Source of the DNA: Rosettibacter firmus | GTDB taxonomy: Bacteria > Bacteroidota > Ignavibacteria > Ignavibacteriales > Melioribacteraceae | Length of the DNA stretch: 64,000 nt | Direction of reading: 5' to 3' | NCBI RefSeq assembly: GCF_036860695.1 | Contig: NZ_JAYKGJ010000001.1 | Location: 310,001-374,000, forward strand | In this document: positions 1 through 64,000 of the stretch, in pieces | How the letters are laid out: the number at the start of each line of letters is the position of its first letter | Numbering within the stretch: the stretch's first letter is position 1 | Notes under the pieces: model-generated | Databases searched by the model: none | The model's input: only the letters and a program-made list of their open reading frames with translations | What the model was told of the DNA's origin: nothing | Translations under genes and position numbers: made by a program

Positions 1-2376
1 TCCACATTCTTTAATTCTCTTTTCAATATTAATTAGTCCGTTCCCTTTCTGTTTCAGGTTATTAATATCAAAACCTTTCCCGTCATCTTTAATCAAAATA
101 TTAATTTTATTTTTATCGTATGAAAAATTGAAATAGACATTTTCTGCATTGGAGTGTTTAATGATATTATTAAACGATTCTTTAACTGCAAGGAAAATAT
201 TTCTTTTAAGCTCAGATGATAAAGGAATATCAGCATTAAAGTCACTAAAATTTATGATACAATGTATTCCTTTCGATTCAAAAAGATCACTGGCATATTC
301 ACGTAAATATGCAGCAAGATTATCAAGTGAATCATTTTTAGGATTTATTGCCCATACAATTTCGCTGATATTATCTACAACTTGTCTCGAAACTCTTGAG
401 ATTTTTTTTATTATTTCTTCTGTGCTTGATTTATGATCTATATTTCTAATTGCAAGTTCACTTAATACTGCAATTTGTGTAAGACTTGAACCTATTTCAT
501 CGTGCATATCTTTTGATATTCTTTCTCGTTCCTTCTGAATTGCTTCCCGCCGCTCAATTTCAGCTTTATAAAGTTCAGACATCTGTATGATTGTAGATGA
601 ACGATTCGCAAGTAGTTTCAATAATTCAATGTCCTGTCGCGAGAATGGTCGCTGTGATTTTTTTTCTCCACATGCAAAAAATCCGAAAATCTCATTCCTT
701 CGTTTCTCAGACATTTCAACTTTTCTTATAAGAAATAGCAATTCAATATTTTTTAGTTCTTCTGGAAATTGCTCGATTTTTGATGAAATTATGAAAGTAT
801 CTTTTGATGAAATATCCTGAATGAATGGATTCTTTATTATTTCTGTTTTCATCTCAGAATTTTTTTCATGAAGATTTGTTTTTTCTAAATTGCCAGTATC
901 TGGTGAGATTTTAAAAACTGTTTTATAGTTATCATCATTATCTCTTATAAAAAATTTAAAATTGGTGAAATGAAAAATATTATCAATCTGCTGTCCAATT
1001 ATTCCATAAAGATTAGGACTATTATAATTGTTTATCAAATTGCTTTCAAAATTTAATGCAGCTTCTGTAGGATCATAAGGTTCTCTATGAAATATTATAT
1101 CAATTTTTTTTTGAACAACTTCGCGAACTGGTATAAATAGAATCGCTGAAAAAATAATACTTAATATTTTTGCAGTGTTTGATTGAGCTTCAAAAAGTAA
1201 TTCACCTAATGAAAAGAAAATGAAATAACTACCAACTACCAGTATAGTGAGAACTGTATATTGCAAAGTTCTCTTAATTATTATTTCAATATCCCATAAT
1301 TTGTATTTCAGTATGGCAATGGAAAATGAAGTTAGAAAAATGGTAGTGCCCAATCCCCATACTGTTTGTCTTAAATAAGGAGTTTCATTATTGAGAGATT
1401 GAAAAAAGTCCTGAACAAAACCAAAAGCAGTTTCAGGTAATAAACCAAGTATAATTCCGACCATTATCCATCTATATTGGTTATGTTCTACTGTTCCTTT
1501 AATTGTAAAGAAGTTATAAATTGCTATAAAAAGAGCAAACAAAAGACAGATACTCATCCACAAAATATCTAATGAAAGAATTCTGAGAACAAATTGAGTA
1601 TTAGTTGAATTAATTTGTTCTAAAAACAATGAATGAGAAAAGAAACCAACAAGTGATAGTAAAATTGTTGCTAAGTAAATAATTTTTATTAAATAGGGAA
1701 ACTTTTTAGCTATTTTATTTGGTGAAGGAAACATAAGTAAAAAATGAATAACCACTACACCTGAAAAAGGAAATATTAAAAAGAAAATTGCATCACGTAT
1801 AATTCCATAAAGTGAGTTATTTAAAAAAACAGTTTCGTTTAGGCAAAAAGCAAATACATGTGTGAATATGAAAAATCTTTTTGCAGAGTTATCAGTAGGT
1901 TTTTTATAAAGAACAAATATCCCGATAAAAGTTACAAATGCAATAAGCATATAATATGGTATAAAAAAGAAGGCAAACTTATTTAAAACTGACTTAAGTA
2001 TAACTGGCATAACTAAAATTTTATCACCTCTTAAAACTTCTACATTAATAGTTTCTCCCGGAGAAAAATTGTCTAATGTAGTCCATATAAGTAGATCTTG
2101 ATATGTATATTTATTAAGACTAATAATTTTATCGCCTTGTCTAAATCCTAATTGATAAGATTCTGAATCCTTATTGGCATTATAGACTATTCCATTTGCT
2201 CCATATTCCCATAAAACTGGAAAATATACACTATCATATCTACCTTTTAAGTAGAGAAGACTTTCAATAATTACTAACAGAGTAAACAAGAAATAGTGGA
2301 AATGGAATTTCTCAGGAAAAGCAGGAAACAACTTCCGAAAACTCTGCGGAAAATGTAATTTAAATTTACTTTGCAT
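1..2376 (-). CDS. Sensor histidine kinase, PDZ plus multi-TM (C-terminus cut by window edge)
   Basis: The reverse frame is open from an ATG at 2376 to base 1 (792 codons, no stop), so the gene is truncated just inside the ATPase domain. By my own translation, the order is: an N-terminal membrane segment, a PDZ-like segment (LGFRQGDKIISLN), about seven hydrophobic segments, a GAF-like linker, a HisKA_3 dimerisation helix (ERERISKDMHDEIG, His is the phospho-acceptor), an N box (ESFNNIIKHSN), and a GLINIEKR motif at the edge. This is the NarX/DegS/LiaS type of kinase, which normally pairs with a LuxR-type regulator; any partner would lie outside the window. The PDZ domain suggests sensing of periplasmic peptides or lipids, but the ligand is unknown. 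No strong ribosome-binding site precedes the ATG. Confidence 0.8.
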   Translation of the reverse strand, partial: MQSKFKLHFPQSFRKLFPAFPEKFHFHYFLFTLLVIIESLLYLKGRYDSVYFPVLWEYGANGIVYNANKDSESYQLGFRQGDKIISLNKYTYQDLLIWTTLDNFSPGETINVEVLRGDKILVMPVILKSVLNKFAFFFIPYYMLIAFVTFIGIFVLYKKPTDNSAKRFFIFTHVFAFCLNETVFLNNSLYGIIRDAIFFLIFPFSGVVVIHFLLMFPSPNKIAKKFPYLIKIIYLATILLSLVGFFSHSLFLEQINSTNTQFVLRILSLDILWMSICLLFALFIAIYNFFTIKGTVEHNQYRWIMVGIILGLLPETAFGFVQDFFQSLNNETPYLRQTVWGLGTTIFLTSFSIAILKYKLWDIEIIIKRTLQYTVLTILVVGSYFIFFSLGELLFEAQSNTAKILSIIFSAILFIPVREVVQKKIDIIFHREPYDPTEAALNFESNLINNYNSPNLYGIIGQQIDNIFHFTNFKFFIRDNDDNYKTVFKISPDTGNLEKTNLHEKNSEMKTEIIKNPFIQDISSKDTFIISSKIEQFPEELKNIELLFLIRKVEMSEKRRNEIFGFFACGEKKSQRPFSRQDIELLKLLANRSSTIIQMSELYKAEIERREAIQKERERISKDMHDEIGSSLTQIAVLSELAIRNIDHKSSTEEIIKKISRVSRQVVDNISEIVWAINPKNDSLDNLAAYLREYASDLFESKGIHCIINFSDFNADIPLSSELKRNIFLAVKESFNNIIKHSNAENVYFNFSYDKNKINILIKDDGKGFDINNLKQKGNGLINIEKRIKECG

Positions 2377-3128
2377 TTCAAATTCTTTAAAGAGGTTGGA
2401 CTACTGAATAATAGGCTAATGTAATTTCCCTCTTAAATTCATTTGTTTTTAATGCTATTAGAGAACTTTTGACCCTTCTTGGATTTAAATTCTGAAATAA
2501 TATAGTATATTTTTTTATGAATTTCACTTAGGGAAGATAGAATTTATATTAAAAAAAGTTATCAAATATGAAATTATCAGCTAAGATATTTTATTTGTAA
2601 ATTAAGTTAGAACAAATTACTCTAAAAAGATTTTGAATAAAATTAATTAGAGAGCAATATAATTTTATTTATTTCCAATTTTGAATTGAAGTATTAACTC
2701 AAAATGTATAAATAATCTTCTACAAAAATTACTTAATTGCTCTACTATCAACAATTCTAATTAAATTATATACTTTTGTGTAAATTATGAAAGAATTGGA
2801 TTATCATCTAAATTATGATGCTTTTACAGATGAAATTATTCTGAATTCATTAATAGCATTTGAGTAAACTATAAAAAAGTGATATTCGACATATTCATTT
2901 ATAAATTAAATCTATATTACTAAAAATACTCTGTACTGAAACTCAGTATAATGAACTTATAAAAATTTTCTATAAATCCATTACAAATACAATTTTATTT
3001 AGCTGCTGTAAAATTACCGCTTTTATAGAATTCAAACTCTCTGGCATCTTTGAAATCTATATTAAGAGTTTTGTCAGCTCTTCTTTTATTATTCTTCTTT
3101 TCTTACTATCAATTATTAAAAATAGACC
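2377..3128. other. AT-rich intergenic region without a convincing gene
   Basis: About 750 bases separate the kinase start from the arsR promoter. I see only short open frames. One ATG at 2787 opens 26 codons and lies just after a TACTTTTG box (2770-2777) that fits the Bacteroidota -7 consensus, but the peptide resembles nothing I know. No tRNA, repeat array or strong terminator is visible. It may hold the kinase promoter or a gene relic. Confidence 0.4.
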
Positions 3129-3180
3129 CTTGTCAATATGCTAATTATGGCATATATTTGTATGCAATTATTAGCATATA
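3129..3180 (+). promoter_or_regulatory. arsR promoter embedded in an interrupted palindrome (probable ArsR operator)
   Basis: A perfect 10-bp inverted repeat, ATATGCTAAT (3136-3145) and ATTAGCATAT (3170-3179), shares its centre with an inner 5-bp repeat, GCATA (3150-3154) and TATGC (3161-3165); 18 of 22 positions pair. Inside it sits TATATTTG (3153-3160), a perfect TAnnTTTG -7 box, with TTG at 3130-3132 about 20 nt upstream as the -33 element. A repressor bound to this dyad would cover the -7 box. The site ends 36 bp before the arsR ATG at 3215. The promoter reading uses the known Bacteroidota consensus; ArsR binding is inferred. Confidence 0.65.
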
Positions 3181-3214
3181 TTTTGTTCTACATAATTTTA
3201 TAGGTTTTTTAAAT

Positions 3215-3619
3215 ATGATAAATATAATTAATGTTCTAAAAGCTCTAACAGATGAGACAAGGCTAAGAATCATCAATCTTTTCATTAAAAGTGGGAAAAA
3301 TCTTTGTGTATGTGAATTAATGGATGCATTAAAACTACCACAATATTCTATATCAAAAGCATTGAGCATATTAAGAAATGTAAATTTACTAACTGCAGAA
3401 AAAGAAGGTACCTGGGTATATTACAATTTAAATAAGAGTACTCCTGAAAATAGAAACTTGTTTTCTTTCTTAAAGAATTATCTTAATAATGATATATTCT
3501 TAGAAGACGAAAAAAGATTGAATGAGAGATTATTATTAAGAAAAAATAACAAATGTGTTATTGGTATTTTACCTGAAAAAGAATTATTAAAGTTAATAAA
3601 AGAAAAAGTGAAGGTTTAA
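3215..3619 (+). CDS. arsR: ArsR-family arsenic-responsive repressor
   Basis: Winged-helix repressor of about 134 residues that should release DNA when trivalent arsenic binds. The start TDETRLRIINLF and the helix with NLCVCELMDAL match the ArsR/SmtB fold. Cys31 and Cys33 form the CVC sensor motif; the third Cys of the E. coli-type site (CVCxxC) is replaced by Met36, while another Cys occurs near the C-terminus. The open frame extends upstream to a TTG at 3050, but that extension is a hydrophobic translation of the promoter/operator, so I start at ATG 3215. It is followed by arsC and ACR3 on the same strand. Confidence 0.85.
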   Translation: MINIINVLKALTDETRLRIINLFIKSGKNLCVCELMDALKLPQYSISKALSILRNVNLLTAEKEGTWVYYNLNKSTPENRNLFSFLKNYLNNDIFLEDEKRLNERLLLRKNNKCVIGILPEKELLKLIKEKVKV

Positions 3620-3726
3620 TTTCTTTGATTTAGAAAAATCATTAGAAAATGAAATACTCAAACCTACTAATTGAAAAATTTTTATAAACTGTTTTAAATA
3701 ATCTTAATTAATAAGAAAGAATAATC

Positions 3727-4164
3727 ATGAATAAAAAAATATTAATTCTTTGTACAGGCAATAGCTGCCGAAGTCAAATGGCAGAAGGATTTCTAAAATC
3801 ATTTGATAAAAACCTTGAAGTTTATTCTGCTGGTACAAATCCATCAAACCAGGTTCATCCAAAAGCAGTACAGGTGATGAAAGAAGCTGGCATTGACATA
3901 TCAAAAAACTATCCTAAATCTGTAAACCAATTCTTAAATGAATCTTTTGATTATGTAATTACTGTTTGCGATAATGCAAAGGAAACCTGCCCTGTTTTTA
4001 TCGGAAAAGTTGGTAAACAATTACACATCGGATTTGAAGACCCAGCCGAAGCAACAGGTACTGAAGAAGAAATTCTTGCTGTATTTAGAAAAGTGAGAGA
4101 TGAAATCAAAGGAGATTTTTATGAGTTTTATATTCAGGAGATAAAAAACAGAATTCAGATTTAG
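3727..4164 (+). CDS. arsC: Arsenate reductase, thioredoxin-coupled low-MW phosphatase type
   Basis: Cytoplasmic detoxifying arsenate reductase of 145 residues that converts arsenate to arsenite. The N-terminal P-loop LCTGNSCRSQMAEG carries the nucleophilic Cys of the low-molecular-weight tyrosine phosphatase fold. The downstream pair in VCDNAKETCPVF matches the two resolving Cys of the Bacillus/Staphylococcus thioredoxin-dependent class rather than the glutaredoxin-dependent E. coli class. It sits between arsR and the arsenite exporter, the standard detoxification order, about 100 bp after arsR. It is distinct from the membrane-linked respiratory enzyme encoded further downstream. Confidence 0.93.
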   Translation: MNKKILILCTGNSCRSQMAEGFLKSFDKNLEVYSAGTNPSNQVHPKAVQVMKEAGIDISKNYPKSVNQFLNESFDYVITVCDNAKETCPVFIGKVGKQLHIGFEDPAEATGTEEEILAVFRKVRDEIKGDFYEFYIQEIKNRIQI

Positions 4165-4258
4165 CAGATCAAAATGATTCCAGTAAATTAAATCATTTTA
4201 AATCCGCTCAATCAATTGAACTATCGTTCCATTTTTTTCTAATAAATGAGGAAATAAT

Positions 4259-5353
4259 ATGAATCCTATTTCAAGAAAACTTTCATTCTTCGACAGATAC
4301 TTAACTCTATGGATTTTTATTGTAATGTTTATTGGTGTTGCTGTAGGTTCTCTTTTCCCTGACATTGCTGATTTCTGGGATTCTTTAAGTATTGGTACAA
4401 CAAACATTCCCATTGCAATAGGATTAATTTTAATGATGTATCCCCCGCTTGCAAAAGTTAAATATGAAGAACTACCCATTGTTTTCAAAAATATAAAACT
4501 ATTAACTATATCACTTATTCAGAACTGGATTGTTGGTCCACTCGTAATGTTTATTCTTGCACTTATTCTTTTACCTGATAAACCTGAAATGGCAATGGGA
4601 GTTATATTAGTTGGTCTGGCAAGATGTATTGCTATGGTTTTAGTATGGAACGATCTGGCTAAAGGTGATTCAGAATTAGCTGCAGGACTTGTAGCTTTTA
4701 ATGCAATATTTCAGGTGTTGCTATATTCAGTTTATGCATACATTTTTATTACTATACTTCCTCCTATATTTGGTAGGAATGGTGCATTAATTGAAGTTTC
4801 GATCTGGCATATTGCTGTTACTGTTTTAATTTATCTTGGAATTCCTTTTGCAGGTGGAGTTTTATCACGCTTAATTTTAGTTAAGATAAACAACAAAGAA
4901 TGGTACAATACTAAATTCATTCCCAGAATTTCAATTCTAACTCCAGTTGCTTTACTGTTCACAATCTTTGTTATGTTTTCACTAAAAGGTGAAAAGATAA
5001 TTGAACTTCCACTTGATGTTATTCGTGTTGCTATTCCCTATACTTTTTATTTTGCTATCATGTTTTTTATTACTTTCTTTTTTGTTAAACGACAGGGTAT
5101 TTCTTACGAAAAAACTACAACTGTTGCTTTAACAGCGGGTAGTAACGATTTTGAATTAGCAATAGCAGTTGCTGTGGCAGTGTTTGGTATTAACTCCCCT
5201 GCTGCTTTTGCTACGGTAATTGGTCCTCTGGTTGAAGTACCCGTATTAATTATGCTTGTGAATGTAGCTTTGATACTTAAGAAAAAGTATTTTGATACAC
5301 AAACCAAAGTAACAGAGTTTGTTGACGTTTTAATACACGAAAAAGATATTTGA
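4259..5353 (+). CDS. acr3: Arsenite efflux permease, ACR3 family
   Basis: Integral membrane arsenite exporter of 364 residues with about ten hydrophobic segments. The family-conserved Cys is seen in [12 protein letters not shown] and the conserved acidic residue in [19 protein letters not shown], both needed for transport in characterised ACR3 proteins. The ATG at 4259 has a TGAGGAA ribosome-binding site. It completes the arsR-arsC-acr3 set and would remove arsenite produced both by ArsC and by any respiratory arsenate reduction. The family can also be annotated as ArsB-like, but the sequence fits the BASS/ACR3 fold. Confidence 0.93.
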
Positions 5354-5688
5354 CAACAAAGAAAATATTTATATCTAAGAGATATTTTATAAAAGTATAA
5401 AAATCAATTTTAATTTTTATTCTTGCTTGATTCTGTGAAATTTGAAGCAGGTATTTAGCATGTTTAATTTATGGTAAACCAATTTGCGGTAGTATCTTGG
5501 AAAAATTATACTTGCTAAATATGGTGTTATTGCAATATCACAAACTAAAAATCTTTATAGAGTATATGAAACGTAAGATGATATATTCAATATGGAGTTA
5601 CAAGCTTGATAAATTCTATTTGTTATACTTCTGTATTATAAATTCTTATCTAATTTTTTATATTTGAATTAACAATAGATTAAGAATC
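5354..5688. promoter_or_regulatory. Intergenic control region upstream of the sensory genes, with ArsR-like half sites
   Basis: This 335-bp gap contains ATTTAGCA (5453-5460) and its inverse TGCTAAAT (5513-5520). The stretch TTGCTAAATATGG (5512-5524) matches the arsR operator segment ATGCTAATTATGG at 11 of 13 positions. A TATATTTG -7 box lies at 5659-5666, 22 bp before the ATG at 5689, without a clear -33 partner. This would allow ArsR to co-control the sensory genes; that step is inference. Confidence 0.4.
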
Positions 5689-6567
5689 ATGAAATCATTT
5701 ATAAATCCTTTCTTGTTAATTACAATCCTATTTATTGCATGCAATGACAAATCAAATATAAAAGAAGTAGAAATATTTAAAAAAAATACCTCATCTATAT
5801 ACCAGACAAAAAATGATTCCGCTCCTGTCATTTATGTTGCAGTCTCAAACATGATTTCACCAATGGAAACTTTTAATCTTTATAAAGATGTGATGGACTA
5901 CATTTCAAAAAAAATTGATATTCATATTGAATTCAAACAGAGAAAAACTTATCAAGAAGTCAACGATTTACTAATAGATCATAAACTCGACTTTGCATTT
6001 ATTTGCACTGGTGCCTATATGCAATTGAAAAGTAAATACCCGATAGAAATACTTGCTGTTCCTGTTGTCGAAGGTAAACCCTATTATAATGCATATGTTA
6101 TTGCAAATGAAGAAAGTAATATCAATAATTTAAGTGACCTGAAAGGAAAATCCTTTGCTTTTACAGATCCACTTTCTAATACAGGCTATGAATATATTAA
6201 CCAGTTACTAAAAGATAATGGTACATCTCCAGAAAAGTTTTTTTCAAAAACTATTTTTACATACGCACACGATTATTCAATTCAAGCAGTAAAAAGAAAA
6301 ATAGTTGATGGAGCTACTGTTGATGGATTGGTCTATGAATATCTAAAACATTTCCAGCCAGATAAAGTGGAGAAGATTAAGATAGTTCATAAATCAAAAC
6401 CGTTTGGAATACCACCATTTGTTGTACAAAAAGATCTCAATAAAGAAATAAAAGAAAAACTAAAAAAAGTTATGCTTAATATGCACCTTGATGCTGAAGG
6501 TAGAAATATCTTGAATAAAATCATGATTGATAAATTTATTGAAGCAGATGACTCTCTTTATAAATAA
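5689..6567 (+). CDS. PhnD/AioX-like periplasmic-binding lipoprotein, probable arsenic sensor component
   Basis: Periplasmic oxyanion-binding protein of 292 residues with the two-lobed PhnD (phosphonate/phosphite-binding) fold. The N-terminus has a signal peptide ending in LFIAC, so Cys18 is a likely lipidation site. The only other Cys is Cys106 in the motif DFAFICTGAY, at a binding-loop position where AioX proteins carry a Cys implicated in arsenite sensing. It is followed, with overlap, by a histidine kinase and a sigma54 regulator, the same gene trio (X-S-R) that controls arsenite oxidase or arsenate reductase operons in Proteobacteria and Chrysiogenetes. The ligand could instead be phosphate or phosphite, but the arsenic neighbours argue for As. 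Confidence 0.75.
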   Translation: MKSFINPFLLITILFIACNDKSNIKEVEIFKKNTSSIYQTKNDSAPVIYVAVSNMISPMETFNLYKDVMDYISKKIDIHIEFKQRKTYQEVNDLLIDHKLDFAFICTGAYMQLKSKYPIEILAVPVVEGKPYYNAYVIANEESNINNLSDLKGKSFAFTDPLSNTGYEYINQLLKDNGTSPEKFFSKTIFTYAHDYSIQAVKRKIVDGATVDGLVYEYLKHFQPDKVEKIKIVHKSKPFGIPPFVVQKDLNKEIKEKLKKVMLNMHLDAEGRNILNKIMIDKFIEADDSLYK

Positions 6568-8077
6568 TCTAAAACCAGTTAGATTCAGACTACCTCTATT
6601 CTGGAAATTCTCCATAGCAATAATCACTATCGTTATGATTTTTGGTTCAATTAATTCCATACTAATTTATAATAATGTTCAAAGGTCTCTACAATCAGAA
6701 ACAGAAAAAAGAGCTTTATTTATTGCCAGAAGCATCTCAAATCAAATTATCCCTTCAATTCTGTTCGAAGATTATATCACTTTACAAAATACAATCAACA
6801 ACATTAAAGAAATAGATGAAAATATTTTTTATGTGTTTGTAGTTGACAATAAAAATAAACTGATAGTTCATACGTTTCAATCAGAATTCCCCTATTCATT
6901 GCTTGATGCAAATTCCTTAAAAGATAATCAAACTTCAAAAACACAATTACTTTTGCTGAAAGATTTTAAAGAAGAGTTAATCCTTGATATTGCTGTACCA
7001 ATTATGGATGGAAGAATTGGTACTGTTAGAGTTGGTCTTAAAGAAAGTTCCATAATTTCTGATGTTCAGCAAACTGTAAATGTATTCTGGCTCATGGTTG
7101 CTACTTTCCTTGCAATTGGTATTATTGGTGCTTTTGTGTTTGCTAAGTTTATTACAAAACCAATTAAAGAAATTCAGAATGTTGCAGATAACATCGACTT
7201 AAATCAGATTGGTAAAAATAAAATTCCTCAGATTAAAATAAGAGAAAAATTCCTTAATAAAATCAAAATGCTTTTCAGAGCCGAAGATGAAATTGATATT
7301 CTTGCAGATAAATTTAATCAGATGATCGTTCGTCTCGATCAAGCTTATCAAGATTTACAAAAAGCACAATCAACAATTATTCAATCAGAAAAACTTGCTA
7401 CTGTAGGTACATTAACAGCAGGACTCGCACATGAGATAAATAATCCCGTTGCTGGTTTACAAAATTGCATAAGAAGAATTAAGAATGATCCATCAAATAT
7501 TCAACAGAGTATTAAATATCTTAACATGATGGAAGCTGCCATTGATAAGATTGAAAAAGTAGTTAGTAATCTCCTAAACTTCACAAGAAGGCAAAGCACA
7601 GATTTTGAAAAATTGTCCATAAACGAAATTATTGAAAATTCTTTATTGCTTGTGAGCCATCGTTTTGAGAACGCAAAAATATCGATTACAAAAAATTTAC
7701 CACTCAATTTACCTGCTATTAGAGCTAATAAAAATCAACTTGAACAGGTAATTTTAAATTTGTTTATTAATGCAATTGATGCTATTGAAGAAAAAAGTAA
7801 AACTCAACCACAATGTGAAAAAAGAATTAATATAAGTGCCACAAGTGATAATTACTTTCTAATTATTAAAATAGAAGATTCTGGTTCAGGAATTCCTGAG
7901 AATTTATTAGACAAAATATTTGATCCTTTTTTTACAACCAAACAACCAGGTAAAGGTACTGGACTTGGTTTATCAATTGTTTATAACATCATTGAATCGC
8001 ATAACGGAAAAATTCGAATCGAAAGTAAAGAAGGAAAAGGAACAAGTGTAATAATATCTATACCTGTTTATAAATAA
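6548..8077 (+). CDS. Sensor histidine kinase of the arsenic X-S-R system
   Basis: Membrane kinase of about 509 residues. It has two TM helices flanking a periplasmic sensor domain of about 130 residues, a HAMP linker (after FAKFITKPIKEIQN), a HisKA box GLAHEINNPVAG with the phospho-His, and HATPase motifs (NAIDAIEE, DSGSGIP, GTGLGLS). The frame is open from TTG 6527; I prefer ATG 6548, which still overlaps the stop of the binding-protein gene by about 20 nt. Such overlap supports translational coupling. It should receive the signal from the lipoprotein and phosphorylate the NtrC-type regulator encoded next. Confidence 0.88.
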   Translation: MTLFINNLKPVRFRLPLFWKFSIAIITIVMIFGSINSILIYNNVQRSLQSETEKRALFIARSISNQIIPSILFEDYITLQNTINNIKEIDENIFYVFVVDNKNKLIVHTFQSEFPYSLLDANSLKDNQTSKTQLLLLKDFKEELILDIAVPIMDGRIGTVRVGLKESSIISDVQQTVNVFWLMVATFLAIGIIGAFVFAKFITKPIKEIQNVADNIDLNQIGKNKIPQIKIREKFLNKIKMLFRAEDEIDILADKFNQMIVRLDQAYQDLQKAQSTIIQSEKLATVGTLTAGLAHEINNPVAGLQNCIRRIKNDPSNIQQSIKYLNMMEAAIDKIEKVVSNLLNFTRRQSTDFEKLSINEIIENSLLLVSHRFENAKISITKNLPLNLPAIRANKNQLEQVILNLFINAIDAIEEKSKTQPQCEKRINISATSDNYFLIIKIEDSGSGIPENLLDKIFDPFFTTKQPGKGTGLGLSIVYNIIESHNGKIRIESKEGKGTSVIISIPVYK

Positions 8078-8170
8078 CTTCGTGTACCTTTGTGATATAT
8101 TTTGTTCCACTTTGTGATAAAATTAATAACAACGAAGTATAACAAAAGTTTTCACAAGAACACTAAGAAA
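8078..8170. repeat. CTTTGTG-type degenerate palindromic intergenic repeat, copy 1
   Basis: The left part carries CTTCGTGTACCTTTGTGATA and CTTTGTGATAAAA; the right part carries TTAATAACAACGAAGTATAAC. The arms are imperfect inverted copies. It starts directly after the kinase stop and ends before the ribosome-binding site of the response regulator. Confidence 0.6.
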
Positions 8171-8191
8171 AAATTTTTACAGGGATTGACT

Positions 8192-9547
8192 ATGAAAAAA
8201 TTAAATATCTGTATTATAGAAGATGAAGAAACATTAAGGGAATCATTGAAAGATGATCTAATTGATGCAGGATATTCTGTTGGTGCATTTGAAAATCCAA
8301 TCAAGGCACTTCAATACTTTAAAAAGAAAAGCTGCGATATTATAATCTCTGATATACGATTACCTGAAATGAATGGATTAGAATTGCTATCCAAGATAAA
8401 ATCAATGAATCCTACCACTTATGTGATTATGATGACTGCATTCGGAAGTGTTGAAAACGCTGTTGAAGCAATGAAAATGGGAGCTTATGACTACATAACA
8501 AAACCTTTTAATAAAGAAGAATTATTATTATTAATTGATAGAATTAAAGAACTAAAATCACTTCAAAACAAAAACAAAGAATATCAAGATTACTTTGAAG
8601 ATAAATTCAATTTTGATTCATTCATTGGGAAGAGCAATTTTGTTAAGGAATTAAAAGAAACATTAAAAATCATTTCACAAACAAATTCAACAATTCTAAT
8701 CACTGGCGAAACAGGAACAGGAAAAGAATTAGTTGCTAATCTTATTCATTATAATTCTCCGAGAAGAGATAAACCACTAATAAAAGTAAGTTGTGGAATA
8801 TTATCAAAAGAAGTAATTGAAAGTGAACTATTCGGTCACGAGAAAGGTGCATTTACAGGAGCAGATAAACTCCGTATTGGAAGATTTGAAAAAGCAGATC
8901 AGGGAACTATCTATCTCGACGATGTTGATGATATACCACTTGAAGTACAGATTAAATTATTACGTGTTCTGCAAGAACAAGAAATCGAAAGAGTAGGTAG
9001 CAGTATCCCAATAAAAATTGATGTAAGAGTTATTGCATCCACAAAAGCAAATTTAAAACAACTTATTAAAGAAGGTAAATTCCGTGAAGATTTGTATTAC
9101 AGATTAAATGTATTACCTGTAAACCTTAAACCTCTTCGTGAAAGGAAGGAAGATATAATACCATTATTCAATTATTTTCTCTCAGAATTTTCGGCTGGAA
9201 AAACATTCCAAATTGATGATAAAGTTTATGAAATTCTAATGAATTATAATTGGCCTGGAAATGTTAGAGAATTGAAAAATATGGCTGAGAGATTATCTAT
9301 TCTTTGTTACGATTGTAAAATTGATCCATCAAAACTTCCTCAAGAAATAATTACAAACTTTTCAACTGATATAAATTTATTATCTGATTCAAATAAAACA
9401 TTGAACCAGATTCTTGAAGAAGTTGAAATAAAATTAATTAAAAATGCCCTACTACAAACAAATTACAATAAAGCTAAAGCAGCAGAACTTTTAGGTATAC
9501 CACCTTCAACATTAAAAAGTAAAATTGAGAAATACAGAATTGAATAA
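8192..9547 (+). CDS. Sigma54-dependent NtrC-family response regulator
   Basis: About 451 residues: a receiver domain (phospho-acceptor Asp54 in ISDIRLPEMNG, Lys104), an AAA+ domain with Walker A GETGTGKE (172-179), the GAFTGA loop (219-224) that contacts sigma54, Walker B YLDDVDD, and a C-terminal Fis-type helix-turn-helix (NKAKAAELLGI). The intact GAFTGA loop means targets should have -24/-12 promoters. I start at ATG 8192, preceded by AGGGATTG; the longer frame from 8102 only reads through an intergenic repeat. It is the likely activator of the tatA-porin-oxidoreductase operon starting at 10184. Confidence 0.92.
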   Translation: MKKLNICIIEDEETLRESLKDDLIDAGYSVGAFENPIKALQYFKKKSCDIIISDIRLPEMNGLELLSKIKSMNPTTYVIMMTAFGSVENAVEAMKMGAYDYITKPFNKEELLLLIDRIKELKSLQNKNKEYQDYFEDKFNFDSFIGKSNFVKELKETLKIISQTNSTILITGETGTGKELVANLIHYNSPRRDKPLIKVSCGILSKEVIESELFGHEKGAFTGADKLRIGRFEKADQGTIYLDDVDDIPLEVQIKLLRVLQEQEIERVGSSIPIKIDVRVIASTKANLKQLIKEGKFREDLYYRLNVLPVNLKPLRERKEDIIPLFNYFLSEFSAGKTFQIDDKVYEILMNYNWPGNVRELKNMAERLSILCYDCKIDPSKLPQEIITNFSTDINLLSDSNKTLNQILEEVEIKLIKNALLQTNYNKAKAAELLGIPPSTLKSKIEKYRIE

Positions 9548-9613
9548 CTAATTAATTAAAAACTTTCACTATTTATTTTATATGCCCTGTTATATAATAA
9601 AAAGTAATTATCA

Positions 9614-9958
9614 CTATTTACAAAAAATTATTTGGAATACATTTTCTTTATCAATCACAAAGTTTTTCTCTAACAAATCTCCTCTGTCATTCAGTGTCAA
9701 AATTCTATAACTACCTTTAGGTAATTTTACCTTTGCTGCAAAGTCAAAAACTTCACCAGAACTCACAATTTTATTCCCAATTTCATCATAAATTATAAAA
9801 GAAGAATATACTTTTCTATACATTCCATCATCATAAACAATCTTAACTGGAGTAACAACTTCAACTATTGAATAACCACCGTTATCACCTATTGTAGCAA
9901 ATATATTAGTTAATCCAAATGATAATATAAAAGCAAATGAAAGTATTATGTTCTTCAT
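9614..9958 (-). CDS. Small secreted protein of unknown function inside the arsenic island
   Basis: 114 residues with a clear signal peptide (MKNIILSFAFILSFGL), followed by a beta-rich domain with KLPKGSYRILTLND. This resembles the Ig-like or C-terminal sorting-type beta domains of Bacteroidota secreted proteins, but I do not recognise the family. ATG 9958 is chosen because AAGGAAAG precedes it; the frame extends to 9985. It is convergent with the response regulator and divergent from the tatA operon, so it shares a roughly 225-bp control region with that operon and could be co-regulated. Confidence 0.65.
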   Translation of the reverse strand: MKNIILSFAFILSFGLTNIFATIGDNGGYSIVEVVTPVKIVYDDGMYRKVYSSFIIYDEIGNKIVSSGEVFDFAAKVKLPKGSYRILTLNDRGDLLEKNFVIDKENVFQIIFCK

Positions 9959-10131
9959 AATTCTTTCCTTTTTTAATGCAAACATATATATTCATTGTTA
10001 TGTTAATGTTAAGGAAGTATTAATAAATAATTAAGAAACGAAAACTCGTCTATTGCGTCTGGATTTCGTCGACACGGTTTTAATTATTTCCTCAAATGAC
10101 CTAATTACTTAATAAAATTAAATATTAACTC

Positions 10132-10149
10132 TTGGCATTATGATTGATT
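10132..10149 (+). promoter_or_regulatory. Candidate sigma54 (-24/-12) promoter for the tatA/oxidoreductase operon
   Basis: TTGGCATTATGATTGATT matches the -24 element (TTGGCA) perfectly. It has TTG at the -12 position with the correct spacing, but GA replaces the consensus GC. It lies about 35 bp before the tatA ATG and directly downstream of the genes for a GAFTGA-type activator. The match at -12 is imperfect. Confidence 0.5.
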
Positions 10150-10183
10150 AAAAACATTAAAATAATTTTTCAGGATTTACAAA

Positions 10184-10345
10184 ATGTTTGGGAATTTAGG
10201 ATTTACAGAATTACTAATTATTGCTGGAATTATTATGCTCCTTTTCGGTGCAAAAAGAATTCCTGAAATTGCAAAAGGAATTGGGAAAGGAATTTATGAA
10301 TTCAAAAAAGAAATTAAATCAATTGAAGATATAACAAAAAAATAA
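10184..10345 (+). CDS. tatA: TatA/E twin-arginine translocase subunit (short)
   Basis: 53 residues. An N-terminal membrane helix (FTELLIIAGIIMLLFGAKR) is followed by an amphipathic helix (IPEIAKGIGKGIYEFKKEI), with the conserved FG hinge and PE...GKG pattern of TatA. The start ATG follows CAGGATTTAC. It is the first gene of the operon leading to the porin, FeS, NrfD and Tat-dependent molybdoenzyme genes, suggesting that extra TatA is made when the enzyme is induced. No tatB or tatC is present in the window. Confidence 0.9.
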   Translation: MFGNLGFTELLIIAGIIMLLFGAKRIPEIAKGIGKGIYEFKKEIKSIEDITKK

Positions 10346-10362
10346 AATCTAAGGAGAATCCA

Positions 10363-11460
10363 ATGCAAAAAACATTTCTTACCATTATAGCAATTGTGCT
10401 ATCAACAAATTTTCTGCTTTCACAAGAAGTTACTAATAAAGGTAGATTCTCTGGTTATATGTTTGGTGATTATTTTTATAATGTAGCAAGAGATACTGGC
10501 ATTTCATCACTTTCTAATGTTGCAAATGGAGGCAAAAAGGATTTTAATGGATTTCAGTTCAGAAGAATTTATTTTACTTACGATTACAATATCTCAGAAA
10601 AATTTACTACACGGCTTCGCCTTTCTCATGAACCTAAAACTTATGGAAGCGATGACAAATTAGTATTCTTTATTAAAGATGCTTACATACAATGGAATAA
10701 TATCTGGGCTGGGAGCGATTTTATTTTTGGAATACAACCTACTCCAACCTGGGAAGTATCAGAGACAATCTGGGGAAATCGATTTCTTGAGAAAACTCTT
10801 CTAGATTTAAGAGGGATAGCTACTTCAAGAGATTTTGGTATTTCACTAAAAGGTAAAATTGATAAGCAAGGGATATTTAAATACTGGTTGATGATTGGTA
10901 ATAATTCAGGTAATTCTTTTGAATCAGATAAATACAAAAGATTCTATGCTCATATTCAGTACACACCAATCAAACAATTCACTGCTACATTTTATGCAGA
11001 TTTTAAAGCAAGACCAAATATCAATGACCCTGCAAGTACTTCTAATCCACCAGAAACTGTTGCAAATAATGATTTGACTTATGCCCTGTTTCTTGGATAT
11101 AAAGAAAAAGATGCATACACATTTGGAATAGAAAGCTTTTTAAATCAGAGACAAAATGGAATGATAAGTAAAGGGACATTAAAAGATAAAACCGGAATAG
11201 GTTTGACAGTTTTTGGTTTATATAATTTTACAAAAGAAGTAGCAGTTGTTGGAAGATATGACTATTACGATCCAAACACTGATTCTGACGTAAAAGGAGA
11301 TTCTAGAAATTGGTTCATATTCAGCTTGAATTACAAACCAAATGATAAAGTTACAATTAGTCCTAATGTTATTATTGAAACTTATGAATCATTACCAAAT
11401 AGACGAAAATTTGATACATCAATAACACCAAGAATAACATTCTTTTATACATTTTTATAA
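10363..11460 (+). CDS. Outer-membrane porin-like beta-barrel protein
   Basis: 365 residues with a signal peptide (about 20 residues ending in LLSQ), alternating amphipathic beta strands and a C-terminal aromatic strand (RITFFYTFL), typical of outer-membrane barrels. It has no plug or TonB box. It is located 17 bp after tatA with an AAGGAG ribosome-binding site, and is probably co-transcribed with the oxidoreductase. By context it may admit the oxyanion substrate (arsenate) into the periplasm, similar in role to phosphate-selective OprP/OprO-like porins, but substrate specificity cannot be read from the sequence. Confidence 0.75.
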   Translation: MQKTFLTIIAIVLSTNFLLSQEVTNKGRFSGYMFGDYFYNVARDTGISSLSNVANGGKKDFNGFQFRRIYFTYDYNISEKFTTRLRLSHEPKTYGSDDKLVFFIKDAYIQWNNIWAGSDFIFGIQPTPTWEVSETIWGNRFLEKTLLDLRGIATSRDFGISLKGKIDKQGIFKYWLMIGNNSGNSFESDKYKRFYAHIQYTPIKQFTATFYADFKARPNINDPASTSNPPETVANNDLTYALFLGYKEKDAYTFGIESFLNQRQNGMISKGTLKDKTGIGLTVFGLYNFTKEVAVVGRYDYYDPNTDSDVKGDSRNWFIFSLNYKPNDKVTISPNVIIETYESLPNRRKFDTSITPRITFFYTFL

Positions 11461-11519
11461 AAACTCGTAGTACAGATTAATAGTTCGTGTTGAGTTTAGA
11501 TAAAATAAAAGGAGAAGCA

Positions 11520-12362
11520 ATGGCAGAAAAAATAAAAGAAATTGAAAAAGAAACATCATCAATCAGCAGAGATGAGTTTCTTTCCAAGTTAATAAAAATT
11601 GGAGCCGGTACACTTGCAGCTACAATTGTGAGTAATGGAATGTTAGGGACTGCATCCAAACTGATTGCAAAAAGTAAAAATGAAACACCTGTAAAAAGAA
11701 AATATCATTATGGAATGGTAATCGATACTCGTCGATGTGTTGGATGTCGTGCTTGTGTACTTGCCTGCAAAGCAGAAAATAAAACTCCTCCAGGAGTTTC
11801 TTATACAGTTGTATTCGAAGAAATTTTAGAGAATCGACCAAACGACAAACCCGTTTTTATGACCAAACCTTGTTTTCATTGTGAATATCCACCTTGCACA
11901 GATGTATGCCCTGTTTCAGCAACTTATAAACGTGAGCAAGATGGAATTGTTGTGGTAGATTACGATAGATGTATTGGCTGTCGTTATTGTATGACTGCTT
12001 GTCCTTACTCTGCACGATGGTTCGACTTCGGTGAAAATTATCCAGCTATCGAACAAGGTACTGATTGGTCAAATGTTCCATCTCCAGAGTATAAACAATT
12101 CAGGAAAAGAGAACACGAACAATCTCCAATTGGTAATGTTCGCAAGTGTACTTTTTGTTTACATCTACAGGATGAAGAAGGCAAATACAATAAAGCCGAA
12201 GGACGCTGGCCTGCATGTGCAAAAACATGTACAGGAAAAGCCATTCACTTTGGTGATTTCAATGATCCAAATAGTGAAGTTTCTATTTTGCTTCGCGAAC
12301 GTCAATACATTCGCTTGAAAGAAGAACTTGGTACAAGTCCAAATGTTTATTACTTAATATAG
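11520..12362 (+). CDS. Four-cluster iron-sulfur subunit of a DMSO-reductase-family complex (ArrB/PsrB-like)
   Basis: 280 residues with 16 Cys in four ferredoxin-type groups: 73/76/79/83, 118/121/126/130, 151/154/157/161 and 210/213/233/237, giving four probable [4Fe-4S] clusters. It is the electron wire between an NrfD-type quinol subunit and the catalytic subunit. Residues 16-45 look like a Tat signal (SRDEFLSKLIK plus a hydrophobic stretch) but the second Arg is Asp. I use ATG 11520 behind GGAGAAGC; the frame extends to 11487. It is followed after 11 bp by the membrane subunit. Confidence 0.9.
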   Translation: MAEKIKEIEKETSSISRDEFLSKLIKIGAGTLAATIVSNGMLGTASKLIAKSKNETPVKRKYHYGMVIDTRRCVGCRACVLACKAENKTPPGVSYTVVFEEILENRPNDKPVFMTKPCFHCEYPPCTDVCPVSATYKREQDGIVVVDYDRCIGCRYCMTACPYSARWFDFGENYPAIEQGTDWSNVPSPEYKQFRKREHEQSPIGNVRKCTFCLHLQDEEGKYNKAEGRWPACAKTCTGKAIHFGDFNDPNSEVSILLRERQYIRLKEELGTSPNVYYLI

Positions 12363-12373
12363 GAGAAGGTCAG

Positions 12374-13660
12374 ATGAATTTCATAAAAGAATTATTAAGT
12401 GATAAAAATAAAGTTTCACAAAATCTTAAAAAAATTTTTTGGATAATAGGAAGTTTGCTTTTTCTTGTTGGCTTTTATGGATGGGCAGTAAGATTAATTG
12501 ATGGTCATATCAAAGCTAATTATGGAAGTATAGTTACCTGGGGACTTTGGGTTGCAGCATATATTTATTTTATTGGTCTTTCAGCAGGTTCATTTCTTGT
12601 TTCATCTTTGGTTTATGTATTTAACTACAAAAAATTTGAACGTATCGGTAAACTTGCTGTTTTTACAGCACTTATAACTTTACTGATGGCTTTACTCTCT
12701 ATATGGGCTGACCTTGGTCATATGGGAAGAGCATGGCATGTAATGATTTATCCAAATTTTAAATCACCAATGGCATGGATGATTTATCTTTACTTAATTT
12801 ATATGTTATTACTAGTTTTTGAAATTTATTATTTGTTAAGATACGATTTTGTTATAGGTGCAAATAATGAAACACTGAAAGGAAAACTTTATAAAATACT
12901 CTCGTTTGGCTCAAAAGATAAAAGTGAAGAATCCAGGTTACGAGATAAAAAGATTGTAAAAGTATTAGCAACTGCCGGCGTTCCAATTGCAATACTATTT
13001 CATGGTGGAGTTGGAGCATTATTTGGAGTCGTTGCAGCTCGCCCTCACTGGCATAGTGGATTATTCCCAATATTGTTTTTGCTTTCAGCATTAGTTAGTG
13101 GAGGAGCTTTGCTTACTCTTATTTCTTCTATATTTCAAGAAGGATGGACAAAAAATCGTGAAATTGTTATAGATCTTGGTAAAATGGTATTAGGATTATT
13201 ATTGCTTGATATTTTATTCCAAATTTCTGAATTCCTGATTGTTTATCGTGGTGGTATTCCTGGACATATCGCTGGTTGGGATCTTGTAATTAAAGGACCT
13301 TACGCATGGGTTTTCTGGGGCTGGCAGGGTTTTGTAGGAACTCTTATCCCACTATTTTTATTAACATTAAAAAGAAAATCACCTCAGTGGGTTGCTTTAG
13401 CAGGTTTATTAATTGCAGCAGGAATTTTTGGACTGCGTCTCAACATTGTTATTCCCGGTCTTGCAGTTGAAGAAATTCATGGTTTGACAAGCGCAATTTA
13501 TTCTCATAGAGTTGATCCTCACTACTTCCCAAGTTTATCAGAATGGCTCTTAACATTTGGTATTGTTGGATTTGGTATGTTGTTATTTGGATTAGGAGAA
13601 TATTTTCTCCCGAAGGAGGATGAAAGCAAAACAGAATTATTATCTGAATCAAAAGTTTAA
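12374..13660 (+). CDS. NrfD/PsrC-type membrane quinol-interacting subunit
   Basis: 428 residues with about ten TM helices of the NrfD/PsrC/ActC family, including the family-typical ARPHWHSGLFPILF segment and no heme ligands of the NarI type. It should oxidise menaquinol and pass electrons to the FeS subunit, as in polysulfide, tetrathionate and some arsenate reductases. An insert between helices 4 and 5 (around residues 160-195) is charged and cytoplasmic. An AGGAGAAGG ribosome-binding site precedes the ATG. It lies between the FeS and catalytic genes in the same operon. Confidence 0.9.
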   Translation: MNFIKELLSDKNKVSQNLKKIFWIIGSLLFLVGFYGWAVRLIDGHIKANYGSIVTWGLWVAAYIYFIGLSAGSFLVSSLVYVFNYKKFERIGKLAVFTALITLLMALLSIWADLGHMGRAWHVMIYPNFKSPMAWMIYLYLIYMLLLVFEIYYLLRYDFVIGANNETLKGKLYKILSFGSKDKSEESRLRDKKIVKVLATAGVPIAILFHGGVGALFGVVAARPHWHSGLFPILFLLSALVSGGALLTLISSIFQEGWTKNREIVIDLGKMVLGLLLLDILFQISEFLIVYRGGIPGHIAGWDLVIKGPYAWVFWGWQGFVGTLIPLFLLTLKRKSPQWVALAGLLIAAGIFGLRLNIVIPGLAVEEIHGLTSAIYSHRVDPHYFPSLSEWLLTFGIVGFGMLLFGLGEYFLPKEDESKTELLSESKV

Positions 13661-13672
13661 TGGAGAAAAAAA

Positions 13673-16174
13673 ATGGCATATATATTTGACGAAAAAGTTG
13701 GAAGAAGAAAATTTATTAAAACAACTTCACTTTCAGCAGCAGCTGCATCCGCTCTCGGATTAAGTGGCTGTGCAACATGGGGTTCAAAAGAAAGAGAACT
13801 TAGTATAAATGAAGAAGGATTAAAACAATGGGGACGCCAAGCCGGTGAATGGATTCCTTCGTGCTGTAATATGTGTGGTGGACAATCGGGAATTCTTGTT
13901 CACGTAGTTAATGGTGTTGTCGAAAAAATTGAACCTAACCACTGGAATCCTAATAACTATTCAAATATTTCAACTGATTTCTTCGATGGTTACACAGAAG
14001 AATATGGAACAAAAGAAGGTGGATGTATCTGTCCAAAAGGAAATGCAGGCATAATGGCATTATACGATCCGGATAGAATTAAAAAACCTTTGAAGAGAAA
14101 GAATCCAGAACGCGGTCTTGATGTTGATCCACAATGGGAAGAAATCAGCTGGGGACAAGCATTAAATGAAATTTCTGCAAAACTCAAACAACTGCGCGAT
14201 AACAACGAAGCTCACAAACTTTTATGGATGAGTGAAGATCATTCTTTTACTCATATTCAAGCAGACTTCTGTAAGCTCTTTGGAACACCAAATTATTCAA
14301 TGCATTCAAACCTTTGTGATGTAGCTCGCAAAGCTTCCTTTAAAACAGTCGTTGGCGACGAACGACCATTAGCAGATTTCATTCAATCAAAATATATTTT
14401 GCTTTTTGGCTGGAATCCTACTAGCGCAATAAAGTGGGTTTATCTTCCAAGAATTTTAACAAGAGCTATCGAAAGAGGTGCTCGTTTAGTTGTTGTTGAT
14501 CCTTATCTTTCGGATACAGCTGCAAAGGGACACGACTGGCTGGCTATTCGTCCAGGCACTGATGGTGCACTTGCACTTGCTCTTGCTCATTGCATTATTC
14601 GCGATGGTTTGTATGATAAAGATTTTGTCGATAACTGGACAGTTGGCTTTGATAAATATGCTGAATATGTAAAAGATAAAACTCCTGAGTGGGCTGAAAA
14701 GATTACTAGTATACCTGCACATAAAATTGAAGAAGTTGCACACGATCTGGCAACAATTAAACCTGCAGTAGTAGATGCATGGAGCGGTCCCGGTCAGCAT
14801 ACCAATGGAGTGCAAGGCGGTAGAGCTATTGCTGCACTTGCTGCTTTAATTGGAGGCTATGATAAACCAGGTACTCTCATTCTACCAAATACTGGCGGAA
14901 ATAAACATATTGAAATTGAACCAAGTGAATTTGCTGAAAAAACATTAAAACAACCAAGATTTGATGAATTGAATAAATATCCACTGGGACATAAATCTGG
15001 TGTTTATACTCAGACATTTAATAATATCATTGATGGCAAAGGACCATATGATGCAAAAATGTTGGTTTGTGTTTTTCAAAATCCAGTGATGAGTGTTCCA
15101 GGTGGTACAAAAACTGTTGTAGAAGCTTTCAAAAAATTAGAAATGACTGTTGTTATTGATACTATGATGAGTGAAACCGCAATGCTTGCAGATTATGTAT
15201 TGCCAGGAACTGTATATCTCGAACGTTATGATTTAAATACACACTGGGTTACCTGGCCTGCGGTTGGATTACGTCAACCTGTTGTAAAACCATTATTTGG
15301 TCAACTCACTGAATATGAAACTGTAATTGCACTTGGAAGAAAATTAGATTTAAGAACAAAAGATGGAAAGAAATTTTTTGAGATTAGTCCACTATCCGGT
15401 GAAAAAATAGAAGATCTGACAAAATGGTATGAAGATTATTTATCAAAAGAACTTCTTGAAGGTAAACCCAAAATTACTTTGCAACAATTAAAGGAATTGC
15501 CAGGTGCAGTTTGGGTTGATAAAAAAGGAACTGAGTATGAAAAATATGCAAAAGAATTACCTGCTGATAAATTGAAAGGAGCTTTTTATGATGGGAATGC
15601 AATTTACGATAAACCAAAAGATAAAGGTGGAAAGAGAATCGGAACAATAATAAATGGTAAAAAAGTAAGAGGCTTCTTCACTAAATCTGGAAAAGTTGAA
15701 TTTTATTCTGAATGGCTTGTAGAAAAGAAAGATGCAGATGGAAATCCCATTAATCCTTTACCTGAATACAAACCGAGAGATTGGCAACCAAATGATGAGT
15801 ATCCATTATATTTAATCAATTGGAAAGAAGCAAGTCATACTCACACAAGAACACAAAACAATGCATGGCTTCTGGAAATAAAAGGACACAATCCAATTAT
15901 AATGAATCCTACAACTGCAGCAAAGTATGGAATTGAAGATGGTGATGAAATATGGTTGGAATCACCTTATGGCAAAGTAAAAGGCAAAGTTAAATTAACA
16001 AAAAGAATTCATCCTGAAGTAATTGGCGCTCAACATGGATTTGGACATACTGCTCTCGGTAAATCTGCAAAAGATAGAGGTACAAACACTGGAATATTAA
16101 ACATTACAAAATCAGATCCACTTTCTGGAATGGCAGTGCATAAAGAGATTTGCGTTAAAGTTTATAAAGCATAA
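13673..16174 (+). CDS. Molybdopterin catalytic subunit, Psr/Phs/Arr superfamily; probable respiratory arsenate reductase
   Basis: 833 residues. The N-terminus has a Tat motif (GRRKFIK, 10-16) and then LSGC (30-33), so it is likely exported folded and lipid-anchored. The FeS motif is CNMC (65-68) followed by Ser72, where a third Cys is usual, with the last Cys at 120 (CPKGNAG). The Mo ligand is probably Cys215 in MHSNLCDVARK (210-220). The His-Ser-x-x-Cys-x4-Lys spacing equals the arsenate-contacting set I recall from Shewanella ArrA, yet the ArrA RGRY segment is absent. The C-terminal domain has the usual MopB fold (GDEIWLESPYGKVKG). The operon and the X-S-R regulators point to arsenic; thiosulfate or polysulfide remain possible substrates. 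Confidence 0.85.
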   Translation: MAYIFDEKVGRRKFIKTTSLSAAAASALGLSGCATWGSKERELSINEEGLKQWGRQAGEWIPSCCNMCGGQSGILVHVVNGVVEKIEPNHWNPNNYSNISTDFFDGYTEEYGTKEGGCICPKGNAGIMALYDPDRIKKPLKRKNPERGLDVDPQWEEISWGQALNEISAKLKQLRDNNEAHKLLWMSEDHSFTHIQADFCKLFGTPNYSMHSNLCDVARKASFKTVVGDERPLADFIQSKYILLFGWNPTSAIKWVYLPRILTRAIERGARLVVVDPYLSDTAAKGHDWLAIRPGTDGALALALAHCIIRDGLYDKDFVDNWTVGFDKYAEYVKDKTPEWAEKITSIPAHKIEEVAHDLATIKPAVVDAWSGPGQHTNGVQGGRAIAALAALIGGYDKPGTLILPNTGGNKHIEIEPSEFAEKTLKQPRFDELNKYPLGHKSGVYTQTFNNIIDGKGPYDAKMLVCVFQNPVMSVPGGTKTVVEAFKKLEMTVVIDTMMSETAMLADYVLPGTVYLERYDLNTHWVTWPAVGLRQPVVKPLFGQLTEYETVIALGRKLDLRTKDGKKFFEISPLSGEKIEDLTKWYEDYLSKELLEGKPKITLQQLKELPGAVWVDKKGTEYEKYAKELPADKLKGAFYDGNAIYDKPKDKGGKRIGTIINGKKVRGFFTKSGKVEFYSEWLVEKKDADGNPINPLPEYKPRDWQPNDEYPLYLINWKEASHTHTRTQNNAWLLEIKGHNPIIMNPTTAAKYGIEDGDEIWLESPYGKVKGKVKLTKRIHPEVIGAQHGFGHTALGKSAKDRGTNTGILNITKSDPLSGMAVHKEICVKVYKA

Positions 16175-16243
16175 TTTTGCTAATGTTCTTTAAAATATTT
16201 TCTCCGAGTTGATGAGTCTAAAAAGATTTGATTTTCAATGAGA

Positions 16244-16326
16244 TACTTTGTGATGCCCTTTGTACTCTTTGTGATAAAAAGATATTAACAACGGCACACA
16301 AAGTTTTTCACAAATTAACACATAGG
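16244..16326. repeat. CTTTGTG-type degenerate palindromic intergenic repeat, copy 2
   Basis: Contains ACTTTGTGATG, CTTTGTACTCTTTGTGATAA, a TTAACAAC centre and ACACAAAG on the right. It lies between the oxidoreductase stop and the structured leader RNA. Confidence 0.55.
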
Positions 16327-16354
16327 ATTTAAGTTCAAAAATCTTCATGATTCA

Positions 16355-16524
16355 TCAACCGCACTGTCTGGCTTCAGACAGATAGGGTTAATCTGGAAAC
16401 GGATTAGCCTGCCAGTTCGTCGAAGTATTTCGATGGGACGCTTTGCAAAGGAGAGTTAATTTTTACAGATTGATTTCAATCTCGATAATTTTATTAACCC
16501 CGCAAATGCAAAGCGGGGTTTTTT
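16355..16524 (+). ncRNA. Structured leader RNA with terminator: candidate riboswitch controlling the Moco operon
   Basis: Visible elements: a perfect 7-bp hairpin with GCTT loop (16364-16370/16375-16381); a 7-bp hairpin with GAAA tetraloop (16389-16395/16400-16406), extendable to about 11 bp with wobbles; a TCGAA/TTCGA hairpin (16420-16433); and an intrinsic terminator (16496-16503/16513-16520 plus T-run). GCTTTGCA (16440-16447) is perfectly complementary to TGCAAAGC (16507-16514) in the terminator, giving an antiterminator option. The element is much more G+C-rich than its surroundings. The downstream operon makes molybdenum cofactor, so a Moco-sensing RNA is the first guess, but I cannot confirm the known moco motif from memory. 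Confidence 0.65.
16496..16524 (+). terminator. Intrinsic terminator of the Moco-operon leader
   Basis: AACCCCGC and GCGGGGTT form an 8-bp GC-rich stem around a 9-nt loop, followed by six T. It lies between the oxidoreductase operon and the AhpD-like gene, so it either ends the upstream transcript or acts as the leader's off switch. Confidence 0.85.
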
Positions 16525-16556
16525 GTTATTGTTCAGATTCTTAATGTTAATTTATG

Positions 16557-16625
16557 ATTTCCTTCGAGCTCTTTGTTGTGAAAAGAAAATACTAACAATA
16601 AAGAATTACGAAGGAATACAAAGTG
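16557..16625. repeat. CTTTGTG-type degenerate palindromic intergenic repeat, copy 3
   Basis: CCTTCGAGCTCTTTGTTGTG on the left and AATTACGAAGGAATACAAAG on the right form imperfect inverted arms around an ACTAACAATAAA centre. It sits just before the ribosome-binding site of the AhpD-like gene. Confidence 0.55.
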
Positions 16626-16661
16626 AATAATTATTTTCGAATAAAATTAAAGGAGTTAATA

Positions 16662-16979
16662 ATGTCACAAATACCAAAACGATTTCAAAAATTCACTGAA
16701 GATTATCCTGAAGTTGCCAAAGCTTATGAACAGCTTGGCGATGCTGTCCATAATGCTGGTCCTCTCGATGAAAAAACAAGAGCACTTATTAAACTTGCAA
16801 TTTCAACTGGAGCAAAATTAGAAGGAGCAGTTCATTCACATGTTCGCAAAGCATTAAAAGCTGGATGTACTGTAGAAGAGATGCGACATGTTGTTTTACT
16901 TTCACTCCCTACTATTGGACTTCCTTCTATGATGGCTGCCTTAAGCTGGATTGATGATATAATTGAGGATAAAAAATGA
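16662..16979 (+). CDS. Carboxymuconolactone decarboxylase/AhpD-like protein lacking redox Cys
   Basis: 105 residues of the CMD/AhpD helical fold (DEKTRALIKLAISTGAKLEG, then VHSHVRKALKAGCTVEE). AhpD peroxidase proteins carry a CxxC-x2-H motif at this helix; here the Cys positions are Glu/Ala/Val while the His is kept, so peroxidase or thiol chemistry is unlikely. ATG 16662 follows AGGAGTTA. Its stop overlaps the ATG of the ChrA-like gene (ATGA), implying coupling. First gene behind the structured leader; function unknown. Confidence 0.8.
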   Translation: MSQIPKRFQKFTEDYPEVAKAYEQLGDAVHNAGPLDEKTRALIKLAISTGAKLEGAVHSHVRKALKAGCTVEEMRHVVLLSLPTIGLPSMMAALSWIDDIIEDKK

Positions 16980-17500
16980 TTGAAAGTTTATTAAATCTTT
17001 TCTGGGCATTTATTAAAGTAGGTTCACTTTCATTCGGTGGTGCTTATTCACTAATTCCATTGATTGAAAGAGAAGTTGTAAAAAATTATCAATGGCTTAG
17101 TCACGATGAATTTTTAAAAGTACTCGGTATGGTCGAAATATTTCCTGGTGCAATTTCCATTAAGTTTGCAACTTATACTGGTTATAAAACAGCTGGTATT
17201 CTTGGTGCTATTGTAGCAAATCTTGGAAATATTTTTACTCCAGCAATATTAATTTTGTTTAGTACCTACATTTATTCAATTTATGAAAAAAATATTCTTG
17301 TAACTAAAGCATTTAATGGAATTAAATTCGCCGTGATCGGAATGATTGCTGCCATTATGTATCAATATGCAGTTAAGAATGGTAATCACTGGCAGGAATT
17401 TTTACTACTTACTATTGGAGCAATATTAATAATATTCTTTAAACTACATCCAGCTTTTATAGTGCTCATTGCAGCATTAATAGGAATAATAATATTGTGA
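16976..17500 (+). CDS. chrA: Short-chain (half-size) ChrA-family transporter
   Basis: 174 residues with about five to six TM helices and the ChrA signature FIKVGSLSFGGAYSLIPL near the N-terminus plus FPGAISIKFATYTGY. This is one CHR domain; short ChrA proteins usually occur as adjacent pairs that form antiparallel heterodimers, but here there is only one. The family exports chromate in known cases. Its place at the head of a molybdenum-cofactor operon raises the possibility of molybdate, tungstate or arsenate-related transport, which is speculation. Confidence 0.85.
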   Translation: MIESLLNLFWAFIKVGSLSFGGAYSLIPLIEREVVKNYQWLSHDEFLKVLGMVEIFPGAISIKFATYTGYKTAGILGAIVANLGNIFTPAILILFSTYIYSIYEKNILVTKAFNGIKFAVIGMIAAIMYQYAVKNGNHWQEFLLLTIGAILIIFFKLHPAFIVLIAALIGIIIL

Positions 17501-17535
17501 AATCTCCATTATTAGTTTTGACAATCTTTGAAATG

Positions 17536-17612
17536 GACTTCGTATATCTCTGTAAGAAAAATAAAATTAACAACAAAGTATAACGAAGAATTATGCTAAA
17601 AGACACAGAAGA
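17536..17612. repeat. CTTTGTG-type degenerate palindromic intergenic repeat, copy 4
   Basis: ACTTCGTATATCTCTGTAAG and TTAACAACAAAGTATAACGA are inverted imperfect arms separated by an A-rich centre; this is the clearest palindrome of the set. Confidence 0.6.
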
Positions 17613-17630
17613 AATAAAAACTCCGGGAAT

Positions 17631-17710
17631 CTTTGTAATGTACTTTGTGTTCCTTTGGGATAAAAGCAAAATTAAATACAAAGCATTACATATTTCGAAG
17701 GAATTCTTTG
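17631..17710. repeat. CTTTGTG-type degenerate palindromic intergenic repeat, copy 5
   Basis: CTTTGTAATGTACTTTGTGT and TCCTTTGGGATAAAAG on the left, ATACAAAGCATTACA and TTTCGAAGGAATTC on the right. Together with copy 4 it fills the 250-bp gap before moaA, in which I see no gene. Confidence 0.5.
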
Positions 17711-17750
17711 ACTGTGGTAACACTAAGATTTATAAAGAATTACAAATTAA

Positions 17751-18761
17751 ATGAATCGAGAACAAATGAAATTAACAGATAATTACAATCGCATTCACGA
17801 TTACGTGCGTATTTCATTAATTGATAAGTGTAATCTAAACTGTATTTATTGCAATCCCTTAAATACACTAGTAAAGTATGAATCAAACAAATCTATACTT
17901 TCTTATGAAGAGTTATTTCGATTAATCCATATTCTTGTAAAAGATTTAGAAGTAAAAAAAATTCGATTTACAGGTGGAGAACCGCTAATCAGAAAAGATA
18001 TTATGAAATTCTTCGAAATGATTTATCCATTAAAAAATAAATATGATTTTGAAATGGGCATCACAACTAATGGAACACATTTGCTCGATAAACTTGAATT
18101 ACTTCGTTTATATGGAATTGAATTATTAAACATAAGTCTTGACACTTTAAACAAATCAAAATTCATCTCTATTACTGGAAAAGACTTATTTGACGAAACA
18201 ATTTCTGCAATCAATAAAGCAATCGAAACTGGCTTCAAGTCACTCAAAATAAATATGGTTGTTATTAAAAATGTTAATGATGATGAGTTGCTTTCTTTTA
18301 TCGAATATTTCAAATCTTTCCCGATCAGTTTGAGATTTATAGAATATATGCCATTTACTGGAAATGGATGGAACGATTCTAAATTTTTAAGCTGGAATGA
18401 AATGAAATCAGAAATAATAAAAAAATATAATCTTATTGAAATTGAAAACGATGGTAAAATATCAAAAGACTATTTAATTGAAAATGCACAATTAAAAATT
18501 GGATTCATCAGCTCTATATCAGATCATTTTTGTGATAGTTGTAATCGTTTAAGAATAACAGCGAAGGGAGAGATAAAAACCTGTCTCTTTTCAAAACCTG
18601 AAAAACAAAGCTTGAAATCTCTTCTCTCAAATCAATCAATAACAGATGATGAAATTGCAGAGTTCATACAAAGTTCATTAAAAACAAAATGGTTTAATCA
18701 TCCAGATGTTAATGAGTTATCAAAATTAAATCAAAATAATATGATGAGTATTGGAGGATGA
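17751..18761 (+). CDS. moaA: GTP 3',8-cyclase MoaA
   Basis: Radical-SAM enzyme of 336 residues catalysing the first step of molybdopterin synthesis, from GTP toward cyclic pyranopterin. The N-terminal SAM cluster is CNLNCIYC; the C-terminal second cluster is in FCDSCNRLRIT and KTCLF. The protein ends in IGG, the conserved MoaA C-terminal Gly-Gly. Starts at 17751 or at an in-frame ATG at 17766 are both plausible. The stop overlaps the moaC ATG (GGAGGATGA), so the two are translationally coupled. Confidence 0.95.
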   Translation: MNREQMKLTDNYNRIHDYVRISLIDKCNLNCIYCNPLNTLVKYESNKSILSYEELFRLIHILVKDLEVKKIRFTGGEPLIRKDIMKFFEMIYPLKNKYDFEMGITTNGTHLLDKLELLRLYGIELLNISLDTLNKSKFISITGKDLFDETISAINKAIETGFKSLKINMVVIKNVNDDELLSFIEYFKSFPISLRFIEYMPFTGNGWNDSKFLSWNEMKSEIIKKYNLIEIENDGKISKDYLIENAQLKIGFISSISDHFCDSCNRLRITAKGEIKTCLFSKPEKQSLKSLLSNQSITDDEIAEFIQSSLKTKWFNHPDVNELSKLNQNNMMSIGG

Positions 18762-19243
18762 AAAAATTATCACACATAAACAGCACTGGCAAAGCAGAGA
18801 TGGTTGATGTTTCCGAAAAAGAAATTACAATACGAACTGCCGAAGCTTATGCCGAAGTAAAAGTTTCAAAAGAAATTTTTGATGCAATAAAAAATAATGA
18901 AATAAAAAAAGGTGATGTGCTTGCTATTGCTAAGTTTGCTGGAATTCAGGCAGCAAAAAAAACAAGTGAGTTAATCCCGCTCTGTCACAACATTTTCATC
19001 TCTAAAATTGATCTGGAATTAAAACTGAATTCGAATAAGAAAACAATTGAAATAAAATCGTATGCAAAAACAACTGCACAAACAGGCATTGAAATGGAAG
19101 CATTAACAGCTGTTTCAGTTGCAGCATTAACTATTTACGATATGTGCAAAGCGATCGATAAATCAATGGTTATAAACGAAATAAAATTATTGAGTAAAAC
19201 TGGAGGAAAAAGTGGAAACTATACTAAAAGAAATACACGTTAA
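18758..19243 (+). CDS. moaC: Cyclic pyranopterin monophosphate synthase MoaC
   Basis: 161 residues; completes the first stage of Moco synthesis with MoaA. Family motifs: HINSTGKAEMVDVSEKEITI, IPLCHNIFISK and TGIEMEALTAVSVAALTIYD, ending KTGGKSGN. The ATG overlaps the moaA stop. The last 32 nt overlap the GTG start of the MOSC gene, a compact operon layout. Confidence 0.95.
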   Translation: MKKLSHINSTGKAEMVDVSEKEITIRTAEAYAEVKVSKEIFDAIKNNEIKKGDVLAIAKFAGIQAAKKTSELIPLCHNIFISKIDLELKLNSNKKTIEIKSYAKTTAQTGIEMEALTAVSVAALTIYDMCKAIDKSMVINEIKLLSKTGGKSGNYTKRNTR

Positions 19244-19706
19244 TCAATTTTCTCAGCATTCAATTTCCACTGGTAAAGTTGTTGCAATTTCAATTAGCAA
19301 GAAAAAAGGAATTCCTAAAACAAATGTTCAATCAGCAAAGCTAATAGAAAATTTTGGAATTGAAGGAGATGTTCACGCAGGAAACTGGCACAGACAGGTA
19401 AGTTTTCTTGCATTAGAAAGTATTGATAAAATGAGAGAGAAAGGATTACCAAATCTTCGTCCAGGTGCATTTGCAGAAAACATTACAACAGAATTTATAA
19501 CTCTACCAAATCTTGAAGTCGGGACAAGAATTCAAATTGGTAATGATGCAATACTGGAGATAACTCAAATTGGAAAAGAATGTCACAGCAAATGTGCAAT
19601 CTTTACAAAGGTTGGCGACTGTGTAATGCCACGTGAAGGAATTTTTGCAAGAGTAATTCGTGGTGGAGAAATATTTATTGGTGATCAAATCAAAATTTTA
19701 AATTAG
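19212..19706 (+). CDS. MOSC domain protein
   Basis: 164 residues with a MOSC (molybdenum cofactor sulfurase C-terminal) domain: NFGIEGDVHAGNWHRQVSFL, GAFAENITTEF, the conserved Cys in QIGKECHSKC, and PREGIFARVIRGG. MOSC proteins carry sulfur to Moco enzymes or modify the cofactor; in Bacteroidota a single-domain MOSC often sits among moa/moe genes. The GTG start lies inside moaC. No MogA/MoaB domain is fused, so the adenylylation enzyme is not supplied here. Confidence 0.88.
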   Translation: METILKEIHVNQFSQHSISTGKVVAISISKKKGIPKTNVQSAKLIENFGIEGDVHAGNWHRQVSFLALESIDKMREKGLPNLRPGAFAENITTEFITLPNLEVGTRIQIGNDAILEITQIGKECHSKCAIFTKVGDCVMPREGIFARVIRGGEIFIGDQIKILN

Positions 19707-19708
19707 TG

Positions 19709-19771
19709 ACTTTTCGTGGTAAATGTATTACAAAGAAGTTCACAAAGTACTTTCAAAAAAGAACACGAAGG
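19709..19771. repeat. CTTTGTG-type degenerate palindromic intergenic repeat, copy 6
   Basis: CTTTTCGTGGTAAATG on the left, then TACAAAGAAGTTCACAAAGT and GAACACGAAGG, ending right at the moeA ribosome-binding site. The moeA frame is open through it from 19706, which explains the spurious longer reading. Confidence 0.5.
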
Positions 19772-19777
19772 AGAATT

Positions 19778-20980
19778 ATGATTAATTATAATGAAGCTAT
19801 TGAAATAATAAAATCTGAAATCAGTAAAATAAAACTTAATTTAGAAGAAGTTGATATATTTGAATCATATAACCGCATACTTGCAGAAGATGTAATTGCA
19901 GATGTTGACCTTCCCCCTTTTGATAACTCGGCAGTGGATGGCTATGCAATTAAATTTTCAAATAGAAATCAATGGAATATAATTGGAGAAATTTCAGCTG
20001 GAAATTATTCGTCATTCAATCTCACAGAGAATGATGCGGTGTTAATTGCAACAGGTAGTAAACTTCCAGAAAATGCAGATACTGTTATTCCTATTGAAGA
20101 TGTTAACGTGAATGGTAATAATCTTCAATTGAAACAAAACATAACTATCAAAAAAGGAATTAATATTCGCACTCAGGGTAATGATTTAAGAATAAACGAA
20201 ATTGCTCTAAAACAATTCACAAAAATTGATTCAAAGTCAATTGCAGTGCTTGCAAGTTGTGGGAAAGAGAAAGTTAAAGTCTATTCAAAATTAAAAAGTG
20301 CATTACTTTCAACTGGAAATGAATTAATCCCGATTAACGAAAAACCAGCAGAAGATAAATTTCGGGTTTCTAATATCTATTCTCTTTATACAGCAATGAA
20401 AGAAATGAATCATACAGTTATCAATCTTGGTTTTACAAAAGATGATAAAGCATTGATTCGCAACAAAGTAGGAGCAGCACTAGAAATGAATATTGATATA
20501 TTGATTACAACCGGAGGTGTTTCTGTTGGCAAGTATGATTTTCTAAAAGAAATTTTCGCAGAACTGGGTGTACAGGAGAAATTCTGGAAAGTAAACATCA
20601 AACCAGGTAAGCCAATTTATTTTGGAGTTTATGAAAGTGATAATAGAATAATTTTAGTTTTTGGATTGCCTGGAAATCCAGTTTCGTCGCTTGTTAATTT
20701 TTATGTATTCATTAAACCAGCAATTGATTATTTATACAGGCAAAATAGTTTAAATAAATTTACCGCTATTCTTCAAAACGATTTAAAGAAAAAAGATGAG
20801 AAACGACATTTTTCCCGTGGAGTTTTATACATAGAAAATGACGAACTGAAAGTAACTTCAGAATTCTCACAATCATCTGGCAATCTTGTTGAAATGAGCC
20901 GTGCAAATTGTTTGATTGAAATTGAGGAATCAAGATTGAATCCGAAAAAAGGAGAAAAAGTAAAATGTATTCTGATATAA
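19778..20980 (+). CDS. moeA: Molybdopterin molybdenumtransferase MoeA
   Basis: 400 residues; inserts molybdate into adenylylated molybdopterin. Domain order is the usual MoeA: N-terminal DVDLPPFDNSAVDGYAI, a beta domain, the MoCF-binding domain with TTGGVSVGKYDF and GLPGNPVSSLVNFYVFI, and the C-terminal beta domain. ATG 19778 follows GAAGGAGAA. The final 16 nt overlap mobA. With moaA, moaC and mobA it makes most of the pathway. Confidence 0.95.
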   Translation: MINYNEAIEIIKSEISKIKLNLEEVDIFESYNRILAEDVIADVDLPPFDNSAVDGYAIKFSNRNQWNIIGEISAGNYSSFNLTENDAVLIATGSKLPENADTVIPIEDVNVNGNNLQLKQNITIKKGINIRTQGNDLRINEIALKQFTKIDSKSIAVLASCGKEKVKVYSKLKSALLSTGNELIPINEKPAEDKFRVSNIYSLYTAMKEMNHTVINLGFTKDDKALIRNKVGAALEMNIDILITTGGVSVGKYDFLKEIFAELGVQEKFWKVNIKPGKPIYFGVYESDNRIILVFGLPGNPVSSLVNFYVFIKPAIDYLYRQNSLNKFTAILQNDLKKKDEKRHFSRGVLYIENDELKVTSEFSQSSGNLVEMSRANCLIEIEESRLNPKKGEKVKCILI

Positions 20981-21567
20981 CAGGAGTAATTCTTGCCGGT
21001 GGAAAAAGTTCACGTATGGGTTTGAACAAAGCATTATTGAAATTAGGTGATAAAAAAATAATAGAGATAGCTGTTGATCTGATGAAATCAATTTTCCCGG
21101 AAGTTATTATTATAACTAATTCTCCAGATGAATATAGTTTTCTCCAACTTCCTTTATTCGAAGATATTTATAAATGGAAAGGACCACTTGCAGGGATTCA
21201 TTCAGCATTGATTAATTCAAAAACCGAAAAAGTTTTTGTCCTATCTTGTGATATGCCTTTGATGACAAAAGAAATGATCGAGTATATTATTAACTATGAA
21301 AGTGATAAACCAATTAAATTTTGTGAGGCTGCTGGTTATCATCAACCACTTGCTGGAGTTTATTCAAAATCATTAATAGCAGATATTGAAAATATTATAA
21401 GTAGCGAAAAGACAAATGATAAATCATTTCATCAATTTCTAAAAAATGTTAATGCAGAAATAATTTATCCACAAGGATTAACTTTTTATAGCGATGAAAT
21501 ATTTTTCAATGTTAACAATCCTGTGGACTATGATACAATATTGAAAAAGTTTCTTAAAACAGAATAG
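20965..21567 (+). CDS. mobA: Molybdenum cofactor guanylyltransferase MobA
   Basis: 200 residues. The nucleotidyltransferase signature GVILAGGKSSRMG plus the lysine in NKALL, and SCDMPLM for metal and GTP binding, identify MobA, which attaches GMP to Mo-molybdopterin. This yields the bis-MGD cofactor needed by DMSO-reductase-family enzymes such as the catalytic subunit at 13673-16174. Last gene of the Moco operon; the 233 bp after it hold nothing I can identify apart from AT-rich sequence. Confidence 0.93.
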   Translation: MYSDITGVILAGGKSSRMGLNKALLKLGDKKIIEIAVDLMKSIFPEVIIITNSPDEYSFLQLPLFEDIYKWKGPLAGIHSALINSKTEKVFVLSCDMPLMTKEMIEYIINYESDKPIKFCEAAGYHQPLAGVYSKSLIADIENIISSEKTNDKSFHQFLKNVNAEIIYPQGLTFYSDEIFFNVNNPVDYDTILKKFLKTE

Positions 21568-21800
21568 TAATTATTCATCAAAGAGCTATTATAAAATAAT
21601 TTATCAAGCCAAACAAAATATTAATTTTAATATTGCTATTAATTAAGAAAATTATGATTTTATAGTGAAATCCTGATATTCATATTTATAAAAATCTATC
21701 CTATTTCAAATACTTATCCCGTATTAAAGATAATTTTAGTTGCTCATTGAATTTCAATTAATATGACTTATGATTTCATAACTAATTAAAGGAGGGGGTT

Positions 21801-22085
21801 ATGGCTGAATATGTATTATTTGGTAAGTATACTTCAGAATCTATCAAACAGGTAAGTGCAGACAGAACAAAAAAAGCTACAGAGTTAATTGAAAAACTGG
21901 GAGGCAAAATTAAATCGATGCATGCTTTACTTGGTGAGAAAGATTTAATATTTATTCTTGACCTTCCGGATAACGAAAAGGCATTGCAAGCTTCTTTAGC
22001 ACTTTTCAAGTTAACCGGAATCTCATTTTCTACGCATCCAGCAATTTCCATAGAAACATTTGATAAGCTTGCAAGTGAGTCATGA
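21801..22085 (+). CDS. GYD-domain protein
   Basis: 94 residues matching the small GYD (ferredoxin-like alpha-beta) family: YVLFGKYTSESIKQVSADRT, then IEKLGGKIKSMHALLGEKD and LDLPDNEKA. Function of the family is not established. A very strong ribosome-binding site (AAAGGAGGGGG) precedes the ATG. It is followed by a bidirectional terminator and is monocistronic. Confidence 0.85.
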   Translation: MAEYVLFGKYTSESIKQVSADRTKKATELIEKLGGKIKSMHALLGEKDLIFILDLPDNEKALQASLALFKLTGISFSTHPAISIETFDKLASES

Positions 22086-22100
22086 AATAATGAACATTTA

Positions 22101-22142
22101 AAAGGTCATCTAAAGTTTTTCAATAAATTTTAGATGACCTTT
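22101..22142. terminator. Bidirectional intrinsic terminator
   Basis: AAAGGTCATCTAAA (22101-22114) and TTTAGATGACCTTT (22129-22142) form a perfect 14-bp stem between the convergent GYD and phosphatidyltransferase genes, with A/T-rich flanks on both sides. Confidence 0.9.
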
Positions 22143-22146
22143 CCGT

Positions 22147-22821
22147 TTATTTATCAACATTATTTATTTCTGTATTTTTTAATTTTCTTCCTTCAAATAT
22201 CACAGAAACTATAAATAAAATTAATAATCCAATAGCAAGAATTAATGCTCCAACATCGAGAATAGTATATTTTTCTCCTTCATAAGCAAATTCATTAGCT
22301 CCCCAAAAGTAAACCAGAGTATTTAATATGATAATGATTAATCTAACTTCTGTTGGACCAATCTTATAATAAGATATTTTGAAAATCCCATATACATATG
22401 TTCTTATATAGACCAGAATAGACATTAATAAATAACCAACAAGAGCAAACATAACAAAATCAAATCTTGCATATGGAGATAAACCTGCTCCTATTGCAAT
22501 AGCTATAATACTTAAAGAATCGAGTGTATGGTCAATAAAATAACCATATTTAGGTCGTTCGATTTTTCTGTATCTTGCTAATGTACCATCAAGACTATCA
22601 CCAAACCAATTGATAACTAAACCTAAACTTGCAATCCATAAAAATAGTTCGTCGTAAGAAGATAAATAATAACTCAGACCTGTTATGAAAGAACCAATTA
22701 AACCAATAACGGTCAGAATATCTGGGGTTATAAAGTCTGGCATTTTTTGGGCTAACCATTTTAATGCTGGTCGTTCAAGTGGACCGAGTAAAATGTCGTT
22801 AACTCTTGTGTGTTTATTCAT
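22147..22821 (-). CDS. CDP-alcohol phosphatidyltransferase family protein
   Basis: 224 residues with about six TM helices and the family signature DSLDGTLARYRK followed by GYFIDHTLD (D-x2-D-G-x2-A-R ... G-x3-D-x3-D). These enzymes transfer phosphatidyl groups from CDP-diacylglycerol to an alcohol acceptor; the acceptor (glycerol-phosphate, inositol-phosphate or other) cannot be read from the sequence. Located downstream of coaE on the reverse strand. Confidence 0.88.
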   Translation of the reverse strand: MNKHTRVNDILLGPLERPALKWLAQKMPDFITPDILTVIGLIGSFITGLSYYLSSYDELFLWIASLGLVINWFGDSLDGTLARYRKIERPKYGYFIDHTLDSLSIIAIAIGAGLSPYARFDFVMFALVGYLLMSILVYIRTYVYGIFKISYYKIGPTEVRLIIIILNTLVYFWGANEFAYEGEKYTILDVGALILAIGLLILFIVSVIFEGRKLKNTEINNVDK

Positions 22822-22893
22822 TAAGTATACCGAAATAATGATATATGAATTATTTTAAATTACTTAATTCTTGTTTATAATTTTCACTTAGTA

Positions 22894-23496
22894 CTACTTA
22901 AGAAACTTTATCAAGTTCAAAACAAAAAGAACCTTTTTTTCTAATTCTACCAGATCGTGATTATTTTCAATTACAAAATCTGCTCGAGCTTTTTTCTTCT
23001 CATCAGGAATTTGAAAATTCATTCTTTGACGAATTTTATCTTCAGGTATTTTATCTCTTTCCATTACTCTTCTAATACGGGATTGTTCATCAGAGTAAAT
23101 TAAAATAATATAATCAAAGTACTTTTCAATTTTTGCTTCGTAAATTAGAGCTGATTCTACAAAAACATATTTTGACTTTTGAAACTCTTTTTCTGCCAGT
23201 TCTAAAGTTTTCTTAATAGTTTTTGGGTGTACTATTGAATTTATTTTTTCAAGATTTTCTTTTGATGAAAAAACTTTTTCTGATAAATATTCTGTGTTAA
23301 GTTGATTATTAATATAAGATTGAGTACCAAAATATTTTATTATTTCTTGTTTAATTTCATTGTCTTCAAGCATTATTTTTTTAGCAATCGAATCTGACTT
23401 TAAAACACAATAGCCCTGAGATTCAATAATAGAACTTACAATAGATTTGCCCGAACCAATTCCCCCTGTAATTGCTATAAGTAGTTTATCTTTCAT
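22894..23496 (-). CDS. coaE: Dephospho-CoA kinase
   Basis: 200 residues; last step of coenzyme A synthesis. P-loop AITGGIGSGKS at the N-terminus, KSDSIAK (Asp of the DxD-like site), and the lid region MERDKIPEDKIRQRMNFQ are typical. A perfect 17-bp terminator hairpin lies immediately upstream of its ATG, so it probably has its own promoter or relies on read-through from rny. Confidence 0.94.
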   Translation of the reverse strand: MKDKLLIAITGGIGSGKSIVSSIIESQGYCVLKSDSIAKKIMLEDNEIKQEIIKYFGTQSYINNQLNTEYLSEKVFSSKENLEKINSIVHPKTIKKTLELAEKEFQKSKYVFVESALIYEAKIEKYFDYIILIYSDEQSRIRRVMERDKIPEDKIRQRMNFQIPDEKKKARADFVIENNHDLVELEKKVLFVLNLIKFLK

Positions 23497-23499
23497 AAG

Positions 23500-23565
23500 A
23501 AAAAAAGACTGTGTTTAATTACAAACATAACAAGAATTATTTAATATAGTAATTAAACACAGTCT
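23500..23565 (-). terminator. Strong intrinsic terminator after rny
   Basis: On the reverse strand, 23565-23549 and 23522-23506 form a perfect 17-bp stem (AGACTGTGTTTAATTAC and its complement) with a 26-nt loop, followed by six T. It begins six bases after the rny stop codon. Confidence 0.9.
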
Positions 23566-23570
23566 AAAAT

Positions 23571-25139
23571 TTATTTTGCGTAAGCTATTTTTCTAACTTC
23601 ACGAATAACAGTAACTTTAATCTGTCCAGGATATTCCATTTCTTCCTGAATTTTTTGAGCTATTTCATAAGATAATCGATCTGCCAGTACATCATCTACT
23701 TTATCTGGTTCAACAACAACTCTAATTTCTCTACCAGCTTGAATAGCATAAGTTTTTGCTACTCCTTCAAAAGATTTAGCAAGGGCTTCGAGATTTTCAA
23801 GTCTTTTAATATAACTCTCAAGTGGTTCTCTTCTTGCACCTGGACGAGCGCCACTTATTGCATCTGCTGCCTGAACCAAAGCTGCAATCGGGTGTTCCAT
23901 TTCAATATCTTCATGATGACTTCCGACCGCATTAACAACAATAGGATGTTCATTATATTTCTTTGTTAATTCGTAACCCAATAATGCATGTGGTCCTTCA
24001 ACATCTCTATCAATTGTTTTACCAATATCATGTAACAATCCTGCTCTTTTTGCAAGATTAACATCCAAACCAAGTTCAGCAGCCATTATACCTGTAAGAT
24101 AAGCAACTTCAATGCTATGTTGTAATAAATTCTGTCCATAGCTGGAACGATATTTCATTTTGCCAATATGTTTAACTAATTCTGGATGTACGCCATGTAA
24201 TCCAAGTTGAATTAAAGTATTTTCGCCTTCCCTTTGAATTTCTTCATCGAGTTCTTGTTCAACCTTTGCAACTACTTCTTCGATTCTTGCTGGATGAATT
24301 CTACCATCGGCAATTAATCGTTCAAGAGCTATTCTTGCTACTTCTCTACGAAATTGGTCAAAAGCAGAAAGTATAACGGCTTCTGGTGTATCGTCGACTA
24401 TAACATCTACACCAGTAGCTGCTTCGAAGGCACGAATGTTTCTGCCCTCTCTTCCAATTATTCTTCCTTTCATTTCATCATTTTGAATTTGAACAACAGA
24501 AACTGTTGTTTCAACAGAATGATCGACAGCTGTTCTTTGAATAGCCTGAACAATAATTTTTTGAGCTTCTTTTTTCGCCTCGAGTTTTGCTTGTTCACGA
24601 ATTTCTTTAATCATCTGAGCAGCATCAGCTTTAGCTTGATTAATCATATTTTCCATAAGCATTTTTTTAGCTTCTTCAGATGTAAAGCCAGCAATTTTTT
24701 CGAGGCGATTATTTTGTTCTTCAATTAATTTTTCTAATTCGAGATTTTTTCTATCAAGTTCTTCTTTCTGAAGCTGAAGTTGTTTCTCGAGTTCTTTAAG
24801 TGTTTTTTCCTTTTGAACTACGATGTCATATTTTTTTTCAAGGTTTTCTTCTCGAGTTTCAAGCTGCTTCTCGTATGTTTGAAGTTTCTGACGTTTTGTA
24901 TTTACTTCGTTATCAAATTCCTGTTTTTTCTTTAACCATTCATCTTTTACTTCGAGAAGTTTTTCCCTTTTTATATGTTTAGCTTCTTTTTCAGCTTCTT
25001 CAATAATTTTTTGAGCCTTTTCTTTTGCAACAGCTATATTATTCCTGCCGATTTTAGAATTAATAAACCAACCCAGCAAGAACGAAACCAAAGCAGTTAC
25101 AGAGGTTATAAGAACTACCATATACATTTCCAACTGCAT
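23571..25139 (-). CDS. rny: Ribonuclease Y
   Basis: 522 residues; membrane-anchored endoribonuclease initiating mRNA decay. An N-terminal TM helix (about 7-25) is followed by a long coiled coil (30-200), a KH domain ([19 protein letters not shown]), and an HD domain ([16 protein letters not shown]). The length is normal for the family. Upstream on the same strand lie a 6S-like RNA and zapA. Confidence 0.96.
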
Positions 25140-25166
25140 AAATCCTCCATTATAAGAAAATTAATA

Positions 25167-25360
25167 CCGCCACTGCCGACACCATCAAACAAAGAACCCT
25201 TTTTTATACAATGTGGGTAATTGCCCGACGCTTTTTACTTCCACTGCCCCCGTTTAACGGGAGACCGCCAAAAAGGCGGTTGAGGCCTGTAATACACGCC
25301 GCGAGCCAATCACCCTATTATTTCTTACTGTTAGTTCTTTTGTATGGGTCGGCAGTGCGG
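25167..25360 (-). ncRNA. ssrS: 6S-like regulatory RNA (ssrS candidate)
   Basis: About 194 nt of markedly higher G+C between zapA and rny. The ends pair: the GTCGGCAGT-GCGG side (25349-25360) with CCGC-ACTGCCGAC (25167-25180), continuing inward (CCAT/ATGG, CAAA/TTTG, GAAC/GTTC). Then comes an unpaired bubble, then a second stem (GGGTGATTG with CAATTACCC) and terminal hairpins including CCGCC-TTTTT-GGCGG. A long rod with a central bubble is the 6S RNA design. Adjacency to zapA also matches 6S genes in Proteobacteria, and a 6S-Flavo class is known in Bacteroidota. Exact ends are approximate. Confidence 0.65.
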
Positions 25361-25368
25361 AAACTTTT

Positions 25369-25668
25369 TTATGATGGAGAGGACATAAAATTGGATTCGT
25401 CCAAAAGAAGCCTAATTCTTTTTACTTTATCTGTTGCCTGTATACTGAACTCTCGATACTTATTCCTTTCCACAAATAAATCATATGCAATATTTAATGC
25501 TGCAATTATTGCAATTGTATCTTTTGGTTGCTCTGGTAATTCTTCTCTTGTTTCTTCCATTATTGTATTTACATACTCAGCAAGTTCAGCTGCAATTTCT
25601 TGATTTTCTACAAGTAACGAATATTCTTTATCAAATATTTTTACTTTAAGCTTCTTTTTTTCGCCCAT
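25369..25668 (-). CDS. zapA: Cell division protein ZapA-like
   Basis: 99 residues of the ZapA family that cross-links FtsZ filaments: N-terminal KVKIFDKEYSLLVE beta-hairpin, then the helix AELAEYVNTIMEE and IAIIAALNIAYDLFVERN. It follows the coiled-coil gene 25699-26013 and precedes the 6S-like RNA, in an order seen repeatedly in Bacteroidota. Confidence 0.88.
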   Translation of the reverse strand: MGEKKKLKVKIFDKEYSLLVENQEIAAELAEYVNTIMEETREELPEQPKDTIAIIAALNIAYDLFVERNKYREFSIQATDKVKRIRLLLDESNFMSSPS

Positions 25669-25698
25669 TTTATGTCTTTTCCATCATCAGACAATATT

Positions 25699-26013
25699 TT
25701 AAGAACGCAAATGATAGTCAATTTTTGCTATCAATTCGCTTATTTTGTTTTTTAATGATTCTCTTTCTTCAATACTGATTTTTTCTAAACTAAATAAATT
25801 ATCTTGACTAATATTTGACTTAGATAATTTATTTTCAATCTCAGCTAATCTCTTTTTTAATATTTCATTTTCCTTTTCTAATTGAACAATCCTATTATTT
25901 AATGCTTGATTAGCTTCAATTATTTCATTCCCTTTTTGAATGAAATAATAAATATCTTTTTCGAGTGCATTCAGTTCTTCTAAAAACATATCATATTTTG
26001 TAACTTCTGCCAC
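25699..26013 (-). CDS. Small coiled-coil protein between pheT and zapA
   Basis: 104 residues, almost entirely heptad-like coiled coil (for example LNNRIVQLEKENEILKKRL). It starts with GTG overlapping the pheT stop by one base (TAGTG), so it is translationally coupled. By position next to zapA and by its coiled coil, it may be a ZapB-like division factor, but sequence similarity alone does not prove this. Confidence 0.75.
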   Translation of the reverse strand: MAEVTKYDMFLEELNALEKDIYYFIQKGNEIIEANQALNNRIVQLEKENEILKKRLAEIENKLSKSNISQDNLFSLEKISIEERESLKNKISELIAKIDYHLRS

Positions 26014-28415
26014 TAAATGCCTCTTAATTTTGCATTAAATTTTTCTTCTACCGTTTTTATTGCATTCCAGAAATCTTTATCAACTTCTTCCTCAGTTAAA
26101 GTTCTATTCTCATCATAATACTCTAACTGGAACGCAAGACTCTTTTTACCTTTACCTAAACTTTCACTTTGGAAAATATCAAATAACTTAATATGATGCA
26201 ACAACTTAGAACTTGATTTTTTAATAATTTCAATTACACTTTCTGCTTCTACTGTTTCATCAAATATAAATGCAAAATCACGATATACTTTTGGATACTT
26301 TAATAATTCTTTAAATTCTTTTTTGGGAATTTGAATAGATTTAATTAAATCCAGATCAAATATAAATGCCAGTACATTCTGATCAATATCGAATAATTTT
26401 AATAATTCATTTTTTATAATTCCACCCTGTCCAAGTATTGTTTCATTATATTTTAGTTGTATTGCCAAATCAAATTCATTTGTATCAGTAACTTTTTTTA
26501 TTTCTATATTAGATAAAGATAATAATTTTAAAAGAAATGATTGAACATAACCTTTTAAATCATAAATATCATATTGTCTATCTTTTTCATACCATTCCCT
26601 TTCGACAGCATTACCTGTGATTGCAATAATTAAACTTTCTTTTTCATAGAAATCATCAAAGCTTTTAATTTCGTTATCGTGTTTTCTTTCAAATACTTTT
26701 CCAATCTCAAATAACTTAAGATTTTTTTCATTAACTTTTAGATTGTTTAATACAGCCTGTAACATTCCTGGCAACAAAGAAGGTCTCAAATGAGTCATTT
26801 CAATACTTTGTGGATTCAATACACTAATTGGTTTTCCAAATCTTTTTGCTATATCTTCTCTCAACAAAGAATTTGTGACAATTTCAAAAAAGCCTAAAGA
26901 AATTAAGATGTTTCTTACTTCATCATTAAAATAAGTCTGGTCTATTTTTTCTTCAAGTGTTACCGAAATTTTATCTACTTCTGGTATCTTATCATAACCA
27001 TAAATTCTCGCAACTTCTTCAATTAAATCAATTTCTCTATCAATATCATGACGATATGAAGGGATTATAAGTGATATTTTTGTATCATCTTCTTTCTTAA
27101 TTTCAAAACCCAGATTTATAAAAATCTTTTTTACTTTTTCTTCTGGTATTTCATAACCTAATATTTTTTTAATTCTACTATATCGCAATTCAACAGATTT
27201 CTTGGGAAAAGGAGCAGGATAAACATCAATTTCAGATTTTGCAACTTCGCCACCTGCAATTTCATAAATGAGTTGTGCTGCTCTTCGTGCTGCCCATACT
27301 GTTATATCATAATCAGTTCCTCTTTCAAATCGATAAGATGCATCGGTCTGAAGTCCCAATCTTTTTGCTGTTTTTCTTATTGAAGAAGGATTAAAAAATG
27401 CACTTTCAATTAAGATATTTTTTGTTGATGATGTTACTTCTGAATTTTCACCACCCATTATTCCAGCTATTGCAACAGGTTTGTGTGCATCGCATATCAT
27501 TAAATCTTTTGATGTGAGTTCTCTTTCTTTTGAATCAAGTGTTACAAATTTTTCTCCATCGCTGGCACATTTAACTATAATTTTTCTTTCACTTAGATTG
27601 TCTAAATCGAAAGCATGCAGTGGTTGACCAATTTCATAAAGAACGTAATTAGTTACATCAACAACATTATTGATTGGTCTTAAGCCTACACTTTTTAATC
27701 TATTCTTTAACCATTCAGGTGATTCTTTTATTTCAACATTCAGAACAACTTTTCCAATATATCTTGGACAGTTAACCACATCAACAATTTCAACTGAAGC
27801 AATCTCTTCAGATTTAAAATTTGATTCTTTTAATCTAACTTCTGGTAATTTTACTGGCCTATCAAAAATTGCAGATAGATCTCTTGCTATACCAATATGA
27901 CTTAAAGCATCAGCTCGATTTGGTGTAATTGCAATATCAAGTATTATATCATTCATTCCCAGAGCATCTGCAAGTGGTGTTCCTTCTTTCAATTCAGAAT
28001 TAAGTACCATTATTCCATCATGATTTTCACTAATTCCCAACTCTTTTTCAGAACAAATCATTCCTTCAGATAATTCACCACGTATTTTTGTTTTTTCCAG
28101 TTTCAAACCATTGAAAGGAATTTTTGCTCCTACTTTTGCAAAAGGAACTTTCTGACCTTCCTGAACATTTGGTGCACCACAAACTACATTATATTCCCTT
28201 GTACCATCTGAAACAATACAAACAGAAAGTTTATCGGCATTTGGATGTTTTCTTTTTTCTTTTACATAACCAACAACTATATTCTGGAAATTTTTTGATT
28301 GATCAATTATTTCTTCAACTTCAAGTCCCGCTAAAGTTAATCTTTCAACTATTTCATCAATTGAAATATCTTTCAAATCAATATAATCATTAAGCCAGTT
28401 AAGAGAAATTTTCAT
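26013..28415 (-). CDS. pheT: Phenylalanyl-tRNA synthetase beta subunit
   Basis: 800 residues. Order: N-terminal B1 domain, EMAP-type tRNA-binding domain (VGYVKEKRKHPNADKLSV), B3/B4 editing domain, B5 domain, a synthetase-like core, and a C-terminal FDX-ACB anticodon-binding domain (YPKVYRDFAFIF). It forms an alpha2-beta2 enzyme with PheS, encoded 9 bp upstream in the operon. Confidence 0.96.
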   Translation of the reverse strand: MKISLNWLNDYIDLKDISIDEIVERLTLAGLEVEEIIDQSKNFQNIVVGYVKEKRKHPNADKLSVCIVSDGTREYNVVCGAPNVQEGQKVPFAKVGAKIPFNGLKLEKTKIRGELSEGMICSEKELGISENHDGIMVLNSELKEGTPLADALGMNDIILDIAITPNRADALSHIGIARDLSAIFDRPVKLPEVRLKESNFKSEEIASVEIVDVVNCPRYIGKVVLNVEIKESPEWLKNRLKSVGLRPINNVVDVTNYVLYEIGQPLHAFDLDNLSERKIIVKCASDGEKFVTLDSKERELTSKDLMICDAHKPVAIAGIMGGENSEVTSSTKNILIESAFFNPSSIRKTAKRLGLQTDASYRFERGTDYDITVWAARRAAQLIYEIAGGEVAKSEIDVYPAPFPKKSVELRYSRIKKILGYEIPEEKVKKIFINLGFEIKKEDDTKISLIIPSYRHDIDREIDLIEEVARIYGYDKIPEVDKISVTLEEKIDQTYFNDEVRNILISLGFFEIVTNSLLREDIAKRFGKPISVLNPQSIEMTHLRPSLLPGMLQAVLNNLKVNEKNLKLFEIGKVFERKHDNEIKSFDDFYEKESLIIAITGNAVEREWYEKDRQYDIYDLKGYVQSFLLKLLSLSNIEIKKVTDTNEFDLAIQLKYNETILGQGGIIKNELLKLFDIDQNVLAFIFDLDLIKSIQIPKKEFKELLKYPKVYRDFAFIFDETVEAESVIEIIKKSSSKLLHHIKLFDIFQSESLGKGKKSLAFQLEYYDENRTLTEEEVDKDFWNAIKTVEEKFNAKLRGI

Positions 28416-28424
28416 AATTCACCT

Positions 28425-29417
28425 TTAGAATTGCGTAAGAAATCGTATATCGCTATCAAAAAGAATTCTTATATCATCGATGCCATATTTTCTCATAGCA
28501 GTTCTTTCGATTCCCATACCAAATGCATAACCTACATATTCTTCTGGATCGATACCTACATTAATTAAAACATTTGGATCGACCATACCACAACCAAGAA
28601 CTTCGAGCCATCTTCCTTCTTTTCCCTTAGGTTGCCACCATACATCCATTTCTGCACTTGGTTCTGTAAATGGGAAGAAACTTGCACGAAAGCGATATCT
28701 TACATCTTTACCAAAAAATTGTTTAAGAAAGGCAACAAGAGTTCCTTTCAGTTCTGCAAATGTAACATCTTTATCAACATATAAGCCTTCAACCTGATGA
28801 AACAAACAATAACTTTTTGCACTTATTACTTCATTACGATAAACTTTACCTGGCATTATAGCTCGAATAGGAGGTTTCTTTTCTTTCATTAATCTAATTT
28901 GAACAGGTGAAGTATGTGTTCTTAGAAGAAAATTTTGATTAATAAAAAATGTATCCTGCATATCTCTTGCAGGATGATCTGCGGGAAAGTTTAATGCTTC
29001 GAAATTATTATAATCAGATTCTAATTCAGGTCCTTCGTAAACAGAGAATCCAAGACTTTTAAATATTGATTTAATTTCATCAAGTGTTTGAGTAATTAAA
29101 TGTTTGCTTCCTAGAGTTTTAATTCTTCCTGGGAGTGTAACATCAAGCGATAATTCTTTTTTAGTTTTTTCTTCAGCTTCTAATTTTGATTTTAGTTCTT
29201 CATATTTTGCTTGAGCATAATTTTTTAATTCATTGAGAGCCTGGCCAACAATTCTTTTTTCTTCTTTTGAAATTTCTTTAAATGCATCGAAAAGTTGTGG
29301 TATTATTCCTTTACGACTTAGATACTTGATACGAAATTCTTCAAGTGATTGAAGATTAGAGATTTTATTTAAATCATTATCAAAATCAGTTCGGGTTTGA
29401 GATATTTTATCGATCAT
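28425..29417 (-). CDS. pheS: Phenylalanyl-tRNA synthetase alpha subunit
   Basis: 330 residues. An N-terminal coiled coil for tRNA binding is followed by the class II catalytic core with HPARDMQDTFF, LLRTHTSPVQIR and GMGIERTAM. Part of the thrS-infC-rpmI-rplT-pheS-pheT translation operon, with the order conserved from E. coli. Confidence 0.96.
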   Translation of the reverse strand: MIDKISQTRTDFDNDLNKISNLQSLEEFRIKYLSRKGIIPQLFDAFKEISKEEKRIVGQALNELKNYAQAKYEELKSKLEAEEKTKKELSLDVTLPGRIKTLGSKHLITQTLDEIKSIFKSLGFSVYEGPELESDYNNFEALNFPADHPARDMQDTFFINQNFLLRTHTSPVQIRLMKEKKPPIRAIMPGKVYRNEVISAKSYCLFHQVEGLYVDKDVTFAELKGTLVAFLKQFFGKDVRYRFRASFFPFTEPSAEMDVWWQPKGKEGRWLEVLGCGMVDPNVLINVGIDPEEYVGYAFGMGIERTAMRKYGIDDIRILFDSDIRFLTQF

Positions 29418-29487
29418 AATAAATCCCGAGTATTTAAAATAATTCCCTTCCTTATCAGCACATAGAAAAGTAAGGAAGGGAAAAAAA

Positions 29488-29835
29488 TTAGTTCATGGCA
29501 AATTTTACTACATCAGAGAAAGCTTTTGGATTTTCAACTGCAAGGCTTGCAAGAATTTTTCTATTGATACTAATTCCTTTTTTATTAAGTGCACCAATTA
29601 AACGAGAATAAGTAGTACCATTTTCTCTTGCAGCTGCATTAATTCTTACAATCCATAGAGAACGGAATTCTCTTTTTTTAGCTTTTCTATCTCTGTATGC
29701 ATGAAGTAAAGCTTTTTCGACATGATGTTTTGCTACAGTAAGAACTTTACTGCGAGCTCCCCAATAACCTTTAGCTAATTTAAGTACTTTTTTTCTTCTT
29801 TTTTTAGAAGCTACATGATTTACTGAACGTGGCAT
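29488..29835 (-). CDS. rplT: 50S ribosomal protein L20
   Basis: 115 residues with the L20 pattern [27 protein letters not shown] and [27 protein letters not shown] ribosome-binding site precedes the ATG. In other bacteria L20 represses its own operon by binding leader RNA; no clear copy of that site was identified here. Confidence 0.97.
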
Positions 29836-29852
29836 TTCAATTCCTCACTAAT

Positions 29853-30044
29853 TTATTGAATCATTATTTTAACTCTTTTCAAATCAGCTTTAGAAACAAG
29901 AGTTGCTTTTCTTAAATTTCTTTTTCTTTTTCTGGATTTAGTAGTAAGAATATGTGATTTGTATGCTTTATTTCTTTTAATTTTTCCAGTGCCAGTAACT
30001 CTAAAAGTTTTAGTGGCACCACGATTACTTTTCATTTTTGGCAT
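29853..30044 (-). CDS. rpmI: 50S ribosomal protein L35
   Basis: 63 residues, highly basic: [20 protein letters not shown] and the central [10 protein letters not shown]. It lies between infC and rplT, 12 and 17 bp from its neighbours, as is usual. Confidence 0.97.
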
Positions 30045-30056
30045 TGTCTCACCTAT

Positions 30057-30584
30057 CTATTTTTTCTTTTTACCTTTTTGCGGTGCTAATATGGCATGCA
30101 TCGCTCTGCCTTCAAACTTTGGTTCCTGTTCAACTTTTGCAATATCAGATAATCTTTCGATAAATCTTTTCAAAAGTTCTTCGCCAATTTCTGTATATGC
30201 TAATTCTCTACCTTTAAATATAACAGAAACTTTTACTTTATTTCCTTCTTCAATAAAATTTGCTGCATGACGAGCTTTAAAATCAAAATCATGAGTATCG
30301 GTATTTGGATGCAACCTTATCTCTTTAAGAACGCTAACCTGTTGTTTTTTCTTTTGTAACTTTTCTTTTTTTTGTAGTTCGTAGACAAATTTACCGTAAT
30401 CAATAATTTTACAAACTGGTGGATTAGCTTGTGGTGCAATTTCAACTAAATCCATACCAGCTTCTTCAGCTTTTAATAAAGCTTCCTTAATACTAACTAT
30501 GCCAATCTGCTCTCCATTAGCTCCAATTAATCTTACTTCTGGAGATTTAATTTCCTGATTAACACGATGTTTTGTTTGTGTAAT
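30057..30584 (-). CDS. infC: Translation initiation factor IF-3 with AUU start codon
   Basis: 175 residues. The N-domain includes NQEIKSPEVRLIGANGEQIG and the C-domain KEIRLHPNTDTHDFDFKARH. An in-frame TAA lies at 30590-30588, and no ATG, GTG or TTG occurs until residue 44. The codon at 30584-30582 is ATT, six nt after a GAGG ribosome-binding site (30594-30591). The rare AUU initiator of infC lets IF-3 repress its own translation in E. coli. The ribosome-binding site sits just past the thrS stop. Confidence 0.94.
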   Translation of the reverse strand: MTQTKHRVNQEIKSPEVRLIGANGEQIGIVSIKEALLKAEEAGMDLVEIAPQANPPVCKIIDYGKFVYELQKKEKLQKKKQQVSVLKEIRLHPNTDTHDFDFKARHAANFIEEGNKVKVSVIFKGRELAYTEIGEELLKRFIERLSDIAKVEQEPKFEGRAMHAILAPQKGKKKK

Positions 30585-30595
30585 ATATTACCTCT

Positions 30596-32527
30596 TTATT
30601 TGTGATTTATTCTATTTTTTATTTCGTACTGAATTAAATCAATAAATTCTTTTAATGATAAACTTCCTTTATCACCAACTTTATGCTGGCGAACTGAAAC
30701 TGTGCCAGAATTTTTTTCTTTTTCTCCAACTATTAACATATAAGGCACTTTTTGAGTTTCCCAATCTCTAATTTTATATCCAATCTTCTCATTTCTTTCA
30801 TCGAGCTCTACAAAAATATCTAAATCTTTCAATTGTTTGTATATTTCTGTTGCATAATCAAGATAATTTTGAGATACCGGAACAACAGCCACCTGAACCG
30901 GTGCAAGCCAGGTTGGGAAATCACCTGCATAATGTTCGATTAAAATTCCCATAAATCTTTCAATCGAACCAAGTAAAGCACGATGTACCATAAATGGTCT
31001 ATGTTCTTTTCCATCCTCGCCAATGTATTTCATTTCAAAGCGTTCAGGTAAATTAAAATCGAATTGAACAGTACTCAATTGCCATTGTCTGTTTAGAGCA
31101 TCATTTATTTTAATATCTATTTTAGGGCCATAGAAAGCTCCGCCACCTTCATCAATTTCATAAGATAAATTTTCTCTTTCAAGAGCATGTTTAAGTGAAT
31201 TGGTAGCTTTATTCCAGAGTTCATCATCACCAATTGCATCTTCTGGCTTTGTTGCTATATAAAATTTTAAATCACTGAATCCAAATGACTTTAACATAAA
31301 AATGGAAAAGCGAACAACTTCAACAACTTCATCTTCAATTTGTTCATGAGTACAAAAAATATGTGCATCATCCTGTGTAAAACCTCTTACTCTTAATAAA
31401 CCATGAAGTACTCCACTCTTCTCATAACGATAAACCGTACCTAATTCTGCCCATCTTAATGGAAGTTCTCTATATGAACGAAGTTTAGATTTATAAATCA
31501 TAATGTGAAATGGGCAGTTCATTGGTTTAATGTAATAATCCTGTTCATCTATATTCATTGGGGCATACATGTTCTCTTTATAGAACGAAAGATGTCCACT
31601 AGTTTCCCATAACCAGCTTTTCCCCATATGTGGTGAATAAAGAAGGTCGTAACCATTTTTAATATGCTGTGCTCTCCAGAATGTTTCTATTGTATTTCTA
31701 ATTCTGGATCCTTTAGGATGCCAGTAAATTAGACCAGCTCCAGCTTCTTCGTGAATGCTAAATAAATCAAGTTGTTTACCTAATTTTCTATGATCACGCT
31801 TTTTGGCTTCTTCGAGGAATAATAAATAATCATCCAGCATTTTTTTCTTTGGGAAAGAGATACCATAAATTCTCTGAAGTTGCTTGTTCTTTTCATCACC
31901 TCTCCAGTAAGAGCCTGATACACTAAGTAATTTTATATATTTAATTTTTCCTGTGCTTGGTAAATGTGGACCTGTACATAAATCAATAAAATCTCCTTCT
32001 TCATAAATACTTATTACATCTTTTGAATCATCCAGTTCACTTAAGATTTCAAGTTTATAATTATCTCCCTTCTTTTCGAATAATTCGATTGCTTCTTTTT
32101 TACTCAATTCTTTTCTAATGTATGAATTATTTTGCTTAGCAATTTCAAGCATCTTGTTTTCGATTTTGTTTAAATCTTCTTCGCTTAGCTTTGTATTAAT
32201 ATCGATATCATAATAAAAACCAGAATCTATAGCTGGTCCTACACCAAATTTAGCTTCAGGGAAAAGAGATTGAACAGCATGAGCCATTAAATGAGAAGTA
32301 GAATGCCAGTAAGTTTCTTTTCCTTCTTTATCTTCAAATGTTAAAATAGAAATTTCAGAATCATCGTTTATTTTTGTTGAAAGATCTTTAACAGTTCCAT
32401 TAATTTTTGCTACGAGAGCTTCTTCAGCAAGTCGAGGTGAAATACTTTGAGCAATTTCAAGAGGTGTAATACCTTTATGAAATTCCTTTATAGAGCCATC
32501 AGGAAATTTTATTTTAATAGTTTCCAT
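30596..32527 (-). CDS. thrS: Threonyl-tRNA synthetase
   Basis: 643 residues. Domains: TGS (1-60), the editing domain with WHSTSHLMAHAVQ, the class II core with the zinc-site Cys in KPMNCPFHI, HRALLGSIERFMGI, and a C-terminal anticodon-binding domain. First gene of the translation operon; a terminator and tRNA-Val lie directly upstream. Confidence 0.97.
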   Translation of the reverse strand: METIKIKFPDGSIKEFHKGITPLEIAQSISPRLAEEALVAKINGTVKDLSTKINDDSEISILTFEDKEGKETYWHSTSHLMAHAVQSLFPEAKFGVGPAIDSGFYYDIDINTKLSEEDLNKIENKMLEIAKQNNSYIRKELSKKEAIELFEKKGDNYKLEILSELDDSKDVISIYEEGDFIDLCTGPHLPSTGKIKYIKLLSVSGSYWRGDEKNKQLQRIYGISFPKKKMLDDYLLFLEEAKKRDHRKLGKQLDLFSIHEEAGAGLIYWHPKGSRIRNTIETFWRAQHIKNGYDLLYSPHMGKSWLWETSGHLSFYKENMYAPMNIDEQDYYIKPMNCPFHIMIYKSKLRSYRELPLRWAELGTVYRYEKSGVLHGLLRVRGFTQDDAHIFCTHEQIEDEVVEVVRFSIFMLKSFGFSDLKFYIATKPEDAIGDDELWNKATNSLKHALERENLSYEIDEGGGAFYGPKIDIKINDALNRQWQLSTVQFDFNLPERFEMKYIGEDGKEHRPFMVHRALLGSIERFMGILIEHYAGDFPTWLAPVQVAVVPVSQNYLDYATEIYKQLKDLDIFVELDERNEKIGYKIRDWETQKVPYMLIVGEKEKNSGTVSVRQHKVGDKGSLSLKEFIDLIQYEIKNRINHK

Positions 32528-32540
32528 ACTTATTCCTTAA

Positions 32541-32564
32541 TAAAAAAAAACGGAGATAACTCCG
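32541..32564 (-). terminator. Intrinsic terminator between tRNA-Val and thrS
   Basis: On the reverse strand CGGAG-TTAT-CTCCG is followed by nine T. It ends the tRNA transcript or could attenuate read-through into thrS, whose ATG is only 14 bp away. Confidence 0.85.
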
Positions 32565-32571
32565 GATGATG

Positions 32572-32645
32572 TGGGTTCTATAGGACTCGAACCTATGACC
32601 TTCTGCACGTCAAGCAGACGCTCTAGCCAACTGAGCTAAGAACCC
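32572..32645 (-). tRNA. tRNA-Val (GAC)
   Basis: 74-nt cloverleaf on the reverse strand. The acceptor stem GGGTTCT/AGAACCC, D-arm TAGCTCAGTTGG, anticodon stem-loop TCTGC-TTGACGT-GCAGA (anticodon GAC) and T-arm with GGTTCGAGTCC are all visible. The discriminator is A; CCA is not encoded. Confidence 0.95.
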
Positions 32646-32722
32646 ATAGATATTATATAGTCATTATTGTTTAAAATCCTATAATTCCCTTTTGAGAAAT
32701 TGATAAAATATCAATAATTCTG

Positions 32723-32809
32723 TACCGAGGGCCGGACTCGAACCGGCACGGGTGTATAACACCCACAGGATTTTAAGTCCTGTGCGTCTACCAATTCCGC
32801 CACCCCGGC
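32723..32809 (-). tRNA. tRNA-Leu (TAA)
   Basis: 87-nt class II tRNA with a long variable arm. The anticodon loop CTTAAAA (anticodon TAA) sits in the CAGGA/TCCTG stem, with T-arm GCCGGTTCGAGTCCGGC. Acceptor GCCGGGG pairs with CCTCGGT, including G-T pairs. CCA is not encoded. Confidence 0.95.
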
Positions 32810-32910
32810 AACAATAAATTGAGAACAATATTTATTAAATGTGTGCAAATATAATCTTTTTTTTCAATTCTTTGCAATAAGTTATTTTAGTTAGAAATTT
32901 AAAAATTACT

Positions 32911-33501
32911 TTATTTCCTATATTTATCATTAAGACCTTTTCGCTCCAAAATCATTGGTATTATTTTTTGAAGTCTTTTTAATCTCGTTTCTTCTTTTTT
33001 TGCTTCTGCTACATATTCTGAATACTCTCTTTTACAAGAAAAAGACAACTTTTCAAATGCATCTTTAAGTTCCAAATCTTTCTGAAGTGCACTTTTTAAT
33101 TCTTGAGGAATTATTAGTTCTTTTTTAGCTGGTTTAATTACATTTCCCTTTTTTTGATTTTCAATTGATTCTTTGAGATACTCTATAAGAATTTTCTCAT
33201 TTTCTTTGAAATCTTCCGGTGATGAAAATCTCAACTGGCGTAATGCTCTGGTTTTACCTTCCTGTGCATTTACTAATTTTTTATAATTATCTTTTAATAA
33301 TGCCCCTTGATAAAACCATATTGCCGCATAATTTTTAAATACTGCAAAACCTGCTATATTTTTATTCTCATAGACAAATACTGGTATGCCCCATTTTATA
33401 ACGGGTTTCATAAGCAATTTTTTTGTAATGCTTAGTAATTTATAAAGAACAGTTTTCCATTCAGGAAAATCTGCAATATAATCTTCAATTAATTTTTTCA
33501 T
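32911..33501 (-). CDS. YdeI/OmdA-family protein (DUF1801-like N-terminus)
   Basis: 196 residues. The N-terminal half (PEWKTVLYKLL, VIKWGIPVFVYENKNIAGF) matches the DUF1801/YdhG fold, and the C-terminal half (LKSALQKDLELKDAFEKLSFSCKREYSEYVAEAKKEETR) matches YdeI. Related proteins are annotated as bacteriocin-protection or OmpD-associated, without a clear mechanism. Single gene between tRNA-Leu and the phoR-like kinase. Confidence 0.8.
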   Translation of the reverse strand: MKKLIEDYIADFPEWKTVLYKLLSITKKLLMKPVIKWGIPVFVYENKNIAGFAVFKNYAAIWFYQGALLKDNYKKLVNAQEGKTRALRQLRFSSPEDFKENEKILIEYLKESIENQKKGNVIKPAKKELIIPQELKSALQKDLELKDAFEKLSFSCKREYSEYVAEAKKEETRLKRLQKIIPMILERKGLNDKYRK

Positions 33502-33522
33502 TGTTATAATCCTGGATAATTA

Positions 33523-34590
33523 TTAAAGTTTTTTAAGCACAAAAGAGAATTCACTTCCTTTGCCAGGTTGACTTTTAACTTCTACTTTTGAATTGTGAGC
33601 TTCAATAATATGTTTAACAATTGCAAGTCCCAATCCAGTCCCACCCATTTCTCTTGATCTATTTTTATCTACACGATAAAATCTTTCAAATATTCTATCT
33701 AAATCTTTTTCGGGTATACCTATTCCGGTATCTTTCACAAAAATTTTAACACTCTTATTAAACTCAACTACACCAATTTCCACTTTTCCAGTTTCAGTAT
33801 ACTTAATGGCATTCGTAATCAAGTTGTTCATTACTTGTTTTAATCTTTCTTTATCTCCATAAACTTCAATATTATTATTAAAAGGGAGTAAAACTAATTC
33901 AAGATTTTTCTTTTCTGCATAAGGTTTAAATTCATAAACAATATTTTCGAGAAATGGTGCAATCTTAAAAAATCTTAAACTCATTCTCATTTGTTTTGAT
34001 TCAATCATTGAAATATCAATCAAATCATTTAATAAGTTATTTAGATTATTAACATGTTGATTTGCTTTTTCTAAAAATGTACGATTAACTTTTTTATCAT
34101 CTATTGCCCCATTTAATAAAGTTTCTATGTATCCCTGAATTGCAAATATGGGTGTTCTCAGTTCGTGCGATACATTCCCCAAAAACTCTGTTCTTATCTT
34201 TTCTAATTTTTTTAAATGACTAATATCATTCTCAATTTTTCTGTACATCTTATGAATCTCTTTTTCTATTTGAAACAGATCTTCGGGAAGTCTAATTTCA
34301 TCAGGAGAGTTAAATTGATTTTTGCGAATTGATTTTATTGTGTTGATAATAATCCTAAAATCCTGCTCTCTTTTTCTAAATGAAAAGTATATCATCAAAA
34401 TAAAAGTAATTACTATTAGAAAAATTATAAGCAAAATTTGAGTGATATTAAGATCTGTAAAGTAGGCAATAAATAAAAATAGCAGATTAGAGATAATAAA
34501 TGGGAAAATATAATTTTTAATGTAAGAAATTTCGTATCTAATGTTTTTCAATATTTTTAAATCGATATCCCACCCCTTTAATTGTTTCAA
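33523..34590 (-). CDS. PhoR-like sensor histidine kinase
   Basis: About 355 residues: two TM helices near the N-terminus with hardly any periplasmic part, a HisKA box FLGNVSHELRTPIFAIQGYI, and HATPase motifs (NLITNAIKYTE, DTGIGIPEKDL, GTGLGLAIVK). No ATG start exists; TTG at 34590 or 34551 are the candidates, both overlapping the end of the regulator gene. It pairs with the upstream OmpR-type regulator. The phosphate-type PhoR function is only one possibility. Confidence 0.88.
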   Translation of the reverse strand: MKQLKGWDIDLKILKNIRYEISYIKNYIFPFIISNLLFLFIAYFTDLNITQILLIIFLIVITFILMIYFSFRKREQDFRIIINTIKSIRKNQFNSPDEIRLPEDLFQIEKEIHKMYRKIENDISHLKKLEKIRTEFLGNVSHELRTPIFAIQGYIETLLNGAIDDKKVNRTFLEKANQHVNNLNNLLNDLIDISMIESKQMRMSLRFFKIAPFLENIVYEFKPYAEKKNLELVLLPFNNNIEVYGDKERLKQVMNNLITNAIKYTETGKVEIGVVEFNKSVKIFVKDTGIGIPEKDLDRIFERFYRVDKNRSREMGGTGLGLAIVKHIIEAHNSKVEVKSQPGKGSEFSFVLKKL

Positions 34591-35224
34591 TTAAGTCGGC
34601 ATATTTACCTAATTTTTCTCTAATTTTTCTTACGTGTACATCAATCGTTCTTTCTACAACTATGATATCGTTTCCCCAGATATCACTTAATATTTTTTCT
34701 CTTGTAAATACGGTACCGGGATTAGATGCCAGATGTGCAAGTATTTCAAATTCTTTTCGTGGTAATATTATTTTTTTATTATCAACATAAACTGTATACT
34801 CATTACGATTAATTTTTAATGGACCTATTGATATTTCACCTGTAGAATTTCTATTTATTTCAACTTTTCGAAGATTGGATTTTATTCTTGCAATTAATTT
34901 TCTTGGAGAGATTGGTTTTCTTATATAATCATCTGCTCCAATATTTAAGCCATGAATTTCATCTATTTCAGAAGATTTTGCTGTTAAAAAAATTATTGGT
35001 GTTGTTGTATGATTTTTATCGCTTCTTATTCTTTTACATGTTTCATATCCATCAAGTTGTGGCATCATTATATCGAGTACGATCAAATCTGGATTTTCTG
35101 ATAACTTTGATAAAGCTTCCATGCCATTATAGGCAGTAATTACTTCATAGCCTTCTGCTTCAAGATTATACTTGAGAAATTCAATTATATCTTTTTCATC
35201 ATCTACTAAAAGAATTTTTGCCAT
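34538..35224 (-). CDS. OmpR/PhoB-family response regulator
   Basis: 228 residues. Receiver domain with LLVDDEKDI, Asp in LIVLDIMMPQLDG, and Lys in DDYIRKPISP; C-terminal winged helix with RTIDVHVRKIREKLG and IETIKGVGYRF. Its ATG follows the Gfo/Idh stop by one base. It overlaps the kinase frame, giving a standard two-component pair. Confidence 0.93.
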   Translation of the reverse strand: MAKILLVDDEKDIIEFLKYNLEAEGYEVITAYNGMEALSKLSENPDLIVLDIMMPQLDGYETCKRIRSDKNHTTTPIIFLTAKSSEIDEIHGLNIGADDYIRKPISPRKLIARIKSNLRKVEINRNSTGEISIGPLKINRNEYTVYVDNKKIILPRKEFEILAHLASNPGTVFTREKILSDIWGNDIIVVERTIDVHVRKIREKLGKYADLIETIKGVGYRFKNIEKH

Positions 35225-35225
35225 G

Positions 35226-36224
35226 TTATACTCTTATTTCTTTACAAGCTTTTGCTGATTTATATATAGCTTCGAGTAATTTCATTCTTATTAATGATTC
35301 TTCGCTTGATGAGATAAGTTGTATATTTTCTCTTATGGCACCAATAAAATGTTTTAATTCATTTTCATAAGATTTTCTATAGAGATTAGATGTACTGGTT
35401 TTCGAAGGTGTATAATCAATATATCCAGATTCCATTTTTTTATAAATTCTGAGTGGATTTAAATGCGCTGTACCTTTTGTACCATGTATGGACATCGAGA
35501 AGCTATCGGATTCTGAATGTAATTCCCAACTTACTTCAAATGTAATAATCTTTCCATCTTCAAATCTTATTAAACCTATTGCAGATTCTTCAATATCTTT
35601 CAATGTATGATTATATTTTTGAACAGAAACAGATTCAATTTTTTCATCATCAAACATCCATAATGCTAAATCAAGCAAAACTATTCCGAGATCAATAATT
35701 ACACCTCCACCAGATTGTTTCTTATTTATAAACCATTTTTGATTACTACTTTTTTCCCTTAACCAGCTACATTTAATAAAGAATAAATCTCCCAGTTCGC
35801 CACTATTTATTATGCTTTTCGTTAGCATGGCATCTGGTCTAAATCTTAAATTCATTCCAACCATAGCAATTTTTTTATGCTTTTTTGCAACCGCATTAAT
35901 TTCACGAGCTTCATCATAATTTATTGTAATTGGTTTTTCTATTAAAACATTTATATTAGCTTTTAAGCAATTAAGTGCTATTTCATGATGTGTATCTGTA
36001 GGAGTGGCTATAACAACTGCATCTAAATTTTCATTTGATATCATTTCTTTATAGTCTTGATATTTTGATGCAGAAGGAAATCTTTCGCCTATTGTTCTTA
36101 ATCTATTTTTATTGATTTCAGATAAAGCAACAAGATCAACATTCTCCAATCTTGATAAAATTGGAAGATGTACAAGTTGAGCTATGCTACCAAGACCGAT
36201 AATTCCAATACGAGTTTTATCCAT
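35226..36224 (-). CDS. Gfo/Idh/MocA-family oxidoreductase
   Basis: 332 residues. N-terminal Rossmann domain (IGIIGLGSIAQLVHLPIL), the EKPI motif, and the C-terminal beta-sheet domain. In most dehydrogenases of the family a His follows the Asp in the D-x-G-x-H-x2-D helix; here the segment is DLGIVLLD, with Val at that position. Its ATG overlaps the dxs stop (TAATG). Substrate unknown. Confidence 0.87.
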   Translation of the reverse strand: MDKTRIGIIGLGSIAQLVHLPILSRLENVDLVALSEINKNRLRTIGERFPSASKYQDYKEMISNENLDAVVIATPTDTHHEIALNCLKANINVLIEKPITINYDEAREINAVAKKHKKIAMVGMNLRFRPDAMLTKSIINSGELGDLFFIKCSWLREKSSNQKWFINKKQSGGGVIIDLGIVLLDLALWMFDDEKIESVSVQKYNHTLKDIEESAIGLIRFEDGKIITFEVSWELHSESDSFSMSIHGTKGTAHLNPLRIYKKMESGYIDYTPSKTSTSNLYRKSYENELKHFIGAIRENIQLISSSEESLIRMKLLEAIYKSAKACKEIRV

Positions 36225-38143
36225 TAAGCTACAATTCCATTTTTAATTATTTTTTTATCAATAAATTTTAATACTTGATTTGTAATTCCTTCAGGATCAA
36301 TACCCAATAGATGATGTAATTGTTTTTGTGTACCATGTTCAACAAAATTATCAGGAAGTCCAATTCTTAATATATCATTCTTATAATTTTTTTGTGCAAA
36401 ATATTCCAGTACACCAGAACCAAAACCACCAATCAAAGTATTTTCTTCGAGTGTAACAATTTTATCAAACCGATTAGCAATATCATCGAGTTTTTCTTGA
36501 TCGAGTGGTTTTATAAATCTCATATTAACAATTTCAGAAAAAATTCCATGTTCAGCTAAGAGTTGAGAAGCTTCTTTAGCATATTGAACCATATTACCGA
36601 CTGCCAGAAATGCAACATCATTACCATTTAAAATAGTTTCGCTTTTACCAATCGGAATATTTTCAAAATCATCACTTAATTTAACACCCAGAGCCGATCC
36701 TCTTGGATATCTTAAAGCAATTGGACCTTTTTTATAATTGATAGCAGTAAATAACATATTTCTGAGTTCAGCTTCATCTTTTGGAGCCATAATTACCATG
36801 TTAGGAATTAATCTTAAATATGATAAATCAAAAGCACCGTGATGTGTTGGTCCGTCTGCACCAACCAATCCTGCACGATCAAGTACAAAAACAACATGAA
36901 GATTTTGCAGAGCAACATCATGAATAATTTGATCAAAAGCTCTTTGTAAAAATGTTGAATATATTGCAACAACAGGAATAATCCCTTGAGTAGCTAAGCC
37001 TGCTGCAAAAGTAACTGCATGTTCTTCTGCTATTCCAACATCAAAATATCTTTCTGGAAATTCTTTTTGCAAATAATCAAGACCGGTACCATCTGGCATA
37101 GCAGCAGTAATACCAACTACATTTGAATATTGTTTAGCAATTTGAACAAGAGCTTTTCCAAAAATTTCAGTATAAGAAGGAGGAGCAGTAGTTTTTTGAA
37201 TAACCTGTCCAGTAATTTTATCGAAAGGTATTGCTGCATGTAATCGCTGATTATGTTTTTCTGCTGGTTCGTATCCCTTCCCTTTTTCTGTAAGAACATG
37301 TACTAAAATAGGTCCATTAAGTTTTTTTACATGCTCAAAGATTTTAATCAGCTGGACAATATTATGTCCATTAATAGGTCCAAAATATCTAAAGCCAAGT
37401 GCTTCGAATAACATCCCTGGTGTAACTATAGCTTTAATCCCATGTTCAATTCTAACAGCTACTTTTCTTATTCTATCTCCAAAGTGGTCTAATTTACCAG
37501 TTAAATCCCAGATTGCTCCTTTTAATTTATTAAACTCAGGATGTGAAATCACTTCTGTAAAATAGTTTGATAATTGCCATTTATTTGGAGCAATTGACAT
37601 CTGATTATCATTCAAGACAACAATTAAATTACTTTTAATTAATCCCGAATTATTCATTGCTTCATAAGCCATTCCACCTGTCATAGCTCCATCGCCAATT
37701 ACAGCAATAACTTTTCGATCTGTTTTTAAAATATCTCGTGCTACAGCAATTCCAAGTGCAGCTGAAATTGAAGTTGAAGCATGACCAGCACCAAAAACAT
37801 CGTATTCACTTTCAGTTCTCTTTAAAAATCCACTTATTCCATTCAGTTGTCTAATTGTTTTGAGTTGCTCTCTTCTTCCTGTAATAATTTTATGAGGATA
37901 TGCTTGATGACCTGTATCCCATATTAGCTGATCGTATGGTGTATTAAATACACGATGTAATGCAACAGTTAATTCAACAGCACCAAGTCCACCACCAAAA
38001 TGACCACCAATTTGAGAAATTACATCAATCATATACTGGCGAATCTCACTGCAAAGAATTTTTAATTCTTCTATCGTAAGATTTCTAATATCAGCCGGGG
38101 TATTTACATTAAAAAGAATTTTATACTGAGATTGATCAATCAT
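36224..38143 (-). CDS. dxs: 1-deoxy-D-xylulose-5-phosphate synthase
   Basis: 639 residues; first enzyme of the MEP isoprenoid pathway, condensing pyruvate with glyceraldehyde-3-phosphate. TPP-binding segment VIGDGAMTGGMAYEAMNNSG, early GHQAYPHKI, and the transketolase pyrimidine domain with DGTGLD and RAGLVGADGPTHHG. It overlaps xseB by four bases (ATGA), a common xseA-xseB-dxs arrangement. Confidence 0.97.
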   Translation of the reverse strand: MIDQSQYKILFNVNTPADIRNLTIEELKILCSEIRQYMIDVISQIGGHFGGGLGAVELTVALHRVFNTPYDQLIWDTGHQAYPHKIITGRREQLKTIRQLNGISGFLKRTESEYDVFGAGHASTSISAALGIAVARDILKTDRKVIAVIGDGAMTGGMAYEAMNNSGLIKSNLIVVLNDNQMSIAPNKWQLSNYFTEVISHPEFNKLKGAIWDLTGKLDHFGDRIRKVAVRIEHGIKAIVTPGMLFEALGFRYFGPINGHNIVQLIKIFEHVKKLNGPILVHVLTEKGKGYEPAEKHNQRLHAAIPFDKITGQVIQKTTAPPSYTEIFGKALVQIAKQYSNVVGITAAMPDGTGLDYLQKEFPERYFDVGIAEEHAVTFAAGLATQGIIPVVAIYSTFLQRAFDQIIHDVALQNLHVVFVLDRAGLVGADGPTHHGAFDLSYLRLIPNMVIMAPKDEAELRNMLFTAINYKKGPIALRYPRGSALGVKLSDDFENIPIGKSETILNGNDVAFLAVGNMVQYAKEASQLLAEHGIFSEIVNMRFIKPLDQEKLDDIANRFDKIVTLEENTLIGGFGSGVLEYFAQKNYKNDILRIGLPDNFVEHGTQKQLHHLLGIDPEGITNQVLKFIDKKIIKNGIVA

Positions 38144-38379
38144 AATTCATTTCCATTTTGAATATTATTTTTTAAGTCAGCTTCAAATTGTTTTTTTAAT
38201 TCTGTTACTTTAAGCTCAGCTTCTTTCAAAATTGTATAGCAATGTTTTGCTAAATTTATTCCCTCTTCATAAAGTTTAATGGATTCTTCTAAACTTACTT
38301 CTCCACTCTCAAGAATTTCGGAAATTTCTTGAAGTCTTTTTAATGATTCCTCAAATGAATTTTCTTTTTTCTTGCTCAT
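38140..38379 (-). CDS. xseB: Exodeoxyribonuclease VII small subunit
   Basis: 79 residues with the family pattern FEESLKRLQEISEILESGEV and SLEESIKLYEEG. It overlaps the 3' end of xseA by 29 nt and dxs by four. The small subunit is needed for the exonuclease VII complex. Confidence 0.95.
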   Translation of the reverse strand: MSKKKENSFEESLKRLQEISEILESGEVSLEESIKLYEEGINLAKHCYTILKEAELKVTELKKQFEADLKNNIQNGNEL

Positions 38380-39550
38380 TAATTATAATTTCTCCGTCAT
38401 AAAATTGTAAATGTGCAGGTTGATTTAATGATAGTTCTTTTGCTCGATGAATTATTTTTTCATTTTGTTTAACAATTGCAAATCCTCTTTTAAGAATATT
38501 ATTAACATCAAAAGAATTTATTTTACTATTTAATAATTCAAGATGCTTTCCGTTATATGTAATTTTATTATCTATTAATGTTTGTAATTTAAAAATAATA
38601 TTATCCAGATATTGAATTTTATTTTTAATTCTATCCTGCGGTAAACGAAATCCATATGAAGTAATTAACTGATTAATTTTATATCGATAGTCTTTAATAA
38701 TTTCAAACATATTTTCTGTGAAATAATATGAAAAATCATTTATAAAGGCAAAGAGCTCATTTATATCTGGAGTAGCAAGTTCCATTGCAGCTGAAGGTGT
38801 TGGAGCTCTCAGGTCTGCAACAAAATCAGCAATCGTAAAATCAATTTCGTGACCAACTGCACTTATGATTGGTATTTGTGAATCAAAAATTGCACGAGCA
38901 ACAATTTCTTCATTAAATGGCCATAAATCCTCAAGCGAACCACCACCACGACCAACAATAATTACATCAATATCATTATATTGATTAAGTAATTTTATAC
39001 TTTCAACAATTTCCTGAGCTGCACCTTCTCCCTGAACTCGACATGGTGCAATTACTAATTCAACCAGTGGATATCTTCTCGAAGCAATGCTTTTCATATC
39101 TTGAAGTGCTGCACCATCAATTGCAGTAACAATCCCAATTTTTTTAGGGAATTTGGGAATTGGCTTTTTATGTTCAGTGTCGAATAAACCCTCGGCTGCT
39201 AATTTCTGTTTCAATTTTTCAAATGCCAGTTGTAATTCACCAACACCAGCAGGTTTCATAGAGCGAACATCTATCTGATAATTCCCACGAGGTGGATATA
39301 CAGTAATCCTTCCACTAACTATAACTTTCATTCCATCCTGTGGAGTAAAAAAAACATAATTGTTTAAACCACGCCACATTGTACAATTTATCTGAGCTTC
39401 GGCATCTTTTAATGTAAAATACCAGTGACCTGATACATGAGCTTTGAAATTAGATATTTCACCAATTACATTTATCTCAGAAAAATTTTCTTCAAGTGTT
39501 ACTTTTATAAGATTTGTAATTTCACTTACGGATAAAATATTTTCATACAT
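38351..39550 (-). CDS. xseA: Exodeoxyribonuclease VII large subunit
   Basis: 399 residues. N-terminal OB fold (VIGEISNFKAHVSGHWYFTL) and the catalytic exonuclease VII domain (IGIVTAIDGAALQDM, IIVGRGGGSLEDLWPFN, SAVGHEIDFTIADFVADLRAPTPSAA split across the core). First gene of the xseA-xseB-dxs-Gfo-regulator-kinase run. Confidence 0.96.
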   Translation of the reverse strand: MYENILSVSEITNLIKVTLEENFSEINVIGEISNFKAHVSGHWYFTLKDAEAQINCTMWRGLNNYVFFTPQDGMKVIVSGRITVYPPRGNYQIDVRSMKPAGVGELQLAFEKLKQKLAAEGLFDTEHKKPIPKFPKKIGIVTAIDGAALQDMKSIASRRYPLVELVIAPCRVQGEGAAQEIVESIKLLNQYNDIDVIIVGRGGGSLEDLWPFNEEIVARAIFDSQIPIISAVGHEIDFTIADFVADLRAPTPSAAMELATPDINELFAFINDFSYYFTENMFEIIKDYRYKINQLITSYGFRLPQDRIKNKIQYLDNIIFKLQTLIDNKITYNGKHLELLNSKINSFDVNNILKRGFAIVKQNEKIIHRAKELSLNQPAHLQFYDGEIIINEQEKRKFI

Positions 39551-39576
39551 ATAATTAGTTTATCACTCCTATCTCA

Positions 39577-40416
39577 TCATAAATTTATTGAAAAGAAATT
39601 TGAGTAAATTCCTATTGAAGCTTCATGAAAATCTGTCCCTTTTCTATCGGGTTGAAAGTTATATCTATAACGAACATATGCAGTAAACACATTTTGTATT
39701 TGAAACAATCCAAGTGATAATTCAGAACTAATACCATTATAACCTTTGAAGTTCATAAAATAGTTTAATCCCAAAGAAATATATTTTATAAAATTCAATT
39801 GAATTAATTGCTTATATCCTGCTCGCAAGAAATTCTCTTTTTCTTTAAAAATATAAGAATATTCAATACCAATATAACCAAAAGGATAGTTGTAACTCCC
39901 TTTATAAAAAGAGAAAACAGGAATTTCTTTTGTTAGACTTAAGTGTTTTTGATTGTTTCTAAAAATTAATGTAGGTGAAGGTAAACCAAAAAAGATACCA
40001 CCAAAACAACAAACCTGCATTAGACTAACATCTTTTCGATATGTAGATAATATGTTACCTGGAATTTCAACTTCGTAAATCTGGCTTTCGATTTTATGAT
40101 TGTTTTTATCTGTTAATAATATTTTGTACTTAATTACACTTGTATTATTTATCATTCCATTTAAATTAATTTCTATTTTATGCGTTTTCGTTAAAGTATC
40201 CGATACAACCATTTCTTTACTATCAAATAAAATTTTTGATTTACAACTGTCCCCTGTAAAAAAAGAAAGAACAAAATTATGTTGTTCAGGTGTTATATAG
40301 GAATCAATTATGTAAATATCAATGTAGGTACTCTCTAAAGAATCAATCTGTGCCCTTATTAATAACGGAAAAATAATTAAAATAAAAAATGTGCTTTTGA
40401 AATTCATGATGACCAT
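39577..40416 (-). CDS. Secreted or outer-membrane protein of unknown function
   Basis: 279 residues (276 if the ATG at 40407 is used; neither start has a clear ribosome-binding site). A signal peptide (FILIIFPLLIRAQ) is followed by an Ig-like beta region (about 30-125), then a Cys-Cys segment and a C-terminal half rich in Tyr/Phe amphipathic strands (FGYIGIEYSYIFKE, AYVRYRYNF). This resembles a small outer-membrane barrel. No family recognised. Confidence 0.65.
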   Translation of the reverse strand: MVIMNFKSTFFILIIFPLLIRAQIDSLESTYIDIYIIDSYITPEQHNFVLSFFTGDSCKSKILFDSKEMVVSDTLTKTHKIEINLNGMINNTSVIKYKILLTDKNNHKIESQIYEVEIPGNILSTYRKDVSLMQVCCFGGIFFGLPSPTLIFRNNQKHLSLTKEIPVFSFYKGSYNYPFGYIGIEYSYIFKEKENFLRAGYKQLIQLNFIKYISLGLNYFMNFKGYNGISSELSLGLFQIQNVFTAYVRYRYNFQPDRKGTDFHEASIGIYSNFFSINL

Positions 40417-40571
40417 AATTATTATTTACAAAATTAAGATATTTTAGGATAAGATTTATTACAAAATTATACATCATGAATAAATGATTTATTAAGTATA
40501 TTTGTTTTTAAAATCAATTTAATTTGCATTAAAAAACTAACAATACTTTTTTAATTAAAATAGGGTGACTT

Positions 40572-41354
40572 GTGAAAATACTAATTACTAATGATGATGG
40601 AATCGATTCGGCAGGAATAAAAGCCCTTGCTAATGAAATGAAAAAAATTGGAGAAGTAACTGTTGTAGCTCCCAGAACAGAACAGAGTGCAGTTGGTCAT
40701 GCAATAACAATGAAAATACCATTAAGAGTGATTGAATATTTTAATAATGGTGAATTCTTCGGATATGCAGTTGAAGGGACACCTGCTGATTGTGTGAAAA
40801 TTGGCATAAGAAATATAATGAAGAGTCCCCCTGATATTGTTATCTCGGGAATTAATCATGGTTCTAATACTGCAATTAACATTATTTATTCAGGAACTGT
40901 ATCTGCTGCTCGAGAAGCGGCTATAATGGATATACCTTCTATTGCTGTTTCTGTAACCAATCATACAGCAAAACATTTCGATTACGCAGCTAAAATTTCA
41001 AAAGCACTTACCTTACTTGTTTTAAAAAATGGATTACCAAATGGTACATTATTAAATGTTAATGTGCCTGACTTACCAGAAAATCAAATAGCTGGAATAA
41101 AATTAACACGACAGGGAAAATCTAAATGGGACGATATTTATGAAGAAAGAATTGATCCTTATGGAAAAAAATATTACTGGCTCACAGGAAATCTAATTGA
41201 AACAGACAAAGATTTAAACACAGATCATTTTGCAATAAAAAATAACTATGTATCAATTTCTCCCATTCATTTTGATTTAACTGATTATTCCACCTACAAT
41301 ACTATGAAATCCTGGAATATAGAGAATTTGTTATCAATTGTTGAAAAAGGTTAA
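40572..41354 (+). CDS. surE: 5'/3'-nucleotidase SurE
   Basis: 260 residues; metal-dependent survival protein dephosphorylating nucleoside monophosphates. Metal-site motifs ILITNDDGIDSAGI, SGINHGSNTAINIIYSGTVSAA and the conserved Asn are present. It starts with GTG after TAGGGTGACTT. A TATATTTG box at 40497-40504 may be its -7 element. Confidence 0.94.
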   Translation: MKILITNDDGIDSAGIKALANEMKKIGEVTVVAPRTEQSAVGHAITMKIPLRVIEYFNNGEFFGYAVEGTPADCVKIGIRNIMKSPPDIVISGINHGSNTAINIIYSGTVSAAREAAIMDIPSIAVSVTNHTAKHFDYAAKISKALTLLVLKNGLPNGTLLNVNVPDLPENQIAGIKLTRQGKSKWDDIYEERIDPYGKKYYWLTGNLIETDKDLNTDHFAIKNNYVSISPIHFDLTDYSTYNTMKSWNIENLLSIVEKG

Positions 41355-41357
41355 CAA

Positions 41358-43487
41358 ATGTTTTTCGATTACTTGAATATTTCTACTGACATAAATTTTG
41401 TTTACCTGATTATATTCTTTCTAATACTGGCAGCTTATTCTTTTTTTATCTATAAACATACATTACCAAAAGTATCATCTCCAGTTAAAACTTTTTTAAT
41501 TATTCTAAGAAGTTTAACCATTATTTTGATTTTACTTCTGGTTTTCGAACCTATAGTTACAATTGCTTATAAGAAAATTATTAAACCAAAAATTTATGTT
41601 TATGTTGATAACTCAAAATCAATAGTAGTAAAAGATAGCTTAAAAAGAATTAAAGATAATATCAATGCTGTTAAGGAATTAATTACAGTTAATAATTCAG
41701 AATTTAATATTCATACATTTGGAGTAAAGGTAGTTCCCCTTTCTCCTGATTCATTAAATAAAATTAATAATAATGAATCACTGACAAACTTCAATAATGT
41801 TATTTCTCATCTTTCAAAATCAGAAGATAACATTGCTGCTGCAGTAATTATTAGCGACGGAATAATTACAGAAGGAACTAATCCAGTATATGATGCTGAA
41901 AAATTAAATATACCAATTTACACTGTAGGTATTGGTGATACTTCATCTTATAAAGATATTTCTATCAAAGAAGTTATTCATAATAAATTTATTTATGCTA
42001 ACAAACAAACTGAAATTGAAGCTTTAATCACAAATACAGGTTTAAGTAATAAAACTATTTCGGTTTCTTTATTTGAAGAAGATAAATTAATCAGCACAAA
42101 AAATATTACTTTAAGCGAAAGTGGATTGAACAGAATTAAATTTGATTACACTCCATCACGGATAGGCAATGTAAAATTACATTTACAAACTTCTCAATTA
42201 AAAGAAGAAGAAAATCCTTATAACAATAAAAAAACATTTTTTATAAATGTATTAAAAGATAAGATAAAAGTTGTTTTAATTGCAGGGAGTCCTTCACCAG
42301 ATTTATCAGCTATTTCAAAAGCACTGGAAGAAGATAAAAGTATAGAACTAAAGAAAATTATTCAAATAACAAAAAATAAATTCTGGGATAATTTTAATAA
42401 TAAAGTAGATAGTGCAAACGTAATTATACTAATCGATTTCCCTTCAATAAATACTTCTTCCAATTATTCTGAGCAAATATTTTCAAAGATTGAAAAAAAT
42501 AAAATACCTTTCTTAATTGTTGTTTCAAATAATACAGATATTCATCAATTAAAAAATTTTGAAAGAATATTACCTTTTAATATTAATAATATCTCAAATA
42601 ATTTTATTCAAATCGAACCAAACATTATAAGCAATTCAATTAAATTAATTTTTCAAAAATCTTTTGAAGAAAATGAATGGTCAAATCTTCCTCCATTAAC
42701 GAGAACCACAACAGAATTAACACCAAAGCCTGCAAGCGAAATTCTTGTAAAAGGAACATCAAGAAATCTTTCTACAAATATTCCTTTAATTATAAGTATG
42801 AATTTAGGTAGTATAAAATCTTTTGCAATATTATCTGGCGATTTATGGAAGTGGCAACTTTTAACTGCAGAAAAAAATCCTTTATTTTTTTCTAACTTTA
42901 TCAATAACATAATTAAATGGCTTAATATTTCAGAAAAACAGAATCAATTTATTGTTAGAACAAACAAAAAGATTTTCTCAACTGGTGAACCTATTGAATT
43001 TATTGCTGAATTATATGATAATACTTTTTCACCTATTGATTCAGCAAAAATAAATTTAGTAGTCTATAATCAAACACAAAAGTATAACTTAGTTTTAGAT
43101 AAGATAAAAGATGGCTTATTCCAAACACAATTAAATATTAATCAACCAGGAAATTTTTATTACGAAGCTACTGCAGAATATGATGGAATAACATTGAAAA
43201 GCAACAAAGATAGATTTACTATAACCGATACCGAAATTGAAAAATTAAACACCAGAATGGATGTTAATTTCTTGAATCAACTTGCAAATTCAACAAATGG
43301 TAAATTTTATTTTATTGATGATCTTAACTTATTAAAAGAAGATTTATCAAAAATTCTTAAAACTGCTTCAAAAGAAAAAATTTCTAATATCGAAATAGAT
43401 TTACATACAGATAAATGGACTTTGATAATTATTATAATATTACTTACTGTTGAATGGGTTATAAGAAAAAGGTCTGGAATGATTTAG
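41358..43487 (+). CDS. Large membrane protein with von Willebrand A-like domain
   Basis: 709 residues: two N-terminal TM helices, a VWA-like domain beginning with a MIDAS-type DNSKS motif (around residue 80), Ig/CARDB-like beta domains (around 200-290 and 540-620), a Rossmann-like middle section, and one C-terminal TM (WTLIIIIILLTVEWVI). Such proteins in Bacteroidota are related to the BatA-type and glutamine-amidotransferase-like membrane families; the role is unknown. Its ATG follows surE after three bases. Confidence 0.72.
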   Translation: MFFDYLNISTDINFVYLIIFFLILAAYSFFIYKHTLPKVSSPVKTFLIILRSLTIILILLLVFEPIVTIAYKKIIKPKIYVYVDNSKSIVVKDSLKRIKDNINAVKELITVNNSEFNIHTFGVKVVPLSPDSLNKINNNESLTNFNNVISHLSKSEDNIAAAVIISDGIITEGTNPVYDAEKLNIPIYTVGIGDTSSYKDISIKEVIHNKFIYANKQTEIEALITNTGLSNKTISVSLFEEDKLISTKNITLSESGLNRIKFDYTPSRIGNVKLHLQTSQLKEEENPYNNKKTFFINVLKDKIKVVLIAGSPSPDLSAISKALEEDKSIELKKIIQITKNKFWDNFNNKVDSANVIILIDFPSINTSSNYSEQIFSKIEKNKIPFLIVVSNNTDIHQLKNFERILPFNINNISNNFIQIEPNIISNSIKLIFQKSFEENEWSNLPPLTRTTTELTPKPASEILVKGTSRNLSTNIPLIISMNLGSIKSFAILSGDLWKWQLLTAEKNPLFFSNFINNIIKWLNISEKQNQFIVRTNKKIFSTGEPIEFIAELYDNTFSPIDSAKINLVVYNQTQKYNLVLDKIKDGLFQTQLNINQPGNFYYEATAEYDGITLKSNKDRFTITDTEIEKLNTRMDVNFLNQLANSTNGKFYFIDDLNLLKEDLSKILKTASKEKISNIEIDLHTDKWTLIIIIILLTVEWVIRKRSGMI

Positions 43488-43510
43488 TATAAATCAAATT
43501 TAGTTCTAAA

Positions 43511-44194
43511 ATGGATATCATTAGTCAAACAATTGACTTTTTTCTACCGAGAACCTGTATATCCTGTCAATCAAAACTAAAAAAGATCGAAAAATATATT
43601 TGCAATACCTGTTTAGCTGCAATCAAAAGGACAGATAAAGAGTTTTTAAAAAATGAATTCTTAAGAAAGTTTGAAACAGAAAAAATAATTTCTGACTTTT
43701 ATTCTTTATTTGTTTTTGAAAAAGATAAAGCACTTCAAACAGTAATTCACGATTTAAAGTATAATGGAAACATAAAAGTAGGACACTATTTGGGCAAATT
43801 ACTTGGTGAGTATTTCTATCAGGAAATTAAAAACTGGAAAGCTGAATTAATAATACCTGTCCCGCTATTTCATTTAAAAAAAGCTGAAAGGGGTTATAAT
43901 CAATCATATTATATTTCAAAAGGATTAAGTGAAATTACATCGATATCTGTAAGTGAGAGAGCACTAAAAAGAAATCGTTATACAATTTCTCAAACAGAAT
44001 TAAATTTAGAAGAAAGAAAAGAAAATGTAAAAGGTGCTTTTACAGTTAAGAATAAAGATTTAATTGTTGATAAAGTCATAATTCTTGTAGATGATGTGAT
44101 TACGACAGGTGCAACTATCTCGGAATGTGGAAAAGTATTAAAATTAAATGGTGCATCAAATGTTTTTGCTTTATCAATAGCAATAGCACAGTAA
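43511..44194 (+). CDS. comF: ComF-family phosphoribosyltransferase-like protein
   Basis: 227 residues. An N-terminal zinc-finger-like region (CISCQ and ICNTC) is followed by a phosphoribosyltransferase domain with the PRPP loop VILVDDVITTGATISECG. ComF/GntX proteins support DNA uptake in competent bacteria, or are of unknown role elsewhere. Convergent with argS with no gap between the stop codons. Confidence 0.9.
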   Translation: MDIISQTIDFFLPRTCISCQSKLKKIEKYICNTCLAAIKRTDKEFLKNEFLRKFETEKIISDFYSLFVFEKDKALQTVIHDLKYNGNIKVGHYLGKLLGEYFYQEIKNWKAELIIPVPLFHLKKAERGYNQSYYISKGLSEITSISVSERALKRNRYTISQTELNLEERKENVKGAFTVKNKDLIVDKVIILVDDVITTGATISECGKVLKLNGASNVFALSIAIAQ

Positions 44195-45823
44195 CTACAT
44201 TTTTTCGGGTGCTGTTACTCCTAAAATTTTAAGACCATTTCTTAAAACTATTTGAACAGCTACAATCAGTGCTATTCTTGCTTCTGCTAATTCTTTTCGA
44301 CTTCCAATTATTCTACACTCTGTATAAAATTTATGAAACAATGCTGCAAGTTCTTCAAGGTATATACATAATCTATGTGGTTCAAAATTTTCTGCACTAT
44401 ATAAAACTTCGTCTGGGAATTCATATAATTTTTTTAAGAGATTTTGTTCTTCATCAGTAGTTAATAATTCAAGATTTTCAGTAGAAAGATTTAGATTTTC
44501 ATCTTTTGTCATTCTTAAAATCGAAGATATTCTTGCATGAGCATATTGCAGATAAAATACTGGATTTTCTTCTGTTTGTTTTTTAGCCAAACCTACATCA
44601 AAATTAAGATGACTTGAAATACTTCGCATGTTAAAAAAGTATCTAACTACATCACTACCGACTTCATCAATCAGTTCATCGAGTGTGATATAATTTGCTT
44701 TTCGTGTAGACATTTTTACAACTTCGCCATTTTGAACAATTGTAACAAATTGATGAATTAGCACTTTTACTTTATTAATATCATAACCGAGTGCTTTTAG
44801 TCCTGCCAGAACATCAGGGTATGTAGCATTGTGGTCAGAGCCAAATAAATCAACAATTAAATCATAATTTCTTTCAAACTTCGTAATATGATATGCAATA
44901 TCAGGTAAGCGATAAGTAGGTTCGCCAGTTGATTTAACTATTACTTTATCTTTTTCATTTCCCAGCTCAGAAAGTTTAAGCCAGATAGCATTATCTTTCT
45001 CATAAGATAAATTCTTTTCTTCAAATACTTCAAGTAATTTTTTTATACTACCATCTTCATACAAACTATTTTCATTGAAATAATTATCAAAGTGAATATT
45101 GAGTCTACTCAGTGTTTTATTAATGTCTTCAAATATTTCTTTTTCTGCTCTCTTTTTAAAAATACCTTCAGCATCTTCGTTAATTAATTTATCACCATAC
45201 TCTTCGTATAATTTCTTTGCAATATCTTTTATATAATCTCCTTGATAATATTCTTCTGGAAAATCAATTTTATTCCCCAATAATTCAAGATATCGCAGAC
45301 GCACAGAATCACCAAGTATACGCATTTGTCTACCAGCATTATTAAAGTAGTATTCTCGTTCTACTTTATAACCAATCCACTCTAATAGATTTGCGATTGT
45401 ATCTCCTGTAACTGCATTTCTACCATGTCCAACTGTTAATGGTCCTGTTGGATTTGCAGATACAAATTCTACCTGTGCAATTTTACCTTTATACTTATTC
45501 CACCTACCATAATTATCTGATTGTTCTATTATTTCTTTAACTACATTTGTCACATATTTTTTTGTAAAATAAAAGTTAATAAAACCTGGTCCAGCAATTT
45601 CAATTTTTTCTATAATTGAATTATCATAATCAAGATTAGAAATAATTTCATTAGCAATATCTTTTGGATTTCTTTTTAATGACTTTGCTAAAATCATTGC
45701 AACATTAGTCGCATAATCTCCATGCGACTGCTGATTAGGTACAGTAAAAATTAAATCAACATTTTTTAAGTAATCCAGTCTACTAGAGAGCTTTTCGAAA
45801 ATAGTATAAAGATAATTTTTCAA
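44195..45823 (-). CDS. argS: Arginyl-tRNA synthetase
   Basis: 542 residues. N-terminal Add-1 domain, class I core with SANPTGPLTVGHGRN (HIGH-type), the KMSTRK signature in VVKMSTRKANY, and a DALR anticodon-binding domain at the C-terminus (HARISSILRMT). Downstream of rsfS by three bases on the reverse strand. Confidence 0.96.
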   Translation of the reverse strand: MKNYLYTIFEKLSSRLDYLKNVDLIFTVPNQQSHGDYATNVAMILAKSLKRNPKDIANEIISNLDYDNSIIEKIEIAGPGFINFYFTKKYVTNVVKEIIEQSDNYGRWNKYKGKIAQVEFVSANPTGPLTVGHGRNAVTGDTIANLLEWIGYKVEREYYFNNAGRQMRILGDSVRLRYLELLGNKIDFPEEYYQGDYIKDIAKKLYEEYGDKLINEDAEGIFKKRAEKEIFEDINKTLSRLNIHFDNYFNENSLYEDGSIKKLLEVFEEKNLSYEKDNAIWLKLSELGNEKDKVIVKSTGEPTYRLPDIAYHITKFERNYDLIVDLFGSDHNATYPDVLAGLKALGYDINKVKVLIHQFVTIVQNGEVVKMSTRKANYITLDELIDEVGSDVVRYFFNMRSISSHLNFDVGLAKKQTEENPVFYLQYAHARISSILRMTKDENLNLSTENLELLTTDEEQNLLKKLYEFPDEVLYSAENFEPHRLCIYLEELAALFHKFYTECRIIGSRKELAEARIALIVAVQIVLRNGLKILGVTAPEKM

Positions 45824-45826
45824 TTA

Positions 45827-46237
45827 TTACTCCGTTTTCTTTTTTGTGGTACTTTTAGATTTTTTGTTAGTACTTTTTATAGTTGATTCTTCTTCGTTAT
45901 CGAAAGAAATTAATGGGGCATCACCCCAGAGTTTTTCAAGATTATAATAATTTCTTGTTTCATTTCTAAATATATGAACTATTACATCAAAGTAATCTAA
46001 AATAACCCAGTTCAAAGTTTCGTATCCTTCTTTGCTAAAACACTTAATTCCTTTTTTAGTAAGTTTTTCTTCTACTTCATCTGCTATTGCTTTTACCTGT
46101 TTATCAACTTCTGCCGAGCAGATAACAAAAAAGTCAGAAATAGTAGATATTTTACGAATATCGAGTATTTTGATATCGTAGCCTTTTTTATTAAGTATTA
46201 ATTGAGCAATCTGTTTTGCAAATTTTAATGAATCCAC
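45827..46237 (-). CDS. rsfS: Ribosomal silencing factor RsfS
   Basis: 136 residues; binds L14 and blocks subunit joining. Core motifs KGYDIKILDIRKISTISDFF, CSAEVDKQVKAIADEV and WVILDYFDVIVHIF. The C-terminus has an unusual Lys/Ser/Thr-rich tail (about 25 residues). Encoded directly after the LytR_C protein. Confidence 0.94.
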   Translation of the reverse strand: MDSLKFAKQIAQLILNKKGYDIKILDIRKISTISDFFVICSAEVDKQVKAIADEVEEKLTKKGIKCFSKEGYETLNWVILDYFDVIVHIFRNETRNYYNLEKLWGDAPLISFDNEEESTIKSTNKKSKSTTKKKTE

Positions 46238-46244
46238 CAGAGCC

Positions 46245-46727
46245 TCATTTTAATGGTTTTAAGTTATAATAATCTTTTCCAATAATAATAGAAACATCGA
46301 GAAAGTAATTATCATTTAATTGTTGAATTACATTTTCTCTTTTTACTCCAAGAGCTTCTGCAACTTTATATGCATTAGCTTTTCTTCCAGTTCTATCAAT
46401 AATTATTGTTTCATCCATATCATTGTTAATATAATTACCAATATTAACAACATCGAATCCATTGTTTCTTAAATATTCTGTAAATCTATCTGCAACACCA
46501 GAAACATTGCAACCATTTAAAACTTCAACCTGAATAATATCGGAAGGTAATTGTAGATCTGTATTAGTTGTAGTCTTAGCATCAGAAATTTTTAGATACA
46601 AAGAGTATAACATAAAAATGATAATAGCAAGTAAAAAGAAATTAATAATATTCAAAAGGAGGTTTACAGAGGAAGATTTTATATCTGTTCTTTTCTTAGC
46701 GGATTTTTTAATGCTATTTTTTTCCAA
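46245..46727 (-). CDS. Membrane-anchored LytR C-terminal-domain protein
   Basis: 160 residues: a basic N-terminus, one TM helix (about 27-45), then a LytR_C domain (VEVLNGCNVSGVADRFTEYL, RKANAYKVAEALG). The domain is found at the end of LCP cell-wall ligases and as a stand-alone protein next to rsfS in many Bacteroidota; its ligand is unknown. Confidence 0.82.
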   Translation of the reverse strand: MEKNSIKKSAKKRTDIKSSSVNLLLNIINFFLLAIIIFMLYSLYLKISDAKTTTNTDLQLPSDIIQVEVLNGCNVSGVADRFTEYLRNNGFDVVNIGNYINNDMDETIIIDRTGRKANAYKVAEALGVKRENVIQQLNDNYFLDVSIIIGKDYYNLKPLK

Positions 46728-46779
46728 TTGTTGTGCGGATTATTTAAGCTAAAATTACGAATCTAAATTTAATAAAAAT

Positions 46780-47274
46780 CTATCTTTCATTATCATAATT
46801 GAATCTTTCAAACATATCCCTGTAATAAAAATTTGAGTAATAATTGTAAGGATAATAATAAGAAGGTATGTTTCTGTATTGAAAAGTTATGGACATATTT
46901 TCAGTAGGTTTATAATTAATTTGTGCACGACTTAAATACAGTCCATTAATTTTATTTGAAAATTCTTTCCCAAATGAATTAAAAGGTGAATTTACAAGAC
47001 TGATATCAGCTTGAATATTTAATTTATCATTAATTCTGTAAAACATACTGTTTGTATATGTGGTTAATGCTAAACTTCCTGCTGCACCAAATGTTTGATA
47101 AGATATATCAAATGTATGGTTCATTTTAAAATTTTCTGATTTAAAAAAATTAAATAAACTGGATGAATAATTTTTAATGACCCCATTTCTAATGTCGACA
47201 CTGTTATTCTGATCTTTAAACTGTGCATTAAGAGTAGCTACACCAATTAACATAAGAAATAAAAGCTTTTTCAT
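46780..47274 (-). CDS. Secreted protein of unknown function
   Basis: 164 residues. Signal peptide MKKLLFLMLIGVATLNAQ, then amphipathic beta-like strands (MFYRINDKLNIQADISLV, MSITFQYRNIPSYYY) and a Tyr/Asn-rich C-terminus. ATG 47274 follows CGAGGTTTACT; the frame extends to 47325 without a good start. Possibly a small outer-membrane barrel. No family recognised. Confidence 0.65.
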   Translation of the reverse strand: MKKLLFLMLIGVATLNAQFKDQNNSVDIRNGVIKNYSSSLFNFFKSENFKMNHTFDISYQTFGAAGSLALTTYTNSMFYRINDKLNIQADISLVNSPFNSFGKEFSNKINGLYLSRAQINYKPTENMSITFQYRNIPSYYYPYNYYSNFYYRDMFERFNYDNER

Positions 47275-47386
47275 AGTAAACCTCGCTTTTTGACATTTAA
47301 CATTCGACTTTAAAGATTGTTTCAAAATTCTTACACAATTTTAGAATATCTTTTTTAAAGTATCAAGGTATTAAAATATTATCACA

Positions 47387-47845
47387 TTACTTTACTAAAA
47401 CTACCATCTCAATTTCAACAGGTGCATTTAATGGTAAATCACTAACACCTACTGCAGAGCGTGCGTGTTTCCCTTTTTCACCAAATACGTTAATTAAAAA
47501 CTCTGATGCACCATTAGCAATTTTTGGTTGCTCTAAATATCCAATTCTGGAATTTACATAGACAGTTAACTTCACAATTTGTTCAATTCGATCAAGGTCG
47601 CCTATCAATGATTTAATTGCACTTAAACAATTAACAACACACATTTGAGCGCATTCTTTTGCTTTTTCCTCTCCTACTTCGTAACCTACTTTCCCTTCGG
47701 CTATTAATTTACCATTTTTAATTGGTAGCTGCCCCGAGGTAAAAATAAAATCTCCAATTCTGTTAGCTGGTACATAAGCTGCAATTGGTTTGGGTGCATT
47801 TGGAAGATCGAAACCTAATATTTCTCGAATTTTTTGTTCATACAT
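47387..47845 (-). CDS. RidA/YjgF-family protein
   Basis: 152 residues of the Rid family: FTSGQLPIK, the active-site Arg near EKGKHARSAVGVSDLPLNAPVEIEM. The sequence has a longer N-terminus than E. coli RidA, like the Rid-related subgroup, so imine deaminase activity is likely but not certain. A TATATTTG box on the reverse strand (47877-47870) precedes a GGAGGAG ribosome-binding site. Confidence 0.88.
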   Translation of the reverse strand: MYEQKIREILGFDLPNAPKPIAAYVPANRIGDFIFTSGQLPIKNGKLIAEGKVGYEVGEEKAKECAQMCVVNCLSAIKSLIGDLDRIEQIVKLTVYVNSRIGYLEQPKIANGASEFLINVFGEKGKHARSAVGVSDLPLNAPVEIEMVVLVK

Positions 47846-47948
47846 TTTTACTCCTCCATAATTTCATTGCAAATATATTGAAATTATTTTTTTATTTATA
47901 AAAATTAATAAATATTATTAAAATTAGATTTTTATAGAAACCAATACT

Positions 47949-47956
47949 TATCTTTG
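47949..47956 (+). promoter_or_regulatory. -7 promoter box for mazG
   Basis: TATCTTTG fits TAnnTTTG exactly and lies 19 bp upstream of the mazG ATG, giving a very short leader containing AAAAAAAGGTG. The -33 element is not obvious. Confidence 0.45.
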
Positions 47957-47975
47957 CAATAAAAAAAGGTGAATT

Positions 47976-48737
47976 ATGACTGGTGAAAAATTTGAAGAAC
48001 TATACAATATTATGAAAAGATTAAGAAAAGAATGTCCATGGGATCGAGAACAAACTCACGATTCAATTAAAGGAGCAACGATAGAAGAAACTTATGAATT
48101 GATAGAAGCAATAGATGAAAAAAATTATGATGAAATGAAAGCAGAACTTGGAGATCTTTTACTTCATATTTTGTTTCACTCTGTAATGGCTGAAGAAGAT
48201 AAACACTTCAATATAAATGATGTTATTGATACAATAAAAGAAAAATTAATTCGACGTCATCCACATGTATTTGGTGAAGTAAAAGTAAATGGCACAGATG
48301 AGATTCTTAAAAACTGGGAAGAAATTAAATTATCAGAAGGGAGAGAATCGATTCTGGAAGGTGTTCCAAAAAATTTACCCAGTTTAGCAAGGGCATATAG
48401 ATTGCAAGAAAAAGCTTCCAAGATAGGATTCGACTGGAGCAATAAAGAGGATGTATGGAAAAAAGTTTTAGAAGAAATAAATGAAATGCATGCCTGTGAA
48501 AAATTGAATAATCATAAAAAATTAGAAGAAGAAATTGGGGATGTCTTTTTTGCTTTAACAAATTATGCAAGATTTCTTGGTATTAATCCAGAGAATGCGT
48601 TGAGAATAACCAACGAAAAATTTATTGCACGTTTTAATTATGTTGAAAGTAAAATTAAAGAAAGTGGTAAATCTATAACTCAATCTTCTCTCGAAGAGAT
48701 GGATAAATACTGGGAGGAAAGTAAATCTAAATTATAA
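47976..48737 (+). CDS. mazG: Nucleoside triphosphate pyrophosphohydrolase MazG
   Basis: 253 residues. Two tandem MazG domains: the first has KRLRKECPWDREQTHDSI, EETYELIEAI and ELGDLLLHILFHS; the second has EEIGDVFFALTNYARFLG. It hydrolyses (d)NTPs to monophosphates. Divergent from ridA and convergent with phoH. Confidence 0.95.
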   Translation: MTGEKFEELYNIMKRLRKECPWDREQTHDSIKGATIEETYELIEAIDEKNYDEMKAELGDLLLHILFHSVMAEEDKHFNINDVIDTIKEKLIRRHPHVFGEVKVNGTDEILKNWEEIKLSEGRESILEGVPKNLPSLARAYRLQEKASKIGFDWSNKEDVWKKVLEEINEMHACEKLNNHKKLEEEIGDVFFALTNYARFLGINPENALRITNEKFIARFNYVESKIKESGKSITQSSLEEMDKYWEESKSKL

Positions 48738-48767
48738 GTGTTCATTTACAATTTATGAAATTAAGAT

Positions 48768-49751
48768 TCAACTTTTATTTCCATTATAATGCTTTTCGTA
48801 AGCATCAATAATATCTTTTACAAGTTTATGGCGAACAACATCTGTCTTATCAAAATAAACAAAACTTACACCTTCAATACCTTTTAATATTTCTTTTACC
48901 TGAACTAGTCCACTTTGAGAATATGAAGGTAAATCGATTTGTGTTATATCACCAGTAATTATTGCTTTAGAATTTGGTCCTAATCTTGTTAAAAACATTT
49001 TCATTTGCATGCCAGTAGCATTTTGTGCTTCATCAAGAATTACATAAGCGTTATTAAGTGTTCTACCTCGCATATAAGCAAGTGGTACAATTTCAATAAT
49101 TCCTTTTTCAATATAGTTTCTCAGTTGTTCTAAAGGTAACATTTCTTCAAGTGCATCGTAAAGAGGTCTTAAATATGGATCAATTTTTTCTCTGAAGTCT
49201 CCGGGTAAAAATCCTAAACTTTCTCCAGCCTCTACAGCAGGTCGTGCTAATATTATTTTTTTCACCAAACCTTTTTTGAGTGCAGCCACTGCTAAAGCAA
49301 CTGCCAGATAAGTTTTACCGGTGCCAGCTGGACCAATAGCAAAGCAGATATCATTTTCTCTAACAGATTTTATGTATTGAACTTGATTTGGTGTTTTAGC
49401 TTTTATAACATCTTTTTTAGAATATAAAACTATGTTATCATATTCATTCTCACTTATAATTTCTTTACCTTGAAGTGTTAAATCGATTATAGTTTCTACA
49501 TCATTAGCCTGTAATTTTCCTGTAGTATTTAGAACAAAAATCATTTCCTTAAAAACTTTTTCGATAGCATTAACTTCTTCTTCGACACCCTGAATAATTA
49601 CATTATCACCCCTTACAACAATATTACTCGAAAATCTATTTTCGATTGGTTTCAGATTTGAATCTCTATAACCGAGTAAAGAAATTAAATCAACGTTTTC
49701 TAATTTTAATACTTTTTCTATTTGCGTAAGCACCTCCTTTTTAATAAACAA
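48768..49751 (-). CDS. phoH: PhoH-family ATPase with uncertain non-AUG start
   Basis: About 317-327 residues. Walker A GPAGTGKTYLAVALAVAALK, Walker B VILDEAQNAT and a KH-like N-terminal region match the PhoH (YbeZ) family, linked to RNA metabolism. The only standard in-frame start, TTG at 49751, lies in the T-tract of a terminator. The strong AAGGAGGTG (49739-49731) lies downstream of it, and after that the next codons are CTT, ACG (49727), CAA and ATA (49721). The true start may be ACG or ATA. Confidence 0.9.
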   Translation of the reverse strand: MFIKKEVLTQIEKVLKLENVDLISLLGYRDSNLKPIENRFSSNIVVRGDNVIIQGVEEEVNAIEKVFKEMIFVLNTTGKLQANDVETIIDLTLQGKEIISENEYDNIVLYSKKDVIKAKTPNQVQYIKSVRENDICFAIGPAGTGKTYLAVALAVAALKKGLVKKIILARPAVEAGESLGFLPGDFREKIDPYLRPLYDALEEMLPLEQLRNYIEKGIIEIVPLAYMRGRTLNNAYVILDEAQNATGMQMKMFLTRLGPNSKAIITGDITQIDLPSYSQSGLVQVKEILKGIEGVSFVYFDKTDVVRHKLVKDIIDAYEKHYNGNKS

Positions 49752-49785
49752 AAAGCCCTCTTCATTATTAAATGAAAAGGGCTTT
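49751..49785 (-). terminator. Intrinsic terminator between the LysM gene and phoH
   Basis: Reverse-strand hairpin AAAGCCCTTTTCATT / AATGAAGAGGGCTTT (one mismatch) around TAAT, followed by a T-run. It ends the LysM gene and sits right against the phoH ribosome-binding site. Confidence 0.85.
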
Positions 49786-49826
49786 ATGTAAATTATATTT
49801 TAACACTTTTTGAAAACGAAACCCAA

Positions 49827-50522
49827 TTATTTTGCAGTTTGTGCTGGAGGAGCTGGCTTGTAATTTCTTCTAATTTTATCATATTTAGCCTTTTCCTCTT
49901 CTGTCAAATTAGGAATCTTAAATACCTGTTTAGGATAAATCAAATCTGGATTTTTAATTTTATCACGATTAGCTCTGTAAATAATTGGCCAGGCAAATGG
50001 ATTATCATAATGTTCTTTCTTTTTAGCAATATTCCAGAGGCAATCACCTTTTACAACAGTATAATTAATTTCCTTTGGAGCTTCTACCCATGCATCAAGT
50101 TTTCTTTGTAATTGATTATGAACTTTATCAAAAAATTCTGGAAGAGCAGATATTTTATTTTTCTTCATCCCATCTAATTCTGCCTGTCGATCTGCTTTTG
50201 GAGCTTCTTTATTGTCAATTTTTTTGGTTAATGCATCAAGTTTAGTTCTAAAATTATCAACATCAGCTTTTGTTGCACCTACCATAGAATATAATTCTTT
50301 CATACAATCATCATAACTTTGTAGTTTTTCATTTGTAGCTTTCAAATCAGCAACTTCTTTCTTAAGTGCGTTTAATTCTGTTGTTAAAGATGCCTTTCTT
50401 TCAGTCAAACGATTTATTTCATTTTGCCACTCCTCTTTTGTCATTTCTTGCTCCTGCGCAAAAACATTAGCGGAGAGGAGTATTAAAGCTATAATTCCGA
50501 ATAAATATTTGTAAACTTTCAT
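49827..50522 (-). CDS. Secreted coiled-coil LysM protein
   Basis: 231 residues: a signal peptide ending ANVFAQ, a long coiled coil (30-125), and a C-terminal LysM domain (YTVVKGDCLWNIAKKK to QVFKIP, about 155-210). LysM binds peptidoglycan, so this is a periplasmic or outer-membrane-associated envelope protein. It is preceded by a coiled-coil lipoprotein gene with a similar layout; the two may work together at the cell wall. Confidence 0.85.
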   Translation of the reverse strand: MKVYKYLFGIIALILLSANVFAQEQEMTKEEWQNEINRLTERKASLTTELNALKKEVADLKATNEKLQSYDDCMKELYSMVGATKADVDNFRTKLDALTKKIDNKEAPKADRQAELDGMKKNKISALPEFFDKVHNQLQRKLDAWVEAPKEINYTVVKGDCLWNIAKKKEHYDNPFAWPIIYRANRDKIKNPDLIYPKQVFKIPNLTEEEKAKYDKIRRNYKPAPPAQTAK

Positions 50523-50553
50523 TATTCCTCCTTTATGTTATTAAACTTTATTT

Positions 50554-50829
50554 TTATAAACCAAGTTTTTCAAGATTTTTTTTGGTCTCTGCTTTAATTT
50601 TTGCGCACTCATCGAGCTTTGCATTTTTTTCTGCAATTTCTCTTTCAAGGGCTGCTTTTTCACTCTTTAAAGAATTAACTTCCTTCTCAAGTGCTTTTAC
50701 TTCTGAACGTAAAGCTTCTAACTCTGCCATTTCTTTTTCCGATACTCCACCACAACCTGCTAAACTAAACAATCCAACAAATAAGGCTGTAATAAGCCCG
50801 GTACTAATTAATTTTTTGGTCTTTTTCAT
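50554..50829 (-). CDS. Small coiled-coil lipoprotein
   Basis: 91 residues. A lipoprotein signal (LFSLAGCG, lipobox LAGC) and a continuous coiled coil (MAELEALRSEVKALEKEV and onwards) recall Lpp-type or TolA-accessory helical lipoproteins. It ends 31 bp before the LysM gene, likely as an operon. Function unknown. Confidence 0.8.
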   Translation of the reverse strand: MKKTKKLISTGLITALFVGLFSLAGCGGVSEKEMAELEALRSEVKALEKEVNSLKSEKAALEREIAEKNAKLDECAKIKAETKKNLEKLGL

Positions 50830-50973
50830 ATGCTTCTCCTTTAGTTAGTGAAAATTTGTAAACTTTATCTAAGTATTACTAAAAAATTAAAGAGCGTTTA
50901 TAATTAAATATAAATATAATTATTTTCTTAATAAAATAAAGTAAATTCGTTATACTATTAAATAAAATTATTA

Positions 50974-51654
50974 TTAAATCAGCCTTTTTTCAACTAAACT
51001 GGTATAGTTGTTCCCGGCTATAATCAGGTGATCAAAAACTTTTATCTCCAATAAATTTCCAGCTTCAACTAATTTTCTGGTTATAGAAATATCTTCTTTG
51101 CTTGGGTCTGGATTACCACTTGGATGATTGTGAAGTAAAATTATGTTTGCAGAATTATTTTCAATTGCAACTTTAAATATTTCCCTTGCATGTACAACAC
51201 TTGAATTTAAATTACCTACTGAGATTAGTTCATACTTTATAATTTTATTAGCAGTATTAAGGCATATTACATAAAATTTTTCTTTTACTTCATCACGTAA
51301 TAGAGGAATAAAAATTTCTGCTACATCCTGTGGAGATGTAATTTTTTTATTTGAGAACCATTTCTTCTGTGCATCAGCTCTTCTACTTATTTCAAATGCA
51401 GCTATTAATGTAGCTGCTTTATCTTTCCCTATACCCGGGAAATTTCTTATTGCATCTATAGTTTGCATAGAGAGTATATTCAAATTTCCATATTTACTTA
51501 TCAAGCTTTGTGCAATTTGAATTACATTTTTTCCTTTAGTTCCTGTCCTTAATAATATAGCAATCAATTCTGCATCAGAAAGACTTTGTGCACCTCTTAA
51601 AATTAATTTTTCTCTGGGCCTATCGTCAGGTGGTAGTTCTTTTACCCTCGACAT
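50974..51654 (-). CDS. radC: RadC/JAB-domain DNA repair-type protein
   Basis: 226 residues. N-terminal helix-hairpin-helix (NFPGIGKDKAATLIAAFEI) and a C-terminal JAMM metalloprotease-like domain with HNHPSGNPDPSKED. The start ATG at 51654 lies two bases after the guaA stop; the open frame reaches 51669. The family is annotated as DNA repair, but its real activity is unresolved. Confidence 0.92.
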   Translation of the reverse strand: MSRVKELPPDDRPREKLILRGAQSLSDAELIAILLRTGTKGKNVIQIAQSLISKYGNLNILSMQTIDAIRNFPGIGKDKAATLIAAFEISRRADAQKKWFSNKKITSPQDVAEIFIPLLRDEVKEKFYVICLNTANKIIKYELISVGNLNSSVVHAREIFKVAIENNSANIILLHNHPSGNPDPSKEDISITRKLVEAGNLLEIKVFDHLIIAGNNYTSLVEKRLI

Positions 51655-51655
51655 T

Positions 51656-53197
51656 TTATTCCCATTCAATTGTTGAAGGTGGTTTTGAACTTATATCGTA
51701 TACTACACGATTTATTCCTTTAACAGAACGAATTATTTTATTTGCTACTTTCTCTAAAAAGTTATAGTCGAATCGAAACCAGTCAGCTGTCATTCCGTCT
51801 ACAGAAGTTACAGCTCTTAAAGCCAGTACATTTTCATAAGTTCTGGAATCTCCCATAACACCAACACTTTGAACTGGAAGTAATACAGCAAAAGCCTGCC
51901 AGATTTGATTATAATAACCTTCTTCGTGTAATAAATTAATGAAAATATCATCAGCTTCGCGTAAAATATCTAATCTTTCTTTTGTTATTTCACCCAAAAC
52001 TCTAACAGCAAGTCCAGGACCAGGGAAGGGATGACGATTAATAAATAATTCAGGTAATCCTAATTCTTTCCCTATTGCACGCACTTCGTCTTTAAATAAT
52101 TCTCGAAAAGGTTCAATTAATTTTAAATTCATTTTTTCTGGAAGACCACCAACGTTGTGATGAGTTTTAATTGTAACGGATTTCCCTTTTACAGAAACAG
52201 ATTCTATTACATCAGGATATAATGTTCCCTGTACTAAAAACTCTGCATCTTGAAATTTACGAGCTTCATTTTCAAAGACTTCGATAAAAGTGTTGCCAAT
52301 TATTTTTCTTTTCTTTTCCGGATCGATTACATTTTTTAATCTTTCTAAAAATAAATCTGAAGCATCAACAAATATTAACTGGATATTAAAATTGTCTCGA
52401 AATAATTTAATAATTTCAGAACTTTCATTTTTTCTCATCAAGCCAGTATCGACATGAATACAAATTAAATTTTCTTTTAATGCTCGATGCACTAAAACTG
52501 CTGCAACAGAAGAATCAACTCCCCCACTTAAAGCACAAATTGCTTTTTTGTTACCAACTTTTTCTTTAATATCATTAATTGTTGTTGTAATAAAATTTTC
52601 CGGAGTCCAATCAGGTTTACATTTACAAATATGAAATAAAAAATTATCGATGATTTTTTTACCTTCCTGTGTATGTGCTACTTCTGGATGAAATTGAAGT
52701 CCATAAATTTTTCTTTTTGAATCTGATATTGCACAGATAGGCGAATTTTCTGTTTTAGCTGTTACTATAAAACCTTCTGGTAATTCAGTTATAAAATCGC
52801 CGTGACTCATCCACACAATTGATTTATTCGTAACATCTTCAAGCAATTCATCTTTGTCAATGATTTGCAATTGAACTTTTCCATACTCTCTATTTTTTGC
52901 AGGTTCAACTTTACCATTAAAATATTTTGCTATTAATTGCATTCCATAACAAATACCAAGTACTGGAATATTCAGATCAAATATTTTTCTATCGACTGTA
53001 AGAGCATCTTCATCATAAACACTCATTGGGCCACCAGAAAGGATGATTCCAGTTGGTTTTTCATTTATAATTTTTTCTATTGGAACATTACAGGGTAAAA
53101 TTTCAGAATAAACTTTAGATTCACGAATGCGGCGAGCAATCAATTGAGTATATTGAGAACCAAAATCTAATACCAATATTTTTTGTGGATGAGTCAT
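51656..53197 (-). CDS. guaA: GMP synthase (glutamine-hydrolysing)
   Basis: 513 residues. Class I glutamine amidotransferase domain (nucleophile in [18 protein letters not shown]), ATP-pyrophosphatase P-loop ([14 protein letters not shown]), and the GMP synthase dimerisation domain ending [16 protein letters not shown] 53197 (MTHPQ) is preferred to the TTG at 53206. Confidence 0.97.
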
Positions 53198-53239
53198 AAT
53201 AAACAAATTCTATCAATAATAATTCATATAATAACTTAA

Positions 53240-53620
53240 TTAACTACTCAGTTGTGCTTCATATTCTTCGGCATTCAATAGTTCATTAACTTGTTGTGGA
53301 TTTGTTAATTCAATTTTAATTATCCATCCTTCGCCATATGGATCTGAATTAATTAATTGTGGTTCACTATTAATTTTAGGATTAATCTCAATAATTTTTC
53401 CATCAACTGGTGCATATAAATCACTTACTGTTTTTACTGCTTCTATAGTACCAAAAGGTTCACCCATTTTGACCTCTTTTAAATCAGGTTTAATATCGAC
53501 AAAAACTATATCACCTAATTCACTTTGAGCAAAATCGGTGATGCCAATATAACCAATATTACCATCAATCTTTAGCCATTCATGATCTTTTGTATATTTC
53601 AGATTATTCGGAATGTTCAT
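53240..53620 (-). CDS. gcvH: Glycine cleavage system H protein
   Basis: 126 residues with the lipoyl-attachment site GTIEAVKTVSDLY (Lys63). It carries the aminomethyl group between P and T proteins; gcvP and gcvT are not in the window. Eight bases downstream of accC, an unusual but not unprecedented pairing of two carrier systems. Confidence 0.96.
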   Translation of the reverse strand: MNIPNNLKYTKDHEWLKIDGNIGYIGITDFAQSELGDIVFVDIKPDLKEVKMGEPFGTIEAVKTVSDLYAPVDGKIIEINPKINSEPQLINSDPYGEGWIIKIELTNPQQVNELLNAEEYEAQLSS

Positions 53621-53628
53621 AATTACCT

Positions 53629-54969
53629 CTATTTATTATTAAAATATTTATCAATAAAAGAAGTGTCAAAATTTCCTTCTATAAATTTTTCGTGTTCAAG
53701 AACTTTTTTATGGAATGGGATAGTAGTTTTAATTCCTTCAATTGCAAATTCTTCAAAAGCTCTACGTGCACGATTAATAGCATGTTTTCTATCGGTTCCC
53801 CAAACAATCAATTTAGCAATTAAAGAATCGTAATAAGGTGGAATAACATATTCATTATAAACATGAGAATCTACACGAACTCCAAAACCACCGGGGAAAT
53901 GAAGGTATTCAATTTTGCCAGGAGAAGGTCTAAAACCATTTTCAGAGTCTTCTGCATTAATTCTAAATTCAATTGCATGGCCTCTGGGTTCTAATGGTGG
54001 ATCCTGAATTTTTTCTCCGGCAGCAATTAAAATTTGTTGTTTAATTAAGTCAAGATTACGAACCATCTCTGTTACAGGATGTTCTACTTGAATTCTTGTA
54101 TTCATTTCTATGAAATAAAAATTCAGATGTTTATCAACAAGAAATTCAACAGTACCAGCTCCTTCATAATTTACAGCTTTTACTCCAAGTAAAGCTGCTT
54201 CGCCCATTTTTTGTCGTACTTCTGGAGTAATAATTGGCGAAGGAGATTCTTCAATTAGTTTTTGATGTCTTCGTTGAATAGAGCAATCTCTTTCACCATA
54301 ATGATAAGCATTACCATGCGAATCGCTTAATATTTGAATTTCAACATGTCTTGGGTTTTCTATATACTTTTCGATATACAAATCAGGTACACCAAATGCC
54401 GCTTTAGCTTCTGAACTAGCGGTTTGAAATAAAGTTGGCAAATCTTTTTCTTCCCAGACAATTCTCATACCTTTTCCACCACCACCTGCCGATGCTTTAA
54501 GCATAATCGGATAACCAATTTCTTTAGCAATTTTCTTAGCCTCATTAATATCTTTAACTACTCCATTGCTACCTGGAACCACAGGCACGCCAACTTTCTT
54601 CATTGTTTCTTTTGCAAAAGCCTTATCGCCCATCTTTCTTATTGCATCTGCAGATGGACCAATAAACTTTATATTGGAATCAGCACAAATTTCGCTGAAG
54701 TAGGCATTTTCGGCTAAGAATCCATAACCAGGATGAATTGCCTCAGCTCCTGTAATAACAGCTGCCGAAATTATGTTAGGGATTTTCAAATAACTTTCTG
54801 AACTTGGTGGAGGACCAATACATACTGCTTCGTCGGCAAGATATGTATGTAATGATTCTTTATCTGCTTCTGAATAAACAGCAACAGTTTTAATCCCCAT
54901 TTCTTTACAAGTTCGGATAATTCTAAGTGCTATTTCGCCTCGATTAGCTATCAAAATTTTCTTGAACAA
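53629..54969 (-). CDS. accC: Acetyl-CoA carboxylase biotin carboxylase subunit
   Basis: 446 residues. ATP-grasp enzyme: [19 protein letters not shown], glycine-rich loop [32 protein letters not shown] and [14 protein letters not shown]. It carboxylates the biotin on AccB for fatty-acid synthesis. Follows accB by 26 bp. Confidence 0.97.
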
Positions 54970-54995
54970 TAGAACCTCTCTTAAGTTAGATTAAA

Positions 54996-55469
54996 CTACA
55001 TTAATTCAATTAAAAAAAGAGGTTGATTGTATTCTACTGGTGTGGCATTTTCGACAAGTATTTTTACTATCTTACCGCTCACATCACTCTCAATCTCATT
55101 CATTAATTTCATAGCCTCTACAATACATAAGACAGTTCCAGGAGATACTATATCCCCTACCTGCACATAAGGATCTGCATCGGGGGCAGGTGCTCTGTAA
55201 AATGTTCCTACTATAGGAGACCGTATTTCATGTAAATTCGTTTTCTTTTCTTCTTTAGCTTCAATTAATTTTGGTGCTTCTAAAGCAGGTACAGTACTTT
55301 GATTAATAATTGTTTCAGTTGATACTGGTGTTTGTTGATATGCTATTGCATTTCCAGAATGTGAGTTTTTTGATATTTTGATTTTTAAGTCACCTTCTTC
55401 TACAGAGAAATCTGTTATTTGACTTTGTTCAACGATTTTAATCAACTTCTTAATTAAATTTATATCCAT
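54996..55469 (-). CDS. accB: Biotin carboxyl carrier protein of acetyl-CoA carboxylase
   Basis: 157 residues. An N-terminal helix, a variable linker, and a biotinyl domain with [12 protein letters not shown] (Lys121 is biotinylated) and the BCCP thumb-like insert [10 protein letters not shown]. The 196 bp before the next gene are AT-rich; I see no gene there, and efp is not present. Confidence 0.96.
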
Positions 55470-55665
55470 GTTCGTTCTTAAATTAGTTTTATTTTAATTG
55501 AAGATTGGTATTACAATTAATTTCTTCCCCGAAGGCTTTAGAAAGGTAATTTTTTTTATAAACAAGTCCATCCTTAAGCAAATAATAATTTTATATTTAA
55601 TTTATTCTTTAAATACAGTGAAATATATTTAGCATTAACTATAAAATCAAGTTAATACTTAAAAT

Positions 55666-56355
55666 TCAACTTTCAACTTGAATTAAATATCTTTCAACTT
55701 CTCTTGCTTCGGGATAAGATTTGTATTCTTTTTTAATAATTTCAAATACTTCTTTAGCTTCTTCCTTTCTATTTAATTTGAGGAGGTCGATCCCTGCTTT
55801 TAATAAATAATCTGCATTCAGAGGATTTTCTTTAGAAATTTTAGCTGCTTTTTTATAAGCATCTACTGCTTTTTCATATTCTTTTTTAGTTTCAAAATAT
55901 ACAGCCTGTCCTGCTAAAGATGCAGCTTTAAATATTAAATTCGAACCATCGTAATCTTTAAAAAATTGATAAGCACTATCAACTTTACCTAAAAACAAAT
56001 AACTATTTGCAAGAAATATTTTTGCTGCTTCCCCTTGTTCTGTGTTACCATAATTTTCTACAATGGTCTTTAATCCTGTTATATTTTGAGCTTTCTGACC
56101 ATAAATAGCTTCATGATACATTCCATTATTATAAAGTGGTATTACTTTAGAAAGTAAATTTGCTGCAGTTATATTATCGCTGGAACGTTTATTAGAGTAT
56201 ATAATTATTGAAACAATTATTAAAGCTACTACTGCTAAACCAATTAAAATTTTTGCCTGATTCTCCAGAAAGAAATTATAAGCCCTGTAATATGAAGTTA
56301 CTAATGGGTCATGTTTAATTTCTTTTTTTGTGATTTTTTTCTTTTTTTCTAACAC
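55666..56355 (-). CDS. Single-TM TPR protein (YfgM-like)
   Basis: 229 residues: a basic N-terminus, one TM helix (about 36-52), then several TPR-like helical repeats (NTEQGEAAKIFLANSYLFLG, KKEYEKAVDAYKKAAKIS, LLKAGIDLLKLNRKEEAKEV). The architecture matches YfgM/ancillary SecYEG or BamD-like periplasmic TPR proteins. Function inferred only from architecture. Confidence 0.8.
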   Translation of the reverse strand: MLEKKKKITKKEIKHDPLVTSYYRAYNFFLENQAKILIGLAVVALIIVSIIIYSNKRSSDNITAANLLSKVIPLYNNGMYHEAIYGQKAQNITGLKTIVENYGNTEQGEAAKIFLANSYLFLGKVDSAYQFFKDYDGSNLIFKAASLAGQAVYFETKKEYEKAVDAYKKAAKISKENPLNADYLLKAGIDLLKLNRKEEAKEVFEIIKKEYKSYPEAREVERYLIQVES

Positions 56356-56405
56356 AGTTACCTCTTTAAAAATTTTAAAAAATACAGCTTAAAATTTAGT
56401 AAATA

Positions 56406-57446
56406 TTACAAACCTATTCTAATGTGATTTGAAAAAATCCAGGCATTTTCGTTTAAATAAACTTCTACCCTATAAGCTCCAATTTCCATAACCATGAACT
56501 CTAATTCCGAAGCAATTTGTTTTGTAACTAATTCTCCATTTCTAATTAATCTAATTTCGGCATTTGAGCCTGGTATAATCACTTTTAATTTTAGTTCATG
56601 TGAATGAGGTATTGTATCTCCCATTTGAAAAATATTTTTATCATCAAAAGCATAAAAGCGAAAACCCTTTGCATCACCATAGTAATAATTATTCACAAAA
56701 CACCTTCCTTCTTTTAATGCATCGTATATTAATCTTTTGGTCTTCAAAATATCACAGGAAGGATTTATTTCTTCATCAAGTAGAATATTTGTTCTTATAG
56801 ATTTGAACATAACTTTATATGGAAAAACTTCCACTTCAAAAAAACCGAGCAGATTTACTTTATGAGCATGTGCATCGACTCCTCCAATGCCCACAACTTT
56901 TCTTTCAAGATTAAGTTTATCCCAAACCTCAAGAGTTTCTTTTGGTGGTGGAGTTATAGATCTTAAAGGGTGAACAAAATAATTATACTTATTTTCTTCT
57001 GTTAAACTTTCCATCCATACAGACATATGATTCCAGATTTCTATTCCAGTAAATTCATCTGTGTCCCATTCAGTCCAGGGATATGGTGGATGTTTTTCCA
57101 TTGAATTTCTTTTTTCGTGAGGATGTGCAATAAAACCCAGCCCCCCGGCTTCTTTAACTTTATGAACATATTCTTTTGCAGGAAGACGGGTTGAATAAGC
57201 TTCGTTTATATTAAGTGCCAATAGATGATTTCTATTTTCTTTATCATTTATTTCACAACCAACCAGAAGAAAAGTATTACCATACCAACCTTCATATCCT
57301 TCGTGTAATGCACGCAGAGTATTATGGTCAGTCAAAATAACAAAATCTAATCCTGACTCGTTAGCACTCTGAGTTATTTCCTTTATATCACCAGAGCCAT
57401 CAGAGAAAATAGAATGTACATGTATTGCACCTGTATATTCGAACAT
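56406..57446 (-). CDS. PHP-domain metal-dependent phosphoesterase-like protein
   Basis: 346 residues. The N-terminal PHP domain carries HVHSIFSDGSGDIKEI and VILTDHNTL, and FIAHPHEKR and GGVDAHAH supply further metal ligands. The C-terminal ~90 residues form a beta domain. The family includes nucleoside 3',5'-bisphosphate phosphatases and polymerase-associated phosphoesterases; the substrate here is unknown. Confidence 0.86.
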   Translation of the reverse strand: MFEYTGAIHVHSIFSDGSGDIKEITQSANESGLDFVILTDHNTLRALHEGYEGWYGNTFLLVGCEINDKENRNHLLALNINEAYSTRLPAKEYVHKVKEAGGLGFIAHPHEKRNSMEKHPPYPWTEWDTDEFTGIEIWNHMSVWMESLTEENKYNYFVHPLRSITPPPKETLEVWDKLNLERKVVGIGGVDAHAHKVNLLGFFEVEVFPYKVMFKSIRTNILLDEEINPSCDILKTKRLIYDALKEGRCFVNNYYYGDAKGFRFYAFDDKNIFQMGDTIPHSHELKLKVIIPGSNAEIRLIRNGELVTKQIASELEFMVMEIGAYRVEVYLNENAWIFSNHIRIGL

Positions 57447-57496
57447 AAATTACCTTTCTTGTAAAGGCAGGCTTTTTAATCCTGGATTGTTATTTA

Positions 57497-57799
57497 TCAG
57501 CTGTTCACCTCAATCAATGTTGTGTACTGAGTAGATTGTTCTTTTATTAGATCAGAAAGTTTTGTCATCAAAATGTCTATCCTTTCATCTTGATTATCAT
57601 CAAAATTTTCAAAAGCTTCTTGTGAAGAAAATATGTATACTTCTTCAAAGTTATTAGGTTTATTTTTTTGTTCATATACTGAATAGCTTTCCAAGCCTTC
57701 TGCCTTTACAAGTGTCTTTAATTCTCGAACAATGTCAAGATATTCTTTTCGTTTTTCAGGATAAATATTGTAGCGAATTGAAAAAATTACTTTACTCAT
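57497..57799 (-). CDS. Antibiotic-biosynthesis-monooxygenase-fold small protein
   Basis: 100 residues with the ferredoxin-like ABM fold (IFSIRYNIYPEKRKEYLDIV, YSVYEQKNKPNNFEEVYIFS). Members range from quinol monooxygenases to heme-degrading or uncharacterised proteins. Twelve bases downstream of dapF, so probably co-transcribed with it. Confidence 0.72.
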   Translation of the reverse strand: MSKVIFSIRYNIYPEKRKEYLDIVRELKTLVKAEGLESYSVYEQKNKPNNFEEVYIFSSQEAFENFDDNQDERIDILMTKLSDLIKEQSTQYTTLIEVNS

Positions 57800-57810
57800 G
57801 TATTCCTCTA

Positions 57811-58665
57811 TTAATTTATTAATTCACCTTTAAATACTAAAATTGCAGGACCTGTCAACGACAAATCCTTTATAGAATTATTTTCAATTTTAAAATCAAC
57901 AATAAATGTCTCTCCCGATCTGGTAATTAACTTGATGGGAGGATGAATATTATAATTAAAGTATCCAATTAATGCAGAAGCCACACTTCCAGTACCACAT
58001 GCCAGTGTTTCATCCTCTATCCCTTTCTCATAAGTCCTTATTTTTATATAATCATTTTGAATATCAATAAAATTTACATTTGTACCATCAGGTTGAAAGT
58101 CTCTGTGATATCTAATTTCCCTTCCTATCTCAAAAACTGGGATTTCTTCAAGTTCATTATAAAAAGAATATGGTTGTTTTGGATTTTTAAGTATATCAGT
58201 AATTTTAATAACAACGTGTGGTGCACCAGTATTAATATAAGAAGCATTAATTAATTGATTAGCTGCTTTAATCTTAAAATTCATTTTAATATTTTTTGGT
58301 TCATTCAAATTAAATTTAACAAGTTTGTCGTCCAGAACTTCTCCGCTATATTCAGTATCATTTACAATAAATTTTGTGTGTTCTTTGCCAATTCTACCAC
58401 TTAAAAAAGCATATCTAAGAGCACAACGTGCACCATTTGCACAAAGTACTCCTGTAGATCCATCAGAATTAAAATACTTTAATTCGAACGGATAAGTAGA
58501 AGAATCAGAAAATTCCAGAACTCCATCGGCTCCAATTCCTGTTCTTCTATCACATATTTTTTTTATAAAAGCACTATTTAAATCGATAGAAGGATTCAGC
58601 TTTCTATCGATTAATATAAAATCATTTCCTGCAGCAGTTAATTTTGTAAATAAAAAATTATTCAT
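57811..58665 (-). CDS. dapF: Diaminopimelate epimerase
   Basis: 284 residues; converts LL- to meso-diaminopimelate for lysine and peptidoglycan. The two catalytic Cys lie in LCANGARCALRYAF and TLACGTGSVASAL. The first motif has Ala where CGNGAR is more usual. The 194 bp upstream (58666-58859) contain no recognisable gene. Confidence 0.95.
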   Translation of the reverse strand: MNNFLFTKLTAAGNDFILIDRKLNPSIDLNSAFIKKICDRRTGIGADGVLEFSDSSTYPFELKYFNSDGSTGVLCANGARCALRYAFLSGRIGKEHTKFIVNDTEYSGEVLDDKLVKFNLNEPKNIKMNFKIKAANQLINASYINTGAPHVVIKITDILKNPKQPYSFYNELEEIPVFEIGREIRYHRDFQPDGTNVNFIDIQNDYIKIRTYEKGIEDETLACGTGSVASALIGYFNYNIHPPIKLITRSGETFIVDFKIENNSIKDLSLTGPAILVFKGELIN

Positions 58666-58859
58666 AACGATTTCAAATTTAAGGCAAACTTAAACTGAAA
58701 GCAACGAAAAAGGTATTTGGGTGGGAAATTTAATTTAAGCTTATTAATATTTACGAATCTACGAACAGACTAAAGATTAATTAGTAATTTGAATAAAAAT
58801 TGGAATAACTTTCTTTAAACAAAATCATTCAAAATTCCACAAAAATTTTATTTTGTAAA

Positions 58860-59222
58860 TTAATACTTAACTTTTTGAGGGATCCCAATATATATTGATT
58901 GGTTTACAATTTTAACAGGATAAATCTCAATTTCATAATCTTCTCCTTCTAAATTTTTACCATTTATAAGTGAAAAAGTTTTTTTATGTAACGGACATGC
59001 TATTTTTGGTTCATTATTTTTATCTCCTAAAATCCCTCTTGATAAAACAAATTGATTTTTATGTGGACACATATTTTGTGCAGCAAACCATTTACCATAA
59101 GAAGTAAAATTAAATAGTGCAATTTGTTTTCCCATATATTTTAAGCATATACCACTATTTTCCGGGACATCATCTATTTTGCAAGCATGGATCCAGATTT
59201 TGTCGTCATTAAAATTTGTCAT
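58860..59222 (-). CDS. nirD: Nitrite reductase small subunit (Rieske)
   Basis: 120 residues with a Rieske [2Fe-2S] motif CPHKN ... CPLHKKTF, where the C-x-H and C-x2-H ligands are spaced by about 20 residues. This is the NirD partner of the siroheme enzyme NirB. It overlaps hemD by 14 nt at the end of the operon. Confidence 0.9.
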   Translation of the reverse strand: MTNFNDDKIWIHACKIDDVPENSGICLKYMGKQIALFNFTSYGKWFAAQNMCPHKNQFVLSRGILGDKNNEPKIACPLHKKTFSLINGKNLEGEDYEIEIYPVKIVNQSIYIGIPQKVKY

Positions 59223-60021
59223 AGTTTTCCTCTAATTCTTTTATAGCATTAATTATAAAATTCATTTTTGGAGGGTTAGCTTCTTTTGTTACATTTATAT
59301 TAAATTGTTTTAGCACAGAAGAACAATATGGTCCAATGGATACAATATTTGTATTGTTTAAATTTCTTCTCAGATCTTCTAATTTATTTAGTTTATCGGC
59401 TATTTTAATTAAATTTATAACCTGAGCAGCACTTGTAAAAACTACAATATCAATTTTGTTTTCATTTAATAAATGGAAAAAATTTATAATAGGTTCTAAA
59501 TCTTCTGGCAAATCCCATTTATATACTGAAACTTCAATAACATCAGCACCTTTGTTTTTAATTAAATCAATCAATAAGTTATTTTTTTCTCCATAACCCT
59601 GGATAAAAACGTGTTTACCTTGCAGATCATATTTACTTAATAAAGAAATAACTTCGTTTGTAGTAAACGGATTTTCGGTATAATCTGTTGGACTTATTCC
59701 ATAAGTTTTTAATACTGCTGCTGGTTTTATACTTCTTACAATTATATTAGCATACTTTAAGTAATCAAAAAACTTTTGTAGTAAACCAAGCTTCTCAAGA
59801 GCATCAAATAAATATCTAACACCTGCACCAGTCTGAAAGATAAAAAAGTCCGGTGGTTTATTTTCCCATTGAGTAACAATGTTTTTAAGTTCTACTAAAT
59901 TTATATCAGGTACTTCTACAATAACTGGTGCAAGGATAGGAGACCAGCCATTTTTCAATATTAAATTTGCGAGTTGCCTTTGTGCTCTGTTTTCTAAAAT
60001 TGCAATTGTTTTTTTGTTCAT
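59209..60021 (-). CDS. hemD: Uroporphyrinogen-III synthase-like protein
   Basis: 270 residues with two HemD-type lobes: LENRAQRQLANLILKNGW, FQTGAGVRYLFDAL, VVFTSAAQVINLI and VSIGPYCSSVLKQF. It cyclises hydroxymethylbilane, the precursor of siroheme, which NirB needs. ATG 60021 sits four bases after the nirB stop. Sequence conservation in HemD is low, so activity is inferred from fold and context. Confidence 0.85.
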   Translation of the reverse strand: MNKKTIAILENRAQRQLANLILKNGWSPILAPVIVEVPDINLVELKNIVTQWENKPPDFFIFQTGAGVRYLFDALEKLGLLQKFFDYLKYANIIVRSIKPAAVLKTYGISPTDYTENPFTTNEVISLLSKYDLQGKHVFIQGYGEKNNLLIDLIKNKGADVIEVSVYKWDLPEDLEPIINFFHLLNENKIDIVVFTSAAQVINLIKIADKLNKLEDLRRNLNNTNIVSIGPYCSSVLKQFNINVTKEANPPKMNFIINAIKELEENYDKF

Positions 60022-60025
60022 CGTT

Positions 60026-62575
60026 TTACACTTCAAATTTTTCCATACTATAAATATTCCCCCAACCTTCGGGAATCTTTTGTTGTCTGACTTCTTTAAA
60101 AACTAAAGTTGGATCTTTTTCATCTGAATTATAAAATTGTTTAAAATGCTTTTTAATGTTTTCATTTTCTATAGCTTCTTTCCATTCGCATTTATATGAA
60201 TCAATCAGACTTTGCATTTCTTTTTCTAACTCTTCACAAAAACCTAAAGTATCATTTATTATTACATCTTTTAGGTAATCAATGCCACCTTCTAAATTAT
60301 TCAACCAAGTTGCGGTTCTTGTCAATGGATCGGCGGTTCTTATATAAAACATCAGAAATCTATCAAGATATTTAATACAGGTGTTTTCATCGAGGTCAGC
60401 GGCTAATAGAACAGCATGCTGAGGTTTAGCACCTCCATTACCACATACATATAAATTCCAGCCTTTTTCAGTAGCAATTATACCAAAATCCTTAGCTTGT
60501 GCTTCAGCACATTCTCTTATACAACCAGATACTCCTCCTTTAATTTTATGAGGTGCCCTTATTCCTTTATATCTATTTTCAATCTTAATTGCAAAACTTA
60601 CAGAATCTTGTACACCAAATCGGCACCAGGTAGAACCCACACAACTTTTAACAGTTCGAACTGCTTTAGCATATGCATGCCCACTTTCAAAACCAGCATC
60701 AATTAATTCTTTCCATATCAAAGGTAAATCATTTAGATGTGCCCCAAACATATCAATTCTCTGACCACCAGTTATTTTACAATAAAGGTTATACTTTTTA
60801 GCAATTTTGCCAAGAATTATTAATTTATCTGGAGTTATTTCTCCACCAGGAATTCTAGGGACAACAGAATAAGTTCCACCACGTTGAATATTTGCTAAAA
60901 ATCTATCGTTTGTATCCTGTAAGTGTCTATTTTTTTCGCTAAGAATATTTTCATTCCATAAACTTGCAAGTATAGATGCAATAGCTGGTTTACAAATTTC
61001 ACAACCTGTACCAGAACCATATTTTTTGATTAATTCATCAAATGTTTTAATCCGGTTAATCTTAATAATATGAAACAATTCCTGACGTGAATATTTAAAG
61101 TGTTCACATAAGATTTTTTTTCGTTCAATACCAATTTGTTTCAATGTCATATTCAATAAATCATTAAGTACTGGTGTACAACCACCACAACCAGTACCTG
61201 CCTTCGTTATCTTTTTAATTGAATTAACATCTGTAAGATTATATTCTAAGATAGCATTGCAAATTTTATTTTTCGGAATTCCCTCACAAGAACATACTAT
61301 AGCATCTTCAGACAAAATAGAAATTCCTTTATCACTATTTTCTTTTGGTAATAAGTTGGTAAGAATTAAATCTTCTGGATTACCTGTGATAATGCTTTTG
61401 TTCTTATATAAATTTATTAAGTTGTTATAATCTTTAATATCACCTATTAAAATTCCTCCAAGAAGATATTTACCATCAGTTGATATATTTATTCTTTTAT
61501 AAATTCCTTTATAGAAATTATTATAAACAACCGAATAACTATTATTCTTTTCATCAACTGCATCTCCAAAACTTACGACATCAATGGATAACAATTTTAA
61601 TTTTGTAATAATATCATAATCAACAAATTTTTTATCGTAACCAACAATATTAGATGCTACCACATCAGCCATTGCATAACCAGGAGCAACAAGTCCATAG
61701 ATTTTATTATTATGCAAAGCACATTCTCCAATTGCATAAATATCCGGATTCGATGTTTGTAAATAATCATTCACTACTATACCACCATTTTTGCCCACCA
61801 ATAAACCTGCCTTTCTTGCCAATTCATCTCGAGGGCGAATTCCAGCTGCAACAATTAATAAATCAGCTTCTAAAAACGTTTCATCGGTAAAAACTAATTT
61901 TTCAACTTTGCCATTACCAAAAATTTGTTTAGATGATTTGCCTAAATGAACTTTAATATTCATAGATTCAATTTTAGATTTTAGGATTTTAGAGCCTTCA
62001 CTATCAAGCTGGCGTGGCATTAAACGAGATGAATATTCTATAACGTGAGTTTCCAGTCCCAAATCTACAAGTAACTTAGCTGCTTCAAGTCCTAATAAGC
62101 CTCCACCTAAAACTGCACCAATTCTTGAATTCTCTGCATATCTAACTATATTATTTAGATCAGTAATAGTTCTATAGACAAAAATTCCTTCCTTTTCTAT
62201 ACCTTCTATTTGAGGTATAAAAGGAGTTGAACCTGTAGCCAATATTAATTTATCATATCTGTATTCATTTCCATATTTATCTATTACTTTTTTCTGTTCC
62301 GGGATAATTGATATAATGGGATTATTAATATATACATCTATATTATTTTCTCTGTACCATTCCTCTGGTGCTAATATAAAATCATCTTCATTTTTATCGT
62401 AAAAGTATTTGGTTAGATTAACTCTATTGTATGCTAACTTTGGTTCTTCTCCAAAAATTTTAATATCAAAATAATCTTTGCCACTTTTTTCAATAAGTTT
62501 TTCACAAAATTTATATCCAACCATACCGTTTCCGATTATGATAATTTTAGGTTTATCTTTTGTAATTAAGTTCAT
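60026..62575 (-). CDS. nirB: NAD(P)H nitrite reductase large subunit
   Basis: 849 residues. Order: FAD/NAD(P)-binding domains (IIIIGNGMVGYKFCE, AVLGGGLLGLEAA), a BFD-like [2Fe-2S] domain (CSCEGIPKNKICNAI, GTGCGGCTPVL), a second Cys pair (GTGCEICKPAI), and the ferredoxin-nitrite reductase half with siroheme/[4Fe-4S] Cys in SCVGSTWCRFG and SGCIRECAEAQAKDFG. This is assimilatory or detoxifying ammonia-forming nitrite reductase. Neighbours nirD, hemD and moaDE support nitrate/nitrite assimilation. Confidence 0.95.
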   Translation of the reverse strand: MNLITKDKPKIIIIGNGMVGYKFCEKLIEKSGKDYFDIKIFGEEPKLAYNRVNLTKYFYDKNEDDFILAPEEWYRENNIDVYINNPIISIIPEQKKVIDKYGNEYRYDKLILATGSTPFIPQIEGIEKEGIFVYRTITDLNNIVRYAENSRIGAVLGGGLLGLEAAKLLVDLGLETHVIEYSSRLMPRQLDSEGSKILKSKIESMNIKVHLGKSSKQIFGNGKVEKLVFTDETFLEADLLIVAAGIRPRDELARKAGLLVGKNGGIVVNDYLQTSNPDIYAIGECALHNNKIYGLVAPGYAMADVVASNIVGYDKKFVDYDIITKLKLLSIDVVSFGDAVDEKNNSYSVVYNNFYKGIYKRINISTDGKYLLGGILIGDIKDYNNLINLYKNKSIITGNPEDLILTNLLPKENSDKGISILSEDAIVCSCEGIPKNKICNAILEYNLTDVNSIKKITKAGTGCGGCTPVLNDLLNMTLKQIGIERKKILCEHFKYSRQELFHIIKINRIKTFDELIKKYGSGTGCEICKPAIASILASLWNENILSEKNRHLQDTNDRFLANIQRGGTYSVVPRIPGGEITPDKLIILGKIAKKYNLYCKITGGQRIDMFGAHLNDLPLIWKELIDAGFESGHAYAKAVRTVKSCVGSTWCRFGVQDSVSFAIKIENRYKGIRAPHKIKGGVSGCIRECAEAQAKDFGIIATEKGWNLYVCGNGGAKPQHAVLLAADLDENTCIKYLDRFLMFYIRTADPLTRTATWLNNLEGGIDYLKDVIINDTLGFCEELEKEMQSLIDSYKCEWKEAIENENIKKHFKQFYNSDEKDPTLVFKEVRQQKIPEGWGNIYSMEKFEV

Positions 62576-62586
62576 AGACCCTCCTT

Positions 62587-63018
62587 TTATATTTTTAAAA
62601 TTTTTCCAGATTGATTAGTATTCCATTCATATGTGCCATCTTCATAATACTCACATTTCCATATAGGAATTTCATGTTTAATTTTTTCTATTAGAAATAA
62701 ATTTGCCTTATAAGCTTCTTTTCTGTGGTCATGTTGTGTAATTATAATTACAGAAATCTCATTAACTTTAACTTTCCCGATTCTATGTATGATCAGGGCA
62801 TCAGATAAATTCCATTTATATTTTGCTAATTGTATATATTCTTGAATTAATTTTTCTGCCATTACTTCATATGATTCATAAAAAATATATTTAATAGATT
62901 TTGAATTATTATATGGTCTAATTTTACCTAAAAATACTACGATAGCACCTCCGTTATATCGAAATATTTTTGTGAATATTTTTTCCAGATTAATTTTTTT
63001 ATTAGTTAGATATTTCAT
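62587..63018 (-). CDS. moaE: Molybdopterin synthase catalytic subunit MoaE
   Basis: 143 residues: IHRIGKVKVNEISVII, then HDHRKEAYKANLFLIEKIKHEIPIWKCE, a near-perfect MoaE core. With MoaD it adds the dithiolene sulfurs to cyclic pyranopterin. The ATG immediately follows the moaD stop. It supplies the step missing from the moaA-mobA operon 40 kb away. Confidence 0.93.
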   Translation of the reverse strand: MKYLTNKKINLEKIFTKIFRYNGGAIVVFLGKIRPYNNSKSIKYIFYESYEVMAEKLIQEYIQLAKYKWNLSDALIIHRIGKVKVNEISVIIITQHDHRKEAYKANLFLIEKIKHEIPIWKCEYYEDGTYEWNTNQSGKILKI

Positions 63019-63261
63019 TCAACCCCCACTTACAGGTGGAATAATGTATACAGTAGCATTTTTGTTTATTACTTCTTTATTGTCAACAAATTCTTCATTT
63101 ACTACAAATCTTGAACTATTAAGAAGTTTACTTGCCTCTGGAAATTTTTTTATAAGCAATTTCTTAAGTTGTTCTACAGTACAATTATTATCCACATTAA
63201 TATTAAACTCATCTGGTATAAATTCTCTTAAACCAGCAAATATTTTTATTGTTATTTTCAT
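63019..63261 (-). CDS. moaD: Molybdopterin synthase sulfur-carrier subunit MoaD
   Basis: 80 residues with the beta-grasp (ubiquitin-like) fold and the C-terminal PPVSGG, whose Gly-Gly tail is activated and thiocarboxylated. Directly followed by moaE. About 107 bp separate it from the upstream rubredoxin-tailed ORF. Confidence 0.94.
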   Translation of the reverse strand: MKITIKIFAGLREFIPDEFNINVDNNCTVEQLKKLLIKKFPEASKLLNSSRFVVNEEFVDNKEVINKNATVYIIPPVSGG

Positions 63262-63368
63262 AAGCTTTCCTTTTTATAATACATCTTGTATTTGAATAAA
63301 TGCTATCTTATACAATAAGCCATCATAAATATTTACTATAAATATTCACTGTAATTAGAATCATATTA

Positions 63369-64000
63369 TTATTCAAATTTTTTCATCGTTTTCAATTTTA
63401 TATCGAAATTACTTTTGGGAGCCGAACATACAAAGCACATATATGAATCTGGTAAATCTTCGAATTTAGTACCTGGTGGAATATTATTGATAGAATCGCC
63501 CACTTCTGGATCGTAAACTGTTAGACAGTCTTTACAATAATAAATTTTACCTGGAACCCAGTATTGTTTTATCTGTGCAGGTTTTTTAATTACATTTTCT
63601 TCAGTAAATAATTTTCTCCATAAATCATCGTAATATTTTTTATAAAGATACTCGATGACATTTATCAAATTGCTTTTTAATAAACATCTATAAAACGATG
63701 TGTAGTGAAAATTCGGAAAGGTATTTTTTTCTAAATAATAGATTTCATAATATTTGAGTAATGGAATATAACGAGATAAATATTTAATCTTAATTATTAT
63801 ATCAGATATTAATTCATAGTTTTCATCACTTACAATAGAAAATGTTATATTCTGGCAATTAATATTATTCTTATATAATTCTTTTATTAAGTATGATTTT
63901 AATCTTTCTGCTCTTCTATCAAAATCTTTATACTTCCAGTTACTTTCTAAATCTTGTAGTTTAATAATAGAGTTATGTTTACCTATAAAAATTTTCCATT
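63369..64000 (-). CDS. Rubredoxin-tailed protein, N-terminus beyond the window
   Basis: The frame is open from its stop at 63369 to the window end (209 codons seen), so the TTG at 63668 is not its start. The last ~60 residues form a rubredoxin domain: YYCKDCLTVYDPEVGDSI, PPGTKFEDLPDSYMCFVCS. Both CxxC pairs are intact, but the usual Gly after the first pair and the Pro inside the second are replaced. The preceding part is helical and rich in Lys/Tyr. Bacteroidota nitrate-assimilation clusters often carry a rubredoxin-domain protein; that role is inferred from the nirB/moaDE neighbours. Confidence 0.8.
   Translation of the reverse strand, partial: WKIFIGKHNSIIKLQDLESNWKYKDFDRRAERLKSYLIKELYKNNINCQNITFSIVSDENYELISDIIIKIKYLSRYIPLLKYYEIYYLEKNTFPNFHYTSFYRCLLKSNLINVIEYLYKKYYDDLWRKLFTEENVIKKPAQIKQYWVPGKIYYCKDCLTVYDPEVGDSINNIPPGTKFEDLPDSYMCFVCSAPKSNFDIKLKTMKKFE

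Follow-up and report, generated by a model that had tools for sequence, protein, structure and literature searches.

An uncharacterised molybdoenzyme family, a candidate for arsenate respiration, whose core trades places with a TtrA-type core inside a conserved operon

The main new result of this work is a natural swap, in which the three-gene core of an uncharacterised molybdoenzyme and an unrelated TtrA-type core occupy the same conserved frame of neighbouring genes. The window (the whole 64 kb stretch of DNA analysed) holds the first of these cores, and comparative sequence analysis lays out the parts of its operon, the clade of its catalytic subunit, a promoter-like site and an arsenic neighbourhood. 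On this basis the clade is an uncharacterised family of its own, and its enzyme, which represents a new clade among the CISM, is probably a non-Arr quinol:arsenate oxidoreductase of the periplasm. The wider proposal hangs in the balance: the clade may be a further respiratory arsenate reductase lineage beside ArrA and the TtrA-type, found in about 20 phyla, mostly uncultured, and missed by arrA surveys, with a core that would move as a unit and have traded places with an unrelated one within an operon for arsenate sensing that is otherwise conserved, and possibly with altered FS0 ligation (CCxxC...C versus CxxCxxxC...C). The cluster consists of the following features:

3050..3619, + strand: arsR-like regulator, by eye and similarity; ORF from a TTG, true start probably later
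3727..4164, + strand: arsC, thioredoxin-type (LMWPc fold), over the PF01451 cut-off and below that of TIGR02691 (134.5 bits, cut-off 174.3)
4259..5353, + strand: acr3 arsenite efflux (TIGR00832, 425.5 bits, cut-off 282.8)
5689..6567, + strand: PhnD-like periplasmic binding protein ('T' or 'X' of the sensory trio; PF12974)
6527..8077, + strand: sensor histidine kinase (sCache, HisKA, HATPase_c; Pfam)
8102..9547, + strand: sigma-54-dependent response regulator, by family models; start probably 8192, by eye
10039..10048, + strand: CGAAAACTCG dyad, possible activator site
10133..10147, + strand: sigma-54 -24/-12-like site TGGCATTATGATTGA, by pattern search
10184..10345, + strand: tatA (Tat translocase component), named by eye and similarity
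10363..11460, + strand: outer-membrane porin (BBP2-like), via the Stygiobacter electus ortholog
11520..12362, + strand: FeS subunit B with four 4Fe-4S motifs; the ORF runs from 11487, likely start 11520
12374..13660, + strand: NrfD-type membrane subunit C (PF03916)
13673..16174, + strand: catalytic Mo-bisPGD subunit A, 833 aa, by family models, alignment and trees
16190..16469, + strand: Moco riboswitch between core and downstream genes (RF01055, 58.5 bits)
16623..16979, + strand: carboxymuconolactone-decarboxylase (CMD) family protein (Pfam), conserved in the cassette
16976..17500, + strand: short ChrA-like transporter, named by eye
17751..21567, + strand: molybdenum-cofactor genes moaA, moaC, MOSC, moeA and mobA, named by eye

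An earlier note on this DNA had read the order tatA, porin, four-cluster FeS protein, NrfD subunit and Mo subunit, with arsR-arsC-acr3 and an X-S-R sensory trio adjoining. Both readings hold, and the core has the order B-C-A: the NrfD, ferredoxin and molybdopterin domains of the core exceed their Pfam cut-offs, and the arsenic genes and the trio lie upstream (arsR by eye and similarity). The FeS subunit has four Cys groups, counted by eye, and a twin-arginine-like N-terminus, judged by eye; the Mo-bisPGD A, four-cluster B and membrane C subunits of a CISM are present, by Pfam domains and by these Cys groups. The porin of S. electus exceeds the BBP2 cut-off, and the window's own porin gave no Pfam or NCBIfam match. 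Three features were absent from the earlier note, namely the Moco riboswitch, which recurs at 5 of 7 other loci searched (L054, L155, L058, L094 and L096), the sigma-54-like site and a Ser for the third FS0 cysteine.

The swap emerges from a comparison of five cassettes. In the window genome and two relatives (G000, G017 and G300) the core is preceded by the sigma-54-like site, tatA and porin and followed by the CMD and moa genes, and the same frame encloses the TtrA-type core in two other genomes, one that matches Melioribacter roseus and G046 (TtrA-type cassettes G009 and G046). Between the two cassette types the neighbours are 55-94% identical in comparable pairs (ArsC, Acr3, PhnD, HK, RR, TatA, porin, CMD, ChrA, Moa/Moe/Mob), with the lowest values for PhnD (55) and MobA (56); for the core the figures are 47-48% (FeS), 29-32% (NrfD) and 24-26% (Mo subunit). 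In each of the five cassettes, a single sigma-54-like site and a dyad stand ahead of tatA: in the window the site, whose pattern matches nowhere else in the 64 kb, lies 51 bp before the gene, and the CGA-N4-TCG dyad stands at -137 to -146 in 5/5 loci compared. The porin family is common in the class (127 of 391 genomes), which weighs against the arsenate reading, and neither core was found at 12 further porin loci (L194-L205) in the stretch fetched. No genome among the 391 holds both cores, and with 4 and 9 genomes carrying either, they are too rare to inform on mutual exclusion.

The earlier note had also suggested that M. roseus may use this enzyme type. That idea fails, since in the genome that matches it the same locus holds a TtrA-type core, and no window-type match appears at E 1e-60. 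The relevant section of PMC5492636 reports that M. roseus ttrA at the swap locus rises on arsenate, short of significance, with only psrA statistically clear. For its authors the main arsenate reductase is more likely the Psr/Phs enzyme, which counts against the arsenate reading here.

Simple vertical descent is unlikely for the core, given its patchy presence (an intact window-type copy in 4/391 class genomes, the other three 89-91% identical to the window and spread across families, plus one decayed copy) and a spirochaete MAG copy that is 86% identical. In the G000-G300 pair the core (87-90%) and the flanks (77-91%) show similar identity, so the flanks give no proof of core transfer; in the G000-G017 pair porin (60%), PhnD (61%) and HK (70%) are lower, unlike TatA (88%) and ChrA (90%). 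The G215 copy sits amid housekeeping genes, a point against arsenate. In all, the clade occurs at 51 loci in about 20 phyla (as named in the records), nearly all MAGs and many from groundwater, an undercount because genomes were scanned with just two peptide patterns; the short partial match L115 stands outside all clade counts, and L100 and L106 end at contig edges. Gene order at the 51 loci, some cut by contig ends, is BCA at 33, BA at 9, AB at 6 and CA at 2, with A alone at 1. The gene orders listed in PMC2500031 give C-A-B or A-B for ArrA, unlike the window, and B-C-A for Ttr, as in the window; the A-B-C order of Psr/Phs also differs. Titles and abstracts searched yielded no paper naming the clade, and a passage of PMC10100899 mentions a lineage without name, sister to TtrA/SrdA/alternative arsenate reductase.

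In two trees subunit A forms its own clade (support 100/100) outside ArrA/ArxA and TtrA, and in the careful tree the Psr/Phs group excludes it at 97/97. The separate clade proposed earlier thus stands with regard to ArrA, ArxA and TtrA; with regard to Psr/Phs it stands in the tree, but a joint group survives the AU test, run on groups picked after the tree was seen (p 0.097 and 0.086). Firm placement inside Psr/Phs, the outcome that the earlier note had named as fatal to its view, did not occur. The same test rejects a direct grouping with ArrA/ArxA alone (p 0.0001) and does not place the clade with the TtrA-type rows alone (p 0.023). The trees were built without SrrA, SrdA, AnrA, SreA and SoeA; the careful one kept 22 of the quick tree's 33 clade rows, of 53 available, and dropped nine 'other' rows as long or odd (L020, L029, L032, L033, L035, L036, L120 and the second enzymes of L074 and L097).

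Subunit A reaches no NCBIfam cut-off. Its best model is PhsA NF012032 (392.2 bits, cut-off 694), followed among the models considered here by ArrA NF041714 (256.9 bits, cut-off 1600, which Nitrospirota ArrA-like rows also miss, best 1164) and TtrA NF011567 (118.8 bits, cut-off 1750, also missed by the TtrA-type Citrobacter row at 663.1). A simple Psr/Phs or ArrA assignment is ruled out by model cut-offs, gene order and tree, with the AU caveat for Psr/Phs. The subunit has a Tat signal (by eye), and Cys215 is the Mo ligand by alignment. The motif His211-Ser212-x2-Cys215-x4-Lys220 has, as the earlier note stated, the spacing of Shewanella ArrA (HSSVCAEAHK in the printed 6cz7 sequence), and the RGRY segment is indeed lacking, with SEDHS at that place, which argues against arsenate; in ArrA the arsenate contacts are the His-Ser before the Mo Cys and RGRY. 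Among 53 clade rows the Mo Cys is preceded by His in all and by Ser in 46, as in ArrA and ArxA, the other 7 having Ala at position 212, again a point against arsenate. Lys220 is invariant (53/53), but weak as evidence for arsenate because, of the five Nitrospirota rows resembling ArrA, two have Lys there and three Asn. The earlier interpretation is borne out in part. The third FS0 cysteine, Ser in the window, is Ser or Thr in 41/53 rows, with a last spacer of 47 in the window; L086, shifted at this motif, is alone in departing at positions 64, 65 and 68. Against solved structures the best match is ArrA 6cz7 (Z 38.7), then PsrA 2vpw (37.3), scores close enough to temper the arsenate reading.

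These observations also bear on the strongest alternative, namely that the enzyme reduces an oxyanion of sulfur or selenium (thiosulfate, tetrathionate, polysulfide or selenate) and has arsenic genes as mere neighbours, which we regard as unlikely. PhsA as best model, the joint group tolerated by the AU test, the Ttr-like gene order and a weak match of the PhnD-like protein to the TtrS model (6.6e-06) would suit it, and PhnD-like sensors also serve tetrathionate systems. However, Pro-Ser rather than His-Ser precedes the Mo Cys in Thermus PsrA and six Ignavibacteria Psr/Phs rows (E. coli PhsA has His), the listed Ignavibacteria genomes already have a separate enzyme of Psr/Phs size, and across phyla the clade has more arsenic genes nearby than expected. 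In the flanks, arsC-type genes occur at 7/33 loci against 0.19 expected (P 1.6e-9; coordinates matched by hand) and acr3 at 2/33 against 0.09 (P 0.003). Arsenic genes lie near 12/54 clade loci versus 0/20 Psr/Phs loci (Fisher P 0.029), and arsenic genes or PhnD near 17/54 versus 0/20 (Fisher P 0.004). Weighing the other way, no arsenic-processing gene was found in the available flanks of 42/54 loci, many on short contigs, and one of the seven arsC-type matches (L109) is just 31% identical. Twelve loci share a neighbouring 427-aa protein family (L104:8091-9371) that matched nothing in NCBIfam or Pfam.

The arsenate reading thus draws on the swap, the shared promoter site and dyad, the M. roseus ttrA rise and the arsenic-gene enrichment, and further on the fold match to ArrA, on the finding of no ArrA over cut-off in the 33 genomes searched, S. 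electus included, and on the enzyme set of S. electus, the one named isolate carrying the clade enzyme. There, a PF00384 search returned the clade enzyme, NuoG, an ActB-like enzyme of 1011 aa and one of 738 aa whose size and score suggest the Psr/Phs type. Strain 09-Me is probably the new-genus Melioribacteraceae isolate that PMC11708057, in the part concerned, describes as respiring iron, sulfur or arsenic compounds, judging from family, strain number and well 9, and cited paper.

For substrate, direction, ligand roles, electron path, quinone type and regulation we infer the following course. Periplasmic arsenate would be bound by the PhnD-like protein, which would signal through the kinase to the sigma-54 regulator, and this would fire the promoter before tatA. 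Arsenate would enter through the porin, menaquinol would be oxidised by NrfD, and electrons would pass via the four FeS-subunit clusters and FS0 to Mo (Cys215), where As(V) would be reduced to As(III) in a pocket that may be lined by His211, Ser212, the clade-specific Glu188-Asp189-His190 and Arg219-Lys220. ArsC and Acr3 would clear arsenic that enters the cell.

Two further alternatives seem improbable. A respiratory antimonate reductase like AnrA would fit the non-Arr DMSOR-family character of AnrA and the several enzymes that Sb(V) and As(V) share, as described in parts of PMC11521347 and PMC13284237, but in M. roseus arsenate elicits a response from the swap partner, in a section of PMC5492636 that does not mention antimonate. 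Equally doubtful is an arsenite oxidase working like ArxA, in the reverse direction and with similar neighbours, since the grouping with ArrA/ArxA alone is rejected and the ArxA reference order is A-B-C, preceded by an additional FeS gene, even though two reference loci, presumably ArxA (37-39% identical to ArrA), likewise have the PhnD/kinase/regulator trio, one with acr3, arsC and arsR. Moreover M. roseus, matching the locus frame, respires arsenate, as stated in that section of PMC5492636.

The arrA gene is commonly used to track arsenic release in aquifers (as in the relevant part of PMC6730927), and a passage of PMC9751042 treats the enzyme of some arsenate respirers without arrA as an open question. 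The clade offers a concrete candidate for such respiration, in one named isolate and with searchable motifs (CCNMCGG, HSNLCDVARK), and the in-place swap makes the enzyme question directly testable.

Compared with known systems, the window enzyme shares with ArrAB (Shewanella ANA-3, 6cz7) the CISM fold, its closest solved structure and HSxxCx4K, but ArrAB has RGRY, a C-A-B order and a separate clade. PsrABC and PhsABC have the same A, B and NrfD-type C subunits and provide the best-scoring NCBIfam model, and differ in gene order, in the Pro at the 211 position of Thermus PsrA and the six Ignavibacteria rows, and in their separate group, with the AU reservation given above. The Nao Sb(III) oxidase was set aside, its NaoA being nearest NapA and accompanied by a Rieske subunit according to PMC11521347. 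The 'Unk' clade of Duval et al. 2008, as sketched in PMC2500031, has in common the B-C-A order, Tat signal, uncharacterised state and nearness to Arr/Ttr/Psr, but keeps C-x2-C-x3-C-x27-C where most rows of our clade have Ser/Thr at the third position and the window a last spacer of 47; the two are set apart by description and may overlap. Finally, the TtrA-type 'alternative' arsenate reductase (M. roseus MROS_1074-1076; Pyrobaculum aerophilum), as described in sections of PMC5492636 and PMC10100899, shares the locus frame, sensor trio, sigma-54-like site, Moco riboswitch and B-C-A order, whereas its A subunit is 24-26% identical over 558-587 aligned residues, is about 1080 rather than 833 aa long and shows HT-x2-C in 4/5 rows in place of the HS-x2-C of the clade.

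The 833-residue catalytic subunit (13673-16174) belongs to a real, widespread and apparently uncharacterised clade of respiratory molybdoenzymes. ORF and domain analysis of the window confirmed the reading frames, domains and coordinates that the earlier note had assigned to the cluster. In an NCBIfam search the subunit met no family cut-off, scoring 392 against the PhsA model (cut-off 694), 257 against ArrA (1600) and 119 against TtrA (1750); its closest sequences of solved structure were Thermus PsrA and Shewanella ArrA. An intact copy was found in 4 of 391 genomes of the window's class: G000 (the window's own), G017 and G300 of the same family (91 and 90% identical to the window's copy) and G215 of another family (89%). 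A fifth genome, G289, carries a decayed core with several stops (L056:11078-13569) beside arsR and acr3, and after these copies further matches in the class reach at most 38% identity. A wider scan of one genome per species (84,980 species), using an alignment of the four class copies and two peptide patterns, returned 52 loci. We retained 51, leaving out L115 as a short partial match; contig ends truncate L100 and L106. The 51 show identities from 48 to 90%, with three at 36-38%, and the loci span about 20 phyla according to their record titles. Every locus except one comes from a MAG, in many cases a groundwater MAG. Only Stygiobacter electus 09-Me differs, and its contig and G300's are identical. 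The NCBI taxonomy assigns Stygiobacter to Melioribacteraceae, which is accordingly used here as the family of the window as well.

The separate clade proposed in the earlier note was recovered as monophyletic in both a quick tree (74 rows, support 100) and a careful one (54 rows, 100/100). The careful tree placed it as sister to TtrA-type enzymes, ArrA/ArxA and an unnamed group together (97/89; 90 in the quick tree) and set Psr/Phs apart from it (97/97). AU p values were 0.0001 for the clade grouped with Arr/Arx alone, 0.023 with TtrA-type alone, 0.097 with Psr/Phs and 0.086 with Psr/Phs minus E. coli PhsA. Given these trees and p values, its status as a clade of its own is firm and its exact sister group is not. 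An unnamed MopB group (L015, L026, L041 and L044), sister to ArrA/ArxA in the tree, has the order A-B-C (molybdopterin, FeS and membrane subunits) and shows no Mo-ligand cysteine when aligned. L026 scores 297 bits against the QrcB model (cut-off 440); the group is perhaps non-catalytic and QrcB-like.

Arsenic genes accompany 12 of 54 clade loci (the window and its kin L053, L056 and L114 included), PhnD 9 and either 17, against none of 20 Psr/Phs control loci (Fisher 0.029 for arsenic genes, 0.004 for arsenic gene or PhnD) and none of five loci taken as 'other'. Both TtrA-type loci have an arsenic gene or PhnD. As every control locus comes from Ignavibacteria, we also used gene densities in the genomes searched for 33 of the 51 clade loci. 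LMWPc/ArsC, a count that takes in some tyrosine phosphatases, occurs 47 times in 130.1 Mb, and 7 times in 0.53 Mb of clade flanks where 0.19 were expected (P 1.6e-9). Acr3 exceeds its cut-off 21 times, with 2 seen in the flanks against 0.09 expected (P 0.003). No ArrA passed the cut-off in the 33 genomes, a strict threshold that ArrA-like Nitrospirota rows also fail; only one match fell below E 1e-60 (207.8 bits).

Comparison within the class revealed a swap of cores. Flanking genes on both sides match between G009/G046 and G000/G017/G300, within contig reach, whereas the three genes of the core are distantly related or not related. G009 has ars genes, an ArrTSR-like trio and then a TtrA-type complex. 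The sensor trio is present in G000, G017, G009 and G046 (the G300 contig stops short of its position); ars genes adjoin it in G000, G009 and G046, and none was found beside it in the scanned G017 stretch. Between G009 and G046, of different families, the TtrA-type core is 95-97% identical against 61-86% for its flanks (93% for the carboxymuconolactone-decarboxylase family gene, CMD), so from sequence the core appears to move horizontally. The case for mobility of the window-type core is its patchy spread, because no clearly greater divergence is seen in the flanks of that core. A spirochaete MAG carries both cores in tandem (L065:12958-18076). In G017, two ORFs with an identical 95-aa translation, which we take to be GIY-YIG-like, enclose the three-gene core (L053:11024-11308 and 17475-17759) amid short repeats, and could serve recombination that moves it. 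A Citrobacter arsenatis plasmid, typed as conjugative, holds a TtrA-type enzyme between ars genes (L131:7882-10908).

The putative control region also has shared sites. The sigma-54-like pattern [AT]GGCA[CT]N5TTG[CA] has a single match in the 64-kb window, 51 bp before tatA, and one each just upstream of tatA in L053, L054, L155 and the joined G009 stretch; the match in L199 stands roughly 210 bp ahead of the porin match. Since the 20 Psr/Phs loci hold 4 matches in 389 kb, one per 64 kb is unsurprising, and it is the repeated position, not the number, that counts. A CGA-N4-TCG dyad lies at -137 to -146 before tatA in 5/5 loci; both patterns were composed after the sites were seen, making these results descriptive. 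The sigma-54-like site is common to both core types, consistent with control by the neighbouring sigma-54 regulator. A Moco riboswitch lies downstream of the core in the window, G300, G046 and G009, and a search found none in L053 (G017) or L064 (G215's copy). CMD-family and short ChrA-like genes (window 16623-17500) accompany the cassette in both core types; the ChrA-like gene was not seen in the G300 cassette, and S. electus has a MOT1-family molybdate transporter in its place, between the CMD gene and moaA (L054:4010-5197). About 0.8 kb beyond the window's right end lies a 1171-aa protein (L063:4810-8322) resembling, below cut-off, FDH/assimilatory nitrate reductase (NasC) models in its N-terminal part and NirB in its C-terminal part.

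The best-supported role of the clade is arsenate reduction, which we consider fairly probable. The swap suggests that the clade's enzyme and the TtrA-type one are functionally equivalent; as the TtrA-type enzyme is itself only an arsenate-reductase candidate, the argument is indirect. Arsenate use by Melioribacter roseus, mentioned in the earlier note, agrees with PMC5492636, which describes arsenate respiration without ArrA. In that study ttrA and psrA both rose with arsenate; the rise was significant for psrA alone, the gene that the authors favour. The suggestion that M. roseus has the window's enzyme type did not hold for G009, probably M. roseus by its fit to the published description, which carries the TtrA-type complex after the trio. 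PMC11708057, with reference to Podosokorskaya 2023, describes a Melioribacteraceae isolate of a new genus that predominates in the aquifer tapped by well 9 and uses iron, sulfur or arsenic compounds for respiration. This isolate is probably S. electus 09-Me. A second S. electus enzyme, of 738 aa, is similar in size to Psr/Phs (classed by size and score, not by tree placement), and could therefore be the one with the arsenate role.

The AlphaFold2 model of the catalytic subunit (mean pLDDT 88), compared by Foldseek and VIA-align, best matches ArrA 6cz7 (Z 38.7, rmsd 2.2, 713 aligned), followed by PsrA 2vpw (Z 37.3, 686 aligned), Z values too close to decide function. In the alignment, Glu188, Asp189, His211, Asn213, Cys215 (the predicted Mo ligand), Asp216, Arg219 and Lys220 are invariant in 53/53 clade rows; His190 occurs in 52, and Ser212 in 46 with Ala in the other 7. 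At the Fe-S cluster FS0, Cys64, Cys65 and Cys68 are each kept in 52/53 rows and Cys120 in 53, while the third classical Cys position holds Ser (32), Thr (9), Cys (11) or Val (1). The ArrA-like His211-Ser212-Lys220 noted earlier stood in part: His-Ser ahead of the Mo Cys is common to ArrA, ArrA-like and ArxA rows, but Lys220, invariant in the clade and present in ANA-3 ArrA, occurs in only 2/5 ArrA-like rows. Where the clade has His-Ser, TtrA-type enzymes have His-Thr (4/5 rows) or His-Ala, E. coli PhsA has His-Ala, and Pro-Ser stands in Thermus PsrA and in the Psr/Phs rows from Ignavibacteria.
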